A stretch of DNA of 64,000 bases from Melioribacteraceae bacterium (GTDB lineage Bacteria > Bacteroidota > Ignavibacteria > Ignavibacteriales > Melioribacteraceae): the NCBI GenBank assembly GCA_021647785.1, contig JAKIUC010000007.1, positions 1 through 64,000 on the forward strand. The letters run 5' to 3'. Below the pieces are notes generated by a model. That model made no database searches. It was given only the letters and a program-made list of their open reading frames with translations, and was not told where the DNA came from. Positions 1-64,000 of this stretch are shown piece after piece (position 1 is the stretch's first letter; every line of letters starts with the position of its first letter). Both the position numbers and the translations under genes were made by a program.

Positions 1-63
1 GATAAAAAAGATGGATTATAAAAAGACGAGCAGTTTGAAAATAACTTATGGAAGATAAGCCTA

Positions 64-2934
64 ATGGAATTTTCAATTTTAAAGCAAAAATATGAAGCTC
101 TCATTCAAGAAAACCAAGTCTTAAAATCGGAAAACAAAAAACTAAGAATTCAACTCGGGTTAATTGAACCGAAAAAAGAAACCCCCAAAACCACCACACA
201 CATTGCCAACCAAATTACATCCGTAAATAAAAATTCACAATCATCTTTAAAAATTAAACTTTTTTTGTCACTCTTTAAAGGCAGAACCGATGTGTATGCC
301 AAAAAATGGATAAGCAAAAAGGGTACAAAAGGTTATTCGCCCGTATGCTTAAATGAATGGGAGCAAGGTATTTGTAAAAAACCACAAATAAAATGTTCTC
401 AATGCAATCACAAATTATATAGTAAATTAAATAAAAATGTAATTGAAAATCATCTTCGAGGGAATTTAATTATTGGCATATATCCATTGTTAAATGACGA
501 TACATGTTCATTTCTTGCAATCGATTTTGATAATAGAGGTTGGCAAAATGATATTACAGCACTACGAAAAACTTGTGATAAATTTAATATTCCAATTGCA
601 GTAGAGCGTTCAAGTTCTGGAAACGGAGGTCATATTTGGTTTTTCTTTAATAATCCAATGCCAGCACAGCAAGCTCGTAAATTTGGAACATCACTTTTAA
701 CAAGTGCAATGAATCAAAGACACGAAATAAAATTTAATTCATACGATAGACTTTTCCCTTATCAAGATAGAATGCCACAAGGAGGATTTGGTAATTTAAT
801 AGCACTGCCTTTGCAAAAAGAAGCAAGAAAAATAAGTAATACACTTTTTGTTGATGATAATTTTGAAGCCTACACTGATCAATGGATGTTTTTAAACAAT
901 GTGAAGAAAATTTCAGTTGATGAAGTTGAACTGTATATTAAAAAATTTAATATTGGAAATGAATTAGGGCAACTAAGAATTTCAGAGGATGAGGAAGAAG
1001 CAAAACCGTGGAATAGCAAACAACACAAATTGGCAAAAAGTGATTTCCCTCAAAAGATAAAATATGTAAAAGCTAATATGCTCTATATTCTAAAAGTTGG
1101 AATTTCGCAAAAAGGATTAAATTCAATTAAACGGTTAGCTGCTTTCAAAAACCCAGAATTTTATAAAGCACAGGCAATGCGACTTTCAACATTTAACAAA
1201 CCACGCATAATTTCCTGTTCTGATGAAAGTGAGAATTTTCTTTTAATTCCAAGAGGATGCGAAACGGAATTAAACAACCTTCTAAGTAGTTGCAAAGTTG
1301 ATTTTCGCAAAACTACAGAAACAAAAAAAGGTAAAAAGATTAATGTTTCTTTTAATGGAATTCTTAGAGATGAACAAAAGTTAGCTTTTAACGAACTAAT
1401 TAGATACAATGATGGAGTGCTTTCTGCAACTACTGCTTTTGGTAAAACTGTAATTGCTGCTAAATTAATTACACATCATAAAGTAAATACACTAATTTTA
1501 GTCCATCGAAAACAACTTCTTTTCCAATGGATGAAACGGTTATCTGAATTTATAAATTTTGAAGAAAAAATTATTAAAGGAAAAACGGAAAATGATATTG
1601 GTCAGTTTGGTGGTGGAAAAGATAATAGAACAGGTATTGTTGATGTTGCAATATTTCAATCTGTAAACAGAAGTGGAGAGATAAAGAAGTTTGTGAGTGA
1701 ATACGGCATGGTGATTGTAGATGAATGCCATCACGTATCAGCATTCAGCTTTGAGCAAACTTTGCAAAAAGTAAATGCAAAATATATATATGGATTAACA
1801 GCCACACCAACTCGAAAAGATGGACATCATCCAATTATATTTATGTATTGTGGTCCAATAAGATACAAAGTAGATGCAAAAAAACAAGCAGAGAAAAGTC
1901 CGTTTGAGTATTTCATAATTCCAAAATTTACACGTTTTAAAGCACCAATAGATTGGGATGAAAAGAGTGTTTCAATTCAAGAACTATACTCTGAAATTGT
2001 AAATAACGAAGCACGAAATCAACAAATAGTTAATGATGTAATAGAGAGTTACCAAAAAGGTAGAAACTCGTTGATACTTACAGAGCGAACTGCACACGTT
2101 AAATTATTAGCAAAAAAGATAAAAGCCACAATACCAAATACAATTATTTTAACTGGCACTTTGGGAACAAAAGCAATGAGGGAAATATTAAAACTAATTT
2201 CTGAAACTCCTAAAAATGAACAAGTAACAATTATTGCAACAGGTAAATATATTGGTGAAGGCTTTGATGAGCCACGTTTAGATACACTTTTTTTGGTAAT
2301 GCCTATATCGTGGAAAGGAACTTTGCAGCAATATGCAGGACGATTAAACAGATTGTATGAAACCAAAAAGGAAGTTCAAATTTTTGATTATGTTGATATT
2401 CACGTGAAAATGTTTCAAAGAATGTATGAAAAAAGATTGTCAGGTTATGCTTCTTTAGGATACAAAATAAAAGGGGAAGGCTTATCTACAAAATCAATAG
2501 ATGTTATTTTTAATCAGCTAAATTTTTTACCAGTATTCAATGACGATATTATTAGTTCTGGTAAAGAAATTTTTATTGTAAGTCCATTTTTAAGCAAATA
2601 CCGAATCTCTAAAATAATTCAAATTCTTAATGTAGTAATAAAAAGAAACATTCATATTACTATATTAACAAGACCATCAGAGGATTTTGGAAATAGGAAC
2701 AAAAATAATTTTAAGGAAAATAGAAATTTAGAACAGCTATTTGAGGAATTAATAAAAATAGGCGTTAACTTAAAATTCAAATCAAATATTCATCAAAAGT
2801 TTGCAATTATTGATAACCGAATTGTTTGGTACGGAAGTATAAATTTATTAAGCTTTGGCAAATCGGAAGAGAGCATAATGCGTTTAGATAGCTCCAATAT
2901 TGCCAATGAGTTATTGGATAGCATTAATGGTTGA
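64..2934 (+). CDS. TOTE-type primase-helicase with C-terminal PLD-like domain
   Basis: The 956-residue protein starts with a coiled coil (about 5-35) and a Cys cluster (about 103-116, C-x7-C-x2-C). An archaeo-eukaryotic primase domain of the TOTE type follows, with the acidic AIDFD motif near 153 and SGNGGHIWFF near 186. Next comes a superfamily 2 helicase: Walker A AFGKT near 460, DECHH near 552, TATPTRKD, and QQYAGRLNR as motif VI. The last 110 residues look like a phospholipase D fold with one HxKxxxxD motif (HQKFAIID, about 910-917). Families of this type are known as conflict-system effectors that act on nucleic acid. The role here in defence or plasmid/phage conflict is inferred. A SNF2 helicase gene lies downstream, and a broken paralogue of this gene lies about 3.4 kb further on. 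The start is the first ATG in the frame. Confidence 0.88.
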   Translation: MEFSILKQKYEALIQENQVLKSENKKLRIQLGLIEPKKETPKTTTHIANQITSVNKNSQSSLKIKLFLSLFKGRTDVYAKKWISKKGTKGYSPVCLNEWEQGICKKPQIKCSQCNHKLYSKLNKNVIENHLRGNLIIGIYPLLNDDTCSFLAIDFDNRGWQNDITALRKTCDKFNIPIAVERSSSGNGGHIWFFFNNPMPAQQARKFGTSLLTSAMNQRHEIKFNSYDRLFPYQDRMPQGGFGNLIALPLQKEARKISNTLFVDDNFEAYTDQWMFLNNVKKISVDEVELYIKKFNIGNELGQLRISEDEEEAKPWNSKQHKLAKSDFPQKIKYVKANMLYILKVGISQKGLNSIKRLAAFKNPEFYKAQAMRLSTFNKPRIISCSDESENFLLIPRGCETELNNLLSSCKVDFRKTTETKKGKKINVSFNGILRDEQKLAFNELIRYNDGVLSATTAFGKTVIAAKLITHHKVNTLILVHRKQLLFQWMKRLSEFINFEEKIIKGKTENDIGQFGGGKDNRTGIVDVAIFQSVNRSGEIKKFVSEYGMVIVDECHHVSAFSFEQTLQKVNAKYIYGLTATPTRKDGHHPIIFMYCGPIRYKVDAKKQAEKSPFEYFIIPKFTRFKAPIDWDEKSVSIQELYSEIVNNEARNQQIVNDVIESYQKGRNSLILTERTAHVKLLAKKIKATIPNTIILTGTLGTKAMREILKLISETPKNEQVTIIATGKYIGEGFDEPRLDTLFLVMPISWKGTLQQYAGRLNRLYETKKEVQIFDYVDIHVKMFQRMYEKRLSGYASLGYKIKGEGLSTKSIDVIFNQLNFLPVFNDDIISSGKEIFIVSPFLSKYRISKIIQILNVVIKRNIHITILTRPSEDFGNRNKNNFKENRNLEQLFEELIKIGVNLKFKSNIHQKFAIIDNRIVWYGSINLLSFGKSEESIMRLDSSNIANELLDSING

Positions 2935-3068
2935 AATATACTAACCGTGATTTAGTTTTTGGAAATTGAATATCACGAAAGAGTTACCGAATTCTCGCAT
3001 TTGAAATGCACCTCTTTCAATCTTGTATTTGGTACTCAAATCTAATATCTGACAGTCTGAAATCTAAA

Positions 3069-3125
3069 TCTTGTAATCTATTCCAAAAAGGTTGCGATTA
3101 TCTTGTAATCTATTCCAAAAAAGTT
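3069..3125. repeat. Two direct repeats in the 326-bp gap before the SNF2 helicase
   Basis: Two copies of a 21-base identical core (beginning TCTTGTAATC and ending CCAAAAA) lie 32 bp apart, at 3069-3089 and 3101-3121. Each is followed by a near-identical 'gtt'. The rest of the gap between the helicase genes is AT-rich, with no coding frame or clear terminator. The repeats could be operator sites or the trace of a small tandem duplication. Confidence 0.6.
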
Positions 3126-3260
3126 ATTTTTTTGTTGTAAGGAATAGAATGATAACGAGAGAATTACAAAATCTTTCCAAAATTCTACATTTTTCCTATT
3201 CCATTTCATCCCCAAATAAACTATTTTTTACAATTAAATTATTTTTAATTAGGAAGTAGA

Positions 3261-5924
3261 ATGAACCATAATATTTATGAGCTGAGCATACAAGAAGTAA
3301 AAGAAGATTTAGTAAAATCGGAATTGATTTATAGGCGTGGAAATGACTTAGTTAAAAATGAAATGTGTACTTTGGTTGGTGAAGTTGGGAATAAGTTCGA
3401 TTTTCTTGTAGAAGATAGATTCTCTGATTTTAAGGTTGTTGTTGAGATTGATGATAACAGCACATCGTACAGTTGTGATTGTGCTTCCCATTTGGATTGT
3501 TGTCATCACGCAGCCGCTGCATTAATTAAGACATCTCAAATTTTAGAGGAGAGGGGTGAAGCACCAAAAGAAATTGGGGCTTATTCACGTAAAGAGATGA
3601 TTAAACGCGTATTAGATGAACGAAAGAAAAAAGCATCTAATGAGGAATATAAAATTAAGTATGCTGATAATATTTATGGAATCCATAAGGTAAAAACTAA
3701 ATTTCATAAAGTTTATAAAGTAACTATTCGCGATTTTGAAGCAGGGAATGGGTATTGTTCTTGTCCCGATTATAAGACGAATAAATTGGGAACATGTAAA
3801 CATTTAATTTATGCAATCGAAAAAGTTAAATCCGATTTCCCAATTACCAAACTTGCTCAATCACAGAAATATCCATTTGTTGAAATATTTTGTGATCCGT
3901 TTTATGATTACAACATTTCATATTTCGCAGCATCAGATACTCCACCTGAAATAAGTGAATTATTAGCTAATTATTTTGGTAGTGAGCAATATATCCTCGA
4001 AGATAATTATCCTAATTTTTTGCAGTTTTTAAATAAAGCAGATGAAGAAAAGCAAATACTTGTTAGACCCGAAGTTGTTGAAAAAATAGATAAATATTTT
4101 GAGGTTGAATCGATAAACAGACTTAGTAAAACAATTACTCCGGATTTTACAAAAATTAAGGCGGAGTTATTTGATTATCAAAAAGAGGGAATTCTCTTTT
4201 CGTTATTCAAAAAAGGAAATATAATAGCGGATGAAATGGGATTGGGTAAAACACTACAGGCAATTGCCATTGCAATTTTCAAAAAGGATATTTATAACTT
4301 TGAGAAAGTTTTAATTGTAGCACCTTCATCCTTAAAATATCAATGGAAAAAAGAGATTGAAAAGTTTAGTGATGAAACGGTTGAAATTGTTGAAGGAACG
4401 AGAGATGAGCGGCATAAAACTTATAAAATGAGCAAAAGCTATTTTCTAATTGCAAATTATGAAGCTGTATTGCGTGATGTAACTGTTATTAAAAATTATC
4501 CTCCGGATATGGTGATACTTGATGAAGCACAAAAAATTAAAAATTACGATACAAAAACTTCATCAGCAGTAAAATCGATTCCTAAAAAACATGCACTTGT
4601 TATTACAGGAACTCCATTGGAAAATCGCTTATTAGACCTTTATTCAATTATGAATTTCATTGAACCGGAATTATTGGCACCGCAATGGGAGTTCTCTATG
4701 AATCACTGCTATTTTGATAAATCGAAAAGGAATAAAATTACAGGTTATTATAATTTGCAAATTCTAAAAGAAAAGCTGAGTGATTTTATAATAAGACGAG
4801 AAAAAGCTGATGTTTTTGATGAATTGCCAGATATCCAAGAGATTAATGTACCTATTGAGTTATCAGTTGAGCAAGCGGAAATGCACTCCGGATTTGCACG
4901 AGCCTTAGCCCCAATAATATCGAAAAAACACAAAACCATTTATGATATGCAACGGATATTCCAACTCTTATCAAGTATGCGGATGGTTTGTAACTCGACA
5001 TATTTGATTGATAAAGAGACCAATATTTCCCCCAAATTGGATGAATTAAAAACAATTTTATTGGATAAACTTAGCATAGTTTCAAAAAAGCGAAAAGTAA
5101 TAATTTTTTCGGAATGGAAAACAATGCTCCACTTAATTAGCAATATGTTAAATGCAAATAGTATAAAACATGTTACGCTTTCGGGTGAAGTTGCTGTAAA
5201 GAATAGAACAGCATTAATTGAACAATTTGAAAATGACATAGATTCGTTAGTCTTTCTTTCAACAGAAGCTGGCGGTACAGGGCTAAATATGCAATTTGCT
5301 GATACTGTAATTAATTTTGAACTCCCTTGGAATCCGGCAAAAAAGAATCAAAGATTTGGCAGAATAAATAGAATTGGACAGAAAAGTTCTAAACTTACTG
5401 CAATAAATATGGTTGCACTAAATAGCATTGAAGAGAGAATAGCCGATGGAATTATTGTAAAGGAATCACTCTTTGATGCAGTTCTTAATGAAGGTGATTT
5501 AACAGAGGAAGTCGATTTTGCAGCAAAAGGACGCTCAACATTTATTGATAAAGTGAAAGAAATGATAGAACCAATAAATGAGAAAATTTCTACTGAAGAA
5601 GAGGATGAGGAAATAGAACAGAAAGAGCATGCGAAAATTTATAATTTGTTTTCCGAAATGGAAGATGAAAATGACATTGATGAAAGCTCTGAATATGATT
5701 TCCCCAAAGATGAAAAGGTTACAAAAGAAGATGTTGAAAAAGCACCAACCCCTGTTGTAGCAAAGCCTGAAGATATTGAAGCAACTTTAAACCAAGGTAT
5801 GCAATTCTTAAATGGCGTATTTAAAATGGCAACTGGCAAAGAGCTTTTATCTGATAAAGAAGGAATAAAAGTTGACCGTGAAACAGGCGAAGTTGTTATG
5901 AAATTTAAGCTGCCTGGTTTTTAA
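3261..5924 (+). CDS. SNF2-family helicase with two SWIM zinc fingers
   Basis: The protein has 887 residues. Two SWIM-type Zn motifs (CDC...CCHH near 71-85 and CSC...CKH near 166-181) precede a SNF2/Rad54-type ATPase. The first ATPase lobe shows DEMGLGKT near 325 and the Walker B DEAQ near 420, which marks SNF2 rather than DEAD proteins. The second lobe has GGTGLNMQ and the arginine-finger motif QRFGRINRIGQ near 700. A long acidic, low-complexity tail (about 750-830) precedes a short conserved end. SWIM-SNF2 proteins are double-stranded DNA translocases; bacterial members are linked to DNA repair and also occur in defence loci. The start ATG follows an AGGAAGTAG stretch. The gap to the upstream TOTE gene is over 300 bp, so co-transcription is uncertain. 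Confidence 0.9.
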   Translation: MNHNIYELSIQEVKEDLVKSELIYRRGNDLVKNEMCTLVGEVGNKFDFLVEDRFSDFKVVVEIDDNSTSYSCDCASHLDCCHHAAAALIKTSQILEERGEAPKEIGAYSRKEMIKRVLDERKKKASNEEYKIKYADNIYGIHKVKTKFHKVYKVTIRDFEAGNGYCSCPDYKTNKLGTCKHLIYAIEKVKSDFPITKLAQSQKYPFVEIFCDPFYDYNISYFAASDTPPEISELLANYFGSEQYILEDNYPNFLQFLNKADEEKQILVRPEVVEKIDKYFEVESINRLSKTITPDFTKIKAELFDYQKEGILFSLFKKGNIIADEMGLGKTLQAIAIAIFKKDIYNFEKVLIVAPSSLKYQWKKEIEKFSDETVEIVEGTRDERHKTYKMSKSYFLIANYEAVLRDVTVIKNYPPDMVILDEAQKIKNYDTKTSSAVKSIPKKHALVITGTPLENRLLDLYSIMNFIEPELLAPQWEFSMNHCYFDKSKRNKITGYYNLQILKEKLSDFIIRREKADVFDELPDIQEINVPIELSVEQAEMHSGFARALAPIISKKHKTIYDMQRIFQLLSSMRMVCNSTYLIDKETNISPKLDELKTILLDKLSIVSKKRKVIIFSEWKTMLHLISNMLNANSIKHVTLSGEVAVKNRTALIEQFENDIDSLVFLSTEAGGTGLNMQFADTVINFELPWNPAKKNQRFGRINRIGQKSSKLTAINMVALNSIEERIADGIIVKESLFDAVLNEGDLTEEVDFAAKGRSTFIDKVKEMIEPINEKISTEEEDEEIEQKEHAKIYNLFSEMEDENDIDESSEYDFPKDEKVTKEDVEKAPTPVVAKPEDIEATLNQGMQFLNGVFKMATGKELLSDKEGIKVDRETGEVVMKFKLPGF

Positions 5925-6019
5925 TTATGTTAGTCTTTGTTCATAGTTGCTCAATTGTATGAGACTTATTTTGTTTGTGTAATCCAAGAAAGTTGTGTTT
6001 TGTTGTGTGAAAAAATAAA

Positions 6020-6328
6020 ATGATAAAAAGAAAATTAAAAAACATTGTTGAATCGAAGTTACACAAAGGGAAAGCAATAATTTTAATAGGAGCTCGCCAA
6101 GTAGGTAAAACGACTCTATTAAAATTAATGTTCAATAATACTGATAATTTTATATGGCTAAACGGTGATGAAATTGATTTTATTGAAGAATCAGATGGTA
6201 AAATAAAGAGTTATGAATTTAAATGGAATCCAAATTCTAAAGTTAAAAAACCTAAATTATTCTTAAATACTTATACTACAGCGAGTTATCAAGTAATACA
6301 CAAAGATAATTTTGAATCTTTTTTATGA
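6020..6328 (+). pseudogene. Internally deleted AAA_14/DUF4143 ATPase
   Basis: The first 50 residues match the start of AAA_14-type ATPases that pair with DUF4143: a Walker A GARQVGKTTLL and a following NFIWLNGDE segment. From about residue 54 the sequence becomes the typical C-terminal end of the same family (YEFKWNP...KKPKLFL...YQVIHKDNFESFL). Intact members are around 380 residues, and this one has 102. The middle of the gene appears to have been removed in frame, joined near base 6175. The Walker B, sensor and most of the DUF4143 nuclease-like region are gone, so activity is unlikely. It overlaps the next broken gene by four bases (ATGA). Confidence 0.75.
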
Positions 6329-6795
6329 AATCTGAGAGTCCAATAGATTTTACAACATTACTAAAAAAATATAAGACACTTGTTAAAGAAAACCAAACCT
6401 TACAATCTGAAAACAAAAAGCTAAAAATTAAACTCGGTTTAATTGAACATGAAATCGAAAAAGTATGCAAAGCATCCTTTGGAAAAATTACCTCGCACAC
6501 ATCCAACCAAATTACATCCGTAAATAAAAACTCATCCACAACAACAAAACTCAAACTATTTACTTCTCTCTTTAAAGGTAGAACTGATGTTTACGCCAAA
6601 AAGTGGGTAAGCATCAAATTAAATGAGTGGAGGCAAGGTATTTGTAAAAAACCACAAATAAAATGTTCTCAATACAATCATAAATTATACGATGTATTAA
6701 ATGATAGAGAGATTGAGGGAATAAAAACAATAACATTTGAAGTGAAAACTTACAGTAGTTTCAGTCATTCAAGAGGTTTTAAGGGTCTTGAATGA
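6325..6795 (+). pseudogene. N-terminal fragment of a second TOTE-type protein
   Basis: Residues 1 to about 132 align throughout with the N-terminus of the TOTE primase-helicase at the start of the window: the same coiled coil (ENQTLQSENKKLKIKLGLIE), the ITSVNKNS linker, the FKGRTDVYAKKW motif and the QGICKKPQIKCSQ region. About ten residues are missing after AKKW, and the second CxxC cysteine is Tyr. Past KLYDVLNDREIEG the homology stops, and about 25 unrelated residues run to the stop. No primase or helicase domain remains. At DNA level, about 40 consecutive bases around the KKPQIKCSQ codons are identical to the intact gene, much closer than elsewhere. This suggests recent recombination or gene conversion. 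Confidence 0.8.
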
Positions 6796-6799
6796 CTGA
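6761..6799. repeat. 14-bp inverted repeat at the end of the TOTE fragment
   Basis: Perfect 14-base arms (6761-6774 and 6786-6799, starting TCAGTCATTC) enclose an 11-base loop. The structure overlaps the end of the TOTE fragment and sits 30 bp past the ygeW-like stop on the other strand. Neither side has a T-run, so it is not a classical intrinsic terminator. It could be a REP-like element or a factor-dependent stop between converging genes. Confidence 0.6.
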
Positions 6800-6828
6800 T
6801 TGCTGTATAAAAGTTAATCCAAATTATT

Positions 6829-7833
6829 CTACATAGTTAAAGACATAATTGATTTTGCAGTGTGTAATCTATTTTCCGCTTCATCAAAAACTATTGAGAT
6901 TTCCGGATTGTCTAAAATCTCATCAGTTACCTCGTTATTTCTATCTGCAGGGAGTGCGTGCATTAGTTTTACATTTTTATCAGCTAATTTAATTCTGCGG
7001 TCATCGCAAATCCAGTCTTTATGTTTTGCAAGATTTTCTGACATCTCAGCTTTACACGATTCTTCATTATCCAAAAACTCCTGAACGCCGTATGCACCAA
7101 ATCCGCCCCAGTTCTTGGGTATAACAATCTGCGCACCTTCAAACCCTTCATCCATATCGTTAGTGAATTTAATAGAGCCGCCGCTTTCTTCTGCATTTCT
7201 TTTAGCTTTCTCAACAATGTAATCACTTAATGGAAATTCTTTTGGATGTGCAATTGTTAAATCAATTCCATAACGTGGAAAGAGGAGAGCCTGTGTTTGT
7301 GGTACGGAGAGAGGCTTTGAGTGAGTATCGGCATAAGCCCAAGAGACTGTAACTTTTAATCCTTTTGGGTTCCTATCAAAATGCTCAAAGATTGTCTGCA
7401 AATCCGCAAGCCCTTGGAATGGGTGATAAACATCATCCTGCAAAGATATAATTGGTTTTTTTGAAGTAGAAGCCATCTCGTCAAGATACTTTTTGCCGAT
7501 GCCATAAAAACAGTTACGTACAGCAATACCGTGACCCATACGAGATAAAATAATTGCTGTATCCTTTGCAACTTCGCCGTGCGATATTTGCATTTTGTCG
7601 GCAGTTAAATCGTGAGCATGCCCGCCAAGCTGAGTCATACCAGCCTCCATCGAGTTTCTTGTGCGAGTTGATTGCTCAAAGAAAATCATAAAAAGAGTTT
7701 TCCAAGGTAAATGCAAGTGTTGCTCTTCTTTATGAAATTGCTCTTTTAACTCCATTGATCTTTGGAATACTACATCCAATTCTTCTTTTGTCCAGTCGTC
7801 GCAAGACAAAAAGTGTTTTCCTTTTAAATCCAT
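6829..7833 (-). CDS. ygeW: YgeW-like carbamoyltransferase
   Basis: This is a 334-residue member of the aspartate/ornithine carbamoyltransferase superfamily. The carbamoyl-phosphate site STRTR (55-59) and the HPFQGLADL motif (137 on) are intact. The WAY...KPLSVPQ segment (165-179) and the AKHKDW segment resemble E. coli YgeW more than biosynthetic OTC. The usual HCLP motif reads HALP (292-295), so the Cys that contacts ornithine in OTC is absent. It is the last gene of a minus-strand group with ygeY-like and ssnA-like genes, separated from ygeY by 16 bp. YgeW-type enzymes are linked to purine/ureide catabolism, where a ureido group would be removed phosphorolytically. The substrate here is inferred from the neighbours only. 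Confidence 0.82.
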   Translation of the reverse strand: MDLKGKHFLSCDDWTKEELDVVFQRSMELKEQFHKEEQHLHLPWKTLFMIFFEQSTRTRNSMEAGMTQLGGHAHDLTADKMQISHGEVAKDTAIILSRMGHGIAVRNCFYGIGKKYLDEMASTSKKPIISLQDDVYHPFQGLADLQTIFEHFDRNPKGLKVTVSWAYADTHSKPLSVPQTQALLFPRYGIDLTIAHPKEFPLSDYIVEKAKRNAEESGGSIKFTNDMDEGFEGAQIVIPKNWGGFGAYGVQEFLDNEESCKAEMSENLAKHKDWICDDRRIKLADKNVKLMHALPADRNNEVTDEILDNPEISIVFDEAENRLHTAKSIMSLTM

Positions 7834-7849
7834 AATTTTATTCCTTTTA

Positions 7850-9034
7850 TTAATACTTCATTACAAACATTGCATAAAAAGCTGATGCACCTTCAAGATC
7901 ATCTATTGGAACTTTCTCATTTGGTGCATGGGCAAGTACTTCGTTGCCAGGTCCAAACCCCATAGTTGGAATATTGTAGTACCCACTTGTTGTTACACCA
8001 TTTGTCGAGAACGTCCACTTATCAACTTTGGGGTTCTTGTTAAATAGTTCTTTGTACGCAGCAACACCAGTCTGAACAAGGGGATGGTCTTCCTCCAATT
8101 TCCAAGTTGGATAATATTTCTCCATTCCATATTCTAAACCAGTATATGCTGTTTCCTTATATTGGAGAAGCTCAACCTTAGCGTTCATATCTTTTACAAT
8201 TTCCTTAATTTGATTTAGTGCAAGTTCTTTATCCTCGCCCCAAGTTAATCTTCTATCGAGATGAATGCGTGCAAAGTCAGATACTGCACAAAGTGATGGA
8301 GACTTTGATTTGAATTCAGAAATAGTTATTGAACCTTTCCCAAGAAACTCATCATCAGCAAGTCTTTCATTTAGTTTCTCAATTTCCAATGCAGCTCTCG
8401 AAGCCATATAGATAGCGTTCTTTCCACGTTCCGGAGCGGAGCCGTGTGATGAAACTCCAAAGAATGAAACGCCAATTTCCATTCTTCCGCGATGCCCGCG
8501 ATAGATGTTCATATCAGTTGGCTCAGTAATAATAACGCAATCCGGTTTTATTTTTTCTTCCTCCACAATATATTTCCAGCAGAGTCCATCACAATCTTCC
8601 TCCATTACAGTTCCGGTAACAAGCAAAGTGATATCTTCCGGAATTCCAATCTCTTTTAAAATCCGTCCTGCAGTAACAGCAGCAATAGGACCAGCCTCTT
8701 GATCAACAGTTCCGCGTCCGTGAACAAACCCATCTTTAATTTCACCACCGAGGGGATCAAAATCCCAATTATCTAAATTGCCTATATCGACAGTGTCTAT
8801 ATGTCCATCAATAGCAATTACTTTTTTGCCATTCCCAATTCTGCCAATTACATTCCCAAGTCCGTCAATTCTTGCTTCATCAAAACCCGCTTCTTCCATC
8901 ATCTCCTTTATTGCGTAAGCAACATCTTTCTCCTCACCGCTTAGTGATTTCATTTTAATAATACGCGATAAATTTTTTGCTGTATAATCACGGTACTCTT
9001 TTGCTTTAGTTTTAATTTGTTCTGCTAATGTCAT
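7850..9034 (-). CDS. ygeY: YgeY-family M20 peptidase-like hydrolase
   Basis: This 394-residue zinc hydrolase belongs to the M20/ArgE-DapE clan. The metal motif DGHIDTVD (H78, D80) and the bridging Asp in GTVDQEAG (D111) are present. The catalytic/metal Glu pair lies in TVMEEDCDG (145-146), and a late His is in AHAPNEKV. The GHRGRMEIGV and HGSAPERGKNAIYMASRA segments are characteristic of the YgeY selenium-metabolism-linked subgroup. In E. coli and gut anaerobes ygeY lies with ygeW, ygeX and ssnA in a purine/ureide degradation locus, and the same neighbours occur here. The start ATG has a GGAAACATT context; an AGAAGGAA motif just upstream serves as ribosome site. Confidence 0.87.
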   Translation of the reverse strand: MTLAEQIKTKAKEYRDYTAKNLSRIIKMKSLSGEEKDVAYAIKEMMEEAGFDEARIDGLGNVIGRIGNGKKVIAIDGHIDTVDIGNLDNWDFDPLGGEIKDGFVHGRGTVDQEAGPIAAVTAGRILKEIGIPEDITLLVTGTVMEEDCDGLCWKYIVEEEKIKPDCVIITEPTDMNIYRGHRGRMEIGVSFFGVSSHGSAPERGKNAIYMASRAALEIEKLNERLADDEFLGKGSITISEFKSKSPSLCAVSDFARIHLDRRLTWGEDKELALNQIKEIVKDMNAKVELLQYKETAYTGLEYGMEKYYPTWKLEEDHPLVQTGVAAYKELFNKNPKVDKWTFSTNGVTTSGYYNIPTMGFGPGNEVLAHAPNEKVPIDDLEGASAFYAMFVMKY

Positions 9035-9096
9035 AATGTTTCCTTCTTCTTTTAATCAATACTTACGCATAACTTAATAGCTACAGAATAATCAAC

Positions 9097-9201
9097 AAAC
9101 CGTTAAAACGGTTAAAAGACTTTTATGTTACTATTTACCCACGACTTAAGTCGTGGGTAAATAAAAAATCAAAACAAACATCTGAACCGTTTTAACGGTT
9201 T
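9097..9201. repeat. Nested palindromes between ygeY and ssnA
   Basis: A perfect 32-bp palindrome (9132-9163, centred on ACTTAAGT, arms TATTTACCCACGACTT) is flanked by two 17-base sequences (9097-9113 and 9185-9201). These are exact reverse complements of one another, and each is itself a short hairpin (AACCGTT..AACGGTT). The outer and inner structures share nearly the same centre. This is typical of REP/BIME-like intergenic elements and fills most of the 211-bp gap between the two genes. No transposase is nearby. Confidence 0.85.
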
Positions 9202-9245
9202 ACATTTCCTTAATTTAACTTGCCATTAAAATTATAATTACTCTG

Positions 9246-10574
9246 TTACTCTTTTCCAAATTTGTTAAATAATTTAGCACCTTGTTTAAATATTTTTGAA
9301 GTAATTTTAGTTTCATCAATATTAGTAAGGGTATAATCTTTCATTAAAACTTTTCCGTTTTGTACTACTGTTTTTACAGGTCGTTCAATAATTCCGTATA
9401 AATAATGTCCCCAAAAGTTTTCGCTATTAAATGGAGTTGGTGGAATGTAGTCCCAAATGATTAGATCTGCTCTATCTCCAATATTTAATGAAGGGAAATC
9501 ATCAAAGAATTGTTTTACAAATTTGTGCTGATTATAATATGAATTAATCATAAAGCCAAAAGCATCATAAAACGAAAACGCAGAGTGGCGTAGCTGCAAA
9601 AACAACTGCTTGAACGAACGGGCAATGTTGGCGTGCATTCCATCTGTGCCAACAAGAACTGTCGTAGATTTTGGCACCATTTTAAAATTTGGCAAACCGA
9701 CTGAGTTATTCAGATTGGAATCCAAGTTATACGCTATTGCAGAATTAGATGCTTCCAATATTTTATAATCATTTTCTGTGAGGTGTATTCCATGTGCCAA
9801 TATAGATTTGCTGTTGAGCAATCCAAAATCATTAAATCGTTCAATTGGTTTTTTACCATACTGTGTAAGGCTAATATCGTTGTCCGATTTATCTTCTGCA
9901 AGATGTACATGAATTCCAATATTATTGTGCTGAACAAATTCTGAAACTTGTTCAAGTGTTTTATCCTCAACAGTGAATGAAGCATGTAAACCAAATAGAG
10001 CTTTGATGTTTTCATTTGTTCCATTCAAAAAGAAATTCTGATTCTCCTCAATGGCTTGCTGCGAAAGGAGATTTCCATTTCTATCAGAAGTTTCAAAACA
10101 TAAAACTCCACGAAGCCCAGTATTCTCAATAATATCCGCAATGGTCGAGAGACTTCCAGTGGTGCTATTTGGTGAAGCATGGTGGTCATAAATATAAGTA
10201 ACTCCATTACGTATTGACTCAATCACAGCCATTTCCGCAGATGCTTTAACCATTTCCAAATCTAAATCGAGGTCTATCTTCCACCAGAGACTCTTAAGAA
10301 TGTTTTGGAAGGATGACATATCCCCCTTTATTGGCAAGCCTTTTGCCAATCTGGAGTATATGTGATCGTGAAAGTTTACAAGTGGAATTGTAACAACTCT
10401 TCCGCCAGCATCAATTATATTTTCATCACTTGCATTTGAAATTGAAGTAGAATCATGCTCTATAATTTTTGTAATCTTTCCATCCTCAATTACAATATCT
10501 CCAAATATTGGATTGATTGATTCATCTGCTATTTGACAAATCCAGGCATTTATTATTTTTGTGTTTTTTTGCAT
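9246..10574 (-). CDS. ssnA: SsnA-like aminohydrolase
   Basis: This is a 442-residue amidohydrolase-superfamily enzyme. It has the first metal motif HxH (NFHDHIYS), a second HVHLAED motif, LAHGIHL and the late metal Asp in VGTDGMH. The residues following the first motif (LAKGLPIKGD...) and the YDHHASPNS segment are signatures of SsnA, found in selenium-linked and purine-degradation gene sets. An upstream TTG at 10601 could add nine residues. The ATG at 10574, with an AAAGAGATA ribosome site and the MQKNTKIINAW start usual for the family, is preferred. It lies between the ygeY-like gene and the PLP-enzyme gene, all on the minus strand. The reaction is probably deamination or amide hydrolysis of a purine-derived compound. 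Confidence 0.86.
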   Translation of the reverse strand: MQKNTKIINAWICQIADESINPIFGDIVIEDGKITKIIEHDSTSISNASDENIIDAGGRVVTIPLVNFHDHIYSRLAKGLPIKGDMSSFQNILKSLWWKIDLDLDLEMVKASAEMAVIESIRNGVTYIYDHHASPNSTTGSLSTIADIIENTGLRGVLCFETSDRNGNLLSQQAIEENQNFFLNGTNENIKALFGLHASFTVEDKTLEQVSEFVQHNNIGIHVHLAEDKSDNDISLTQYGKKPIERFNDFGLLNSKSILAHGIHLTENDYKILEASNSAIAYNLDSNLNNSVGLPNFKMVPKSTTVLVGTDGMHANIARSFKQLFLQLRHSAFSFYDAFGFMINSYYNQHKFVKQFFDDFPSLNIGDRADLIIWDYIPPTPFNSENFWGHYLYGIIERPVKTVVQNGKVLMKDYTLTNIDETKITSKIFKQGAKLFNKFGKE

Positions 10575-10651
10575 TATCTCTTTATTTTTAATTTGTGCCA
10601 ATTTGTGAAATTCGTGTCTTGTTTCGTCTCTTAATTAAAAACTCCACAATA

Positions 10652-12112
10652 CTATTTACTCATAACTCTATTATTAAAATCATCAATCAATCTATCCCAT
10701 TCCGGAACTATCCCAAAACGCTCTCTCCAATAATTCTCGTCATACCATTGAGCATTAAGTTCTTCCACTTCTTTCCCTTGCTGTTCAATCCAAGTAAAGT
10801 ATTTCAAATTATGAATTGCTTTTTTATCGTAGTATGTTAATTCCTTAAAGTAATCAATACTCTGCCGTATTAGTGAAGACTCAAAAACTTTAGCGGCATC
10901 AACATTTGTAAATGGACCATTATTAGTATTCATCTCTTTCAATCGGGACTGATACATTTCAGCAGAGTCAGTAAAGATGGTGAAAATCACATCATTCTCA
11001 TTATACTCAAAATGTTTCGCAAGTTTAATTGAACTTAAAATGTTACTAATGCCTGATATTCCAAGAAGGGACAATTTACCGATTCTGCTTTTATCAACTC
11101 CAATGCTTGCGAGATATTCGTGTCCTTCCCTTTCGTTAAAAAGTCTTAAAAGACGCATTGCATCTTCATCGTCAATGGCAGCAACGGCATCAGTGTTTTT
11201 AACATTATGAACCCAAGGAATATGTTTGTCGCCAATCCCTTCAATTCTGTGTCCGCCAAAACCATTATTTAAAAGTGTAGGGCATTGAAGTGCTTCGGAA
11301 GCAACAACTTTTAGGTCGTTTGAAATGGTTCGTAAATAATCACCCGCAGCAATAGTACCAGCAGAGCCAGTAGCACTAACGTAACCGCTTATCCGCTGGT
11401 TCTCATTTTTGATTTTATTAAAAAGTTTTTCAATTGTATATCCGGTTATTTCATAGTGCCATATTGGATTTCCGAATTGGTCGAATTGATTGAAGATTAA
11501 GTACTGGTCACTCTCTGCAACAAGTTCGTGGCATTTATCATAAATTTCTTTTACGTTACTTTCGCAGCCATGAGTTGCGTAAACCTCATCTGTTCTTTCG
11601 TGAAGCCAGTCAAATCTTTCTCTACTCATTTCCTCCGGAAGTATTGCAACAGAATGGACTCCGAGAAGATTGGAATTAAAAACTCCACCACGGCAGTAGT
11701 TACCGGTAGAGGGCCAAACGGCTTTGTGATGGTCAGGGTTAAATCGTCCAGTTATTAGATAGGGAGCTAAGCATCCGTAAGTTGCACCAACTTTGTGTGC
11801 ACCTGTTGGGAAGTGTTTTCCAACTAATCCAACAATTCTTGCATTTACTCCTGTAATCTCTTTTGGAATTTCGAGATAATTGATATCCCCAATTCCGCCA
11901 GTAGCTGGGTCGTTTCTCCAGTTAATTCTAAATAGATTTAATGGATGAGGTTCTTCTATATCAACATTTTTAAGTTTATTAATTATTTCATCTGAAATTC
12001 TGTTTGGGTGTTTAAGTTGGCTAAAAGTTGGTAAAAGTATCTCTCTTTCTTTGCAGCGTTCAACAGTTTTTGTCAGGAAATCTTCGTTCTCAATATTCCA
12101 CAACCAGTTCAT
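10652..12112 (-). CDS. PLP-dependent TrpB-like lyase/thiolase of unknown substrate
   Basis: The protein has about 486 residues and the fold-type II PLP architecture. The segment FPTGAHKVGATYG contains the expected Schiff-base Lys in the same GAHK context as tryptophan synthase beta. The phosphate-binding loop is SATGSAGT, and NGFGGHRIEGIGD follows. It is not YgeX (diaminopropionate ammonia-lyase, about 400 residues). Its place beside ssnA-, ygeY- and ygeW-like genes suggests it supplies the C-N or C-S lyase step that YgeX provides elsewhere; this is inference. A TTG at 12148 opens the frame, but the ATG at 12112 has a good GAGG site seven bases upstream and is chosen. The gene faces the TonB receptor gene divergently. 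Confidence 0.7.
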   Translation of the reverse strand: MNWLWNIENEDFLTKTVERCKEREILLPTFSQLKHPNRISDEIINKLKNVDIEEPHPLNLFRINWRNDPATGGIGDINYLEIPKEITGVNARIVGLVGKHFPTGAHKVGATYGCLAPYLITGRFNPDHHKAVWPSTGNYCRGGVFNSNLLGVHSVAILPEEMSRERFDWLHERTDEVYATHGCESNVKEIYDKCHELVAESDQYLIFNQFDQFGNPIWHYEITGYTIEKLFNKIKNENQRISGYVSATGSAGTIAAGDYLRTISNDLKVVASEALQCPTLLNNGFGGHRIEGIGDKHIPWVHNVKNTDAVAAIDDEDAMRLLRLFNEREGHEYLASIGVDKSRIGKLSLLGISGISNILSSIKLAKHFEYNENDVIFTIFTDSAEMYQSRLKEMNTNNGPFTNVDAAKVFESSLIRQSIDYFKELTYYDKKAIHNLKYFTWIEQQGKEVEELNAQWYDENYWRERFGIVPEWDRLIDDFNNRVMSK

Positions 12113-12187
12113 CAGTACCTCATTATCGTTCAAAAAATCGGGGAACAAATATACTATAAATAAATCATATTAGTTATAAATTCTGGG

Positions 12188-12217
12188 TGTGTGAATAATA
12201 ATTGTGTGAATAATAAT
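12188..12217. repeat. 15-bp tandem repeat in the divergent gap
   Basis: The unit TGTGTGAATAATAAT occurs twice head to tail between the PLP enzyme and the first TonB receptor. Nineteen bases further on, TACTTTTG (12236-12243) fits the Bacteroidota -7 consensus TAnnTTTG, but no good -33 TTG is at the right distance. The rest of the roughly 380-bp gap has no coding frame. Confidence 0.5.
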
Positions 12218-12463
12218 TAAGGATGTATATTACTTTACTTTTGTGTTATTAGTTTTAAACTAATAATTGCTTTTAGTGAAATGAGTACTTAAATTAAATA
12301 ACCAATTATCACATATTTAGAATTAAAAAGGAATGGACTATTGAGAATAAATCTACAATTTTAACTTTACCCACATTTGTTATTAAAAAGAATCCGCTAC
12401 AGCAGACTATTGTATAATCGGGGTTTACAAAGTTATTGTTAGAAAAACTTCTAATTAGCCTAC

Positions 12464-12486
12464 CTCCTCTTTTCTTTAAAATGGAG
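12464..12486 (+). promoter_or_regulatory. Possible hairpin masking the receptor ribosome site
   Basis: CTCC (12464-12467) can pair with GGAG (12483-12486), the Shine-Dalgarno site of the first TonB receptor. The enclosed TTTT and AAAA pair around a four-base loop, leaving a small internal bulge. Such a hairpin could dampen translation initiation. It is weak and AT-rich, so chance is possible. Confidence 0.3.
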
Positions 12487-12496
12487 AAACATAAGT

Positions 12497-15400
12497 ATGA
12501 AGCATTATAAAATTGCTGTTACCATTTTATTATTTTTTTCATCCACTCTCTTTGCTGGTACAACAGGAAAAATTGCAGGACGTGTTACAGATGCAGCAAC
12601 TGGCGAACCTCTTCCATTTGCCAATGTTATTGTTATGGGAACTACAATGGGTGCTGCAACTGATTTTGATGGCTACTTTAATATTCTAAATGTATTACCT
12701 GGCACTTATAAAGTAAAAGCCTCCACAATTGGTTACAACGGTGTTACCATTGAGGGTGTTCAAGTAAATATTGATCTTACAACTAATTTGACTTTTGAAT
12801 TGTATGCTACAAGTATAACATTAAGTGAAGATGTTGTTGTAAGAGCTGAACAATCTGTAATCAAAAAGGATGTAGCATCAAATCAAAAAAGTATTAATAC
12901 AGATGAAATTAATGCACTTCCAGTAACTAATATAAATGATTTATTACAACTACAGGCTGGTATCGAACCAGATTTATCTGTAAGAGGCGGTGACCCAAAT
13001 GAAACCCTCTTTATGGTTGATGGTTTTTCAATGAGTGATTCCAGAACTAACAGACCAATATCTAATCTTCCGCTAAGTGCTGTTCAGCAAATATCAGTAA
13101 CTACCGGCGGGTTTAGTGCAGAGTATGCAAACGTACGGTCGGGTATTGTTAATGTTGTTACTCGTGAAGGTGATAAAGAAAAATATCAAGCAGTAGTAAA
13201 CTATAGAATGAGCCCCGCGACCCCAAAGCATTTTGGAATTTCTCCGTACGATGCAAACGCATATTGGCTGCGTCCGTACTTAGATCCGGAAACTGCAATG
13301 GATGGAACAGAGGCTTGGGATAAATATGATGCACGCCAATACCCAACGTGGGATGGGTGGAGAGCATTTTCTGAATTGACTTTAAGGGATGATGACCCAA
13401 CAAATGATTTAACTGCTGAGCAGGCAAAGAGAATTTTTGAATGGCAATATAGAAAGCAAGGTGATATAAAGAAGCCTGATTACAATATTGATTTTGGCTT
13501 TGGCGGTCCAGTTCCATTTGCAAAACCGTTAGGGAATTTAAGATTTTTTGCAAGTTTCAAGAGAGAAGAGAATCAATATTTAATGGAGCTATCTCGTGCA
13601 TCAAAATTAGATGAAACGATGATGATAAAACTTACATCCAATTTAAGTAAAGCAATGAAGTTAGATGTTATTGCATCGTATGGAGAAACCTATGGTACTT
13701 CAGGTTCAAGAATTGGTGGAACTAATATTCTTTCTACCACAGAGGATGTTGCCAACACAATAAACACAAGTAGTTTTACGGTTCCATGGCGTATTCATAC
13801 AAACTTATATTACTCGCCTACTACAGTTTATAACCATATGCTATCTGCAAAACTTACTCATGTTTTAAGTGCAAGTACTTTTTATGAAGTTCAAGCCAAG
13901 AAGTTAGGTGCAAAATATTATACAACCAATATGGGGTATCGTGATACAACAAAAAGGTTTGAAGTATTTCCAGGATATTTTTTGGATGAAGCACCAATAG
14001 GGTTTTGGGGTAGTCCTGTAACTTCAATTGATGGCACTCTGGGAATGGGTGGTGCTGTAAGTACCTCTCGCGATTTTACTGAGACCAGTACGTACTCTGT
14101 TCGTTTCGATTTGGTTAGCCAGCTTGACAATCATAACCAAATTAAAACTGGTGTTGAATTTATTTATGATGATTTTAATATGGTTTTTGGACAAGAGAAT
14201 TTCTTTTTACCGGAAGGAAATGTATGGACTAATATTAAGCAATCTCCTTATAAAGCCTTAGCTTTTATTCAAGATAAATTAGAGTTTGAAGGGTTGGTAG
14301 CCACAGTTGGAGTTTTAGCAGAGTACTCTAACCCCAATGGCAACTGGTATAATATTGGTCCTTATGATGCTGATTTTTTCTCGCAAAACTACAGCCCTGA
14401 AGATGAAGCGTTGTTTAAAACTGAAGCATCGGAAGCACAATTTACGCTTAGTCCGCGTATAGCAATTTCGCATCCTATTACTGAAACATCAAAACTTTAT
14501 TTTAATTACGGGCATTTCTATCAAAAATCGGTAGCAGAAAATCTTTACGAAGAGAGAAGAAAAGCAAACAATCAGTTAACAGTATTTGGAGACCCTTCAA
14601 CAGATCAAGCAAGAACAGTTGCTTACGAGTTGGGTTTTGATCAATCACTTTTTGACCAATTTTTACTTCGTGTTTCGGGATATTACAAAGATATAACAAG
14701 ACAAGAAATGTATGTTCGTTATATCAGTACTGATGGAAAAGCAAACTATCGTAAATTAAAGAGTAATGATTACGAAGATATTTTTGGTTTTGAAGTTGAC
14801 TTATCGCGAATGCAGGGCGATTGGATAAAGGGTAATATTAACTTTGAATATAGAGTTGGAACATCTGGCTATTTTGGACCTCTATTTCAGTACGAGAACC
14901 CAAGCGACCAACGGGAATACCTCAGACGAAACCCAAGCATAGAAAGACCACGCCCAATACCTAAGGTTAAATCTTGGCTCGATTTTCACACACCATATAA
15001 TTTTGGACCCAAAGTATTTAATCAATTTGTACTTGGCGATTGGCATGCAAATGTTATTACAAGATGGACTGCTGGCGAGTGGGATACTTGGAACCCGCAG
15101 CAAGTTCCGGGAATAGAATATAATGTACAATGGGAATCGATGTGGAATGTTGATCTGAAAATTTCTAAAGTTTTTAGTTTTGGTGATATTGATGTAAAGT
15201 TTTTTGCTGATATTTTTAATGTTTTTGATTTAAAACAATTCTCGAATTATTCTTTCCGTAATATTCATGATAGAAACGATTATATGTATTCACTTCATTT
15301 ACCCGAAAATGTGGTTAATGAATTAGGCTATTTGAATAATATTCCGGGTAATGATCAGCTTGGCGATTACAGACCAACTGGAGTTGATTTTGTTCCGATT

Positions 15401-15640
15401 GAATGGGTTAGTGATATAAATGACCCGAACATTAACCCAAATAGTAGAGCACTCTATTATGATGCATCAACAGAAAGGTATATGCAGTATGTGGATGGTG
15501 GATGGAGTAGAGCTGATGCTGCTAAAGTTCAAGATGTATTGACTAATAAAGCATATATCGATATGCCTAATCAGTCATTCTTTACATTTCTGAACCCGAG
15601 AAATATTTTCGTAGGAATTTCTGTAAGCTATAAATTATGA
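12497..15640 (+). CDS. TonB-dependent receptor, first of a tandem pair
   Basis: The protein has 1047 residues. A signal peptide (about 1-20, ending FAGTTG) precedes a carboxypeptidase-regulatory-like beta-sandwich (KIAGRVTDAATGEPLPFANV..., about 25-105). A candidate TonB box (EDVVVRA) and a plug domain (LSVRGGDPNETLFMVDG; GGFSAEYANVRSGIVNVVTREG) follow, then a long beta-barrel with alternating aromatic strands. It resembles SusC-type transporters but has no SusD partner. The next gene encodes a secreted protein, and the same receptor/partner pair is repeated directly downstream. The start ATG has GGAG 10 bases upstream. It probably takes up oligosaccharides, to judge from the amylase and propeller genes further along; that substrate is inferred. 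Confidence 0.88.
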   Translation: MKHYKIAVTILLFFSSTLFAGTTGKIAGRVTDAATGEPLPFANVIVMGTTMGAATDFDGYFNILNVLPGTYKVKASTIGYNGVTIEGVQVNIDLTTNLTFELYATSITLSEDVVVRAEQSVIKKDVASNQKSINTDEINALPVTNINDLLQLQAGIEPDLSVRGGDPNETLFMVDGFSMSDSRTNRPISNLPLSAVQQISVTTGGFSAEYANVRSGIVNVVTREGDKEKYQAVVNYRMSPATPKHFGISPYDANAYWLRPYLDPETAMDGTEAWDKYDARQYPTWDGWRAFSELTLRDDDPTNDLTAEQAKRIFEWQYRKQGDIKKPDYNIDFGFGGPVPFAKPLGNLRFFASFKREENQYLMELSRASKLDETMMIKLTSNLSKAMKLDVIASYGETYGTSGSRIGGTNILSTTEDVANTINTSSFTVPWRIHTNLYYSPTTVYNHMLSAKLTHVLSASTFYEVQAKKLGAKYYTTNMGYRDTTKRFEVFPGYFLDEAPIGFWGSPVTSIDGTLGMGGAVSTSRDFTETSTYSVRFDLVSQLDNHNQIKTGVEFIYDDFNMVFGQENFFLPEGNVWTNIKQSPYKALAFIQDKLEFEGLVATVGVLAEYSNPNGNWYNIGPYDADFFSQNYSPEDEALFKTEASEAQFTLSPRIAISHPITETSKLYFNYGHFYQKSVAENLYEERRKANNQLTVFGDPSTDQARTVAYELGFDQSLFDQFLLRVSGYYKDITRQEMYVRYISTDGKANYRKLKSNDYEDIFGFEVDLSRMQGDWIKGNINFEYRVGTSGYFGPLFQYENPSDQREYLRRNPSIERPRPIPKVKSWLDFHTPYNFGPKVFNQFVLGDWHANVITRWTAGEWDTWNPQQVPGIEYNVQWESMWNVDLKISKVFSFGDIDVKFFADIFNVFDLKQFSNYSFRNIHDRNDYMYSLHLPENVVNELGYLNNIPGNDQLGDYRPTGVDFVPIEWVSDINDPNINPNSRALYYDASTERYMQYVDGGWSRADAAKVQDVLTNKAYIDMPNQSFFTFLNPRNIFVGISVSYKL

Positions 15641-15664
15641 TGAAAAATTAATATAAAAGGTTTT

Positions 15665-17749
15665 ATGATGATCAGAAAAAACAAAATGTGGATTTCTAAA
15701 ATATCTATGATTTCTATTATAATGCTGTTGGTTACTGATGTTTATATAAGTGATGAAACAAAATGGATAGCTGTTGGTAATTTGCATAGCTGGTTTTCAA
15801 GTGCCGGAGCTGAAATTGAGCTTGGTAGAACAGGGGCAATTCCAGACCAGCAGGATGGATTGAGATGGCCTGCACAATTTAAATATCAAGATGCACTAGC
15901 TGGAAAAGCACTATGGATTGGCGTTAAAAATTATAATGACCCAAAAGCCGGAAAGGTTTATCCTTATAAAGTTGTTCATGTTGGTCCTCGCGGGTTTGAT
16001 GAGGAAACAGAAGTTATGCCGGTATCTATGAAGTTAGTAGGAAAATTTAAACATCCAGGTGTTTATGTTGATGGTGTTGGTGCAGGCAAATTAGATTATC
16101 TCGATTTTGTTGACTCTGTTGATGAAAATATGTCGGCTGATAGAGTACTTATTAATAAAGTTCATACTTCAATTGGCATTACAATGACTCGTAAAATATA
16201 TGCCTTCAGTCAGCAGAACCATGACAACTATTACATTTACGATTATGTTTTAGAAAATACAGGAATAATTAATCTTGAGGGAGATGTAATTAAAAAAACT
16301 TTGGAAGATTTAGTTTTATTTTTGCAATACAGATATGCACCAGTGCGTGAATCGGGTCCAAACGGTTATGATTGGCTTCCGCAAAATACTTCTTGGGGAC
16401 GTTCGACAATGAATCATTCTATCTATACGCATCCAACAACTGGCGATCCTTTTCGTATGCAATACTCCTGGTTAGGAAAACACTCGCAAGCGGGTTACGA
16501 TAATATAGGCGGGGCTGATATTGGCGGAGGTTCAAGTGTTGGCGATGGACATCTCGGTTCTGCACAAATTGTTGGTTTCGTTACACTACATGCTGATACA
16601 TCTCCAAGTGATAACACAGATGATATTACCCAACCAACCGCAACTGAAGTTGTAGATTCTGATGGTGCAATTACTTTTGGTAATGACCAATATAATACTG
16701 CCCAAATGGCTAATGAATATAAAGCAATGACTGCAGGTCGTCCAGCTCAATCCCACGCAGAATTGGTTGGTGATACTTTTGCAGATCAGTTTGGAACAAC
16801 TGCAGGCGGATATTCTCAAGGTCAAGGATTTGGACCTTATACTTTAGCTCATGGCGAAAGTCTTCGTTTTGTAATAGCGGAAGGAGTTGGAGGCTTAAAT
16901 AGAGAGATGCAATACAAAATTGGCGGTCAGTGGATAACTGAAACTACTCCATATGTATTACCAGATGGTTCGGAAACAACAAATAGAAATGAATTTAAAA
17001 ACACTTGGGTTTTTACCGGAATTGACTCATTGGTTCAAACATTCGATAGAGCAATTGTTACTTTTAAAGATAGCTTTTATGTTCCTGCACCACCACCGCC
17101 GCCAGCAGAATTTCTTGTTAACTCATTAGGAAACCGAGTTGAACTGCAATGGACAAGCGAATCAGAGGATGATTCAAAATTTGTTGGGTATAAAATTTAT
17201 CGCTCAATCCATACACCTGATACAACTTTTGAAATGCGAATAGATTTAAAACCTTCTGATTTAACAATGGAAGGGAAATATTATGTTTACAACGATACAT
17301 CTTTAAGTAGAGGATTTGATTATTACTACTATATTACTGCTTATGATGATGGTTCAACAAATGATATTAAACTGAATGTTCCACTTGAAAGCAGTAAGTT
17401 TTATACTATGACGGTTGAGCCGGCACGCTTAAAAAGATTACCAGGAAATAGCCTAGCTGATATTAGAGTAGTTCCAAATCCATATAATATTCGTTCACGA
17501 GAGTTACAATATGGCAGCAGTGGTGCCGATAGAATAATGTTTTTAGATATTCCGGGAATATGCACAATAAAAATTTATACCGAGCGTGGTGATTTAATTG
17601 AAACTATTGAACACGATGATAATAGTGGTGATGCAGCATGGAATTCAGTAACACAATATAGACAGGTTGTGGTTAGTGGAGTTTATATTGCAGTAATCAC
17701 AACTCCGGAAGGTGAAAGAGCAATTAGAAAATTTGTAATAATTAGGTAA
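15665..17749 (+). CDS. Secreted receptor-partner protein with T9SS-like C-terminus (copy 1)
   Basis: The function of this 694-residue protein is not recognised. A hydrophobic N-terminal segment (about 9-28) acts as signal or anchor. The main domain contains a conserved KWIAVGNLHSWFSSAGAE start and the YAFSQQNHDNYYIYDYVLENTG block. A proline stretch (APPPPPPAEF, about 477-486) leads to a fibronectin type III-like domain (about 490-590). The end carries IRVVPNPYN and finishes GVYIAVITTPEGERAIRKFVIIR, a layout like type IX secretion sorting domains. It lies 24 bp after the TonB receptor, and its homologue follows the second receptor in the same way. It is probably a surface or extracellular partner in place of SusD. 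Alternative: an S-layer or adhesion component. Confidence 0.75.
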   Translation: MMIRKNKMWISKISMISIIMLLVTDVYISDETKWIAVGNLHSWFSSAGAEIELGRTGAIPDQQDGLRWPAQFKYQDALAGKALWIGVKNYNDPKAGKVYPYKVVHVGPRGFDEETEVMPVSMKLVGKFKHPGVYVDGVGAGKLDYLDFVDSVDENMSADRVLINKVHTSIGITMTRKIYAFSQQNHDNYYIYDYVLENTGIINLEGDVIKKTLEDLVLFLQYRYAPVRESGPNGYDWLPQNTSWGRSTMNHSIYTHPTTGDPFRMQYSWLGKHSQAGYDNIGGADIGGGSSVGDGHLGSAQIVGFVTLHADTSPSDNTDDITQPTATEVVDSDGAITFGNDQYNTAQMANEYKAMTAGRPAQSHAELVGDTFADQFGTTAGGYSQGQGFGPYTLAHGESLRFVIAEGVGGLNREMQYKIGGQWITETTPYVLPDGSETTNRNEFKNTWVFTGIDSLVQTFDRAIVTFKDSFYVPAPPPPPAEFLVNSLGNRVELQWTSESEDDSKFVGYKIYRSIHTPDTTFEMRIDLKPSDLTMEGKYYVYNDTSLSRGFDYYYYITAYDDGSTNDIKLNVPLESSKFYTMTVEPARLKRLPGNSLADIRVVPNPYNIRSRELQYGSSGADRIMFLDIPGICTIKIYTERGDLIETIEHDDNSGDAAWNSVTQYRQVVVSGVYIAVITTPEGERAIRKFVIIR

Positions 17750-17761
17750 AATAAATTTACA

Positions 17762-20700
17762 TTGAAAAAGAAAAAAATAAATATTAAAAATACTTTTGCA
17801 GTTCTTTCTGTTCTGTGTGCCATGGCTGTAAATATATTTGCTGGAACAACTGGTAAAATTTCAGGCAAAATTACTGATAATGAAACTGGAATGCCTTTAC
17901 CCGGTGCAAATATTATAATTGAAGGAACAAGTATTGGAACTGCTTCCGATATTGATGGCAATTATTCAATATTGAATATCTCTCCGGGAATTTACACTAT
18001 TAAATTTTCGATGGTTGGGTTTGCAGATGTTTTTGTTAAAGAAGTACAAGTTGAAATTGATTTAACTACAAATGTTAATGTTCAACTAACAACAACTTCA
18101 ATTAGCAGTGCAGAGGTTATAATAGTTGCCGAACGCCCCGTAGTTGCTCGTGATGTTTCAAGCAGCCAAATGAATATTACTGGGAAGAGCATTGAATCGC
18201 TCCCTGTAACTACTGTTGAGCAAGTTATAGCTTTGCAAGCAGGAGTTCAGCAAAATAGTAGCGGTATTATTGTGCGTGGCGGCAGTGCTAACCAAACTGT
18301 TTTTATGGTTGATGGATTTTCCCAAAACGATGAACGTGCAAATCTTCCATATACAACTGTGAGTTTAAGTTCAGTAAAAGAGATTAAAGTTCAGACAGGT
18401 GGTTTTAATGCAGAGTATGGAAATCTTCGTTCAGGTCTAATAAATGTTGTTACTAAAGAAGGAAGCAGAACAAAATATAGTGCAACAGTTAGTTTCAGAA
18501 TGGCACCTGCTGCGGCAAAGCATTTTGGAAATTCTATTTACGATCCTTATTCATATTTTAATAGACCATACAACGACCCCGATGTAATGTGGGAAGGTAC
18601 AAATAGTGGTGCGTGGGATAGCTATATGCAGCGTCAGTATCCGCAATTTGAGGGTTGGAATTCTATTAGCGAAAGTACATTACGTAACGCAGATGAAGCA
18701 ACACACCTTACTCCTGCAGCAGCAAAGCAAATATACAATTGGGAACATCGTAGAGTTGGAGATATCGAAAAGCCAGATTATAACGTGGATGTTGGTTTTG
18801 GCGGACCTGTACCTTTTGTTAGCAGCATGTTAGGAGATCTTCGTTTCTACTTCTCTTATTTTAATACAAATGAAATGTTTGTTTTCCCTCTTTCAAGAGA
18901 TTCTTATAAAGAAGATTATAGTCAAATTAAATTTATCTCAAATATCTCTACAGGTCTTAAACTTACAGTAAGTGGAATGTATGGCGAGATAAATTCTGTT
19001 TCCGCTTATAATTGGAACCCTCCAACGGGAAGTGTTTTACGTTCTACTGCTGGTGTTGCAAATTTGGTAAATAGAGAAAATCTTTATATGCCTGGTTATT
19101 ACAGTCCATCCGATATTTATAGAACTTCTGTTGGTGCAAAATTGACTCATGTTTTTTCGGCAGAAACATTTTATGAAATTAAAGTACAACACAAAATTAA
19201 TAGATATAACACTTTTGAATTACCTGGAAGAGATACAAGCAAAATTTTTGAAGTTGTTCCAGATTATTTTGTTGATGAAGCACCCTATGGATACTGGGGA
19301 GAAAGTGTTAGCGGCATTGATGGAATGTCTCTTGGCGGTTGGATGAACCTTGGGCGTGATAAGAGTGTGAACTCAACAACATCATTTAAGTTTGATTATA
19401 CAAGCCAAATGAACCAAAGCAATATGGTAAAGGCTGGATTTGAAGTTGTATATAATAATTATGATATAAACACAGGCACATTTAGTCCTTCGATGACAAC
19501 CTGGACACGAAGCCAAATTTACGAACTTACTCCATTTAGATTATCTGCGTATGCACAAGATAAATTGGAGTATGAAGGGTTTGTGATGAATGTTGGTTTA
19601 CGTGCCGATTATTCTGCTCCAAATTCTAATTGGTATCAACTCACAGAGTATGACCAAAATTTGCAAGCTGGTTATGGAAACTCTATTGAAGAAAATGTTC
19701 CAACAGAGAAAGTTTCCGGTCTGCTATATTTAAGTCCACGATTAGGGATATCACATCCAATAACAACTAACTCGAAGTTGTATTTCAACTATGGTCACTT
19801 TAAGTCAGAGCCATCCTCATCTTTTCGTTTTTTATTGCAAAGAGAATCAAATGGAATGGTTAAGTTTATTGGTAATCCAAATATGGAACCAGAAAAGACA
19901 ATTGCATACGAGTTAGGGTTTTCTCAAAATATATCTGATATGTTTTTGTTAAATATTGCTGCCTATTATAAAGATATTACAAACCAACCAGGTTGGATAT
20001 TTTATCAAAACACAAATTCTTCAGTTTCATATAATACTTCGGCTAACAATAATTATCAAGATATTAGAGGGTTCGAGGTTACTCTATCAAAAACACGCGG
20101 CGATTGGTTTAGAGGATTTATAAACTATACTTATGATGTAAGAACTTCCGGCTATTTTGGATTGACTCGTTATTATGAAGACCCAATTAAACAAAGAGAT
20201 TATCTAACATTGAATCCGTATCAGTCTAAGCCTCAACCACAACCTTATGCCCGATTAAATGTAGAGTTTTTAACTCCGGCTAATTATGGTTCAGAAGTTG
20301 GTGGAATTTACCCTTTGGGTAGTTGGAGTTTTAACGTACTTGCTGATTGGCGTTCGGGTGCTTACAATACATTTAATCCCAAGAGTTTACCAGGAATTAT
20401 TGACAACGTGCAATGGGTTGATTGGTTTAATATTGATATCCGTCTCTCAAAAACTATTGTTCTGGAGAGTTTTAATTTGCAATTTTATCTCGATGTTTCA
20501 AATGTGCTGAATTTAAAAAATCTTAGTTCTGCTGGGTTTTCCGATAGGTTTGATAGACTTGATTATATGGAATCGCTTCATTTTGATTGGGAAGAAGGTG
20601 CTGAAAAGGGGAACGATAAAGTTGGCGATTATAGAGCAGCAGGTGTCGAGTATGTTAATATCGAATCTGTAGAAAATATTAATCAGGTTGTTCAACCAAA

Positions 20701-20893
20701 TACCGCAACTCTTTATTACGATTCGGGAATGGATAGATATTTTCAATATGAAAATAATGGCTGGCAGCGAGCTAATCAATCATATGTACAGAGTGTTATC
20801 TCTAATAAAGCGTATATAGATAATCCAAATATTCAGGCATTTACATTTTTGAATCCACGCACAATAACGCTTGGAATAAGAATAGATTTTTAG
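17762..20893 (+). CDS. TonB-dependent receptor, second of a tandem pair
   Basis: This 1043-residue homologue of the receptor two genes upstream has the same order: signal peptide (about 1-27), carboxypeptidase-regulatory domain (KISGKITDNETGMPLPGANI), plug (IIVRGGSANQTVFMVDG; GGFNAEYGNLRSGLINVVTKEG) and barrel. Shared barrel landmarks include KHFGNSIYD, RQYPQFEGW and PDYNVDVGFGGPVPF. The only start that keeps the basic region of the signal peptide is TTG at 17762, which has no clear Shine-Dalgarno site. It starts 12 bp after the preceding stop, so translation coupling is likely. The two receptors differ throughout, so the duplication is old. Confidence 0.88.
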   Translation: MKKKKINIKNTFAVLSVLCAMAVNIFAGTTGKISGKITDNETGMPLPGANIIIEGTSIGTASDIDGNYSILNISPGIYTIKFSMVGFADVFVKEVQVEIDLTTNVNVQLTTTSISSAEVIIVAERPVVARDVSSSQMNITGKSIESLPVTTVEQVIALQAGVQQNSSGIIVRGGSANQTVFMVDGFSQNDERANLPYTTVSLSSVKEIKVQTGGFNAEYGNLRSGLINVVTKEGSRTKYSATVSFRMAPAAAKHFGNSIYDPYSYFNRPYNDPDVMWEGTNSGAWDSYMQRQYPQFEGWNSISESTLRNADEATHLTPAAAKQIYNWEHRRVGDIEKPDYNVDVGFGGPVPFVSSMLGDLRFYFSYFNTNEMFVFPLSRDSYKEDYSQIKFISNISTGLKLTVSGMYGEINSVSAYNWNPPTGSVLRSTAGVANLVNRENLYMPGYYSPSDIYRTSVGAKLTHVFSAETFYEIKVQHKINRYNTFELPGRDTSKIFEVVPDYFVDEAPYGYWGESVSGIDGMSLGGWMNLGRDKSVNSTTSFKFDYTSQMNQSNMVKAGFEVVYNNYDINTGTFSPSMTTWTRSQIYELTPFRLSAYAQDKLEYEGFVMNVGLRADYSAPNSNWYQLTEYDQNLQAGYGNSIEENVPTEKVSGLLYLSPRLGISHPITTNSKLYFNYGHFKSEPSSSFRFLLQRESNGMVKFIGNPNMEPEKTIAYELGFSQNISDMFLLNIAAYYKDITNQPGWIFYQNTNSSVSYNTSANNNYQDIRGFEVTLSKTRGDWFRGFINYTYDVRTSGYFGLTRYYEDPIKQRDYLTLNPYQSKPQPQPYARLNVEFLTPANYGSEVGGIYPLGSWSFNVLADWRSGAYNTFNPKSLPGIIDNVQWVDWFNIDIRLSKTIVLESFNLQFYLDVSNVLNLKNLSSAGFSDRFDRLDYMESLHFDWEEGAEKGNDKVGDYRAAGVEYVNIESVENINQVVQPNTATLYYDSGMDRYFQYENNGWQRANQSYVQSVISNKAYIDNPNIQAFTFLNPRTITLGIRIDF

Positions 20894-20908
20894 CAGGAAA
20901 AATTAAAA

Positions 20909-23002
20909 GTGAAAAATAAATTAAAACACATATTACTCTGGGTCTTTGCAGCAAGTCAACTTTTTGCTCAAGTCCAATCATCCGATAAAAGGTATGTAAG
21001 AATCGGTTCACTCCAAAGTCACTTCTCGGCTTATGGTTCAGAGCGTGCTTGGAATAGTTCATACTATGAAGGAATGAGATGGCCCGCTGATTATGCTTTT
21101 CAAGATAATTCAGTAATTAAACGCTCGTGGATTGGAATTGAGGATTTTACAGATGTTTACGGAAAGTACTGGGAAAAATATGCAGCTTACCTTGCTGCAG
21201 ATAATGTTGGTGAAACTATCTTTCCTGTGGAATTAAAGCAAACAGCAAAGTTTACACCAACCAAAGTTATTGTTGATGGTAATAGTTTGTACGATTTATA
21301 TCTGAATGATATTGATGATTACGATAGTTCTATTGTTGCTGATAGAGTTATATCGAATGTAGTTAATACCTATATGGGGCTTACGGTTTCCAGAACAGTT
21401 TATGCTTTTAGTCAACAGTATCACGATAACTATTTCATAAAAGTTTATACATATACAAATACTGGAAATATTGATTACGATGATGATATTGAATTAACAG
21501 CACCAATAAAAGGTTTAAGAATTGGATGGGGAACACGTTACAGTGCATCTCGTGAAGGTGCTATGAATATTGGCGATGGAACATCTTGGGGTAAACATTT
21601 TTGGGTTACAAAGCGTGGCGAAAATTATCCGGAACACCAAAATGATGTGATTGATGAAACTAACCCAATTGTTGATTGGATAAGGTGCGGCTTTGGATGG
21701 GCAGGTCAATCTGGTACAAATGGGTTCAATAATATTGGAGGACCAGAAAGAACAAAGAATGGACGACTAACAGCAATTCAACACGTGGGTTCTGCAATTC
21801 TGCATGTAGATAAAAGTGCAGCAGATAAAAGTGATGATGCAAACCAGCCCTTAACACTTGGCTGGCATGCTGGAGATACTTATCCAAAGTTGGGCAACTC
21901 GCGAGATGTAACCCCTATGATTCAAGTATATAACATGTTAAGTGGAATTCCTAATAAAGGTCTTGGTGGAACTGACCGTTTTGATGAAACAAATCTTGGT
22001 ACACCAGGAACAACCGAGTATTTAACCAATAATGTTGATCCATATACAATTCACAATGATGGCGGTGGAACAAATATTTGGGTCAATTACGGACCGTTCG
22101 ATTTGGCACATGGCGAAAGTATAACAATAGTTGAAGCCGAGGGTGTTGCTGGTTTAAATAGGGAAGAAGCCGAAGCGATTGGTAAAGATTGGTTGGATGC
22201 TACTGGTAGTGAAACATTCCTTTTACCCGATGGAACAACCACATCAAACAAAGATGTATTTAAAAACAGTTGGGTCTATACTGGTAAAGATTCTATTATG
22301 CAGACTTTCGGAAGAGCTAAAAGAAATTTCGATTCTGGATTTGGAATTCCAAAAGCACCAGAACCACCAGCACTATTTGAAATTAAATCTCAAGGCGATA
22401 AAATTAATTTATCGTGGTATGCTTCGGCTTCAGAATCAGAGTCTAATTTTAAAGGCTATAAAATATTTAGAGCTATTGGCAAACCTGATACAACATATCA
22501 GGAAATCTATTTTGCACCAGTTGGCGAATATGAGTATAACGACACGGAAGCTGCACGAGGATTTTCATATTACTACTATATTGTTTCTGTTACTGATGGA
22601 AGCAAAAATAGTTCGGGTGCAGCAAACCCTACTGGTGAGTTAATTAGTAGCAGGTTCTATACAAAAACAACACAGCCAGCATTTTTAAGAAGAAAGCCTG
22701 GCAACAGTTTGGAGAATATACGCGTAGTTCCTAATCCATTTAATGTTAGAGCACGCGAATTACAATTTACTGGTGAACCTGATAAAATTATGTTTTTAGA
22801 TATACCAGGTTACTGTACTATTAAAATTTATACAGAACGTGGAGATTTAATTAAAGAAATAAATCACGATAACGGAAGTGGAGATGAAACTTGGAATTCC
22901 GTTACTTCTTCGAGGCAAGTTGTAACCAGTGGTGTTTATATTGCCGTATTTACTACTCCGGAAGGAGAAAGAGCTATCAGAAAATTTGTAATAATCCGTT
23001 AG
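20909..23002 (+). CDS. Secreted receptor-partner protein with T9SS-like C-terminus (copy 2)
   Basis: This 697-residue homologue of the partner gene at 15.7 kb has a signal peptide ending near SQLFAQ (about 20). It shares blocks such as YVRIGSLQSHFSAYGSE, YAFSQQYHDNYFIKVYTYTNTG and NNIGGPERT, a fibronectin-like segment (about 485-590) and the same C-terminal tail (VVPNPFN...GERAIRKFVIIR). The start is GTG, with AGGAAAAA upstream. It follows the second receptor by 16 bp. The final 40 residues are almost the same as in copy 1 while the body has diverged, as expected of a conserved export or sorting signal. No enzyme motif was seen. Confidence 0.75.
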   Translation: MKNKLKHILLWVFAASQLFAQVQSSDKRYVRIGSLQSHFSAYGSERAWNSSYYEGMRWPADYAFQDNSVIKRSWIGIEDFTDVYGKYWEKYAAYLAADNVGETIFPVELKQTAKFTPTKVIVDGNSLYDLYLNDIDDYDSSIVADRVISNVVNTYMGLTVSRTVYAFSQQYHDNYFIKVYTYTNTGNIDYDDDIELTAPIKGLRIGWGTRYSASREGAMNIGDGTSWGKHFWVTKRGENYPEHQNDVIDETNPIVDWIRCGFGWAGQSGTNGFNNIGGPERTKNGRLTAIQHVGSAILHVDKSAADKSDDANQPLTLGWHAGDTYPKLGNSRDVTPMIQVYNMLSGIPNKGLGGTDRFDETNLGTPGTTEYLTNNVDPYTIHNDGGGTNIWVNYGPFDLAHGESITIVEAEGVAGLNREEAEAIGKDWLDATGSETFLLPDGTTTSNKDVFKNSWVYTGKDSIMQTFGRAKRNFDSGFGIPKAPEPPALFEIKSQGDKINLSWYASASESESNFKGYKIFRAIGKPDTTYQEIYFAPVGEYEYNDTEAARGFSYYYYIVSVTDGSKNSSGAANPTGELISSRFYTKTTQPAFLRRKPGNSLENIRVVPNPFNVRARELQFTGEPDKIMFLDIPGYCTIKIYTERGDLIKEINHDNGSGDETWNSVTSSRQVVTSGVYIAVFTTPEGERAIRKFVIIR

Positions 23003-23028
23003 GAGATTAAAATTCTTAGGAGCATAAA

Positions 23029-24093
23029 ATGTTAAACAAAGTGAAATCCCGTTTTTCCTCGGGGAAAAACAATATTACCAATGTATTAGCCAGAATACTC
23101 TTATTTATCTTTTTGGTCAGTTCAAATACATTCGGACAAGATAATCAGAAACTTGCACAGACTGGGTTTCAATTTCTTACTGTAGGTACAAATGCACGCT
23201 CGGCAGCTTTGGGTGAGGCATTTACAACACAAGATGGAACTGCTATTGCAATGTTTCATAACCCTGCTGGGTTATCACGCATGACTACTTCATCTGATGT
23301 TACAATAAGCCAAATGACATGGATTGCTGATATTAATTACTACTCCGGAGCGGTTTCGTTAAACCTTGATTCCTACGGAGTTTTTGGTTTTAGTTTTAAC
23401 TATGTCGATTATGGCGAGTTCCTTTGGACAAAAGTTGATCCAACATCTGAAAAAGGTTATTCTGATATTCCAGGTTGGGGAATGCCAACATCTTATATGA
23501 TGGGAATTAGTTATGGAAAAGAACTATCCGATAAATTTGCAGTGGGCGGAACTATTAAATATGCTAATCAAAATTTAGGTTCAAGTTATGTTCCTGTAGA
23601 TTATATAACATTGGATGATGGAAGAGATTCAATAGTTGTTGGTACCGAAGAATATAACAAAGGAGTTATTGCTTTCGATTTTGGTACAATTTATAAAACC
23701 GGATTTAAGAGCTTAGCTTTTGGAATGTCGATAAGAAATTTTGCGAGTGAGCAAAAATATGAAAAAGAGAGTTTTCAACTTCCACTTATGTTCAGAATTG
23801 GTATATCAATGGATTTAATGGATTTCTTCGATTCGGTTAGTGAGATTAACAAATTTAAGCTATCTATCGATGCTGTACACCCGCGCTCATTTCCTGAATA
23901 TTTATCAATTGGCGGAGAGTATGTTTTTAGTGATATATTCTATTTGAGGCTTGGCTATATTACTTCGCAAAGTGATTATAGTTATTCAGTTGGTGCAGGT
24001 GTAAATTATTTTGGTGTGTCGGTTAACTATGCCTACACTCCATTTAATACATTTAATGATGTTAACAGATTTACAGTTGGATTTGCATTTTAA
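23029..24093 (+). CDS. PorV/PorQ-family outer-membrane barrel
   Basis: The 354-residue protein has a cleavable signal (ending NTFGQ near 36) and the family hallmark TGFQFLTVGTNARSAALGEAFTTQDG, then HNPAGLSRM. Beta-strands run to a C-terminal Phe (VGFAF), typical of barrel assembly. PorV and relatives are FadL-like barrels, and PorV shuttles type IX cargo to the attachment complex. It follows the two receptor/partner pairs and precedes genes for T9SS-tagged proteins, which fits a role in exporting them. Whether it is the general PorV or a dedicated copy cannot be told from this window. The start has TTAGGAGCATAAA upstream. Confidence 0.8.
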   Translation: MLNKVKSRFSSGKNNITNVLARILLFIFLVSSNTFGQDNQKLAQTGFQFLTVGTNARSAALGEAFTTQDGTAIAMFHNPAGLSRMTTSSDVTISQMTWIADINYYSGAVSLNLDSYGVFGFSFNYVDYGEFLWTKVDPTSEKGYSDIPGWGMPTSYMMGISYGKELSDKFAVGGTIKYANQNLGSSYVPVDYITLDDGRDSIVVGTEEYNKGVIAFDFGTIYKTGFKSLAFGMSIRNFASEQKYEKESFQLPLMFRIGISMDLMDFFDSVSEINKFKLSIDAVHPRSFPEYLSIGGEYVFSDIFYLRLGYITSQSDYSYSVGAGVNYFGVSVNYAYTPFNTFNDVNRFTVGFAF

Positions 24094-24188
24094 AAAAGTA
24101 AAATGATTACAAAGCGTAGAGACATACTACGGAATGTCAGCTAGTAGTAGAAGAATTAGAAATAAAAGTTACTTCAAGGAGAGATATA

Positions 24189-25400
24189 ATGTTAAAGAGA
24201 ATAAAAAAACTGCTTCTCTTATCAATAATTAGTGGAATAAGTTTATTCACTTTTATACAATGCACAAACGATTATCCAAACAGTGTTTATAATCCGGATG
24301 CAGCGTTTAAACCAAATCCCACAATTACTAAAATGCAGCCAGATTCTGCACTTGCCGGCATTGATGAAATTACAATTGTCGGAACTAATTTTTCAACTAT
24401 TCCCGATGAAAACTTAGTCTATTTTAATGGAGCAAAAGCTACTGTTCTTTCTTCCGATGCAAATAATATAGTAGTGCAAGCTCCAAATCTTCCTTTAGAT
24501 TCAATAAGGGTGCAGGTAAGTATTTCTGGTGCTTTAAATTTTGCAGAATTTACACCATATAAGTTAATGCCTGCAATTATTAATTATAGCGATTTTGATA
24601 AGTTTGATGAGACATCAGGTCTTGCAATGGATGCGGATGAAAATCTTTTTGTGTCGTTAGATTCTCCATCGCGTATAGTTAAAGTTGGAACAGATCAAGT
24701 TAGAAATGAATATACAGCAACGTTGCGTAAATCGACACAAATGAAGTATGGACCAGACGGAACTATATTTTATGTAAATGCAATTCAGTATCTATTAAAA
24801 GTTAAAGCTGATGGTGCTGGAGATGAATTATTTGCCGTGCTTCCTGGAGCTGCTTACGATTTAGATTTTGATCAAAACATGAATCTATATTGCGGTGGTG
24901 GTGCCGGTGGTATTTATCGTGTAAAAATGGATAAATCGAACGAGACAAAATATCAATATACAGATGTTTATATTCACGCTCTTCGAGTATTTAACAACTA
25001 CCTTTACGTTGGTGCAACTTACAAAGGTGATGATGCCGGTCATGTTAAGGAAGGAATTTGGAGACATGAAATTACTTCGGCAGATGGTGATTTAGGGGAG
25101 AAAGAATTAGTCTTCGATTTCGGTAAATCTTTTGTTGGCTATACTGTTCTATCACTTGCCTTCGATGTTGATGGTTTAATGTATATTGGCTCAGATGCTC
25201 CGGAAGGAATTATTGTTGTTAATGTGGATGGAACATTTCAACCCTTATATGAAGGTGTAATGGAAGGCGAAGCCTATGCTATGACTTGGGGAAATGATGG
25301 TTTTCTCTATGTTACAAGAAAAAGCACCGATGAACAGAAACGAAGAATTTTAAGAATAAATATGAGAAAAACAACAGCACCCTATTTTGGAAGGAACTAA
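24189..25400 (+). CDS. TIG-domain beta-propeller lipoprotein
   Basis: The protein has 403 residues. A basic, hydrophobic leader ends in FIQC (Cys near 26), a loose lipoprotein box, suggesting an outer-membrane lipoprotein. An IPT/TIG Ig-like domain (about 46-122: PTITKMQPDSALAG...VYFNGAKATVLS) is followed by repeated propeller blades of the SMP-30/NHL type (DENLFVSLDSPSRIVKV; DQNMNLYCGGGAGGIYRV; DVDGLMYIGSDAPEGI). TIG-lipoproteins of this form act as glycan-binding surface proteins (SusE/F-like) in Bacteroidota, which fits the neighbours. Strong ribosome site AAGGAG. The 95-bp gap before it holds no gene. Confidence 0.75.
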   Translation: MLKRIKKLLLLSIISGISLFTFIQCTNDYPNSVYNPDAAFKPNPTITKMQPDSALAGIDEITIVGTNFSTIPDENLVYFNGAKATVLSSDANNIVVQAPNLPLDSIRVQVSISGALNFAEFTPYKLMPAIINYSDFDKFDETSGLAMDADENLFVSLDSPSRIVKVGTDQVRNEYTATLRKSTQMKYGPDGTIFYVNAIQYLLKVKADGAGDELFAVLPGAAYDLDFDQNMNLYCGGGAGGIYRVKMDKSNETKYQYTDVYIHALRVFNNYLYVGATYKGDDAGHVKEGIWRHEITSADGDLGEKELVFDFGKSFVGYTVLSLAFDVDGLMYIGSDAPEGIIVVNVDGTFQPLYEGVMEGEAYAMTWGNDGFLYVTRKSTDEQKRRILRINMRKTTAPYFGRN

Positions 25401-25532
25401 TGTTTTCAAGTTTGTGTGAGACAGACTATCTTTTTAGAGCAGAAATTATTAACTTAATAAGAATAAATATCAATTAAGATATAAAAGTAAAACCAACTAA
25501 TTAATTAATCAATTCATATTACGGGAGGTACT

Positions 25533-27953
25533 ATGAACAGAATAATGAGATTATTTATATCATTATTTTTTATTGCGAGCATGTTAACAGCTCAGTCGTG
25601 GCAGTTTGATAAAGTTTTTCTTGATCTAAATGCCCCACAATCAAACGGAACAGGTTTCCATGGTGTTGCAGTGGATCCAAATGGAAACATCTGGATGGCT
25701 GTTTACGGAGACTTAGTAACGGAAGTACTTATAGATGGTACTGATACAACATGGACACGACCAATTTTGGTTATGGATCCAAATGGTAATCATTTACCAT
25801 TCTCACCACTTTATTTATTAGAATATCCCAACAGTACTGTAGATACACTTACAGATAACCCACGCGGATTAAATACAGATAAAGATGGAAATATTCTTTA
25901 CACAGCATATAATACAATTTATAGAATTGATTATACTAATGGTAAAGGGTTAAATAAATTTTCACCTCAAAATGGTGCATCTTTAACTAATGCAGCACAA
26001 TCAGCAGCAGATGGAAATATCTACACTGGTTACGTTGTACCTGGTGGAAAACCAATTTTTATGTTGGATAATGATTTCACATTGTTAGGAAATGCAACAG
26101 ACTCTATTTTCTATATTAACAGATCTGTTACAGTTAGTGATAATGGACAAGACCTTTATACAGGTTCAACATGGAGTGGTTTTGGAGTTTCACATTTTAA
26201 TTCTTCTGCTCCTGGTTTAATTAACTTTGCACCAGTTGACACATTAGGAAACTGGTACGATTATTATGATGAAACATTAGATAGCACATACGATGTAATG
26301 TTATGGGCAAGTACAGTTGCAATTGGTCCTGATGGCTTATTATGGGCTGGTAACTTGCGTCCAGATTGGTCTGGTCCAAAAGGTGGTGCATGGTATGCTT
26401 ATGATGTAACAACTGGTGATTTGAAAGAGACTGTAGGTGTTTCTCTTGGAGATTCAACTGCTGGTGGAATGCGTTCCCCTCGTGGTATTGCATGGACAGC
26501 TGATGGCACTACAATGTACACAGCCGATTTTGATTATAGTGTTATTCAAGTTTGGCAAAAAGGTGCAGCATCAACAGTACCAATTACATTTGAAGTTGAC
26601 ATGAGTGTACAAGTAAACAAAGGCAACTTTGATGCAGCAACAGGTACAGTAACAATAGCCGGTACAATGAATGGCTGGGATGCAGGTGCCACATCAATGT
26701 CTGATGGTGATGGAGACTTGGTCTATTCAGTAACATTAGACCTAACAGAAGGTGATGCACATGAATTTAAGTTTGTAAAAAATGGTGACGGATGGGAATC
26801 AGTACCAAATAGAATGTACACAGTACCTGGAAGTGCTGATACATTCTTAGCATATTTTGATGATGATGATGGACGTGAATTATCAACCATAGCAATCTCA
26901 TTCCAATGTAATATGGAGTTAGAAATAGCAGCAGCACGTTTTAATCCTGCAACCGATACCTTATCCGCACGAGGTTCATTTAATGGCTGGTCAGATGTAA
27001 CAATGCTAAGCCCATCAGCAACCAATCCAAACATCTACGAAGGAGCAGCACAATATGAAACCTTTGATGGAGATGTAATTTACTATAAATTTGCATATAC
27101 AACACCGAGTGGTACTAATTGGGAAACAAATCCACCAGAATCGGATAACTACGAACATACAGTAAATGCAACAGATATTTCAAACGGATTTACAGTTGTA
27201 CCATTACGTGGTTATAACAACGCAACATTGGAAACCGTAGTAAACCAAGAATCAGTAATAAGATTTGTGGTTGATATGAATGGAGCAAAAGATGCCAATG
27301 GAGTAGATTTCCCATCGATAGATAATGTAGCAATAGCAGGAGCCAATCCTCCACTTGCATGGCCTGGTGGTGGCTGGCCAGATGATGACCCGAATGTAAT
27401 CTTCTTATTTGATGATGGCACAAATGGTGATGATGTAGCTGGCGATAAAATCTTTAGTAAAGAGATTACATTCCCAATCTATTCTCCATTAACCATTCAG
27501 TATAAGTATGGAGCAAACTGGGGCTTATCATCCAACAATGGAATAAATGATAATGAAGCTGGTGTTGGAGCAGATCACTTCTTAACCTTATTCCCAAGTT
27601 TCTGGTATGGCGATGCAGTTGACGTATTTGGTGTAATGGGAGAAAAAGATATAGTAAATGGAGTTGAGCAATTGGGAAGTGAAATACCAGCAAGATATGA
27701 GTTGGGACAGAACTATCCAAATCCGTTTAACCCAAGTACAGTAATCAATTTCTCAATACCAGAGAGTGGATTAGTAACCTTGAAAGTATTTAACATTCTC
27801 GGACAAGAAGTAGTAGAATTAGTAAACGATGTAAAATCAGCAGGTACTTATGAAGTATCTTTTGACGCATCTGGCTTAACAACAGGGATGTATGTTTACA
27901 AAATACAATCAGGTAATTACACAGCAACAAAGAAAATGATGTTGATAAAATAA
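25533..27953 (+). CDS. Secreted propeller protein with starch-module-like domains and T9SS sorting domain
   Basis: The protein has 806 residues. A signal peptide ends near LTAQ (20). A two-part propeller-like region follows (about 30-345, blades such as GVAVDPNGNIWMAVYG and NPRGLNTDKDGNILYTA). Next are three beta-sandwich modules: about 350-450 (ITFEVDMSVQVN...AGTMNGWDAG), 455-565 (RGSFNGWSDV) and 575-690. The C-terminus (about 722-806) is a canonical type A T9SS sorting domain (QNYPNPFNPSTVINFSIPES...KKMMLIK). FNGWxx modules resemble CBM48/SusE-type glycan-binding domains. The protein probably binds alpha-glucan at the cell surface. GGGAGG five bases before the ATG is a near-perfect ribosome site. 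The 3' half uses far more GTA, ACA and CCA codons than the 5' half. Confidence 0.8.
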   Translation: MNRIMRLFISLFFIASMLTAQSWQFDKVFLDLNAPQSNGTGFHGVAVDPNGNIWMAVYGDLVTEVLIDGTDTTWTRPILVMDPNGNHLPFSPLYLLEYPNSTVDTLTDNPRGLNTDKDGNILYTAYNTIYRIDYTNGKGLNKFSPQNGASLTNAAQSAADGNIYTGYVVPGGKPIFMLDNDFTLLGNATDSIFYINRSVTVSDNGQDLYTGSTWSGFGVSHFNSSAPGLINFAPVDTLGNWYDYYDETLDSTYDVMLWASTVAIGPDGLLWAGNLRPDWSGPKGGAWYAYDVTTGDLKETVGVSLGDSTAGGMRSPRGIAWTADGTTMYTADFDYSVIQVWQKGAASTVPITFEVDMSVQVNKGNFDAATGTVTIAGTMNGWDAGATSMSDGDGDLVYSVTLDLTEGDAHEFKFVKNGDGWESVPNRMYTVPGSADTFLAYFDDDDGRELSTIAISFQCNMELEIAAARFNPATDTLSARGSFNGWSDVTMLSPSATNPNIYEGAAQYETFDGDVIYYKFAYTTPSGTNWETNPPESDNYEHTVNATDISNGFTVVPLRGYNNATLETVVNQESVIRFVVDMNGAKDANGVDFPSIDNVAIAGANPPLAWPGGGWPDDDPNVIFLFDDGTNGDDVAGDKIFSKEITFPIYSPLTIQYKYGANWGLSSNNGINDNEAGVGADHFLTLFPSFWYGDAVDVFGVMGEKDIVNGVEQLGSEIPARYELGQNYPNPFNPSTVINFSIPESGLVTLKVFNILGQEVVELVNDVKSAGTYEVSFDASGLTTGMYVYKIQSGNYTATKKMMLIK

Positions 27954-28015
27954 AGCATACGAAGTATGCGTTTATTTTATGACAGTCCCGTTTTCGGGGA
28001 TGTTGATAAAATAAA
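27938..28015. repeat. 17-bp direct repeat flanking hairpins at a gene end
   Basis: The last codons and stop of the preceding gene (GATGTTGATAAAATAAA, 27938-27954) recur exactly at 27999-28015. The 44 bases between them hold two hairpins, GCATAC-gaa-GTATGC and CCCG-tttt-CGGG. The arrangement looks like a small palindromic insertion with a target-site duplication, though replication slippage is also possible. Confidence 0.7.
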
Positions 28016-28024
28016 AAAAATGTA

Positions 28025-28047
28025 GAGGCGACCCGTTGGGTCGTCTT
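28025..28047. repeat. REP-like hairpin
   Basis: GAGGCGACCC and GGGTCGTCTT pair over 10 positions, with wobbles, around a GTT loop. This GC-rich GACCC/GGGTC palindrome contrasts with the AT-rich surroundings and resembles common intergenic repeats. Confidence 0.55.
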
Positions 28048-28077
28048 TCAAAAATATTTTAACAAAACATATATTTT

Positions 28078-28112
28078 AAAACCCCCATATCATTTTTTGG
28101 TTTGGGGGTTTT
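28078..28112 (+). terminator. Probable terminator after the propeller gene
   Basis: AAAACCCCC (28078-28086) pairs perfectly with GGGGGTTTT (28104-28112) across a 17-base loop; TTTT ends the stem and GTGTTTTC follows. It lies 125 bp past the stop and would separate the propeller gene from the amylase gene. Confidence 0.6.
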
Positions 28113-28218
28113 GTGTTTTCTGTAAAAAACTGAATTCTCCCATAAGAATGAGACTCCTATCTACAGAGGATGCCATTGACATAATTACTACCTGATAAAT
28201 AATACTGTGATTATGCAG

Positions 28219-28312
28219 AAAAGCCCAACTTTTATGGGTCAGTAATATTTTAAAATTACGAAAACACTGAGTAAAAAATATTTGCTTTAAATAGAACAAA
28301 AGTTGGGCTTTT
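28219..28312. repeat. 94-bp element bounded by 15-bp inverted repeats
   Basis: AAAAGCCCAACTTTT at 28219-28233 is the exact reverse complement of AAAAGTTGGGCTTTT at 28298-28312. The 64-base interior is AT-rich with no convincing frame. It could fold as a long-loop terminator or be a MITE-like remnant. It ends 65 bp before the amylase start. Confidence 0.6.
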
Positions 28313-28377
28313 AGAGATTTCGTTTTTGCAGAAATTCCATTTTAAACTATTTTTAATAATACTTTTAGGAAAATATA

Positions 28378-31300
28378 ATGTTTCAAATAACAAAAATATT
28401 AGCAATATCGTTAATTATAATTTCAAACATAATTGCACAAACAGTTCCTGTTACACTTCATTACGAACCAGAAATAACTGAATTTACAACTTTAAGATTA
28501 GTCGGAAATTTTAATGGGTGGAATAATGGTGATGATGAAATGATAATGACAGACCCCGATGGTGACGGAGTGTATGAAATTACAAAAGACTTTACCAAAG
28601 GTGTGGAACACATGTACAAATTTGTTTTTGATGCAAACTGGTCTTTTGCATGGAATGACCCTGATAATCCTGACATAAAAATATCAGACAATAACAATTC
28701 AATCTTAAATGTAACCGACCCATACATAACATACTTATTGCCACGAGGTAGAAACTCTGCCTACGAAACCTATTTTGATAAATCGATTGAAGGGGAACCT
28801 ATTAGAGCAATTTTTGCTTACACAGAGGATAACCCAATTGATTTAAATACACTAATTGTTACTATTGATGGGATACCAATTGATAACCCTACGCAATATT
28901 ATATTGAAGAGAAAAAAGAATTTTTCTATCAAACACCTACGCCTCTTCCTGAAGGCAATCATACCATCGTTGTTTCAATTACTTCTCCTCTTGGTACAGT
29001 AACTAAAACATCCACATTCAAAAGAAAGCCTGGTTTGATAGTTTATAAAACACCATTAGATTTTTTCTATGATGAAAATAATACGGGTTCATCAATTATA
29101 CAAAATATTAACTCAGTTTCGTTGGTAGGTGATTTTAACAATTGGAATGAATTGTTTGATAAGATGCAAGATAACAATAGCGATGGCTTGTGGGAAGTTA
29201 CATCCTATCTTGAAGAGGGGAGCTATGAATATAAATTTAAGTTAAATGGCGGGCTATGGATAAACGACCCTGATGAACCAAGCTTCAGTGTTAATACAGA
29301 TAATAATCAATTCTCTGTTGTTATCGATTCTATTCCATCAATAAAACTTACTACTCCAAATGAAAGCACAACATTTAAAATAGACCCGGCAGAATTTTCT
29401 TTTGAAGCTCTATTAAGACCAGGAGCAAAATGGCAAGTTGATGAGGCATCAATTATTGTAAGGGTAAATAATGTGCCGGTTACTTCAACATATTTTTCCG
29501 ATACAAGTTTAGTTACTTCCGCAATTACTTTAACTGGTGAAGGTAATCATCAAGTAAGTATCGAGTTCACTAATAGTGCGGGTTTATCTGCATCAGAAAC
29601 TTTTACTTATGGAATTTACACAAATGAAACTGGGTTTTATTATGCCGATGCAATTGATGATGAACCATACAGCTATCCGGCTGGTGTGCCACAAGGTAGC
29701 TGCGATATAATTTCTGTGCTTATTGATGAAGTGCAAACTCACGATTCACTAATGTTCACAGTTGAGTTCGAAAATATTTCTGATAGAACCAGGCTCGGAC
29801 TTTTAATTACTAATCAAGTTTCAAACTCAGCGGCAGACCCACTGGAACTGGAAATATTAACGGAAGATTGGCAAAATAATGGAGTCTTTGTACCAATTGG
29901 TAAACCGGGTAACTCATATGAAAACACTCTTAAAGAAAATCGATTTTGGGAAGGTAGAGACCCTGTTGTTATTAGTGATAAGGCTTTAATAGTAAATTCA
30001 GATGGTAATAATTTAGAGTTTGCAATTAGTGTGGCATACTTAGATAGTTTGCTCGGCAGTTGGACAAGAGAAAGAAACTTTTATCTCTTTTCCTATTTGG
30101 CTAATGATGATATGAGTGGAAACGGATTTGAAGTTACATCAAATGAAGGAGGCAGCGATAGTATTGAAGATCCGGATATTTATGATGCAGCATTTTTCAG
30201 AAGTGGATTTTGGCAAGACAGGGTTTTCTCTAACTACATTCCTGCCGGTGGAAAAATGGGTCCCAGATTTGTTTCCCTAAATGGAGATGGCAGAGGTCAA
30301 AAATCACTTTCAGCAAGTGATATTTCAGATAGTCTTGCAACTTACGGACCAGCAATTATATTTCTAACCCCTTCGGTTACTTATTGGTATCAGGATGTTA
30401 TAGTGAAAGGAACTATTAGCGACCCCGATATTACTGAAGCTACATTTTCATTTAATGGTGTTGAAAGTAGTGTAACTGTTAAGAATTCGGAATTTGCTGT
30501 ACCTGTTCTTCTCGAAGAGGGAGAGAATGTTATATTTGTAAGAGCCACTGATAACAAGGGGTTCGAGTCAACATCAAAAAACATTGTGTTAAGTTATGAA
30601 AGGGATGCTGAACCAACTGTAACTATTAGTGGAGCGCTAAATGGTAGAAGTGTTTCACTTACTGCAAATGCTTCATCGCCCGATGGTTTAGATTTTACAT
30701 ATTCGTGGATTGATGATGAAAATAATCCGGCATATCTTTTTGGTACTGCATCAAGTAAAACTATACAGTTCGATGTTCCAGCAGAGGAAGGTGAATATTA
30801 TATAGACGTTGTAGCAAGAGATTCGCAAGGTAAAACTACAAAAGCAAGAAAACTAATTTTTGCTAAAAATGATTCTGTTTATTTTGCACAAATTAACGAC
30901 CACGCTTCGTGGATTGATGAAGCAATTTTTTATGAAATATATCCAAGAAGTTATAGCCCTACTGGAAATTTTGAAGGTATAAAAAATAAAATTCCCGATA
31001 TGGTAGATTTAGGAATTAATGCAATTTGGTTTATGCCAATTTATACTGGTCCAACTCCTCACGGATATGAAATAACCGACTATTTCGGTTTTGAAGAAGA
31101 CTTTGGCGATGCCGATGATTTTAGAGATTTGATGGAAAGCCTACATGCTGCTGGAATAAAAGTGATTTTAGATTTTGTAGTTAACCACACCTCAATTCAA
31201 CATAGGTTTATGCAGAATGTTTTAGAGTATAAAGAAAACTCACCTTGGGCAGATTTCTATCTCTGGGATGGCGAAGCAGGAAATTCTAACTACGAGTATT

Positions 31301-32487
31301 TCTTCGATTGGGCAAGCCTTCCAAATCTAAATCATAATAATAAAGATGTACGCGAGTACTTTATTAAAGCTGCAAAATATTGGATTACTGAGTTCGATAT
31401 TGATGGTTACAGATGTGATGTTGCCTGGGGAGTTGAAGAGCGAAACTCCGACTTCTGGCAAGAGTGGAGGACTGCACTAAAAAATATTAAACCAGAGGTC
31501 TTTTTGCAGGCAGAGGCTTCATCCTCTCAAAATATCTACTACTCAAATAGGTTTGATTCAGCGAATGATTGGGATTTGCGAAATAAAATAATTGGAGCAA
31601 CAAATAATACAACTTCAATTAATACTTTGGATTCAGAGTTAAGAAAAAACTATCTCTCATACGCACGTCCATTTAGGTTTGTAGAAAACCACGATGAAGT
31701 TAGAGTTGCATCTTCGCACGATACACAAAGGTCAAAGTTAATGCACACCATTTTACTAACTGCAAGTGGAGTTCCTTTAATTTACTCTGGCGGCGAAGTT
31801 GGTGAGGTTACTAATAGAGGTTTAATTGATTGGAGTGACCCGGATAATATAAGACCATATTTTAAATCATTAGTTAAGATTAGAAACAATTATTTAAGTA
31901 ATCCAATTCTTGATAGGGTTGAAAACTCTTACCCTAACACTATTTATACATATAGTTCTACAAGTGGAGATAATATTCTTTTAACTTATGCAAATTTTAG
32001 TGCAGGCAATAATAGTGGAGCTACAATTAATAAAAGCGAATTACCTAATGATGGAACAACTACCTACTATCTCACAAATCTGTTTGATGGTGAAGTAATA
32101 GAAATACCTTCAAGCACAACAGATATAACACTTGAACCTTTAGATGGGTACGAAGCAGTTGTTTACTATTATGGAACAGAACCAGTTATAGTTGATATAA
32201 ATGAAGAAGATAATTTAATAGTTAGTGATTATCAGCTTAGCCAAAACTATCCTAATCCATTTAATCCATCTACTAAAATAACATACCAAATACCGGATTC
32301 TGGTTTGGTTACTTTAAAAGTATATGATGTTCTCGGAAGAGAAGTTGCCGAACTTGTAAATAGTGAACAGCCAACTGGTAAATATACCGTTACTCTAAAT
32401 GGGGCAAATCTTTCAAGCGGAATTTATTTTTACACTATGCGAGCGGGTGATTTTGTAGCAACAAAGAAACTTCTTTTGTTGAAATAG
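28378..32487 (+). CDS. Secreted multidomain GH13 alpha-amylase with T9SS sorting domain
   Basis: The protein has 1369 residues. After a signal peptide (ending IIAQ near 21) come a CBM48/AMPK-like module (about 24-115, RLVGNFNGWNN) and a second one (about 235-315, SLVGDFNNWNE). An Ig-like segment and a domain resembling the glucodextranase C-terminal type (about 420-640, FYYADAIDDE...PQGSCDI) follow, then Ig-like repeats. The GH13 barrel runs from about 840 to 1200 with all three catalytic residues: nucleophile D1014 (YRCDVAWG), acid/base E1046 (LQAEAS) and D1106 (VENHDE). The end is a type A T9SS sorting domain (QNYPNPFNPST...KKLLLLK). It is probably cell-surface or secreted and cleaves starch or related alpha-glucans, feeding the TonB receptors upstream. 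An AGGAAAATATA ribosome site precedes the ATG. Confidence 0.88.
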   Translation: MFQITKILAISLIIISNIIAQTVPVTLHYEPEITEFTTLRLVGNFNGWNNGDDEMIMTDPDGDGVYEITKDFTKGVEHMYKFVFDANWSFAWNDPDNPDIKISDNNNSILNVTDPYITYLLPRGRNSAYETYFDKSIEGEPIRAIFAYTEDNPIDLNTLIVTIDGIPIDNPTQYYIEEKKEFFYQTPTPLPEGNHTIVVSITSPLGTVTKTSTFKRKPGLIVYKTPLDFFYDENNTGSSIIQNINSVSLVGDFNNWNELFDKMQDNNSDGLWEVTSYLEEGSYEYKFKLNGGLWINDPDEPSFSVNTDNNQFSVVIDSIPSIKLTTPNESTTFKIDPAEFSFEALLRPGAKWQVDEASIIVRVNNVPVTSTYFSDTSLVTSAITLTGEGNHQVSIEFTNSAGLSASETFTYGIYTNETGFYYADAIDDEPYSYPAGVPQGSCDIISVLIDEVQTHDSLMFTVEFENISDRTRLGLLITNQVSNSAADPLELEILTEDWQNNGVFVPIGKPGNSYENTLKENRFWEGRDPVVISDKALIVNSDGNNLEFAISVAYLDSLLGSWTRERNFYLFSYLANDDMSGNGFEVTSNEGGSDSIEDPDIYDAAFFRSGFWQDRVFSNYIPAGGKMGPRFVSLNGDGRGQKSLSASDISDSLATYGPAIIFLTPSVTYWYQDVIVKGTISDPDITEATFSFNGVESSVTVKNSEFAVPVLLEEGENVIFVRATDNKGFESTSKNIVLSYERDAEPTVTISGALNGRSVSLTANASSPDGLDFTYSWIDDENNPAYLFGTASSKTIQFDVPAEEGEYYIDVVARDSQGKTTKARKLIFAKNDSVYFAQINDHASWIDEAIFYEIYPRSYSPTGNFEGIKNKIPDMVDLGINAIWFMPIYTGPTPHGYEITDYFGFEEDFGDADDFRDLMESLHAAGIKVILDFVVNHTSIQHRFMQNVLEYKENSPWADFYLWDGEAGNSNYEYFFDWASLPNLNHNNKDVREYFIKAAKYWITEFDIDGYRCDVAWGVEERNSDFWQEWRTALKNIKPEVFLQAEASSSQNIYYSNRFDSANDWDLRNKIIGATNNTTSINTLDSELRKNYLSYARPFRFVENHDEVRVASSHDTQRSKLMHTILLTASGVPLIYSGGEVGEVTNRGLIDWSDPDNIRPYFKSLVKIRNNYLSNPILDRVENSYPNTIYTYSSTSGDNILLTYANFSAGNNSGATINKSELPNDGTTTYYLTNLFDGEVIEIPSSTTDITLEPLDGYEAVVYYYGTEPVIVDINEEDNLIVSDYQLSQNYPNPFNPSTKITYQIPDSGLVTLKVYDVLGREVAELVNSEQPTGKYTVTLNGANLSSGIYFYTMRAGDFVATKKLLLLK

Positions 32488-32501
32488 GTTTATTAAAAAA
32501 T

Positions 32502-32534
32502 AAAAAGCTCAGTTATTTTAACTGAGCTTTTTTT
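32502..32534 (+). terminator. Intrinsic terminator after the amylase gene
   Basis: A 13-bp perfect stem (AAAAAGCTCAGTT / AACTGAGCTTTTT) with a five-base loop ends in seven T residues, 14 bp past the amylase stop. It is A-rich on the other side and so could act in both directions. Confidence 0.88.
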
Positions 32535-32702
32535 AAATGTTTAACCATAGCAATCAACATACCGATTCCTGCCCCAAGAGCAATCCCCACACCAGTTCCA
32601 AATGCAATGTTTTATTACGACTCCGATTTCAGCTCCAGCCGCAACTCCAACACCTGTACCTAATGCCATGCTCAAGCCAATACGTTTGTTTTTAGTTTTG
32701 CA
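32513..32702 (-). pseudogene. Frameshifted glycine-zipper small protein
   Basis: On the minus strand, one frame reads ...NKRIGLSMALGTGVGVAAGAEIGVV and is then lost near base 32610. A second frame continues as AFGTGVGIALGAGIGMLIAMVKHLKKAQLK to a stop inside the amylase terminator. Joined together they form a glycine-zipper (GxGxxxG) protein of about 55-60 residues. No ATG precedes the conserved start and a stop lies directly upstream, so the gene appears broken. Short glycine-zipper proteins are usually membrane-associated; no function is claimed. Confidence 0.5.
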
Positions 32703-32784
32703 TTAAAGTAATTTAGGAACAAAAGGGATTATAAATCGTCTTAGTGGATGGTTTGTTGGCTGTCTTAGTATTTATAATATTTAA

Positions 32785-33018
32785 TTAATAGATTTTATTT
32801 TTATTCAGATTTCTTATTATTTTGTATTAGAAGATAAGAATATTCATATTGAATTAGATGATGATGAATGCGATCTCTTGGATAGTATCTATTTACCTTC
32901 TAAATATCCAGTTGGAAGTGCATTGCCCGATTATTATCCGGATTACGAAACAACAAAGAATTGCCTTGCAATTGCTCAAAAAGTATTTGAGGAAACAAAA
33001 AACAGATTAAGCGAATAG
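32785..33018 (+). pseudogene. C-terminal remnant of a HEPN-domain protein
   Basis: The open frame has no start codon of the usual kind. From about 32821 it reads like the last third of HEPN-domain proteins (DECDLLDSIYLPSKYPVGSALPDY, then CLAIAQKVFEETKNRLSE). Full proteins are about 120-140 residues and carry the Rx4-6H RNase motif, which usually precedes this part and is absent here. No MNT nucleotidyltransferase partner is nearby. It is probably what remains of an MNT-HEPN toxin-antitoxin pair. Confidence 0.6.
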
Positions 33019-33041
33019 TTAGTTGCTTCCTGCTAAAAGAA

Positions 33042-33059
33042 GCGGGACGACAGCCCCGC
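33042..33059. repeat. Short GC-rich palindrome
   Basis: GCGGG and CCCGC pair around ACGACAGC, 40 bp before the next gene. It resembles the other GC-rich intergenic hairpins in the window. Confidence 0.4.
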
Positions 33060-33097
33060 AGTTTGTAAAAAAACAAAATAATTAATTCAGAGGAATT

Positions 33098-34186
33098 TTG
33101 GCTGCTGGAAATCCAATAAAAAGATTGTTCGATTTATATACAAGTGAGCTATCGTTTGATGAAATTGAACGAATGATTAAAAAAGAATCTGCTGCAGTTT
33201 ACGAGTTTTACAAAACAGAGATTCCAAAACCGATTCCATTTCAAAATAAATTTAACCGCTCTATAGTTTTTATCCGCTCATTATTTAATGCTTTCTTGTT
33301 AAAACTTTCTCCCGCACGTAGGGTGTTTTATCTTTCTGCGTTACTAATTTTTGTTGTTGGTATTTTAAGCATAAATAATGCATATCTAATTTTTTCATTT
33401 TTAATTCTAAATATTTTAATTGCATTTGAACTGGCAGATAAACTTATTGTAAAAGATGATATTGTGTTGGCAAAAAAAATCCAAGAAAGTTTAATGCCAG
33501 AAGCACCCTTCAACAATAAGCATTTTGAGATAGCGGCTCATAGCCAAGCAGCACATGAAGTTGGAGGTGATTATTTTGACATAATAGAATCTCCTAAAAC
33601 AGAGAAAACATTTGTTGTAATTGGAGATATTTCCGGAAAAGGGATGGCTGCTGCCCTTTATATGGTAAGGGTTCAAGCAATTCTTCAATTCTTAATTGAA
33701 AAGTTTTCCGATACAAAAAAAATTACTGTTGAATTAAAAAAGTACTTTGCAAAAAAATTAAAGCGTGATTATTTCTTAACAATATCACTTGCTTCAATTG
33801 ATAAAAGAGGTAAAATAAAATTTGTTCGAGCTGGGCATTCACCTCTTATTCATTTTAAAAGCAAAGCAAAAATATTTTGTGAACTAAGCCCTACCGGAAT
33901 TGGAATAGGTTTTAATGATAAAGGGATGTTTGAAAAAACACTTGTTGAGGCGACTATTAAGTGTGAACCAAATGATATCCTCTGTTTTTATACTGATGGT
34001 GTAACAGAAGCAATGAATATTAGAAGAACCCAATTTGGTGTTGAGAGATTGAAAAATATAATTGTAGAAAACAATGAAAAATCTGTTGATGAAATAAAAG
34101 AAAAAATACTTGAAACAATAAACAGGTTCAGAGGGGATGCTGATATTAGTGATGATTTATCAATTGTTTTATTGAAAGCGAAGTAG
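33098..34186 (+). CDS. SpoIIE/RsbU-type PP2C phosphatase with membrane segment
   Basis: The protein has 362 residues. The N-terminal region is followed by two close hydrophobic helices (about 70-115) and then the linker AKKIQESLMPEAP typical of RsbU-like phosphatases. The catalytic PP2C domain (about 145-360) has GGDYFDI, GDISGKGMAAALYM, RAGHSPLI, FYTDGVTEAMN and SDDLSIVLL, so the metal-binding Asp residues are present. Such enzymes dephosphorylate anti-sigma-factor antagonists, but no partner genes are seen here. The start is TTG, because AGAGGA lies just upstream and the next ATG would remove 25 residues. Remnant genes lie upstream and a lipid kinase downstream. Confidence 0.85.
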   Translation: MAAGNPIKRLFDLYTSELSFDEIERMIKKESAAVYEFYKTEIPKPIPFQNKFNRSIVFIRSLFNAFLLKLSPARRVFYLSALLIFVVGILSINNAYLIFSFLILNILIAFELADKLIVKDDIVLAKKIQESLMPEAPFNNKHFEIAAHSQAAHEVGGDYFDIIESPKTEKTFVVIGDISGKGMAAALYMVRVQAILQFLIEKFSDTKKITVELKKYFAKKLKRDYFLTISLASIDKRGKIKFVRAGHSPLIHFKSKAKIFCELSPTGIGIGFNDKGMFEKTLVEATIKCEPNDILCFYTDGVTEAMNIRRTQFGVERLKNIIVENNEKSVDEIKEKILETINRFRGDADISDDLSIVLLKAK

Positions 34187-34547
34187 GTTATAATTTTGGC
34201 TACATTTTATTTTGATGCATCTGTCAGAATAATGATAATTTATTACACGCTCCTCCTATAACAGTATTACCATTTAAATCCTTATTTTTTTTTGTAAAGA
34301 AATTGTAAGGGTAAAAAACATTATATTTTTCTTTTCTTAGCCTTTGCCTCAGCCTTGCGGTTTACCACCATATGCGGTACATGTGTTTTTCATTTCGCCG
34401 CTGCGAATTAGTTTTGACCCTACATTGCTCTTCTTTTTTTTTTGAATTTTTATAATCTATCTTCTTTTACTATTTTGCAATAATCGAATGAACTATAGTG
34501 ATAATGAATTGGTTTTCAAATTAGAAAATAATTAGTAGAGAAGAAAT
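34187..34547. other. 361-bp gap without a recognisable gene
   Basis: The gap is AT-rich apart from a more GC-rich patch (about 34340-34410, with CCTCAGCCTTGCGG and TTCGCCGCTGCGAA). The only frame seen on the minus strand in this patch is 16 codons of Lys/Ala-rich sequence. No terminator, riboswitch or RNA gene could be identified. Confidence 0.4.
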
Positions 34548-35441
34548 ATGAAGATACTGTTGGTCTATAATAATTTTGCGGGTAATGGTCGGGCAAAAAA
34601 GAATCTACCGCAAGTAGAGAGTCTATTCAAAAAATATAAAATTAATTTTGATATAGCCATAACAAAGTATTCGGGACACGGAATTGAAATAGTTGGCAAT
34701 GCTGATTTATCTAAATACGATGGCATTGTTGCGGCAGGGGGTGACGGCACTCTCTTTGAAGTGATTAATGGTTATTTCAAAAACTCATCCGAGCAAACCA
34801 TTCCATTGGGAGTTTTACCCGTAGGAACAGGAAACGCATTTGCACGTGATTTAGAATTAGACACTACTAAAATTGAAGAGGCAATTGAAATTATTAGTAA
34901 GCAGAAATTACGAAAAGTTGATGTGGGCAAGTTCTCTACGGAGGGAAAGGATTATTATTTCTTAAATATTATTGGTGCAGGCTTTGTTGCTGATGCAAAT
35001 AAAACAGCTCAGAGCTTTAAAATATTTGGAAATTTTTCATACATAATTGGTGTGTTTTATAGGATACTTGTTTTAAAATTCACGAAGCTCAAATTGGAAT
35101 TTGATGGGAAAAAACTGGAAACTGAATCCACATTTATCGAAGTTTCAAATACTCGCTATACTGGTGCAGATTTTTTAATGGCACCAAATGCTGAAATAGA
35201 TGACGGCTTACTCGATATTACACTTGTTAAAAAAATATCCCGCCTAAAGTTACTTCAAACATTTCCTAAAATATTTACTGGTGAACATATTTTGATAAAT
35301 GAAATTGAGACACATAAAGCAAAGCATATTAAAATTGAAACTGACAAGCCGCTGATATTAACCCCAGATGGCGAGTTGTTAGGAACAACACCAGTTGAAA
35401 TTGAATGTTTAAAACATGCTATCGAGGTTTTTTGGAAATGA
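34548..35441 (+). CDS. Diacylglycerol/lipid kinase family protein
   Basis: This 297-residue protein has the DAGK catalytic fold. The nucleotide/catalytic loop GGDGTLFEVING (64-75), PVGTGNAFARDL (91-102) and the C-terminal region with TGADFLMAPNAEIDDGLLDI and TPDGELLG match the YegS/DgkB group. These enzymes phosphorylate diacylglycerol or related lipids with ATP at the inner membrane. The stop overlaps the start of the plsC-like gene (ATGA), so the two are translationally coupled. This fits turnover of glycerolipids: the kinase makes phosphatidic acid and the neighbour acylates lysophosphatidic acid. Confidence 0.88.
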   Translation: MKILLVYNNFAGNGRAKKNLPQVESLFKKYKINFDIAITKYSGHGIEIVGNADLSKYDGIVAAGGDGTLFEVINGYFKNSSEQTIPLGVLPVGTGNAFARDLELDTTKIEEAIEIISKQKLRKVDVGKFSTEGKDYYFLNIIGAGFVADANKTAQSFKIFGNFSYIIGVFYRILVLKFTKLKLEFDGKKLETESTFIEVSNTRYTGADFLMAPNAEIDDGLLDITLVKKISRLKLLQTFPKIFTGEHILINEIETHKAKHIKIETDKPLILTPDGELLGTTPVEIECLKHAIEVFWK

Positions 35442-36145
35442 GATATATTCTATCTTTATATCTATGGTTGGTTTTATTTATTTATTCTCTATTCTTCCTT
35501 GTTTTCGCAATCATCGTTTCATATATTTTTCCAATAAAAAAATATACTCCTTGGCTGCAAAAACTTTTACAGTTTATTTTTACAATTATGTTTATTAAGG
35601 TTGAGATAGAAGGTTCTGAAAATATTACACCCGACAAAACATATCTTTATATGGCAAACCATGTCTCTCTTTTCGACCTTCCTCTCTTGGGTGGTTTTAT
35701 TCCAGGCTATGCTCGAGGGGTAGAAGCAAACAGGCAGCACGCTTGGCCCCTTTATGGCTGGGCTATGCGGCGACTTGGAAACATTCCAATAGATAGGAAA
35801 AACATTTTTAGTTCACTAAGCAGCATTAGCAAAACGGCGAGTATTTTAACAGAAGGTAAATCGATGATAATTTTACCCGAAGGACATCGTACAATGGATG
35901 GAGAGCTTCGCCAATTTAAGAGCTTCCCCTTTCTGCTGGCAAAAAAAACAGAAGTTGAAATTTTACCAATTGGACTCTCGGGTTTATACAGACTTAAAAA
36001 TAAAAACTCTTGGATAATAAACCCAAACACTGTTAAAATTAAATTTGGAAAGCCAATTGGGGTTAAAACAATCAAAGAACTCCCCACAAAAGAATTACGT
36101 GATAAAGTACGAGATGAGATTAATAATTTAATTGAGTATTTGTAA
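35438..36145 (+). CDS. plsC: 1-acyl-sn-glycerol-3-phosphate acyltransferase (PlsC-like)
   Basis: The protein has 235 residues. An N-terminal hydrophobic region (about 4-32) anchors it in the membrane. The acyltransferase motif HX4D is NHVSLFD (H75, D80), and the glycerophosphate-binding motif is PEGHRT (147-152). The ATG at 35438 overlaps the lipid-kinase stop by four bases. A longer frame from 35405 would add 11 residues inside the kinase gene and lacks support. It makes phosphatidic acid from lysophosphatidic acid. The family also includes ornithine-lipid acyltransferases, so the exact acceptor is not certain. Confidence 0.87.
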   Translation: MRYILSLYLWLVLFIYSLFFLVFAIIVSYIFPIKKYTPWLQKLLQFIFTIMFIKVEIEGSENITPDKTYLYMANHVSLFDLPLLGGFIPGYARGVEANRQHAWPLYGWAMRRLGNIPIDRKNIFSSLSSISKTASILTEGKSMIILPEGHRTMDGELRQFKSFPFLLAKKTEVEILPIGLSGLYRLKNKNSWIINPNTVKIKFGKPIGVKTIKELPTKELRDKVRDEINNLIEYL

Positions 36146-36180
36146 AATAGTTTATCATAAAATTAGAAAATTTTAGGAGA

Positions 36181-37350
36181 CTATAAATTCTTTTCCAACA
36201 CAGGTAAAAATCCTTTTTTGTCCAGCATTTTTATAATTACTCTTAATAGATAATTATTATCAAAGCGAATAATATATTTTCTTCTCCCTTCTTTTTCAGG
36301 AATTAGCATTTTCTTTTCAATGAGTTTTCTTATTTGACGAGAAATTTCCGATTCCACTTTCCCCTTAAAAATCTCTTTTAAATCACCCGCTTGTATTACC
36401 TGTTTTTCAACAACCTTTTTTAATATTTTTTCTTCAATATTAGTTATATATTTTCTTTCAAGTCCATTTTTAAGTGCAGGTAATAATATCTCTTTTCGCA
36501 AAAATGTATAGTCCACCAATTTGTCTATCTTTTTAATTTCTTCACTTAACCCGCTTAGTACATACTCAACCCAAGCCAAGATTCCGTTATCAGTTCCTTT
36601 ATCTGCTTTTGCAAGAAAGTTATAATACTCTCTTCTGTCGCTACAAAATACAGCAGTGGGGTTTATAATTCTGCCAACATTAACATTGAAGCCAGCCTTA
36701 AGAAGCATTGCATAAGATAACAAACGAACTGTTCTACCATTTCCGTTTCCAAAAGGGTGCACCCATACAAAACGGTGATGTGCAATTGCAATTTTAATTA
36801 AATCATATTTTGCACCGTGATTTTTTTCTATGAATTCAAACAACTCAGTCATGTAGTCTTCCACTTTTAAGTAATCTGGCGGAAGATGTTCTGATTTTAT
36901 AATTCTGGGATTTACCTTTCTATAAATCCCAGGTGCTGAATCCCCTTCACCTATGGGAGGTACTTCTAATTCAGATACTATTAGTTTATGTAATTCTCTA
37001 ATAAACATTTTATTTATCGAAAATTCCTTTATGTTTTCTTCAATAAAAGAGATTGCTATTTCAATATTTTTAATCTCTCTTATTCCAGCAGAAAGGTTAT
37101 CTTGATTATCATCTAACTTTGTTTCAATATACTCGGCTAAGGTTGTATTGTTTCCCTCTATTCTTGCCGAACCGATACTTTCAAGTGTGTGAAAGATCTG
37201 TTTTAATTGAACGAAAACTTTCGGGTGAGTAGTACCGCTAAGTTTTATTCTTCGGAGGTAATCTAACTCTATTATTAAATCGGTAAGATGAGAACCGAAA
37301 GAAGGCTCAACTATTTTCAAATCAGAATGGATAAACTTTGCTTTTAACAT
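36181..37350 (-). CDS. Fic-domain AMPylase-like protein with N-terminal inhibitory helix
   Basis: The protein has 389 residues: an N-terminal Fic_N region, an inhibitory motif SARIEGN (61-67), the Fic core with HPFGNGNGRTVR (198-209), and a C-terminal winged-helix-like part (about 300-375). The catalytic His is present, but the usual Asp/Glu before GNGR is Asn, which may change metal binding. The inhibitory motif fits class II Fic enzymes, whose helix must move for AMP transfer. Two 22-bp direct repeats lie about 105 bp upstream and may be an operator. No antitoxin gene is adjacent. Confidence 0.88.
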   Translation of the reverse strand: MLKAKFIHSDLKIVEPSFGSHLTDLIIELDYLRRIKLSGTTHPKVFVQLKQIFHTLESIGSARIEGNNTTLAEYIETKLDDNQDNLSAGIREIKNIEIAISFIEENIKEFSINKMFIRELHKLIVSELEVPPIGEGDSAPGIYRKVNPRIIKSEHLPPDYLKVEDYMTELFEFIEKNHGAKYDLIKIAIAHHRFVWVHPFGNGNGRTVRLLSYAMLLKAGFNVNVGRIINPTAVFCSDRREYYNFLAKADKGTDNGILAWVEYVLSGLSEEIKKIDKLVDYTFLRKEILLPALKNGLERKYITNIEEKILKKVVEKQVIQAGDLKEIFKGKVESEISRQIRKLIEKKMLIPEKEGRRKYIIRFDNNYLLRVIIKMLDKKGFLPVLEKNL

Positions 37351-37454
37351 TTAAATGATATCCTTTAATCATTTAACTAACTTTGTTTAGCAATTTAACA
37401 AATAAAGGTGTTAACTGCTTGTTTTATTTAACATTACGAAGCAACTTTTTTTAC

Positions 37455-37498
37455 AAACATTTAACAAACGTCTAACAAACATTTAACAAATCTCTAAC
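37455..37498. promoter_or_regulatory. Two 22-bp tandem repeats upstream of the Fic gene
   Basis: AAACATTTAACAAACGTCTAAC is followed directly by a copy with 20 of 22 bases the same; a third partial unit (AAACAGTTTA) follows. Shorter TTTAACAAA elements also occur near 37393. The array lies in the 318-bp gap between the Fic and acetyltransferase genes. It looks like a cluster of protein-binding sites, possibly for the winged-helix part of the Fic protein itself. Confidence 0.55.
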
Positions 37499-37668
37499 AA
37501 ACAGTTTATCAATATTCTAATTCTTAGTAACTTCAAATTCATTTTAATTACCCACTTTAAAGAAATTAAAGATTTAATAGAATGTAGAATTGCGAAAACT
37601 ATAGAAGTTGAAAATTATTCATTCTCTAAAATAGCATTTAGATTATTTAGACCACTCTGTAAATCCTC

Positions 37669-38187
37669 CTATCCCACCTCCAAAATGTAAATATTGGTTT
37701 TCTCTAAACTCAGCTCTAATACAAACCCAAACATCTCCATTAGTTTAATAGATTTTATGTTTTTGGGGTCAACCTCACCTTCAATTATGGTTAGTTTCAT
37801 TTCCACAAAAGCAAACTTTATAACTTCTGCTATCACTTCTTTCATTACTCCAGTACCTTGAAATTTTGGAAGTAGCTCAAAACCAATCTCAGCTTTTGTT
37901 TCATCTTCTGATATTTGCCAAAGTGTTATTGTTCCAATAATTTCTGAATTGTTTTTTGGAAAAATTCCCCAATAGATTAACTCGTTTCGTTTAATACATT
38001 CATTTATCTTTTCTATAAAAGCCAAGCCATCACTGATTGTTTTCGCTAATGGTCTATCAAGATATTTTGCAACCTCTTTGTTAGAACGTATTTCAAATAT
38101 TTTTTCGGCATCACTTTTCTTAAACTGCCGAAGTTCAAATCTATTTGTTTTCAATTCTGGAAATGGTTTGAAGTTTATTCTATTCAT
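37669..38187 (-). CDS. GNAT acetyltransferase (RimJ/RimL type)
   Basis: The 172-residue protein begins with TNRFELRQFKKSDAEKIFEIRSN, the usual N-terminal strand-helix of RimJ/RimL acetyltransferases. It has the acetyl-CoA loop region LPKFQGTGVMKEVIAEVIKFAF (Q/RxxGxG/A type) and the late motif NIKSIKLMEMFGF. The acceptor could be a ribosomal protein N-terminus, an antibiotic or a small molecule and cannot be told from sequence. It lies 12 bp downstream of dctM in the same direction, so it is probably the last gene of that operon. Confidence 0.83.
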   Translation of the reverse strand: MNRINFKPFPELKTNRFELRQFKKSDAEKIFEIRSNKEVAKYLDRPLAKTISDGLAFIEKINECIKRNELIYWGIFPKNNSEIIGTITLWQISEDETKAEIGFELLPKFQGTGVMKEVIAEVIKFAFVEMKLTIIEGEVDPKNIKSIKLMEMFGFVLELSLEKTNIYILEVG

Positions 38188-38199
38188 AAATATTCTCCT

Positions 38200-39516
38200 T
38201 TAGTAACCAAGCACTGATGGTAGCCAAAGCACTAATTCCGGATAAAGAATTAATAGTGTTAATCCGACCAACTGAATTGCCACATAGGGCAATACCCCTT
38301 TGTAAATGTGTTTAGTTGTAACCCCTTCGGGTGCAACACCTTTAAGAAAGAACAAGGCAAAGCCAAATGGCGGAGTTAAAAATGAGGTTTGCAAATTAAC
38401 AGCAATAAGAACTCCAATCCAGAGTAGGTCAATACCAAGGTGAACAAAAATAGGAGCAACAACAGGAACAATTATAAATGTAATTTCTATGAAGTCTATA
38501 AAAAAGCCAGCAATAAATATTATCAGCATAACTATTATAAGAAAGTGATGCGACTCAACACTATTGCTTATAATTAAATTTGTTAAAACAATATCTCCTC
38601 CCATTCCTCTAAAAACAAGACCAAAGGCAGCAGCACCAACGAGAATCATAAAAGTCATACTGGTTAAAGTCATTGTTCGCATCATTACATCGTCCAGAAT
38701 TTTTTTGTTGAACTTACCCCTAACAACTGTAAGCATAGTTGCACCAAATGCACCCACAGCTGCTGCTTCCGTAGGCGAAGCAATTCCGGCAAAGATGGAG
38801 CCAAGCACAGCAGTTATTAAAAAGAAGGGTGCAATAAACGCTATTAGTATTTTCTTGAACTTATTCGATTTTTTGAATTCTAATAAATCCTCCTTTGGCA
38901 TTGATGGTGCGAGTTTTGGTTTTACAATTGCAATTATTATCAGCCAAGTTAAGTAGAGAAAGACCAAAAGAAATCCGGGAATAACCGCGCCAATAAAGAG
39001 TTCACCAACTGAAATATTTAAAACACTGCCAAGTAAAACAAGTACTATGCTCGGCGGAATTATTTGTCCGAGCGTTCCTGAAGCAGAAATAATTCCTGTT
39101 GCAACTTCCGGACTGTATCCTTTTTTTAACATTGTGGGAAGTGTTAACACTCCCATAGTTACAACGGTTGCTCCAACAATTCCAGTAGCAGCGGCAAGTA
39201 ATGCTCCAACAATTAAAACAGATATTGCAATACCTCCACGCAATTTGCCAAAAAGAAGTGCCATCGTTTCAAGAAGTTCTTCCGCTAATCCGGATTTTTC
39301 AAACATTACTCCCATATATATAAAGAGTGGAACTGCTAGGAGAATAAAGTTATTCATAACTCCCCATATACGCATTGGGAGAAGATTGAAAAAATTTAAT
39401 CCAAATGTAAAGAGTCCGAAAATTAATGAAACTCCGCCAAGAGTAAAGGCAACAGGGAAGCCAGCCATTAGCATTAACAGAACTACTCCGAAAAACATTA
39501 ATGGTAAATATTCCAT
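38200..39516 (-). CDS. dctM: TRAP transporter large permease (DctM)
   Basis: The 438-residue protein has about 12 hydrophobic segments and the DctM family signatures LLAAATGIVGATVVTMGVLTLPTML, ASGTLGQIIPPSIVLVLLG and GSIFAGIASPTEAAAVGAFGA. It is the ion-coupled channel subunit of a tripartite periplasmic transporter for organic acids. It overlaps the small-permease gene by one base. No DctP binding protein gene occurs in the window, so the substrate and the third subunit are unknown. Confidence 0.93.
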   Translation of the reverse strand: MEYLPLMFFGVVLLMLMAGFPVAFTLGGVSLIFGLFTFGLNFFNLLPMRIWGVMNNFILLAVPLFIYMGVMFEKSGLAEELLETMALLFGKLRGGIAISVLIVGALLAAATGIVGATVVTMGVLTLPTMLKKGYSPEVATGIISASGTLGQIIPPSIVLVLLGSVLNISVGELFIGAVIPGFLLVFLYLTWLIIIAIVKPKLAPSMPKEDLLEFKKSNKFKKILIAFIAPFFLITAVLGSIFAGIASPTEAAAVGAFGATMLTVVRGKFNKKILDDVMMRTMTLTSMTFMILVGAAAFGLVFRGMGGDIVLTNLIISNSVESHHFLIIVMLIIFIAGFFIDFIEITFIIVPVVAPIFVHLGIDLLWIGVLIAVNLQTSFLTPPFGFALFFLKGVAPEGVTTKHIYKGVLPYVAIQLVGLTLLILYPELVLWLPSVLGY

Positions 39517-40043
39517 TAGCTTGTTTTCTCCTTACCATTTTTAATTTCAAGAATTGATTTAAATAGTAAAGAAAAACTTTGCAATAATAGAAGTGTAAAA
39601 GAGATGGGAATAAATGCTTTTAAAATATAACGAGCTGGCAGTCCACCTGGGTCAGGGGATGATTCATTTAGAGCAAACGAATTAAGAACATAGTTATGTG
39701 ATGCGTATATAATTAAAAGTGTAAATGGAATTAAAAAGACAATTGTACCAGCAATATTTAGCCATGCTTTTTGTTTAACACCAAACTTAGAATAAAACAA
39801 ATCAACACGAACATGGTTATCATTCTGAAGTGTAAACGCAGCACCCATCAAGAAAAGAATTGCAAACAAATGCCATTCCAATTCCTGAATAGCAACACTA
39901 GACTCATTAAAAACATATCGGGTAACAACATCAAAAACAACAACCAGCACAAGAGCCGTTGTTAACCACGATGTATATTTCCCAATGGTGGCATTAGTTT
40001 TATCAATAAACTCAACATATCTATTTAGAAATTTCATTTTCAC
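39516..40043 (-). CDS. dctQ: TRAP transporter small permease (DctQ)
   Basis: The 175-residue protein has four hydrophobic helices and the DctQ pattern VVTRYVFNESSVAIQELEWHLFAILFLMGAAFTL followed by HVRVDLFYSK. It pairs with DctM encoded next. The frame can start at GTG 40043 or ATG 40037; either start lies inside the end of the upstream DUF4175 gene, a 17-23 bp overlap that implies translational coupling. The C-terminus ends with a basic tail. Confidence 0.88.
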   Translation of the reverse strand: MKMKFLNRYVEFIDKTNATIGKYTSWLTTALVLVVVFDVVTRYVFNESSVAIQELEWHLFAILFLMGAAFTLQNDNHVRVDLFYSKFGVKQKAWLNIAGTIVFLIPFTLLIIYASHNYVLNSFALNESSPDPGGLPARYILKAFIPISFTLLLLQSFSLLFKSILEIKNGKEKTS

Positions 40044-43000
40044 TTTCTAATATTTCATAATACTTTCTAATTAGATCTTCGTAATCTTTAGAATATCCTT
40101 CATTAATAATTTTTAACAGTTCATCTTTTATTTTATCCTTTTCAGAATTTAGCTTTAACTCGCCCGGTGATTTTCTTACAAAATTATTTGAGCTGCTCGA
40201 TTCTCTGTTTTTCTCGAAATCCCTTTCGTTTATTGACCTTTGTGCATCTAAAAGTTTTGATAATATATTTTTCTGACTCTGAATAAGATCATCATCAATT
40301 TTTTCTGTATTCATATTTGTGATTACTTCTCTCATCTCCTCAAGAATTTTTTCCAAATTTGATGTGAGTGTTTTTGATTCACCCCTCTCTTTACTCTCTT
40401 TGTTTAATTGCTCTAAAGATTTCCTAATCATCTCCTGCTGCTGCGATAACCTTTGCAGTCCTGCTTGCTGCTGCGGGGTTAACCTGCCACCTTGCTTTAA
40501 CTGTTGCGTTAATTTGTTAAGCCCCATCTGCTGTTGAGACATCTTCTGCATTTGCTGCATCATAGACATCATTCCACCACCAGAACCACCACTCATCATT
40601 TGCTCCATATTTCCTTTCATCATTGAGGCTGCTTCGTTTAAGTATTTCATAGCTCCCGTTTGCCCCTGCATTGCCATATTACTATTTCTATTCTGCATTG
40701 CCTGCATGGCTTTGTTCATTTCCATACGGGCATTGCCAAGTGCCTTACCCATTTCCGGAGTAATTGCAAAAGTTTTTTGAGATAAGTCTGATAGTTGCCT
40801 AAGTGTCTTATCTAACCCATCCGAGATTTTTTGCTGTGCTTGAATGTTCTCCATAAACTGATTTGAATTTGGATTACTTTTCTCAGTCTTGTTTTTCAAA
40901 GCCTCTTCATCCTTCGATAGGGAAATTAAGTTTTCAATCCCTTTCATCATTTCAAAGAGTACTTGCATTTGGTTTTGCTGCTGCATTTGCTGCTGCATCT
41001 GCATCATTTGGTTTTTCATCTGTTCCATATTTTGAGACATCTGCTGCATCTGTTCCATTGCATCCATCTTCATCTCTTCTTGCAGCATCTCCTTCATCTT
41101 TTCTGATAGCTCCTCATTTTTTTGAGCATCCATCTCTTTCTGCAGTTTATCCATTGTATCATTGGGCATCTCTTTAAACTCACTCATTTTTTCTTGGAGT
41201 TTATTCATCTCCTCTTTAAGCTGCTCAAGTTGTTTTGATATCTCCTCTTCCTTTTTTGCTAAATCATTTTTCTCCGATTCATTTGAAATATCACTTTTCT
41301 CAGTTTTATTTTTTAGTTCATCAATCTTTTCTTGAAGTTCCTCCGTTCTCTTAATAACTTCATCCATTTTTTGCTCAACCTGAATTCGTTTTAATAAATT
41401 AAGAGTTCGCTCAATACTTTTCTTGAACATCTCCTCATTAAACTTCATATCATCAAGCGATTGCTGGGCTTTGTCACGATTCATCGATTGCATCTCTTGC
41501 TGTAACTTCTCCAAAGCACGTTTCATATCTTCACTATTCATTTCATCCATTAGTTTTTGGAGTTCATTATACTTTTGAAGTGTCTCTTTCGATAGAAGAT
41601 TGTTATCGTCTAAATTCTTTTTTGCATCATTTAGTTTTTTTTGAGTCTCTTTAATTTTATTTTGTAATTTCTCAAATCGTTCTGCGGTCTCCTCTATTTT
41701 CTTCTTTTCATCCCAAGTAATTTCTTTATCATCCTTCTTTAATTCGTTGCTCAAATTTTTCATATCCTCTTTAAGTTTTTCAGCTTCTTTTAAAGTCTCC
41801 TCTAAGTCAAGCTCTACTTGGTCTTGAGCAATATCCGCACTCTTAAATAATTCTTCCATTGTTGGAACACGGAGTTGAAATGTTTTTGATTTTGCAGATT
41901 TCGGACCGCTAACATAGTCGTTATCAAAAACTTCAAAATAGAATGTAACAATATCCCCAGCAGCTAACATTAGCTTGGATGTTTCCCAGATAAAAAACAA
42001 TTCCTGATTTACATTATTGTTGTCGATAGAAATTGATTCTGATGAATACTCCTCAGCAGGTATGCCGAAACTTGTGAAAGAAAGTCGATGTTTTAAAAGC
42101 AATTTACTAAATCCAAAATCGTCACCTATTTTAATTTGTGTATTTATTAATTCAGATTTTGTAAGTGTAACATCTCCCTCTGGCTTTTCTATCTCAATGG
42201 TTGGATAATTATCAACTATTGTTTTAATTCTGTATTCAATTGGGTAAGCATTTTTATTCTTGTTTGTATCAACTATTGAAATTCGATATTTATCATTCTT
42301 TGTAATTGTAAAATTAGTTACTCCTTTCTTACCATTAATCTGTAAACGATTCAATGTGCTATTATTAAAAACCACAACTCCTTTTTCTAAATATTTATTT
42401 GATGAAATATTTAGCTCAACCTTACTCCCCAATAGTGCAGTGATATTTCCATTCTCCTTTTGGATGGTTGTTTCTAATCCAGAGTACTTTGGAGGAATAA
42501 TTTTTAATTGGAGTTGACTAATTATTGGTCTATTAATTACTCTAATCTCAAACTGTTCACTGTCAATACCATTAGCAGTAGCATAAAATATTGTGCTTGT
42601 TTTTATTGAGTTAATCTGATAATTAAAAACATTATTTGTATCCGGGTACAATGTTCGCCCTGTAAAGACTTGGTTTTCTCTATCTTTTATCAGAAGTGTA
42701 ACTTCATTTGGTTTCTCACCAATTGTTACAATTTTAATTTTTACATTTTCACCCTTTGTTACAGTGATGTTTTGCGGCTCAATATAAAATTGAATTTTTG
42801 CAGGTATCTTGAATTCAATATCATAATTTAGTATTCGATGAGCAGAGACTCTCAACCCAGCAAATGCAGCAAACAAAGCAGTGCTGAATAAGATAGCTGC
42901 TGCGAGAGCTAACATATGAGTTTTTAATCTATCAAATGATGCTGTTAAATTAAAATCAACTGATTTAGTCTTTTCAATTTCTGATAAAATTGCAGCATCC

Positions 43001-43392
43001 GCTAAATTGCTATTTATTTTATCAGACTCACTTTCATACAATTGAATTACATTTAAAAGTTTATCTTTTATATCTGGAAAACGATTTCCAACCAACTTAG
43101 CAAGTTCAAAAATCTCTTTGCTGGTAAAGGGTTTAATAAGTTTAATTATCGGGAGAAGTAAAAAATATAAGCCCAAAAGAATTGTAGAAACAATTCCTGC
43201 AAAAAAGAGAATTGTTCTCTCTTCAACAGAATTAAAGCCAAAATATTCTGTTAGACTTATAATTAAATTAATAAGCAAAACGAGAACAACAAAAAGACTT
43301 AAACCCTTTAATAAATCAATAAGTTTTATTTTTCTATTAAGTCTATTTAATCGAGCTTTTACTTCTAATATTTTTTTTTCTGTTATATTCAA
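40021..43392 (-). CDS. DUF4175-like large membrane-anchored coiled-coil protein
   Basis: The protein has 1123 residues. Two or three membrane helices near the start (about 25-90) and another near 155-175 precede Ig-like, beta-rich segments (about 190-480). A very long coiled coil rich in Lys, Glu, Gln and Met follows (about 500-1050), including a Gln/Met-rich stretch and a Gly/Met patch (GGSGGGMMSMM). This matches DUF4175 proteins of Bacteroidota, whose function is unknown. They often lie in MoxR/VWA-type operons with DUF4159 proteins, and a DUF4159 gene lies directly upstream, six bases away. The Gln/Met repeats are of low complexity and show no sign of frameshift. Confidence 0.8.
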   Translation of the reverse strand: MNITEKKILEVKARLNRLNRKIKLIDLLKGLSLFVVLVLLINLIISLTEYFGFNSVEERTILFFAGIVSTILLGLYFLLLPIIKLIKPFTSKEIFELAKLVGNRFPDIKDKLLNVIQLYESESDKINSNLADAAILSEIEKTKSVDFNLTASFDRLKTHMLALAAAILFSTALFAAFAGLRVSAHRILNYDIEFKIPAKIQFYIEPQNITVTKGENVKIKIVTIGEKPNEVTLLIKDRENQVFTGRTLYPDTNNVFNYQINSIKTSTIFYATANGIDSEQFEIRVINRPIISQLQLKIIPPKYSGLETTIQKENGNITALLGSKVELNISSNKYLEKGVVVFNNSTLNRLQINGKKGVTNFTITKNDKYRISIVDTNKNKNAYPIEYRIKTIVDNYPTIEIEKPEGDVTLTKSELINTQIKIGDDFGFSKLLLKHRLSFTSFGIPAEEYSSESISIDNNNVNQELFFIWETSKLMLAAGDIVTFYFEVFDNDYVSGPKSAKSKTFQLRVPTMEELFKSADIAQDQVELDLEETLKEAEKLKEDMKNLSNELKKDDKEITWDEKKKIEETAERFEKLQNKIKETQKKLNDAKKNLDDNNLLSKETLQKYNELQKLMDEMNSEDMKRALEKLQQEMQSMNRDKAQQSLDDMKFNEEMFKKSIERTLNLLKRIQVEQKMDEVIKRTEELQEKIDELKNKTEKSDISNESEKNDLAKKEEEISKQLEQLKEEMNKLQEKMSEFKEMPNDTMDKLQKEMDAQKNEELSEKMKEMLQEEMKMDAMEQMQQMSQNMEQMKNQMMQMQQQMQQQNQMQVLFEMMKGIENLISLSKDEEALKNKTEKSNPNSNQFMENIQAQQKISDGLDKTLRQLSDLSQKTFAITPEMGKALGNARMEMNKAMQAMQNRNSNMAMQGQTGAMKYLNEAASMMKGNMEQMMSGGSGGGMMSMMQQMQKMSQQQMGLNKLTQQLKQGGRLTPQQQAGLQRLSQQQEMIRKSLEQLNKESKERGESKTLTSNLEKILEEMREVITNMNTEKIDDDLIQSQKNILSKLLDAQRSINERDFEKNRESSSSNNFVRKSPGELKLNSEKDKIKDELLKIINEGYSKDYEDLIRKYYEILESENEISK

Positions 43393-43398
43393 CTTAAA

Positions 43399-44067
43399 CT
43401 AATTTGTTAATGCGTAAATAATAATATTTGCTCCAAACTGTAAAGCCTCTAATCGTTTATTATCCGGATTGTTGTGTGCATTTTTATCCGCCCAGCCATC
43501 ACTCGGATTGCTTTCAAAAGTATAATATACTGCTAACCTTTTATCTATAAAAAGTCCAAAGCCTTGTGGCGGCTTGTTATTATGCTCATGTGTTTTAGGT
43601 GGTCCGTAATTAAAATCATACAGAGTATGATAAATTTCATGGTCAAAAGGTAGTTCAACAAATTCTTGATTACGAAAAACTTTTTTGAATTCTCGCCTAA
43701 TAGCATTGTTCATTCCGTAGTCGTCATCAACGTATATAAATCCGCCACGTTCAAGATATTTTCTAATTCTGATAACTTCGCTCTCTGAAAAAACAATATT
43801 TCCATGCCCTGTAATAAATAAAAATGGATAATTAAAAATATCGTCGCTCGAAATTTCAACAAAAACATATTGGGGATTTACTTTAATAGTTGTCTCTTTA
43901 TTAATAAACTTCAATAAATTTATCTCCGCAGATGGGTCGTTATACCAATCGCCGCCGCCGCTATATTTTAATCGGGCAATTTGAAATTCAGGCTTCGCCT
44001 GGGAAAACAAATCAGCAAAAAGAAAAAGGGCAATAAATAATATTATTTTAATTCTATTTTTTTTCAT
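43399..44067 (-). CDS. DUF4159-domain secreted protein
   Basis: The 222-residue protein has a signal peptide ending LFSQA (near 25) and then a DUF4159 domain: FQIARLKYSGGGDWYNDPSAE, PFLFITGHGNIVFSESE, RKYLERGGFIYVDDDYG and FDHEIYHTLYDF. The fold resembles class I glutamine amidotransferases but lacks a catalytic Cys. It is probably periplasmic. Its ATG overlaps the pdxB stop, and it leads into the DUF4175 gene, the usual pair for these two families. No biochemical role is known. Confidence 0.85.
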   Translation of the reverse strand: MKKNRIKIILFIALFLFADLFSQAKPEFQIARLKYSGGGDWYNDPSAEINLLKFINKETTIKVNPQYVFVEISSDDIFNYPFLFITGHGNIVFSESEVIRIRKYLERGGFIYVDDDYGMNNAIRREFKKVFRNQEFVELPFDHEIYHTLYDFNYGPPKTHEHNNKPPQGFGLFIDKRLAVYYTFESNPSDGWADKNAHNNPDNKRLEALQFGANIIIYALTN

Positions 44068-45200
44068 TACACTTTTACTCTTAATATCTTCAATAAGTCT
44101 CTAAACTTCTCATTGTTAGAATTTAGTAGAACTTCAAAATTACTTAACTCTCTTCTTATTTTGTAATTCTTCCTAAGTGAATCAAATTGTTCTATTTTCT
44201 TATCTATTGGTAAATCCAATCCTTGTCGCATAAGTTCATCATCCTCAATGATGTTATAAGATTTATTAAATATTTTCAACAACAATTCTTCTACTCTCTC
44301 TTTTCCGCTGCATTCAATTCTGTTATCAACAACCTCTGTAAGTTTTGGTTTCCAATTTGGATTAATACCCAAATGTTTTGACAAAGCATTATAAATCATT
44401 ACAGTTCCGTTAACTTTGCCTTCGTAAGAGTATCCTGCAATATGCGGAGTGCCAATGTTAACAAGCCTTAATAATTCCGAATCGTAATTTGGTTCTGTCT
44501 CCCAAACGTCTATAACTGAATGAATATTATTTTTGCTTTCCAATCTCTTTTTTAGAACTGCATTGCTAACCACCGGACCACGTGATGAATTAATTAAAAT
44601 AACATCTTCTTTTATTAGATTTATATTTTCCTTATTTAAGAGATGTACAGTTTTATCAATTCCACTTTTGTTTAATGGTACATGGAAGGTAACAACATCA
44701 CACTTTAATGCTTCTTCAAGAGTAGAGAAGCGCCTCTCGTTTGTTGTTCGCTGAAGTGGCGGGTCATTAACAACAACTCGCATTCCCAAAGCCTCTGCAA
44801 TGGCTGCAACTTTTCTGCCAATGTTTCCGTACCCCACAACACCTACGCTGAGGTTATTTAAATTGAATTTATATTTATTTGTAAAATAAGTAAGGGCAGA
44901 AAAAACATACTCGGCAACCGAATATGAATTACATCCGGCAGCACTTGAAAAAGCAATCTCCTTCTTTTCTAAATAATTTTGATTGATGTGATCTGTGCCG
45001 ATAGTTGCTGTTCCAACAAATTTTATAGACGAGTTATCGAGCAACTCTTCATTTACTTTTGTAATTGATCTAACAATTAGTGCATCAGCGTTTTTGCAAA
45101 CAGAAGCATTTATCTCTCTTCCATTGTGCAATTCTACTTTGCCAAAATTCTCGAAAGCCTCTCTACCAAAGGGAATATTTTCATCTACTATTATTTTCAT
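44067..45200 (-). CDS. pdxB: 4-phosphoerythronate dehydrogenase (PdxB-like)
   Basis: The 377-residue D-2-hydroxyacid dehydrogenase starts MKIIVDENIP, the usual PdxB start. It has FVGTATIGTDHIN (61-73), the Rossmann motif GVVGYGNIGRK (120-130), SSRGPVV and the late catalytic-His region GTPHIAGYSYEGKVNGT. It oxidises 4-phospho-D-erythronate in the DXP-dependent route to pyridoxal phosphate. Vitamin B6 supply would serve PLP enzymes such as the one at 11 kb, but there is no direct link. It overlaps the rhomboid gene by four bases and the DUF4159 gene by one. Confidence 0.87.
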   Translation of the reverse strand: MKIIVDENIPFGREAFENFGKVELHNGREINASVCKNADALIVRSITKVNEELLDNSSIKFVGTATIGTDHINQNYLEKKEIAFSSAAGCNSYSVAEYVFSALTYFTNKYKFNLNNLSVGVVGYGNIGRKVAAIAEALGMRVVVNDPPLQRTTNERRFSTLEEALKCDVVTFHVPLNKSGIDKTVHLLNKENINLIKEDVILINSSRGPVVSNAVLKKRLESKNNIHSVIDVWETEPNYDSELLRLVNIGTPHIAGYSYEGKVNGTVMIYNALSKHLGINPNWKPKLTEVVDNRIECSGKERVEELLLKIFNKSYNIIEDDELMRQGLDLPIDKKIEQFDSLRKNYKIRRELSNFEVLLNSNNEKFRDLLKILRVKV

Positions 45201-45859
45201 TTCAAATCGTCCTGCTCAAACGGATTACCTTTTTTATAAGAGATTTTTAAATTCCTAACATCCTCTTCCAATTCTTCATCTTCCCAATCATACTTTTTGA
45301 ATGGGTCTTTTTTTCTGTAAAATATTGCTAAAACCAATCCTGTTAAAAATCCAAAAAGATGTGACTCCCACGAAACACCCTCTTTTGTTGGAAAAATTCC
45401 TATAACCATTCCACCATATAAAAAAGATGTAAGTAACGATAATGTTATTGCCCTTCTATCTTTCTTAATTATTCCACTAAAAAAAAGGAATGATGCCAAA
45501 CCATAAACTATTCCGCTTGCTCCAATATGGTAGCTTTCTCTTGCAAAAAGCCAAACCAAAAAATTTGTGAATAAATAAATAATTGGAATTGCACTTTTTG
45601 AACTCTCAGGGTAAAAGTAATAAATGGATGTTCCCAAAACTAAAAGCGGAATTGCGTTAGAAAACAAATGCTTAATGTTTGAATGAATTAGAGGAGCTGT
45701 AACTATTCCAACCAATCCTGATATTTCTCGTGGAAGAATTCCGAATTGAACAAAACTATAACCTGATAGGTATTTGGTTAATTCAATTATTAAAATTAAA
45801 AGAAGGAAGAGAGTTGGTAATTTAAGGCTATCTAGAAATTTCTTTCTCTCTTCTGTCAT
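45197..45859 (-). CDS. Rhomboid-family intramembrane serine protease
   Basis: The 220-residue protein has six predicted membrane helices. The catalytic Ser is in GASG (S115) and the His in SWESHLFGFLTG (H167). The HSNIKHLFSN stretch (59-68) supplies the conserved His and Asn of the oxyanion region, so the enzyme should be active. The C-terminal tail is charged and cytoplasmic. Substrates are unknown. It overlaps pdxB by four bases and sits 27 bp after the SRPBCC gene in the same operon. Confidence 0.88.
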   Translation of the reverse strand: MTEERKKFLDSLKLPTLFLLLILIIELTKYLSGYSFVQFGILPREISGLVGIVTAPLIHSNIKHLFSNAIPLLVLGTSIYYFYPESSKSAIPIIYLFTNFLVWLFARESYHIGASGIVYGLASFLFFSGIIKKDRRAITLSLLTSFLYGGMVIGIFPTKEGVSWESHLFGFLTGLVLAIFYRKKDPFKKYDWEDEELEEDVRNLKISYKKGNPFEQDDLK

Positions 45860-45886
45860 AATTATATAGTAGTAAACTGTAGAATA

Positions 45887-46276
45887 TTATTGAAAATATT
45901 CCTTCATTGGAGTAAAGTAATTATCCTTCCATTCTTTGCGGTATTTTTTTCCATCACCTTCCGGAAGGTTTTCGTGAACAAATACTAATTTTGTTGACCC
46001 TTTTAAGTCTTCAAAATTTATTGTTATTGTAGAGTTTTCGCTATCTTCTGGAAATTCTGTTGTTCTCCAATCCATAATAATTTTTTTTGATAGAATCATT
46101 TGTTTTATTTCTCCCTCAACAAATCCATCCAAAGTGGAGAACTTACTTCCAACTTTTTTTTCAATTATTGCTTTTCCTTTTGAAAAAGTAGAATGTTTCT
46201 CACTATCAAACCAAGCTTGATATACAACTTTTGGCTCAACGGGGAGCGTTACAGATAGCTTTATATTATCAGACAT
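45887..46276 (-). CDS. SRPBCC/AHSA1-domain protein
   Basis: This 129-residue protein has a helix-grip fold of the Aha1/START type. It begins with SVTLPVEPKVVYQAWFDSEKHSTF, has the central GKAIIEKKVGSKFSTLDGFVEGE and ends with the long helix EYRKEWKDNYFTPM-like segment. Such proteins bind small hydrophobic ligands or act as co-chaperones. No specific role can be given. It is the first gene of a minus-strand run (SRPBCC, rhomboid, pdxB, DUF4159, DUF4175, dctQ, dctM, GNAT) with overlaps or gaps under 30 bp. Confidence 0.8.
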   Translation of the reverse strand: MSDNIKLSVTLPVEPKVVYQAWFDSEKHSTFSKGKAIIEKKVGSKFSTLDGFVEGEIKQMILSKKIIMDWRTTEFPEDSENSTITINFEDLKGSTKLVFVHENLPEGDGKKYRKEWKDNYFTPMKEYFQ

Positions 46277-46418
46277 ACAATTCTCCTATTTTTCAAACCA
46301 ATTTATCGAAACTCTATCTGCAAAGCAAACTTATGAAGTTTAAATAATTAAAATTAGACTTAAATATTTTCATCTTTATTCGATAATGTTGTATCTAATA
46401 AATTAAAAAAGAAATACT

Positions 46419-47858
46419 ATGAGCCGAGAAACAGAAATAAAAATTCAATTATTTTTTCTACTTTTATTGATATGTACAAGTCAGATTTTTTCTTCAAATG
46501 AAATTAAAACTGATATTACAAGCATAACCATAAATAATGTAGTTCTTGAAAACCCGTTTGCATCAGATATTATTATTGAGCCAAATGATAAAATCACTTT
46601 CCATTTTGGTAAAAACTATAAGTTTTCATCAAATAAAGGGTTGGTATATTTAATTAATTTTAACAATGGTGAAATAAAAAAAACAATCAAAGAGAATAAA
46701 ATAACTTTTTCGAAATTAAAAGAGGGTGTTTATCCGTTAAGCGTACAAGCTTTTGTTGATGAAAACAATGAAATAATTCCGCTAACTATAAAATTTATTG
46801 TTAGAACTAAAACATCTGAATTTTCCAGCTCGCAATTATTAAATTTACCCCCAATAGCAATATATATTCTGCTTTCAATTTTACTGTTAGAGTTTATTCT
46901 AATTCTTTATCTACTATTTATTAAACGAGATAAAAAACTTATAATTACCGAACAAGAAGAATTTGTAAACTTAGACCAGGCTTATAGTGCTCTTAAAAAA
47001 AGCTATAAAGATTTAAATGATGCTAATAGAACTTTGGACTTTAACATAAAAAAAATGCAGAGAATTATTGGAAATTTGGAAAATGCAAACTTAGAATTAT
47101 TAAGTCAGAAAGAATCGCTCCTCACAAAGAAAACCCAGTTAGAAGAACTTCATGCACAAAAAGAAGAAGTATATGCTATAGCTGTTCATGATTTAAAAAA
47201 CCCTGCTGCTGCAATACGCGGGTTAATTGAATTGCTTGACGATTATGATTTAACCGCACAAGAACAGCAAGAAATTATGGAGGGAATTGTTGCCTCGTCA
47301 GAAAGCATATTTAAACTAACTGCCGAGTTAACAGAATCAATCTCTAAAGAAAGCATAGATAATGAAAAAGCAATAAATCTGGAAACAGCATCATTAAAGA
47401 AAGTGATCGATACCGTTTTTACAATCAACAGTGCCTATGCAAATAAAAAGGGTGTTCGGTTAATAAATAGATCATCCAAATCATTACCAAATTTTACTTT
47501 TGATCCTAATAAGATGAAAGAAGTTTTAGATAATTTAATTAATAATGCAATAAAATTTGGCACAAAGGATACTGAAGTTATTCTTGAATCGTTTTTTACA
47601 GATACAAAGTTAACTGTTGAAATTAGTGACAATGGCGTTGGTATGTCTGATGAAGATCTTAAAAAGATATTTAGTAAGGGTGGAAAACTCTCTGCTAAAC
47701 CAACTGGTGATGAAAGCAGTACCGGGCTTGGTTTGTGGATTGTAAAAAAACTTGTTGAAGCACATAATGGTAAAATATGGGTAAAAAGTAAACTTGAGAA
47801 AGGCTCAACTTTTGTTATTGAAATACCAACTAACCTAACTTCTGATAAGGTGGATTGA
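46419..47858 (+). CDS. Membrane sensor histidine kinase
   Basis: The protein has 479 residues. A signal/first helix (about 10-27), a periplasmic Ig-like sensor of about 110 residues and a second membrane helix (about 145-170) precede a coiled coil (about 185-245). The HisKA domain has the phosphoacceptor in AVHDLKNPAAAIRG (near 254), and the HATPase domain has the N box (NLINNAIKFG), G1 (DNGVGMSDED) and G2 (STGLGLWIVKKL). No response regulator gene is adjacent, so the partner lies elsewhere. It stands alone, divergent from the SRPBCC operon. Confidence 0.88.
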   Translation: MSRETEIKIQLFFLLLLICTSQIFSSNEIKTDITSITINNVVLENPFASDIIIEPNDKITFHFGKNYKFSSNKGLVYLINFNNGEIKKTIKENKITFSKLKEGVYPLSVQAFVDENNEIIPLTIKFIVRTKTSEFSSSQLLNLPPIAIYILLSILLLEFILILYLLFIKRDKKLIITEQEEFVNLDQAYSALKKSYKDLNDANRTLDFNIKKMQRIIGNLENANLELLSQKESLLTKKTQLEELHAQKEEVYAIAVHDLKNPAAAIRGLIELLDDYDLTAQEQQEIMEGIVASSESIFKLTAELTESISKESIDNEKAINLETASLKKVIDTVFTINSAYANKKGVRLINRSSKSLPNFTFDPNKMKEVLDNLINNAIKFGTKDTEVILESFFTDTKLTVEISDNGVGMSDEDLKKIFSKGGKLSAKPTGDESSTGLGLWIVKKLVEAHNGKIWVKSKLEKGSTFVIEIPTNLTSDKVD

Positions 47859-47985
47859 TTTGACACTATTATCAAGATATCTCACTACTTTTTATATCTT
47901 TTTCAAGAGAATTAATATGGTTTAAAATCAACTTGCTTTTTGGATGTTATAATAATAGGTTTTGCATAAACAAATTTTAAGGTTT

Positions 47986-49386
47986 ATGGAATTTTATAAC
48001 GACTACCCAGATGAGTTTGAAGGATTTGATTTTGATGAAGAAGCTCTTCTAAATAGAATTGGAAATAGTCTTTCCTTGATTGAAGATGGTACTGCCATTC
48101 TCAACATAGAGAGCATTGAAGAGACTATTCATCTATGTATTGAAAATGATTTCATAGAAGAGGGTTTAATTTTGGTGGAATCTGTTTTGGAAATTCATCC
48201 CTACAATTCTGAGTTTTGGCAATACAAAGGAATATTGTTAAATAATAAATTTGAATTTGAGGATGCATATTTTGCATTTCAAAGCTCCCTTGCATTAAGC
48301 CCAACTGATGTAGAGACATTAATAAATATGTCAATTGCTGAGGAAAACTTAGATTTAATTGATGATGCAATTGAATCATTAGAGCAAGTTCTTAAAATTG
48401 AACAACACAACGATGAAGCATTTTATAGTTTAGGCTTTCTTTATGAAAGGGTAAATAAATTTGAAAATGCTATTGAGCTTTTTAATATTGCTGTTGAACT
48501 TGACCCTTTATTTGCTGAGGCATGGTATGAGTTGGGATATTGCTACGAGTCCCTCGATAGGTTAGACGATGCACTTTTGGCTTATGATAAATATCTTGAA
48601 ATTGAACCATATAGTTATTCAGGCTGGTATAACAAAGGCATTGTTTATGTAAAGCAGAAAAAATTTGATGAAGCTATAAATGATTTTGAACTTTCAATTG
48701 CAATTAAAGATGATTTCTCTAGCTCCTGGTTTAACTGCGGAGTTGCCCATGCAAACTTAGAAGAATTTGATAAAGCCCTTGAGAACATTAAGGAAGCGTC
48801 TAAGTTAGATAAAAATGATGAAGCAATATGGTACACACTTGGTCAAGCATACGAAGATTTAGAATTATATGAAGATGCAATAATATCATACACAAAAGCT
48901 CTACAGCTTGAGAGTAGATTCTTTGATGCCTACTTAGCTCGTGCAGTTTGTTTTAATAATATAGACAAAACCGGATTTGCTATAAAGGATATAAAAAAAA
49001 CAATTTCGTTGTTTGATTCATCCGTTGAAGCTTGGCAAACCAAAGCGAGAATTGAAATAAATATGGGTGAATTAAATTTAGCAATTGAGAGCCTAAAAAA
49101 ACTTCTATCTATAGATGATAAATATTTTGAAGCCTGGAGTGACCTTGCTGATATTTATTCTGAAATGGGGAACTGGAAAGAGAGCATTAATGCTTTTAAT
49201 GTTTGCACTAAACTACAGCCAGAAAATGCAAGTTCTTACTATGGAATAGCAAAACAAAAAATATTACTTAGTGAAAACAAGGAGGCTATTGAATACCTCA
49301 AATCTTCTTTTGCATCAAACCCTAATGTTAGAAATGAACTTTCGAAAGATTTTCCTGAATTATCACAAACAAAAAGACACTTATAA
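47986..49386 (+). CDS. Tetratricopeptide-repeat protein
   Basis: The protein has 466 residues. An acidic start (FYNDYPDEFEGFDFDEEALLNRI) is followed by about 11 TPR units with the W/Y...G/A...F/Y...A pattern (AWYELGYCYESLDRLDDALLAYDKYLEIEP and similar). There is no signal peptide, so it is probably a cytoplasmic scaffold. A TTG at 47962 opens the frame, but the ATG at 47986 has AAGG five bases upstream and is preferred. It precedes aroE by 12 bp and may be co-transcribed. The function is unknown; similar TPR proteins are common in this phylum. Confidence 0.82.
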   Translation: MEFYNDYPDEFEGFDFDEEALLNRIGNSLSLIEDGTAILNIESIEETIHLCIENDFIEEGLILVESVLEIHPYNSEFWQYKGILLNNKFEFEDAYFAFQSSLALSPTDVETLINMSIAEENLDLIDDAIESLEQVLKIEQHNDEAFYSLGFLYERVNKFENAIELFNIAVELDPLFAEAWYELGYCYESLDRLDDALLAYDKYLEIEPYSYSGWYNKGIVYVKQKKFDEAINDFELSIAIKDDFSSSWFNCGVAHANLEEFDKALENIKEASKLDKNDEAIWYTLGQAYEDLELYEDAIISYTKALQLESRFFDAYLARAVCFNNIDKTGFAIKDIKKTISLFDSSVEAWQTKARIEINMGELNLAIESLKKLLSIDDKYFEAWSDLADIYSEMGNWKESINAFNVCTKLQPENASSYYGIAKQKILLSENKEAIEYLKSSFASNPNVRNELSKDFPELSQTKRHL

Positions 49387-49398
49387 ATAAAGGGCGAC

Positions 49399-50268
49399 AT
49401 GCAATCACCAGTTGAAATTAATAGCAATACAAAAATAGTAGGAGTAATTGGACATCCAATTAAGCATACGCTTTCTCCAGTAATGCACAACTATGCCTTT
49501 AATAAACTTAAGCTCGATTTTGTTTATCTACCGTTTAATATTTCTTCAACAGAATTGAAGGATTCATTAAAAGGTATGATAGCATTGGGGATTAAAGGAT
49601 TTAATGTTACAATTCCTCACAAAGAAAGAATAGTAGAATACATGGACGAACTCTCTGACAGTGCAAAAATAGTTGGAGCCGTTAATACTGTTGTAAATGA
49701 TAACGGAACACTAATTGGATATAATACAGATGTTAATGGTATTATTAATACATTAGAAGAGTTTAAAAATGAGATTAATGGAAAAACTGTAAGTGTGTTA
49801 GGTGCTGGCGGTGCTGCAAGATCTGTTATATACACACTTATTAATCATTTTAATGTTAAGAGGATTAATATTATTAATCGTACAGTTGAAAAAGCAGAAT
49901 CATTGAAAGATTATTTTTCATCAAAAATGTTGTTTGAAAAAATTAAGATCTACGAGTTAATTCCTCCGGATGTTACAGAAATTTTGGCTAAGTCTAAATT
50001 AATTATAAATGCCTCTTCAATAGGTATGTCGCCTGAAGATGATGATTCCCCCACTACAATTCCAGAATCGTTTAATAAAAATCAGATTGTTTTTGATATT
50101 GTTTATAATCCGCGAAAAACAGTATTCTTAACATTAGCCAATGAACAAGGGGCTTTAACTATTAATGGATTGAAAATGTTTGTTGCACAAGGGGCAAAAT
50201 CATTTGAGTTGTGGACAGGGGAAACTATGCCAACAGATCAAATTTTAGAATTATTGAGTGAAGAGTAA
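49399..50268 (+). CDS. aroE: Shikimate dehydrogenase
   Basis: The 289-residue protein has GVIGHPIKHTLSPVMHN (15-31), the catalytic Lys in NVTIPHKE (K75), the substrate-binding Asp in GYNTDVNG (D111) and the NADP-binding loop LGAGGAARSV (134-143). The family C-terminal motif GLKMFVAQGAKSFELWTG is also present. It reduces 3-dehydroshikimate to shikimate in chorismate synthesis, and so supplies both aromatic amino acids and menaquinone, whose late genes lie 2 kb away. An AAGGGCGAC site precedes the ATG. Confidence 0.93.
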   Translation: MQSPVEINSNTKIVGVIGHPIKHTLSPVMHNYAFNKLKLDFVYLPFNISSTELKDSLKGMIALGIKGFNVTIPHKERIVEYMDELSDSAKIVGAVNTVVNDNGTLIGYNTDVNGIINTLEEFKNEINGKTVSVLGAGGAARSVIYTLINHFNVKRINIINRTVEKAESLKDYFSSKMLFEKIKIYELIPPDVTEILAKSKLIINASSIGMSPEDDDSPTTIPESFNKNQIVFDIVYNPRKTVFLTLANEQGALTINGLKMFVAQGAKSFELWTGETMPTDQILELLSEE

Positions 50269-50278
50269 TATCCCCGAG

Positions 50279-51649
50279 TTACTTGGTTGCCTGCTCTATT
50301 TTTATTCCTTCTTCGTTGTAAATAATCTCAGAATTTAATTCTCCAAGGGAATAGCTTGCTTCACGTTTTATTAATCCATTGCTGTGATATGAGTAAAAAA
50401 CACCATCTGGCAAATCATAAGTAAACCTACCGTAATCTGAGACTTCACCATTTGAAAAATACCATGTGGCAAACCCTGACTTCCTTCCATTTAGAAAATC
50501 AATTTTAGATTTTAAATTCCCATTTTCATAAAAGGTTGATTCTATTCCAATTATTTTCCCAGAGTGATATTCTCTTTCCTCCTTTAACTGACCGTTAGAG
50601 TAAAATGTCTTCATCGTTCCATCTAAAGAGTCTTTATCAAAATATGCAGTTTCAATTAAAATACCTTCATTGTTGTAGAGGTTACGCTTTCCTTCTTTTT
50701 TTCCGTTAAAATATTCAGTCCACTCAAGGATAATTCCTTCATCCGAGTACTTACTTGAAACACCATTTAGTAAACCTTCTTTATAGTTTTTTTCAAATTC
50801 TAAAAAACCATTTAAATGAAAATATCTGTTTCGTCCATTCAATTTCCCATCTTTAAAACTTTGCTCGGATTTCAGAAAACCGTTTCCATAATAATCGCTA
50901 AAACTCTCTTCCACCTTTGCGGTTCTTGAACCATGCTCATACTTAATTCGTTTAGTAACCTGTCCATTTTTATAAGTATCTATAACCCTAATTGAGCCAT
51001 CGGGATAATAGATGTACGAGGTTCCCTCAAGTTTTCCTTCTTTGTAGAGAGCTTCGAGAGCAACTTGGTTGAAATCGTAATATACTTTTGTAAGCCCATC
51101 CATTTTTCCATTTTTGTAGTTTCGCTCAACTTCTAACCATCCATTTTCAAAATATATTTTGGAGAGACCATCTAACACACCATTTTTATAATTCCATATT
51201 CCCTGCAATGCACCACTTTTATAGTACGTTTTTGTAAACCCATCTTGAACACCATTATTGTAAAATGGTTCTGACCACAACTCTCCTGTTATGTAATACC
51301 ACTGCGATTTCCCTTCAAGTTTTCCGTGAATGTAATTCCATCGCATACTTAATGTACCATCCTCAAAGTACCAAAGAGATGTTCCCTCTTCTAAACCATT
51401 AACAAATGTCCAATCTTTCCAAAGTGACCCAGACTCATAATACTCTTGATATATCCCATTCTTTACGCCATTTACATATTCGCCATAAGTTTTAATTTTT
51501 CCATTTTTAAACCGCTCAGTAATTATTTTTCCTTTGAAATCTTTCCGAGAAACACTCGTGTCCCGGAGCTGTAAGTTTTTTTCTGCCGAAGTGGTTTGGG
51601 CAGAGAGAGTGAGTGAAAACATTAAGGCAATAAATATTGAAAATATCAT
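50279..51649 (-). CDS. Secreted MORN-repeat protein
   Basis: The protein has 456 residues. A signal peptide (about 1-18, ending LSAQ) is followed by roughly 17 MORN_2-type repeats of about 23-24 residues with the pattern YxxGxLxxxxxYxNGxxdG (for example YKNGKMDGLTKVYYDFNQ). Such repeats form extended beta-sheets; related YwqK-type proteins are annotated as antitoxins, but no toxin is adjacent here. It is probably periplasmic or outer-membrane associated. It converges with aroE (10-bp gap). Confidence 0.83.
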   Translation of the reverse strand: MIFSIFIALMFSLTLSAQTTSAEKNLQLRDTSVSRKDFKGKIITERFKNGKIKTYGEYVNGVKNGIYQEYYESGSLWKDWTFVNGLEEGTSLWYFEDGTLSMRWNYIHGKLEGKSQWYYITGELWSEPFYNNGVQDGFTKTYYKSGALQGIWNYKNGVLDGLSKIYFENGWLEVERNYKNGKMDGLTKVYYDFNQVALEALYKEGKLEGTSYIYYPDGSIRVIDTYKNGQVTKRIKYEHGSRTAKVEESFSDYYGNGFLKSEQSFKDGKLNGRNRYFHLNGFLEFEKNYKEGLLNGVSSKYSDEGIILEWTEYFNGKKEGKRNLYNNEGILIETAYFDKDSLDGTMKTFYSNGQLKEEREYHSGKIIGIESTFYENGNLKSKIDFLNGRKSGFATWYFSNGEVSDYGRFTYDLPDGVFYSYHSNGLIKREASYSLGELNSEIIYNEEGIKIEQATK

Positions 51650-51747
51650 ACATCCATTAGGTTAAATTCAAAGGTGAAAAATAGAAAATTATGTTATATA
51701 AATTCAGCAAAAATATTTAACTTTAGCAAAACTATTTTGAGGATGTA

Positions 51748-52149
51748 ATGTTTGAAACAGAAAGAATTGTTGAGTTTGGAATGTGTGATAGTGCGGGAGT
51801 TTTATTCTTCGCAAAAATATTTGAACTGAGCCATTCTGCTTATGAGGAGTTTATTTTACGAAGTGATTTAAGAAATAATTATTTTGAAAATGATGAATTA
51901 GTAATTCCCATAGTTAGTGCAACATCCAACTTTAACAAGCCAATAACACTACACGAAGTTTTGAAAATTAATATTGTGGTTTCAAAAATTGGAAATTCTT
52001 CCTTTCAACTTACCACTATTTTTTTGGATGAAGTGGACAAAGCGAAAGCTACAGTTACAACTACCCACGTTTTTGTTGATAAGAAGGAGTTTAATAAAAC
52101 AGAAATACCTGATGAATTTTTAAATTTGCTTAAAAAGAACCAGCAATAA
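51748..52149 (+). CDS. Hotdog-fold acyl-CoA thioesterase, probably DHNA-CoA hydrolase
   Basis: The 133-residue protein is a 4-hydroxybenzoyl-CoA-thioesterase-type hotdog domain. The start FETERIVEFGMCDSAGVLFFAKIFELSH contains the catalytic Asp region (D14) and the long hotdog helix. Its position beside menE, menC and menA suggests it hydrolyses 1,4-dihydroxy-2-naphthoyl-CoA, the step between MenB and MenA. This assignment rests on context, since family members vary in substrate. The gene runs opposite to menE, and the two coding ends overlap by 20 bp. GAGGATGT precedes the ATG. Confidence 0.75.
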   Translation: MFETERIVEFGMCDSAGVLFFAKIFELSHSAYEEFILRSDLRNNYFENDELVIPIVSATSNFNKPITLHEVLKINIVVSKIGNSSFQLTTIFLDEVDKAKATVTTTHVFVDKKEFNKTEIPDEFLNLLKKNQQ

Positions 52150-53557
52150 TATTTTTCTCGAACAATACTTTTATCGCTTCAATATTTACTTTCCCCAGTG
52201 CTGACTTTGGAATTTCAGTAACAAACAAAATCTTTTTTGGAATTTTGAAAGCGGCAATTTTTAATTTTAAGTTTTTAAATATCATATCTTTTTCTAAAAC
52301 AGAATTCTTTTTAAGTACAATAATCGCAACAGGCACCTGCCCCCACTCATCATCCTTAATTGGAAAAACAAAAGACTCACTAACCTCACTATGCTCATTT
52401 ATCAACATCTCAATTTCACGCGGGTCTATATTCTCCCCTCCGGAAACAATTAAATCTTCTCTGCGGGAAACAACAAAAAGTCTATTCTCTTTATCTAAGA
52501 AACCATAATCGCCAGTTAAATAGTAGCCATCGTGGATTTTATCATTCCAGTTAGATATATCATTCAAATATCCCTTAGCTATTGCATTGCTTTTTATAGC
52601 AATCTCACCAACAGTATTAATTTCGACACTCCTTTTCGATTCATCCAATATTTTTAGTTTAACATTTTCAAGTGGTCTTCCTGCACAGGCTGGATGTGCC
52701 TTCAACTCCTTACCACTACACGCTGTAACCATAGCAGTGGTCTCCGATGAACCATAGACTTTTACTATTTGCCAATTATTTTTGAAAGCAGAATGGATAA
52801 GGCTGTCGCTACTTGGTCCACCTCCTAAAAACAGATATCGCAAATTCTCATTTGGCTTTGTACCAATTTCTATTAAACGATTTAACACCGTAGGGACAAA
52901 AGAAATAATTGTAGGATTATCTTTTTGCATTGATTTTACAATATCATCTTGCTTTAATGATTTTGGCAAAACCAAAGTACCTCCAGAAAGCAAAGCACGA
53001 TTTATAATTGCAAAACCTCCAATATGGTAAAAAGGGAGCGATGTTAGAAAACAATCCGTACTTGAAAAATTAAACTCTTTGGTTTCTGAAAGGTAACTTT
53101 GATAAAGGTTGTTGTTTGTAATTTCAACACCTTTGGGTTTGCCTGATGAACCTGATGTATATATAATAACAGCGGTATCATAAGGGTTTGCGGTGTTGTG
53201 GTATTCTAACACATCATTGTTAGATTCTATTTTCATCTCGATGGATTGAGTTTCTGAAAGTTGCTTTTTGAACTTTTGGCTTTTAATTACTTTTGAAATA
53301 TTGATAGATTTAAGAATAGATAAAATCTCAACATCTTTTAATCTAGTATTTATTGGAATTGGTATAGCACTAATTCTCCATAAAGCAAAAATGGAAATTA
53401 CATATTCAATAGAATTGTTACTTAAAAGTGGAACATATTCTTTAGGCTTTATTCCATTACTTAAATAATATTTTGCCGTGCCATTAATAAAAGATGTTAA
53501 CTCAAAAAAGCTGACACTTCGTTTATCATCAATGATAGCAATGGAATTAGAAGTCAT
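52130..53557 (-). CDS. menE: o-Succinylbenzoate-CoA ligase
   Basis: The 475-residue adenylate-forming enzyme has the P-loop TSGSSGKPKG (134-143), a KVYGSSETTAM motif, the YLTGDYG motif and the C-terminal hinge SRREDLIVSGGENIDPREIE with the Lys of GKVNIEAIK near the end. MenC follows directly (four-base overlap), then MenA, so OSB is the expected acid. It activates o-succinylbenzoate with ATP and CoA for naphthoate ring closure. MenF, MenD, MenH and MenB are not in the window. Confidence 0.88.
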   Translation of the reverse strand: MTSNSIAIIDDKRSVSFFELTSFINGTAKYYLSNGIKPKEYVPLLSNNSIEYVISIFALWRISAIPIPINTRLKDVEILSILKSINISKVIKSQKFKKQLSETQSIEMKIESNNDVLEYHNTANPYDTAVIIYTSGSSGKPKGVEITNNNLYQSYLSETKEFNFSSTDCFLTSLPFYHIGGFAIINRALLSGGTLVLPKSLKQDDIVKSMQKDNPTIISFVPTVLNRLIEIGTKPNENLRYLFLGGGPSSDSLIHSAFKNNWQIVKVYGSSETTAMVTACSGKELKAHPACAGRPLENVKLKILDESKRSVEINTVGEIAIKSNAIAKGYLNDISNWNDKIHDGYYLTGDYGFLDKENRLFVVSRREDLIVSGGENIDPREIEMLINEHSEVSESFVFPIKDDEWGQVPVAIIVLKKNSVLEKDMIFKNLKLKIAAFKIPKKILFVTEIPKSALGKVNIEAIKVLFEKNIIAGSF

Positions 53558-54612
53558 ACAGCAAGACCATTAAACTTTGGTGGGTAGGTTTTCGGATTAA
53601 AAAGTATCTCTCCTTTGGAGACCAAATAATCATCTGTTGCTAAATCTTCAATAAAATGGTTGGCAGTATTTAATCCATGAGCATAATTCCCCTTTATAAA
53701 TGAGGCTATCAAAACTAATGCCGATCGCCCAACTACAGATTCAAAAGCCGATGAAATTATTATTTTCTTTCCAAGGCTTTCTGCAGATTTTATAAGCGAA
53801 ATGGTTTGAATTATACTTCCAAGTATTGATGGCTTTAGAACAATGGTAGTAATGTTTGAACGTTCAATTATTTTTTTTGCTTCCGAAACGTTCCTGATTG
53901 ATTCATCAATGGCAATAGGGATGCGACTAAAATCAGAAAGCATTATCAATTCATTAATATTATTGACTGGTTGTTCAAGTAATTCAATTTTATCCTGCGG
54001 CAAATTATTAACTGCAAATTCGGCTTGTTGGTAATTCCAATTTCCATTTACATCCAATCTAATTTTAATTGAATCATCAACACGAGTAGCAATATTTTTT
54101 ACAAATTCAACATCATCTTCAACAGAATTAACCCCAAGTTTAATTTTTATAGTTTTAAAATCTGCAATTAGTAAACTATCTATCTCTCTAAAGGTCTCAT
54201 CTTTCGATTTAATTCCCACTATTCCATTTACTAAAGTTCTTTTTTCATTTCTTAATATTGAACTTAGTTCCCCTCTTTGAATAAGTAAAGAAATTACAGC
54301 CTGCTCAATTCCAAAAAGGAGTGAAGGCAAATTTGAAATGGAATGTAACTCAGTAATTAAATCGAACTCTTCATTCCTTGCAGATTTACTAATTATTGAA
54401 TAGTAAAGTCTATTAAGTGCAGCTTCACATTCATCCAACGGTTCGGCACTAAAACCCGGAAGTGGGGAGACTTCACCATAACCAATAAAATTATTTTCAT
54501 CCACAATTTTAACAATAAAACCTTTTCTTGATTCAATAGTAAAGGAGGCATTTCTCAATGGTTCTTTTAACATTAAACTAAATTGAGAAAATTTAAAATC
54601 TCTAATTAACAT
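53554..54612 (-). CDS. menC: o-Succinylbenzoate synthase
   Basis: The 352-residue enolase-superfamily enzyme has the KxK catalytic pair in TIKIKLGV and the metal ligands in RLDVNGNW, LLEQPVN and IAIDESI; the second catalytic Lys is in VLKPSILGS. It dehydrates SHCHC to o-succinylbenzoate. GYGEVSPLPGFS near the start is also typical of the family. Its ends overlap menA (7 bp upstream) and menE (4 bp downstream), indicating one tight operon on the minus strand. The related function of N-acylamino-acid racemase is less likely in this context. Confidence 0.9.
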   Translation of the reverse strand: MLIRDFKFSQFSLMLKEPLRNASFTIESRKGFIVKIVDENNFIGYGEVSPLPGFSAEPLDECEAALNRLYYSIISKSARNEEFDLITELHSISNLPSLLFGIEQAVISLLIQRGELSSILRNEKRTLVNGIVGIKSKDETFREIDSLLIADFKTIKIKLGVNSVEDDVEFVKNIATRVDDSIKIRLDVNGNWNYQQAEFAVNNLPQDKIELLEQPVNNINELIMLSDFSRIPIAIDESIRNVSEAKKIIERSNITTIVLKPSILGSIIQTISLIKSAESLGKKIIISSAFESVVGRSALVLIASFIKGNYAHGLNTANHFIEDLATDDYLVSKGEILFNPKTYPPKFNGLAV

Positions 54613-55502
54613 AATATTATTCCGATAGAAAAAAGGAGCGAGTAAAATATTGAAAGCTTCGCTGTAAGCTCAAGAGTTTTGTTAAGTTCAACCCCATTAA
54701 GCCGAGTCATATCTATCTGTAATTTTATTGCTAACGGTAAAGTCAGTAAAGGTAATAGAATAAAGGGTGTTGTGCCATACGAGAAATAAAGGAAAAGTGG
54801 AATTAGAAATGAAATCAATAATGAAAAAAAATATTGATAGAGAGAAAAAGATTTGCCAAACTTTACAGCCAAAGTATTTTTGCTTTTCTTTTTATCTTCA
54901 TCAGCATCGCGATAGTTATTAACAACTAAAATGTTTGTAATTAATAATCCAACAGGAATTGAAGCAAGCAAAGCAAATTGTGAAAACTCAATTGCCTGAA
55001 CGTAATAAGTTCCAAGAGTTGCCACAACTCCAAAAAAAAGAAATACAAAAATATCACCAAGTCCATTGTAAGCAAGGGGATAAGGACCCGCAGTATATGC
55101 ATAGCCGGAAACAATTGATAAAATTCCAACCAGTAAAATTATCCATCCAGTTAGATATACAAGATATAAGCCAAGTAAAAATGTAGCTCCAAAGGTAAAA
55201 TAGATTGCTCGCTTCATTTGCTCTTGCGAAATCAATCCAGCAGCCAAAGCCCTTGTTGGACCAACTCTGTTTTCATCATCAGCTCCTTTAAGATAATCGT
55301 AAAGGTCATTAACAAAGTTTGTTCCTATCTGAATTAGTACGGAACAAATTAGAGCTATTAGAGCCGCAGATAAGTTGAGCTTACCAGCATTTGCAGCCAC
55401 TGCAGTACCTACAAAAACTGGAGCTAATGCTGCAAGTAATGTTTTGGGTCTGCTTGCTAAAAGCCAAACAGCAATTCTATTTTTTGAAATGTCTTTAGCC
55501 AT
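54606..55502 (-). CDS. menA: 1,4-Dihydroxy-2-naphthoate polyprenyltransferase
   Basis: The 298-residue UbiA-family membrane protein has about nine helices. The first Asp-rich motif is NDLYDYLKGAD (65-75) followed by RVGPTRALAAGLI, and the second is NNYRDADEDKKKSKNTLAV. It joins the naphthoate ring to the polyprenyl chain to give demethylmenaquinone at the inner membrane. It is the first gene of the menA-menC-menE operon. Menaquinone is the expected respiratory quinone for an anaerobe of this group. Confidence 0.92.
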   Translation of the reverse strand: MAKDISKNRIAVWLLASRPKTLLAALAPVFVGTAVAANAGKLNLSAALIALICSVLIQIGTNFVNDLYDYLKGADDENRVGPTRALAAGLISQEQMKRAIYFTFGATFLLGLYLVYLTGWIILLVGILSIVSGYAYTAGPYPLAYNGLGDIFVFLFFGVVATLGTYYVQAIEFSQFALLASIPVGLLITNILVVNNYRDADEDKKKSKNTLAVKFGKSFSLYQYFFSLLISFLIPLFLYFSYGTTPFILLPLLTLPLAIKLQIDMTRLNGVELNKTLELTAKLSIFYSLLFSIGIILC

Positions 55503-55569
55503 TTAATAAAAATTGTTTTCAAAGTAATAATGCAAGATAAAAAGAATAATTCCAAATTGTATGCACAAC

Positions 55570-55620
55570 ACAAAGTGTCGTGTAAATGCCGTAACAAAGT
55601 GGTTGATTTATACAAAGTGG
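55570..55620. promoter_or_regulatory. Three ACAAAGTG sites upstream of the HTH gene
   Basis: The motif occurs at 55570-55577, 55594-55602 and 55612-55620 in one orientation, the last two as ACAAAGTGG. All lie in the 153-bp divergent gap between menA and the HTH gene, 36 to 86 bp before its ATG. They could be operator sites for that regulator. Confidence 0.45.
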
Positions 55621-55655
55621 TGTTTTACATTTACAGCAGATAGAATGGAGAAAAA

Positions 55656-56168
55656 ATGAACCAGCACGAAATAGGAAGAAAGCTCTTAGAGCTAAGAAAG
55701 AAGAAAGGCTTAACTCAAGAGGAATTGGCAATTAGATGTGGAGTAAATGTTAGAAGTATTCAGAGAATTGAAGCTGGCACAGTGAGTCCGCGAGTTTCAA
55801 CTTTAAAACTTATTGGAGCAGAGTTGGATTATGAGATTCCATTTGATGAAAATGATGATTTGAAATTTTGGCTGCTAACCCTGCACTTATCTAATTTTAT
55901 ATCTTTTCCAATATTTCCGTTAATAATTTGGTTACTTAAAAAAGATGAGAATCCAGAAATAGATAGACAGGGAAAGGATGTAATCAATTTTCAAATAAGT
56001 ATGATGATTTATCTCTTTGCTTCTGCAATTCTTGTTTTTTTTATTATTGGAATTGTACTTCTTCTTTTCCTGGCTTTATATATTACAATCATCACAATTA
56101 TAAATTCAACCCGAGTTGTGATGGAAAAGGATTATAAATATTATTTTACCATTAAGTTTATAAAGTAA
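55656..56168 (+). CDS. XRE-type HTH regulator fused to a DUF4870-like membrane domain
   Basis: The 170-residue protein has an N-terminal helix-turn-helix (about 5-58: EIGRKLLELRKKKGLTQEELAIRCGVNVRSIQRIEAG). It is followed by a membrane part of three or four helices (about 70-150) with the DUF4870 pattern WLLKKDENPEIDRQGKDVINFQISMMIY. The fusion tethers a DNA-binding domain to the membrane. Possible operator repeats lie upstream, so self-regulation or control of the divergent menA operon is plausible. GGAG precedes the ATG by six bases. Confidence 0.85.
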   Translation: MNQHEIGRKLLELRKKKGLTQEELAIRCGVNVRSIQRIEAGTVSPRVSTLKLIGAELDYEIPFDENDDLKFWLLTLHLSNFISFPIFPLIIWLLKKDENPEIDRQGKDVINFQISMMIYLFASAILVFFIIGIVLLLFLALYITIITIINSTRVVMEKDYKYYFTIKFIK

Positions 56169-56176
56169 TTAACTAC

Positions 56177-58603
56177 TTACAATGCAATAGAGTTTATTCC
56201 AATTACAAAACTATTTTCGTTTGTGTGATTTAATCTCCAAGTAAACTCAAGTTTCAGCGGAATTAGTTGATGCCCAATGCCAAAGCCGAGTTCGTAGAGT
56301 GGTTTAATAAATTCACGATAAGAATTGTTTAATGAATTTTTATTAATTACTTTTGATTCATCCGAAATAGAGAGCCATGCAACATTAAAGTGTGCGTCTA
56401 AACTCATTCGAGCATCTTTTAATAGTGGGATTCTTAATATCTTAAAGAGTTCATCATTAAACTGATATTGCGAAGTGATAGTAAAAACACGGTCTCCGAG
56501 ATACTTAAAAATAGGAACAGTACGGAAAGTGTAATTTTTACCAAGTGGCAAGATGTTACCAGGCAGTGCCGTCATTAACTGAAATGGTATTGGACCCGAT
56601 GAATAGAGACCTTTAGCGGAAATAGTATATTTTGTTGATTTAAAAGAATTGAAACTAATATACAAATTCATTTTGTAAATCTGGAAATCGAGATTGCTCC
56701 TCATTTTCGATTTATTACTAAATATTACTTCACCATCCAAAGTAAAATACGATTTACCTTGCGAAGTACGCCTTCTGAAATATCCATCTTCAATAAATTT
56801 TCTAAAATCGAATTTAAAGTTTGTAGAGAGTGTTACAATTTTCCCTTCAAATATTGGCTTGCTTGGTTCATATAAATCATTCTTTTTGAAAAATGAAAAC
56901 TCTGTATTCACAAAACTATTTTTATCTGTTCGGTTATTTATTCCAAAACCTAAATCGAGAATTGGGAGTACTGCCTCAGTTATATTAAGGTTAAATCCGT
57001 TTGTGTAAAAGTAATTTCTAAAATCGTAATGCCCAAAGAGAGAGGTTAATGTTGAAAGAAATTTCCCATATTCATCAGATTCACTAAAGAGAATATCCAA
57101 TTTATTAAAGGCAGTGAATGATATTTTTATTGTTCTATAAGCACCCAAAAGATAGGAGGCTGTAGCATCCCACTTAAATTTTTTATCAGCAAAACCGTAG
57201 TTAATATCGAGTGAGCCAGAAAGCCGTTTGCTTTGTGAGTTATAGTAATATAACCCAGCATTCAAGGCACTTCCTTCCACTTTATTGAAATGATAAAGGT
57301 TTATTATTCCGGTTGTTGAGAAGTTTTCGTTTATCCAAATTTGAGGGGAGAACCACAAGAACCTATCCCAGAAAGTTTTGGGAATGGCTTCAATGCTGTC
57401 AATTCTTCTGTATGCTTTAATCTCCTCAAGGCTATTGGGAATTTTCTGATTTCTACTCCAATAAGTTGAATCCATTTTGTCTGCTTCTAATAAAACTTTT
57501 AGAACCACCATATCAAAATAATCAGGATCAATTTTAGGGTTTATTTTATAATCATAGAGTACCGATTCTATTGCAAAAGCAAACTTTGCCATTCCCAAAA
57601 TATTTCCACTAATAAAAAGACGATAGTCAATAGGCATGTGGATAGAATCAGTGTATGAGAGATATTGCTGCACAACATTTACTTGTGTAAAAATTCCACC
57701 AGGGTTGGCTGCATCGTTAAGGTTAACATCAAGCTTAATTAAATTGAACGTGCCATCGGTTATGTAAAGATTTCCATAAAAGCCCGGATCGGATGGGTAG
57801 TCTGGTTCAAACTGAATATGAAAAACGGTTTGGTTATCTATGGCAAGAGTATCCTTTATAAAATAGTAATAGTAATCCAAAGCATTATCGGCAATGGGGC
57901 TAAGGAGTTCACGATTAAAAAACCGAATGTCATCAGAATAAAAGTTTTGAATTACCCTCCCACCAGTTAACATATTTATTGTTGAAGGAAAGTTTGCAGA
58001 TTGTTTTTGAGCTACAATTTCCTCTTTATAATTATTTGGTTTCTGGAAATAACCTTTGCTTTCATTCTCTAAAATTCCGGTAATCTTTAACTCGGCGGTA
58101 TCCTTTATGCCAAGCCCTAACCCTGCACTGTTAGAACCAGCAGAGATATCTTGTGTTGTTTTAATAATTCCTTTTGTAAAAGCGTTAAATTGATACGAGT
58201 TTAATTTTTTGTTTCTAACATTTTTTGTTTTAATTGCTTCTCTAATTATTTCGAATGCAGGGTTCTCTTGCGGTAAAACGGTTATTTCATCAAGTTTAAC
58301 AGAGGTGCGGTTAAGTTTAAAGTTTATTGGAATATCCATATTTACATGTAACGAAATTGTATCGGACTTATATCCAATAAAGGAAGCAACCAACTTATAG
58401 TCTCCTCTGTTTAGGTGGAGTATATATTTTCCATCAATGTTTGAAGATGTTCCGAGAGATGTACCCACCACTTGAATATTAGCAAAGCCCAATGCTCTTT
58501 TGGAGTTTCTATCTGTGATGGTTCCATCGATTGAAAATAATTGTCCAAATAAAATAGTAGGACTTAAAAATAAAAAGAAATAGAAAAAAAATGATTTCTT
58601 CAA
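56177..58603 (-). CDS. DUF5686 outer-membrane protein with carboxypeptidase-regulatory domain
   Basis: The protein has 808 residues. A signal peptide (ending LFGQ near 21) and a carboxypeptidase-regulatory-like domain (FSIDGTITDRNSKRALGFANIQVVG, about 23-105) precede the DUF5686 region (NPAFEIIREAIKTKNVRNKKLNSY...FNAFTKG) and a C-terminal beta-barrel with alternating aromatic strands, ending in SIAL. Members are abundant outer-membrane proteins of Bacteroidota of uncertain function. The start is TTG, the only codon that keeps the basic signal-peptide start. It converges with the HTH gene (8-bp gap), and its own promoter lies beyond the terminator upstream. Confidence 0.83.
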   Translation of the reverse strand: MKKSFFFYFFLFLSPTILFGQLFSIDGTITDRNSKRALGFANIQVVGTSLGTSSNIDGKYILHLNRGDYKLVASFIGYKSDTISLHVNMDIPINFKLNRTSVKLDEITVLPQENPAFEIIREAIKTKNVRNKKLNSYQFNAFTKGIIKTTQDISAGSNSAGLGLGIKDTAELKITGILENESKGYFQKPNNYKEEIVAQKQSANFPSTINMLTGGRVIQNFYSDDIRFFNRELLSPIADNALDYYYYFIKDTLAIDNQTVFHIQFEPDYPSDPGFYGNLYITDGTFNLIKLDVNLNDAANPGGIFTQVNVVQQYLSYTDSIHMPIDYRLFISGNILGMAKFAFAIESVLYDYKINPKIDPDYFDMVVLKVLLEADKMDSTYWSRNQKIPNSLEEIKAYRRIDSIEAIPKTFWDRFLWFSPQIWINENFSTTGIINLYHFNKVEGSALNAGLYYYNSQSKRLSGSLDINYGFADKKFKWDATASYLLGAYRTIKISFTAFNKLDILFSESDEYGKFLSTLTSLFGHYDFRNYFYTNGFNLNITEAVLPILDLGFGINNRTDKNSFVNTEFSFFKKNDLYEPSKPIFEGKIVTLSTNFKFDFRKFIEDGYFRRRTSQGKSYFTLDGEVIFSNKSKMRSNLDFQIYKMNLYISFNSFKSTKYTISAKGLYSSGPIPFQLMTALPGNILPLGKNYTFRTVPIFKYLGDRVFTITSQYQFNDELFKILRIPLLKDARMSLDAHFNVAWLSISDESKVINKNSLNNSYREFIKPLYELGFGIGHQLIPLKLEFTWRLNHTNENSFVIGINSIAL

Positions 58604-58656
58604 AGAGGTCTCATGTACATCTGTTAAAATAGAACTATTTTAGTTCAGAATATAAA

Positions 58657-58684
58657 AAAAGTCTCAATAAAAATTGAGACTTTT
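58657..58684 (-). terminator. Intrinsic terminator of cassette ABC
   Basis: A 12-bp perfect stem (AAAAGTCTCAAT / ATTGAGACTTTT) with a four-base loop is followed, in the minus direction, by a T-run (the A-run at 58654-58660). It lies 56 bp past the stop of the last gene of the minus-strand pilin-like cassette and 54 bp before the DUF5686 start. Confidence 0.85.
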
Positions 58685-58739
58685 AAATATTCCTCATTCT
58701 TCAGGGATGGAATGAGAAACGTTTTAAATATAAATTAAA

Positions 58740-60137
58740 CTATTGACCATCTTTAATTATTTTTTTCTCTAACCATGTAACCACCTCCCATTTTTTAGTA
58801 TCCGGAAAAAACGGCGGTACAAATCTTAATACACGTTCATCATAATCTTGAACAAATTTGTAGCCTTTATATGGACCTGACCAATTATAGTGAGCAGTTA
58901 CTCTAACAGTATTTGAAGTGATACCACCAAATATTTTCCAACTGGCAAGGTAGCCGTCATTGTTAACCAAATTATTATCGGGACCAACATTTCCAGTTAA
59001 CGAAAACATAGTTGCTTGCGTATGAATATCATCATGTTTAGTATCGTCATTATATTTTATTCTTATGTTACTTTCTGCAATAAGTCCTAACATATCGTCT
59101 TTATCTGGGTAGGTTGCTGGGTCTTCATTAAAACTATACATTAAATCATCCGTTTGAAAAATCTTACCGCTTCCTGATAACCCGCGCTTGCTTGCAACAA
59201 TGGTGGCTTGACCATTTAGAGTTCCTTTCACAAATACATTCCCCCTTTCAACATAAATCATCCCATTAGGAGTTAATGAATCTAATGGAACAGTCTCTTC
59301 AGCAGACCAACTTCCTGAACCAATTTTTTGCTGATATTTTACATCACCATTTTCTATAAATTCAATACGTACCTGTGTTTTTAAGTTAGAACTCGTTGTA
59401 TCTGTAAATACTTTTCCGTTAGCAATTGCAGCAGCATGCATTCCTGTGGTATCAAACTCTAATGGAATATCAACCCCTGAATTAAAACCTGCTTGAAATT
59501 CGGGAGGAGGGGGAGAATTGTACATAGTATGACCATTCTGATATGTCACCTTTCCTGTAAAAACTGGAGAACCCCAAGTTTTGAGATTACCTTGAGCATG
59601 AAATGGTCCACTAAAAGTATCACCAGTTGCAGGAATTGCTGTAATCCTATTATAAAAATTGCCATATTTTGCAAAAGAGCTTGGTCTTAAAACAATAATT
59701 ACTTCGTTCTCTAATATATCATTATCAGGCATAGCTTCTGTGATAGGAGATATTCCATTTATATTGTATTTCGATTGTGCATGTATAGCTACTAATTTAT
59801 TCATTAACGGATTAGCAACAGTGTTACCATTCGGAAGAGTTAACAGTGTATCTGAAAGAGAAGGAATTGCAGAAGTTCTTACAGTTTTAAGAGTATATTC
59901 TCCACCATTAAATTGAATGTCTTCATAGTTGCCATCATCCTCCCAGTTTTTATCTAAAAATATTTTATTTGCTGCAATATTAGCTGCACTTACAGCAATA
60001 TTATAAGCCTGTGCATTAGCAAGATATTCAGCAACATTATCTATAGTTCTGGTTGAAAGAGAATTAAATCTATGCCCGAACATTAAAAATATTGTACTAA
60101 ATGCTAATACTAATAAAATTGCTGCTTTTCCTCCCAT
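58740..60137 (-). CDS. Large pilin-like surface protein (cassette gene C)
   Basis: The 465-residue protein has almost no leader: MGGK leads straight into a hydrophobic helix (about 5-22) and then an amphipathic helix with NVAEYLANAQAYNIAVSAANIAANKI, the layout of PilX-like type IV pilus components. The rest is beta-rich (FSGPFHAQGNLKTWGSPVF; NGMIYVERGNVFVKGTLNGQATIVA; SKRGLSGSGKI). The protein encoded at the end of the window has the same N-terminal plan and matching segments (TYTVKEV for YTLKTV). No enzyme motif was found. It is the third gene of the cassette, 9 bp after gene B, with an AGGAGTTAGTT ribosome site. It is probably exported and membrane-anchored or part of a pilus tip. Confidence 0.65.
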   Translation of the reverse strand: MGGKAAILLVLAFSTIFLMFGHRFNSLSTRTIDNVAEYLANAQAYNIAVSAANIAANKIFLDKNWEDDGNYEDIQFNGGEYTLKTVRTSAIPSLSDTLLTLPNGNTVANPLMNKLVAIHAQSKYNINGISPITEAMPDNDILENEVIIVLRPSSFAKYGNFYNRITAIPATGDTFSGPFHAQGNLKTWGSPVFTGKVTYQNGHTMYNSPPPPEFQAGFNSGVDIPLEFDTTGMHAAAIANGKVFTDTTSSNLKTQVRIEFIENGDVKYQQKIGSGSWSAEETVPLDSLTPNGMIYVERGNVFVKGTLNGQATIVASKRGLSGSGKIFQTDDLMYSFNEDPATYPDKDDMLGLIAESNIRIKYNDDTKHDDIHTQATMFSLTGNVGPDNNLVNNDGYLASWKIFGGITSNTVRVTAHYNWSGPYKGYKFVQDYDERVLRFVPPFFPDTKKWEVVTWLEKKIIKDGQ

Positions 60138-60146
60138 AACTAACTC

Positions 60147-60731
60147 CTATCTTTGGTTTCTGTTTCTGGATGACATTCGTATTTGTCTCCAGGCTGTTTT
60201 TGCATAAGTTGTATCGTATCCATAAACATCTTCAATTTCTATATCTATTTGTATAGTCTCTATGTTTCCTAAACTACCAACTATAGGTAGTGCTAATGTA
60301 TCACCTAAATAATTGAAATAGGATAATTCAAATTTTGTTATACCCATATTTGATGCTAAAGGAGTGCCGCCATTTTCACTTCTATATAACATTTTATCAT
60401 TAGGGTTTGGGGTGTTTAATAGTTCACTTGCGGGACCAATTGAATATCTAATTGTATCTCCATCAACAAGAAAAGCGATAGATGAACTATCTGCAAAAGT
60501 AATTGCAGATGCAGAAGGATTAGCATTAGCCCAATCTGAAGTATATCCCATTTGCCGAAAATCGAATTCAATTAGTTTTACAACTTCCACCAGATTTTCT
60601 TGTAAAATTGCATCACCATTAAAAATATATGAATTACGTACAGCCGCATCATTTAGTCTTAATAAAATCATTAAGAGAAGCCCACCTATAACAATGGAGC
60701 CTAAAATATCTAATAAAGTACTAAATCCCAT
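60147..60731 (-). CDS. PilW-like pilin-like protein (cassette gene B)
   Basis: The 194-residue protein begins MGFSTLLDILGSIVIGGLLLM. The Gly-Phe junction and an acidic residue six positions in recall a class III prepilin with a one- or two-residue leader, although the usual Glu-5 is Asp-like. After the helix, LVEVVKLIEFDFRQMGY resembles PilW-type proteins. The C-terminal segment with NPNDKMLYRSENGG and KFELSYFNYLGD is shared with the gene at 62.2 kb. It follows gene A by 9 bp. The role is inferred as a minor pilin or membrane-anchored surface component. Confidence 0.65.
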   Translation of the reverse strand: MGFSTLLDILGSIVIGGLLLMILLRLNDAAVRNSYIFNGDAILQENLVEVVKLIEFDFRQMGYTSDWANANPSASAITFADSSSIAFLVDGDTIRYSIGPASELLNTPNPNDKMLYRSENGGTPLASNMGITKFELSYFNYLGDTLALPIVGSLGNIETIQIDIEIEDVYGYDTTYAKTAWRQIRMSSRNRNQR

Positions 60732-60740
60732 TACTTCCTC

Positions 60741-61286
60741 TTAAAATGCAAAATTACTTTGAATAACAGACATAACAATTGTATCAGGAAAAGCTTTATA
60801 AGCAGTATTTCCCATCACACCAGAAGTAACCATAACAGTAAGTTTTTTGTGCCATGTTCTGTTGGGAACATAAACATCTGGGTTATTAGAATTTACATAT
60901 CCCACAACACAATTAATATCAAAATAATCTGAAAACATACCTTGAAAAGGATTCCTTGAAATAGCAGTATCCTCCGTGTTAAAACTTAATCCATTAAAAT
61001 CATCAAAATCATTAAATGTTTTATAATCCTCACCTACTTCTGGTCCTAAATTTAAAGTAAGGTTATTTAAGTTAGTAACAATAACTGTTGTATCAACAGA
61101 GAATTCATCAAAAGCTTTTCCTGTAGCTTCCTCAATAATTGAAGCAGCTACCGAAACCGCTTGCAGTTTAACTTTCGATTCTAACATTACGTAATCAGTC
61201 ATAAGAAAACCATTAGTTATTCTCAATATTACTATTGATAGTAATACCAAAGCTCCTAACGATATCATCATTTGTCCTGTTCCCAT
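60741..61286 (-). CDS. Small membrane-anchored pilin-like protein (cassette gene A)
   Basis: The 181-residue protein starts MGTGQMMISLGALVLLSIVIL, a single N-terminal helix with hardly any leader. A helical stretch (VKLQAVSVAASIIEEATGKAFDEF) and a beta-rich domain with LGPEVGEDYKTFNDFDDFNGLSF follow. The same landmarks occur in the gene starting at 61.7 kb, so the two are homologues. It is the first gene of the minus-strand cassette and lies opposite its homologue across a 436-bp gap. No named family was recognised. Confidence 0.65.
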   Translation of the reverse strand: MGTGQMMISLGALVLLSIVILRITNGFLMTDYVMLESKVKLQAVSVAASIIEEATGKAFDEFSVDTTVIVTNLNNLTLNLGPEVGEDYKTFNDFDDFNGLSFNTEDTAISRNPFQGMFSDYFDINCVVGYVNSNNPDVYVPNRTWHKKLTVMVTSGVMGNTAYKAFPDTIVMSVIQSNFAF

Positions 61287-61361
61287 AAAAACATCAATCT
61301 TTATTTTTTATTTATTTAAATATATAAAGTATTGATATCAAATATCGTGCTATAAGTCAAC

Positions 61362-61383
61362 ACATATTTTAATTAAAATATGT
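61362..61383. promoter_or_regulatory. 22-bp perfect palindrome between the divergent cassettes
   Basis: ACATATTTTAATTAAAATATGT is a perfect palindrome 75 bp before gene A. A possible sigma-70-like promoter reads TTGACA (61418-61423), 17 bases, TACCAT (61441-61446) on the plus strand. The remaining part of the 436-bp gap has no coding frame of note. The palindrome may be an operator for a dimeric regulator. Confidence 0.45.
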
Positions 61384-61722
61384 AGCCAAAAAAAATATAG
61401 ATTTTACAGAGGTAATTTTGACATGTTGTTTTGTAGAAAATACCATTTTATGGGATATGATTGTGAGGTGACTTTGTTCAAGAGACTACTTCATACCCAT
61501 AGGGGATACCTTTCTCTGTAGGACTTGGAGGAAGACACATTACTGGAATGAAATTTGATTCAAGCTAAAGTTATCCATGAAATAATTTAGATGGTACTAA
61601 ACAAACTAAAAAATTTTTCGATATATATCACAGTACATTATATCTTATTTTTATATATTTAGTGTATATGAAAGATTATGGTTCTAAAATTAAAGACTGA
61701 AAAAAATTATAGGTAACTAATT

Positions 61723-62208
61723 ATGAACGGTGGACAGCAATTAATGGTACTTGGAGCACTTGTAATGCTCTCTTATTTAGTACTAAGTATTGGAAATACG
61801 AGTAATGTTCAACTTGAAGCTGCTCTATTAAACGAAAGTATTATTTCTGGTTCTGCCTTAGCTCAATCACTAATGGAAGAAATTCAGAGCAGAGCTTTTG
61901 ATGAAAATACTATTTCTCAGGCAATTGCATCTTCAGATGAATTAACTTCAAGTAACTCATTTGGTCCTGACGGAGAGGAGGTTGCTCCATCAGATTTTAA
62001 TGACATTGATGATTATGATGGATATTCTGTAACCTATTCTCTCAGCAGAATGGGAGAGTTTAGTGCAGAGGTGGATGTCTATTACATAGCAGAGTTTGAG
62101 CCGGAAACACCCTCTTTAGAACGAACATTCTCAAAGAGAATTGATATAACAATCTCTAATGCTGCTATAGATGCGAACATAGTTTTTACTTCTATTGTTT
62201 CATATTAA
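61723..62208 (+). CDS. Small membrane-anchored pilin-like protein (cassette gene A')
   Basis: The 161-residue homologue of the gene at 60.7 kb begins MNGGQQLMVLGALVMLSYLVL, with ALAQSLMEEIQSRAFDEN and SFGPDGEEVAPSDFNDIDDYDGYSV matching the partner protein position by position. The remaining residues differ, so the duplication is not recent. The weak AGG upstream of the ATG gives a poor ribosome site. It is the first gene of the plus-strand cassette; gene B' follows after 35 bp. Confidence 0.65.
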   Translation: MNGGQQLMVLGALVMLSYLVLSIGNTSNVQLEAALLNESIISGSALAQSLMEEIQSRAFDENTISQAIASSDELTSSNSFGPDGEEVAPSDFNDIDDYDGYSVTYSLSRMGEFSAEVDVYYIAEFEPETPSLERTFSKRIDITISNAAIDANIVFTSIVSY

Positions 62209-62243
62209 ATTTAAATTAGTAATTAAATATTAGCGAGGTTATT

Positions 62244-62822
62244 GTGGCTAGTTTATTAGATGTTTTAGGGGCAACTGTAATTGCAGGTTTTATTATACTT
62301 ATGATAATTCAACTGAATGCCCGCATGGTTACGTCATCAATGGATATGTTATCGGGAACTATTACACAAAGTGATGCAGCACTTTCAGCTTCAATTATAG
62401 AACATTATATGTATAAAATCGGTCATAGGGCAACATCAAATAAAATTTCTATCGCTGATTCTAACATGATTAAATTTTGTGGTGATATCGATAATGATTC
62501 ATCGGTTGATACCGTTACATTTTATCTCGATGAAGAAAATGATTTTACTGATACAGACAACCCAAATGATAAAGGATTATATAGAATAGAAAATAATGGG
62601 GCTGCTGTAATTACTTCTATCGTATCAAAATTTGAATTATCTTATTTTGATTCTATTGGCACGCAACTTGATTTTGGTTCGTTAGGTAGTCAGACAGTTA
62701 GAGATAAAATAAGAAGTATCAAAATTTTTATTGAATTTGAAGCAGCTTTTTCTATTGATGATTTTTACCAAGGTGTTACTTGGAAAAGAGTTATTAGACC
62801 AAAAAATATTTCTGCAATATAA
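62244..62822 (+). CDS. PilW-like pilin-like protein (cassette gene B')
   Basis: The 192-residue homologue of the gene at 60.1 kb starts at GTG with GAGG five bases upstream. It begins MASLLDVLGATVIAGFIILM, and shares NPNDKGLYRIENNG and SKFELSYFDSIGT with its partner. The central region (NMIKFCGDIDNDSSVDTVTFY) contains a Cys and acidic residues not seen in B. It is separated from the next gene by 12 bp. The role is inferred as for gene B. Confidence 0.65.
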   Translation: MASLLDVLGATVIAGFIILMIIQLNARMVTSSMDMLSGTITQSDAALSASIIEHYMYKIGHRATSNKISIADSNMIKFCGDIDNDSSVDTVTFYLDEENDFTDTDNPNDKGLYRIENNGAAVITSIVSKFELSYFDSIGTQLDFGSLGSQTVRDKIRSIKIFIEFEAAFSIDDFYQGVTWKRVIRPKNISAI

Positions 62823-62834
62823 GGAAGAATAGAT

Positions 62835-64000
62835 ATGGGACGTGCAGCATTAATAATAGTAATAGGTAGTATTGTTATTCTTGGCATATTAAATATGAAC
62901 ACGATTAACAAACTTTCAAATGCAACTCAAAATTCAGTAGAGTATCATAATAGCATTGGAGCTAGAAATATTTGCAATACTATGGTTGAACTTATTCTTG
63001 CAAAATTAGCTGATGATGCAGATTATAGAGTTTTGGTAGCTGAAACGAAAAGTTTTTTTGACGGAACAGCAACATATACTGTAAAAGAGGTTGGGTCAAT
63101 TGATGGAGGAGGTGATGATGATCTCGGGGATGATCATGGCGATGATCACGGAGACGACCATGGTGATGACCACGGGGGCGATCACGGTGATGATCACGGA
63201 GGCGACCATGGAGATGACCACGGGGACGATCACGGTGATGACCATTCGTATAATCTAAAAAACTTAGATAATCCTAATTTCCAAAAAGTTTTTAATAAGC
63301 CAAATAATTATGCGGGGTTTTTCAATTTTGACATAGAACACTTTAGTATAGATTTTTGGGATGACCATGGAGACGATCATGGTGATGACCATGGAGATGA
63401 CCATGGAGACGATCATAGTGATGACCACGGCGATGATCATGGAGACGATGACCATGGAGATGGTGTAGATGAGGATTCAATATCAGAGCATATAATAATT
63501 AAAATTTCTGTTTCTGCTGAGTTAGGCGGTGTTAATCAATCTGCAACTGTATATGTTTCAGTACCAGTGGATGGATATGTACCTGATGCAGTTTTGGCTA
63601 CTATTACTACAAATAACTCAATCCGAACAGTAGGTTCTTTAGTAGTTGATGGCAGAAACCATACTACCGAAGGTATCTTAAGAGAAAATATGGGAACTGT
63701 TGGAATATGGACCACAAGTACTTTTACACAGTCTGGAAATTCAAAAATTGGCGGAACTAGTAGTGCAGTAGATTATACCCCTTCAAAACCAGGAGACCCC
63801 AATATTATAAAAACTTCACAATCATGGGGCGATGGTTCTTATCCAAACTCGCCCGATAAAGTACTCGGTGGCGAAAGTGAAGGCTTCCCTGAGGGAACGT
63901 TAAAAGCTTTTGCTCAAAATCCTGCTAATGAAGGGAGTCAATATGTAACAAACCCAGCACACCTTACTTTTCCGCTATCTGGGGTTACATATGTAGAGTT
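62835..64000 (+). CDS. DDHG-repeat pilin-like protein (cassette gene C'), cut by window end
   Basis: The frame stays open for 388 codons to the window edge, so the C-terminus is missing. It starts MGRAALIIVIGSIVILGIL (one membrane helix), then a helical part and TATYTVKEVGS, which aligns with the large protein at 58.7 kb. Two blocks of the tetrapeptide DDHG follow (ten units near residues 99-138, eight near 176-208), separated by a 37-residue linker. Next come SEHIIIKISVSAELGG, a beta-rich region and TFPLSGVTYVE. A strong AAGGAAG site precedes the ATG. The His/Asp repeats suggest metal binding, but this is inference. Confidence 0.7.
   Translation, partial: MGRAALIIVIGSIVILGILNMNTINKLSNATQNSVEYHNSIGARNICNTMVELILAKLADDADYRVLVAETKSFFDGTATYTVKEVGSIDGGGDDDLGDDHGDDHGDDHGDDHGGDHGDDHGGDHGDDHGDDHGDDHSYNLKNLDNPNFQKVFNKPNNYAGFFNFDIEHFSIDFWDDHGDDHGDDHGDDHGDDHSDDHGDDHGDDDHGDGVDEDSISEHIIIKISVSAELGGVNQSATVYVSVPVDGYVPDAVLATITTNNSIRTVGSLVVDGRNHTTEGILRENMGTVGIWTTSTFTQSGNSKIGGTSSAVDYTPSKPGDPNIIKTSQSWGDGSYPNSPDKVLGGESEGFPEGTLKAFAQNPANEGSQYVTNPAHLTFPLSGVTYVE
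63129..63248 (+). repeat. 12-bp coding repeat block 1 (10 DDHG-type units)
   Basis: Ten consecutive 12-base units of the form GAYGAYCAYGGN encode DDHG. Two units read GDHG and the last DDHS. Third codon positions vary freely, so the amino acids rather than the DNA are conserved. Confidence 0.9.
63360..63458 (+). repeat. 12-bp coding repeat block 2 (8 DDHG-type units)
   Basis: Eight units, seven of 12 bases and a final one of 15 (DDDHG), resume after a 111-bp unique linker. One unit reads DDHS. The codon choice differs from block 1 (CAT more often than CAC). The complement also has an open frame here, but it is only a product of the repeat. Confidence 0.88.

Follow-up and report, generated by a model that had tools for sequence, protein, structure and literature searches.

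What kind of surface module is formed by a TonB receptor and a secreted partner that bears no SusD signature? The question is raised by a locus of a Melioribacteraceae bacterium (assembly GCA_021647785.1, contig JAKIUC010000007.1), analysed here within the first 64,000 nucleotides of the contig (the window). An earlier note had proposed that a receptor and a T9SS-tailed partner are repeated twice there in direct order, and that they may represent another kind of surface capture module, typical of this lineage.

Architecture of the locus

Positions 12497-23002 are occupied by two TonB receptor/partner pairs in direct order, R1-P1-R2-P2, all on the forward strand and separated by 24, 12 and 15 bases (Table 1). 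The receptors share 44% identity over 1050 alignment columns and the partners, which align along their whole length, 41% over 724 columns; the repeat is therefore real. What does not hold is the picture of a two-gene module: the unit exceeds the two pairs and reads R1-P1-R2-P2-V-T-S, running to at least 27953, so that the module is R-P-V-T-S. A GH13 gene (A), the glycosidase looked for in a polysaccharide utilization locus, follows and may belong to the same locus. The genes at 6829-12148 are transcribed divergently, on the strand opposite to the cassette.

Table 1. Genes of the cassette and the adjoining amylase gene
Feature	Positions	Strand	Basis
R1, TonB-dependent receptor, 1047 aa	12497-15640	+	ORF; CarboxypepD_reg, plug and barrel
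P1, partner, 694 aa	15665-17749	+	ORF; AF2 model, fold matches
R2, TonB-dependent receptor, second subfamily, 1043 aa	17762-20893	+	ORF; Pfam domains, receptor clade
P2, partner of second subfamily, 697 aa	20909-23002	+	Full-length alignment with P1; two trees
V, PorV/PorQ-family outer-membrane barrel	23029-24093	+	NF033709; PorV chain of 6h3i
T, lipoprotein: IPT/TIG domain and SMP-30/DFPase-type propeller	24189-25400	+	TIG; Cys25; AF2
S, secreted: SGL propeller, CBM20 module, T9SS tail	25533-27953	+	PF08450, PF00686, PF18962
A, secreted GH13 alpha-amylase: X25, CBM48-type modules, T9SS tail	28378-32487	+	Pfam

Both receptors carry carboxypeptidase-regulatory-like and TonB plug domains in a Pfam scan, the plug (PF07715) scoring 44.7 bits in R1 and 39.0 in R2 against a cut-off of 23.9; the SusC/RagA model TIGR04056 gives only 71.9 and 70.7 bits, far below its cut-off of 368.25. 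V belongs to the PorV/PorQ family (NF033709, 191 bits, cut-off 90; E 7.2e-9 to the PorV chain of 6h3i) and is neither PorV nor PorQ proper, the equivalog models giving 75.8 of 250 and 95.5 of 220 bits, respectively. In T, Cys25 is invariant across 46 sequences, and the AF2 model (pLDDT 93.2) matches 2p4o with Z 29.7. S exceeds the cut-offs of PF08450 (28.5 bits, cut-off 26.3), PF00686 (narrowly, 23.9 against 23.3) and PF18962 (45.2 against 27), and A those of PF00128 (175.5 bits), PF22058, PF16561, PF02922 and PF18962, the last being the T9SS model that the tails of both proteins exceed.

Sequence and predicted fold of the partner

Neither P1 nor P2 matches a Pfam family at E 0.1, which bears out the claim that the partner has no SusD signature, and P1 finds no match among PDB sequences (phmmer, E 1). 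A PDB search with the P sequence profile returned no sugar enzyme above noise; the best matches are FN3 proteins (from E 0.0008 down), and the two carbohydrate-active entries that matched did so only at the FN3 part. A structure model was made for P1, P2 being placed by sequence alignment and trees. The AF2 model is confident (pLDDT 92.7, pTM 0.88) and beta-rich, helices of at least four residues making up about 11% of the mature protein (counted by hand from the element list); it is not the helical, SusD-like TPR fold that would speak against the proposal. Profile searches of this genome with the SusD models PF07980 and PF14322 gave no match to either. Taken with the lack of a SusD domain and the beta-rich model, these empty searches rule out that the partner is a SusD protein. 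The best 50 fold matches listed for P1 include no SusD entry, a list that is no test of SusD likeness.

In P1 a signal peptide is followed by a beta-supersandwich (residues about 28 to 475-520), an FN3 domain (about 477-590) and a PorZ-like C-terminal domain (595-694). In the best 27 fold matches the supersandwich resembles domains of cellodextrin and cellobiose phosphorylases, cyclic glucan synthase, GH116 and dextran dextrinase (Z 17.4-18.7, 253-290 residues aligned, 6-12% identity), enzymes that we take, in part, to be of the GH94/GH116 type. The modelled fold points to carbohydrate; a shared fold alone shows no function. That the matches fall in such enzymes might mean that P, too, is an enzyme and a reduced relative of theirs, but we regard this as very improbable. 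What aligns is the sandwich domain (residues about 28-475 of P1), which is joined in P to the FN3 and C-terminal domains and in the GH94/GH116-type enzymes to a catalytic (alpha/alpha)6 barrel, where their catalytic residues lie. The P1 model is beta-rich and its matches cover the sandwich, although a missing match to the barrel does not exclude that fold.

The T9SS tail attributed to the partner stands in fold but not in sequence score. P1 and P2 reach 15.9 and 17.0 bits with the tail model TIGR04183 (cut-off 23) and 21.5 and 27.2 bits with the PorZ model NF052228 (cut-off 260), whereas residues 595-694 of P1 match the C-terminal part of PorZ (5m11) with Z 11.4, at 2.6 Å over 87 residues with 26% identity. 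Inspection by eye showed no cysteine, as sought for a lipoprotein, in either partner's signal peptide region.

Association of receptor and partner

A partner family usually found without a TonB receptor would argue against the proposed module, but R lies upstream of 146 of the 150 testable P genes (107/110 in 80 loci and 39/40 in further genomic regions). R and P co-diversify specifically: their mirror-tree correlation is 0.886 over 135 adjacent pairs, the best of 500 shuffles reaching 0.07, and across 70 cassettes the R-P partial correlation given V and T is 0.758, with P-T at 0.15 and P-V at -0.02. The last value shows no specific co-diversification of P with V, and the idea of V as a co-evolving tether dedicated to P therefore gains no support from this correlation. 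Since the receptor is present and the predicted fold is not that of SusD, the pairs are best read as a surface capture module of another type, capture itself being putative.

Like SusC/SusD and RagA/RagB, the cassette has a TonB receptor whose N-terminal domain is carboxypeptidase-like, and a partner gene comes next. As in Sus loci, genes for more surface binding proteins and for secreted glycosidases lie downstream, and in the cassette R and P co-diversify. It differs from these systems in a partner that has no SusD domain and no evident lipobox cysteine, is beta-rich and ends in a T9SS-type domain, in receptors that score far under the cut-off of the SusC model, and in a PorV-family gene that is part of the unit.

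Age and spread of the cassette

By their sequences, R1-P1 and R2-P2 are ancient paralogues. P2 forms a single clade with support 100 in each of two trees, comprising Ignavibacteriota, KSB1, Calditrichota and Marinimicrobia (at least four phyla) and usually adjoining P1, and the two subfamilies recur side by side in multiple loci. In the receptor tree the R neighbours of P2-clade P genes lie within a single clade of 35 rows; 34 of the rows are such genes, and the 35th is R2 from L087, where the contig ends inside P2. The direct order and the 41-44% identity could be taken for the mark of a single receptor/partner pair that was recently copied in place, with no further meaning; the trees and the recurrence of both subfamilies rule out a recent tandem duplication, which leaves that reading scarcely credible, and in place of a plain tandem repeat the locus holds two old subfamilies.

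The cassette is common to several deep-branching bacterial groups, for which "typical of this lineage" is too narrow a description. P record titles include Melioribacteraceae, Ignavibacteria, Bacteroidetes, Balneolaceae, KSB1, Calditrichota, Neomarinimicrobiota, WOR-3 and Delongbacteria, and with a threshold of E ≤ 1e-40 P is matched in 65 of the 100 Neomarinimicrobiota genomes sampled and in 42 of the 198 searched in the phylum of the window. None of these 42 is among the 44 genomes of that phylum with six or more SusD matches, while 22 of them have between one and five each. This exclusion is confounded by ancestry, and in the only within-group check, in family f26, it is modest (p 0.04, for genomes among the matches listed). 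Nor is SusD absent from all relatives, since the starch operon of Melioribacter roseus is reported with SusC, SusD and SusE (PMC3534657).

Further triads and possible links to the T9SS

Profile searches of this genome gave 22 PorV-family matches and one SprA match, and 13 of the 22 genes lie directly behind a receptor/partner pair. In the eleven such triads outside C97 and the window, the partner has 710 aa on C61 and 961-1223 aa on the other ten; the profile of P's C-terminal domain matches all of them (36-84 bits), eight also have the FN3 part, and the P N-terminal profile matches none. By eye, their N-termini resemble P. Among nine ORFs with the P-type C-terminal domain (a set that leaves out the triad partners of L167, L169 and L174), seven have no Pfam match at E 0.01, and L172 and L169:6638, the latter a second copy adjoining a triad, have matches below cut-off.

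The many PorV-family genes beside a single SprA, the position of most of them behind pairs, and the PorZ-like domain of P1 would also suit a role in surface biogenesis, in which cargo delivery by the T9SS or assembly of the envelope, and not nutrient import, would be the task of R, V and P. So would seven Neomarinimicrobiota cassettes (L097, L102, L103, L106, L108, L110 and L114), whose sites do not look, by sequence, like sugar loci because they adjoin housekeeping-like ORFs, which we take to be polA, pgsA, rimO and ftsY. Yet R co-varies with P (partial correlation 0.76) more than with V (0.33), glycosidases are neighbours of the cassette, and TonB receptors are importers in familiar cases; we hold a biogenesis role to be quite unlikely.

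BtuG is a vitamin B12 propeller lipoprotein, whereas P consists of supersandwich, FN3 and C-terminal domains, the propeller lipoprotein of the cassette being a separate protein, T. The likeness to P lies in the pairing of a TonB transporter with a surface protein other than SusD, as described for BtuB/BtuG of gut Bacteroides (PMC10404256). In type B CTD cargo (SprB/SprF, PG1035/PorP) a surface protein is held by its own FadL-type barrel, and F. johnsoniae has ten PorP-like proteins (PMC9143113). The cassette likewise encodes a surface protein with a C-terminal signal and its own barrel; it differs in that the barrel is of the PorV/PorQ family, the pair has a TonB receptor, and holding by V is putative.

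Substrate and proposed function

The starch module in S and the adjoining GH13 gene suggest that the substrate of this copy is probably alpha-glucans. Elsewhere GHL10 enzymes are enriched: for 25 of the 42 P genes a member lies no more than 10 kb away, which covers 25 of the 35 genomes, and 27 of 102 GHL10 matches lie near P, against 0.6 expected. A scan of cassette-flanking ORFs found GHL10 in 12/77 and 6/51, CBM9 in two, and GH94, GH31, GH9, GH18 and GH3 singly. DigH of E. coli, a species that matches PF02638 in the family search, is presumably a member of this GHL10/PF02638 family; as that membership is our assumption, a cell-wall glycan substrate is no more than a lead where cassettes carry GHL10. 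The glycans cut by DigH are those of denuded peptidoglycan (PMC12288456).

We think it reasonably likely that the cassette is a SusD-free glycan capture-and-import unit, working like SusCD with a beta-sandwich partner. P would be exported as T9SS-type cargo and kept outside the cell, where its supersandwich would bind glycan and, docking with R, present it to the receptor or cap it, as SusD does for SusC; R would then import the oligosaccharide by TonB-driven transport. V may accept the C-terminal domain of P, of S or of both, or keep it in place, and so anchor them, T and S (a propeller with a starch-binding module) may add surface binding, and a secreted enzyme, GH13 here and GHL10 in many relatives, would cut the polymer. 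The same architecture might instead serve another cargo, the pairs capturing peptides or another nutrient and the amylase being incidental. The varied enzymes near the cassette are compatible with such a role, as is the precedent of RagAB within the SusCD class (PMC11817032), but the supersandwich of P1, the starch module in S and the GHL10 enrichment make it unlikely, though not negligible.

A broader reading of the glycan-import unit is possible, though we put it forward tentatively and think it rather unlikely: R1-P1 and R2-P2 may together make up a double-receptor import machine so old that it predates the split of several FCB phyla, and it would take the place that SusCD has in other lineages. 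Its partners would be beta-sandwich lids, delivered by the T9SS and kept in place by a PorV-family barrel, and the triad, with 13 loci in this genome, may be the architecture on which SusD-poor FCB lineages mainly rely for outer-membrane uptake. In searches of the open literature we recognised no account of this cassette, nor of polysaccharide uptake by SusD-poor FCB bacteria. The available portions of PMC5317091 and PMC4454575 name neither SusD nor such a cassette, and a Rhodothermus xylan locus is listed with a TonB receptor and, behind it, a hypothetical protein that is assigned an extracellular, cell-attached location (PMC6987092).

The family described here, whose receptors and partners co-diversify and whose partner has a defined fold, is a concrete candidate for polysaccharide uptake in SusD-poor FCB bacteria. 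If this is true, evolution has produced a partner for TonB glycan transporters on more than one occasion, and numerous genes annotated as "hypothetical protein" and "PorV family" would gain a role.

Gene content of the cassette

The earlier note described two TonB-dependent receptors (R1 and R2), each followed by a secreted partner (P1 and P2), and these four reading frames are borne out to their exact positions. They are separated by gaps of 24 (R1-P1), 12 (P1-R2) and 15 (R2-P2) bases, with 44% identity between the receptors and 41% between the partners, and are followed by a PorV-family barrel (V), a lipoprotein (T), a propeller protein with a starch-binding module (S) and a secreted amylase. 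Upstream lie a TOTE-type conflict system and a divergent cluster resembling the purine-breakdown cluster of E. coli.

Features in and beside the receptor/partner cassette of the window
Feature	Position	Strand	Domains and matches
TOTE-type conflict system	64-5924 and 6325-6795		Archaeo-eukaryotic primase/helicase/PLD protein; SNF2 helicase; short ORF with partial second primase match
Divergent cluster	6829-12148	-	YgeY-type hydrolase (538 bits, cut-off 321); SsnA-like hydrolase, YgeW/ornithine carbamoyltransferase-like protein and PLP enzyme, all three under cut-offs
R1	12497-15640	+	Carboxypeptidase-regulatory-like and plug domains
P1	15665-17749	+	No Pfam family at E 0.1
R2	17762-20893	+	Carboxypeptidase-regulatory-like and plug domains
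P2	20909-23002	+	No Pfam family at E 0.1
V	23029-24093	+	PorV/PorQ family (191 bits, cut-off 90)
T	24189-25400	+	TIG domain
S	25533-27953	+	SGL propeller; CBM20 narrowly above cut-off; T9SS tail
Secreted GH13 amylase (1369 aa)	28378-32487	+	X25 and CBM48-type modules; T9SS tail

Conservation and gene order

We drew 40 regions surrounding strong P matches from a search of 198 genomes belonging to the phylum of the window. In 39 of them R stands immediately 5' of P, and V and T lie 3' of P in 36/39 and 34/38 of those having room downstream (L078 being scored as a V miss, although a V frame there shares bases with the end of P). For the best 80 of 422 loci, R lies 5' of 107 of the 110 testable P genes and V and T lie 3' in 71/95 and 35/65. 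Of the cases without V (24) or T (30) in that position, 20 and 26, respectively, are in loci containing at least two P genes. The order R1-P1-V-R2-P2-T-S occurs in 12 loci and R1-P1-V-T-R2-P2-S in four; locus L089 has the order of the window. Among the same best 80, an additional lipoprotein-like ORF (141-391 aa, stop to stop) immediately follows P in 39 (e.g., L096), 37 of its 40 copies lying between P and V, and has no counterpart in the window. Seven Neomarinimicrobiota loci (L097, L102, L103, L106, L108, L110 and L114) carry the two-pair cassette at a fixed chromosomal place, next to ORFs that are presumably polA, pgsA, rimO and ftsY. The P gene of L079 (G039:C3), interrupted by an in-frame stop and lacking an upstream receptor, is perhaps a decaying copy.

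Co-diversification of receptor and partner

Tree distances of R and P correlate at 0.886 over 135 adjacent pairs, the best of 500 shuffles reaching 0.07. Shared ancestry accounts for part of this correlation, and V and T were therefore used as background in 70 cassettes. The raw correlations there are 0.896 for R-P, 0.684 for P-V and 0.689 for P-T; the partial correlations are 0.758 for R-P, 0.15 for P-T and -0.02 for P-V (no coupling beyond common history), with 0.33 for R-V, 0.14 for R-T and 0.39 for V-T. The coupling of R and P exceeds common history.

Two old receptor/partner pairs

P2 falls in a clade of 35 rows (FastTree, 156 P rows, support 100) drawn from Ignavibacteriota, KSB1, Calditrichota and Fidelibacterota/Neomarinimicrobiota. 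It was again a single branch with support 100 in a quick IQ-TREE analysis of 69 selected rows, which included 28 from P2, and the adjoining R genes likewise make up 34 of the 35 rows of a single clade. An automated count gave 32 of the 35 P2 loci as also containing a member of the broader P1 clade; adding L085, where P1 is cut at the contig end, and the window gives 34, the only exception being L077 (G097:C53), an R2-P2 type pair without P1 nearby and with V upstream, not downstream. The size of the P1 clade depends on rooting (33, 49 or 81 rows), so no conclusion is based on it.

Because these P2 loci came from a P1-led query, a second search was led by P2. The family was present at E <= 1e-40 in 65 of 100 genomes of the phylum of L102, and a near full-length P2 orthologue (at least 54% identity) was counted in 35 of these, shorter matches in G281, G242 and G235 (57-60% identity) being excluded. 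In 28 of the 35, a further gene of the P family as a whole is no more than 8 kb away and in the same orientation; the other seven have no second P on the contig of P2, which in four (G233, G262, G265 and G267) has under 4 kb of sequence ahead of P2.

SusD and the PorV family across genomes

The window's own genome (4.25 Mb, 99 contigs, 99% complete) gave no match to SusD PF07980 at E 1e-5 or to PF14322 at E 0.001, one match to SprA and 22 to the PorV family, 19 of them above cut-off. Thirteen of these 22 genes lie directly 3' of a TonB receptor and a protein ending in a P-type C-terminal domain (C82, C90, C85, C86, C61, C24, C75, C5, C54, C2, C47, C97 and the window); of the remaining nine, the seven whose regions were examined (all but C59 and C2:23049) had no such pair. 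Eleven of the thirteen, all but C97 and the window, are further receptor/T9SS-type protein/PorV-family triads (L165-L175), and seven of nine T9SS-type proteins scanned from their regions matched no Pfam family.

Among the 198 genomes, whose SusD counts run up to at least 11, 42 have P at E <= 1e-40 and 44 have at least six SusD matches, with zero overlap (Fisher p 1e-5), a separation that is confounded by ancestry. Family f26 taken by itself shows a weak trend (p 0.04, 10 versus 15 genomes, excluding those unlisted in both searches). At E <= 1e-10, SusD is absent from 20 of the 42 P genomes and occurs one to five times in 22.

Predicted folds

The AlphaFold2 model of P1 (81 sequences; pLDDT 92.7, pTM 0.88) was compared by VIA-align with the PDB chains ranked highest by Foldseek. 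In the model, residues 28 to about 475-520 match domains of cyclic glucan synthase, dextran dextrinase, GH116 and the cellodextrin and cellobiose phosphorylases, with Z 17.4-18.7 over 253-290 residues at 3.2-4.2 Å and 6-12% identity in the top 27 rows; Foldseek's own TM-scores for these chains stay at 0.19-0.26 of the query, low values explained by a match that covers a single domain out of several. About 475-590 resembles FN3, and FN3 proteins are the best matches of the P sequence profile; 595-694 matches the C-terminal part of PorZ (Z 11.4). T is a lipoprotein with Cys25 invariant in 46 sequences; the propeller of its confident model (pLDDT 93.2) matches SMP-30/DFPase-type proteins (Z 29), and both T domains align with 3hrp, a protein of unknown function from Bacteroides thetaiotaomicron (Z 26.0 over 333 residues, rmsd 12).

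Neighbouring enzymes and proposed function

Scanning of flanking ORFs (same strand, at least 330 aa, near-copies dropped; 76/148 downstream plus the window amylase, 51/76 upstream) found GHL10 in 12 downstream and six upstream. Across 35 genomes chosen as P carriers, 27 of 102 GHL10 matches have a P gene (42 in total) no more than 10 kb away, against 0.6 expected under random placement, which disregards the general clustering of sugar genes. Three loci of Melioribacteraceae type that contain both pairs (L086, L088 and L090) have GHL10 in the position of the window's GH13, and the ORF cluster including these genes spans 11 of the best 80 of 422 loci, among them L116 and L117 of Neomarinimicrobiota. 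The starch module recurs in L046, whose S also has CBM20.

P's C-terminal domain and the adjoining V suggest delivery of P by the T9SS, by analogy with PorP-like barrels, which PMC9143113 describes as holding type B cargo. By the tests made, the cassette does not belong to the SusC/SusD families. We read it as a glycan importer working like SusCD, in which R would have P as its partner at the surface, T and S would supply further binding sites and a secreted glycosidase would feed the importer.
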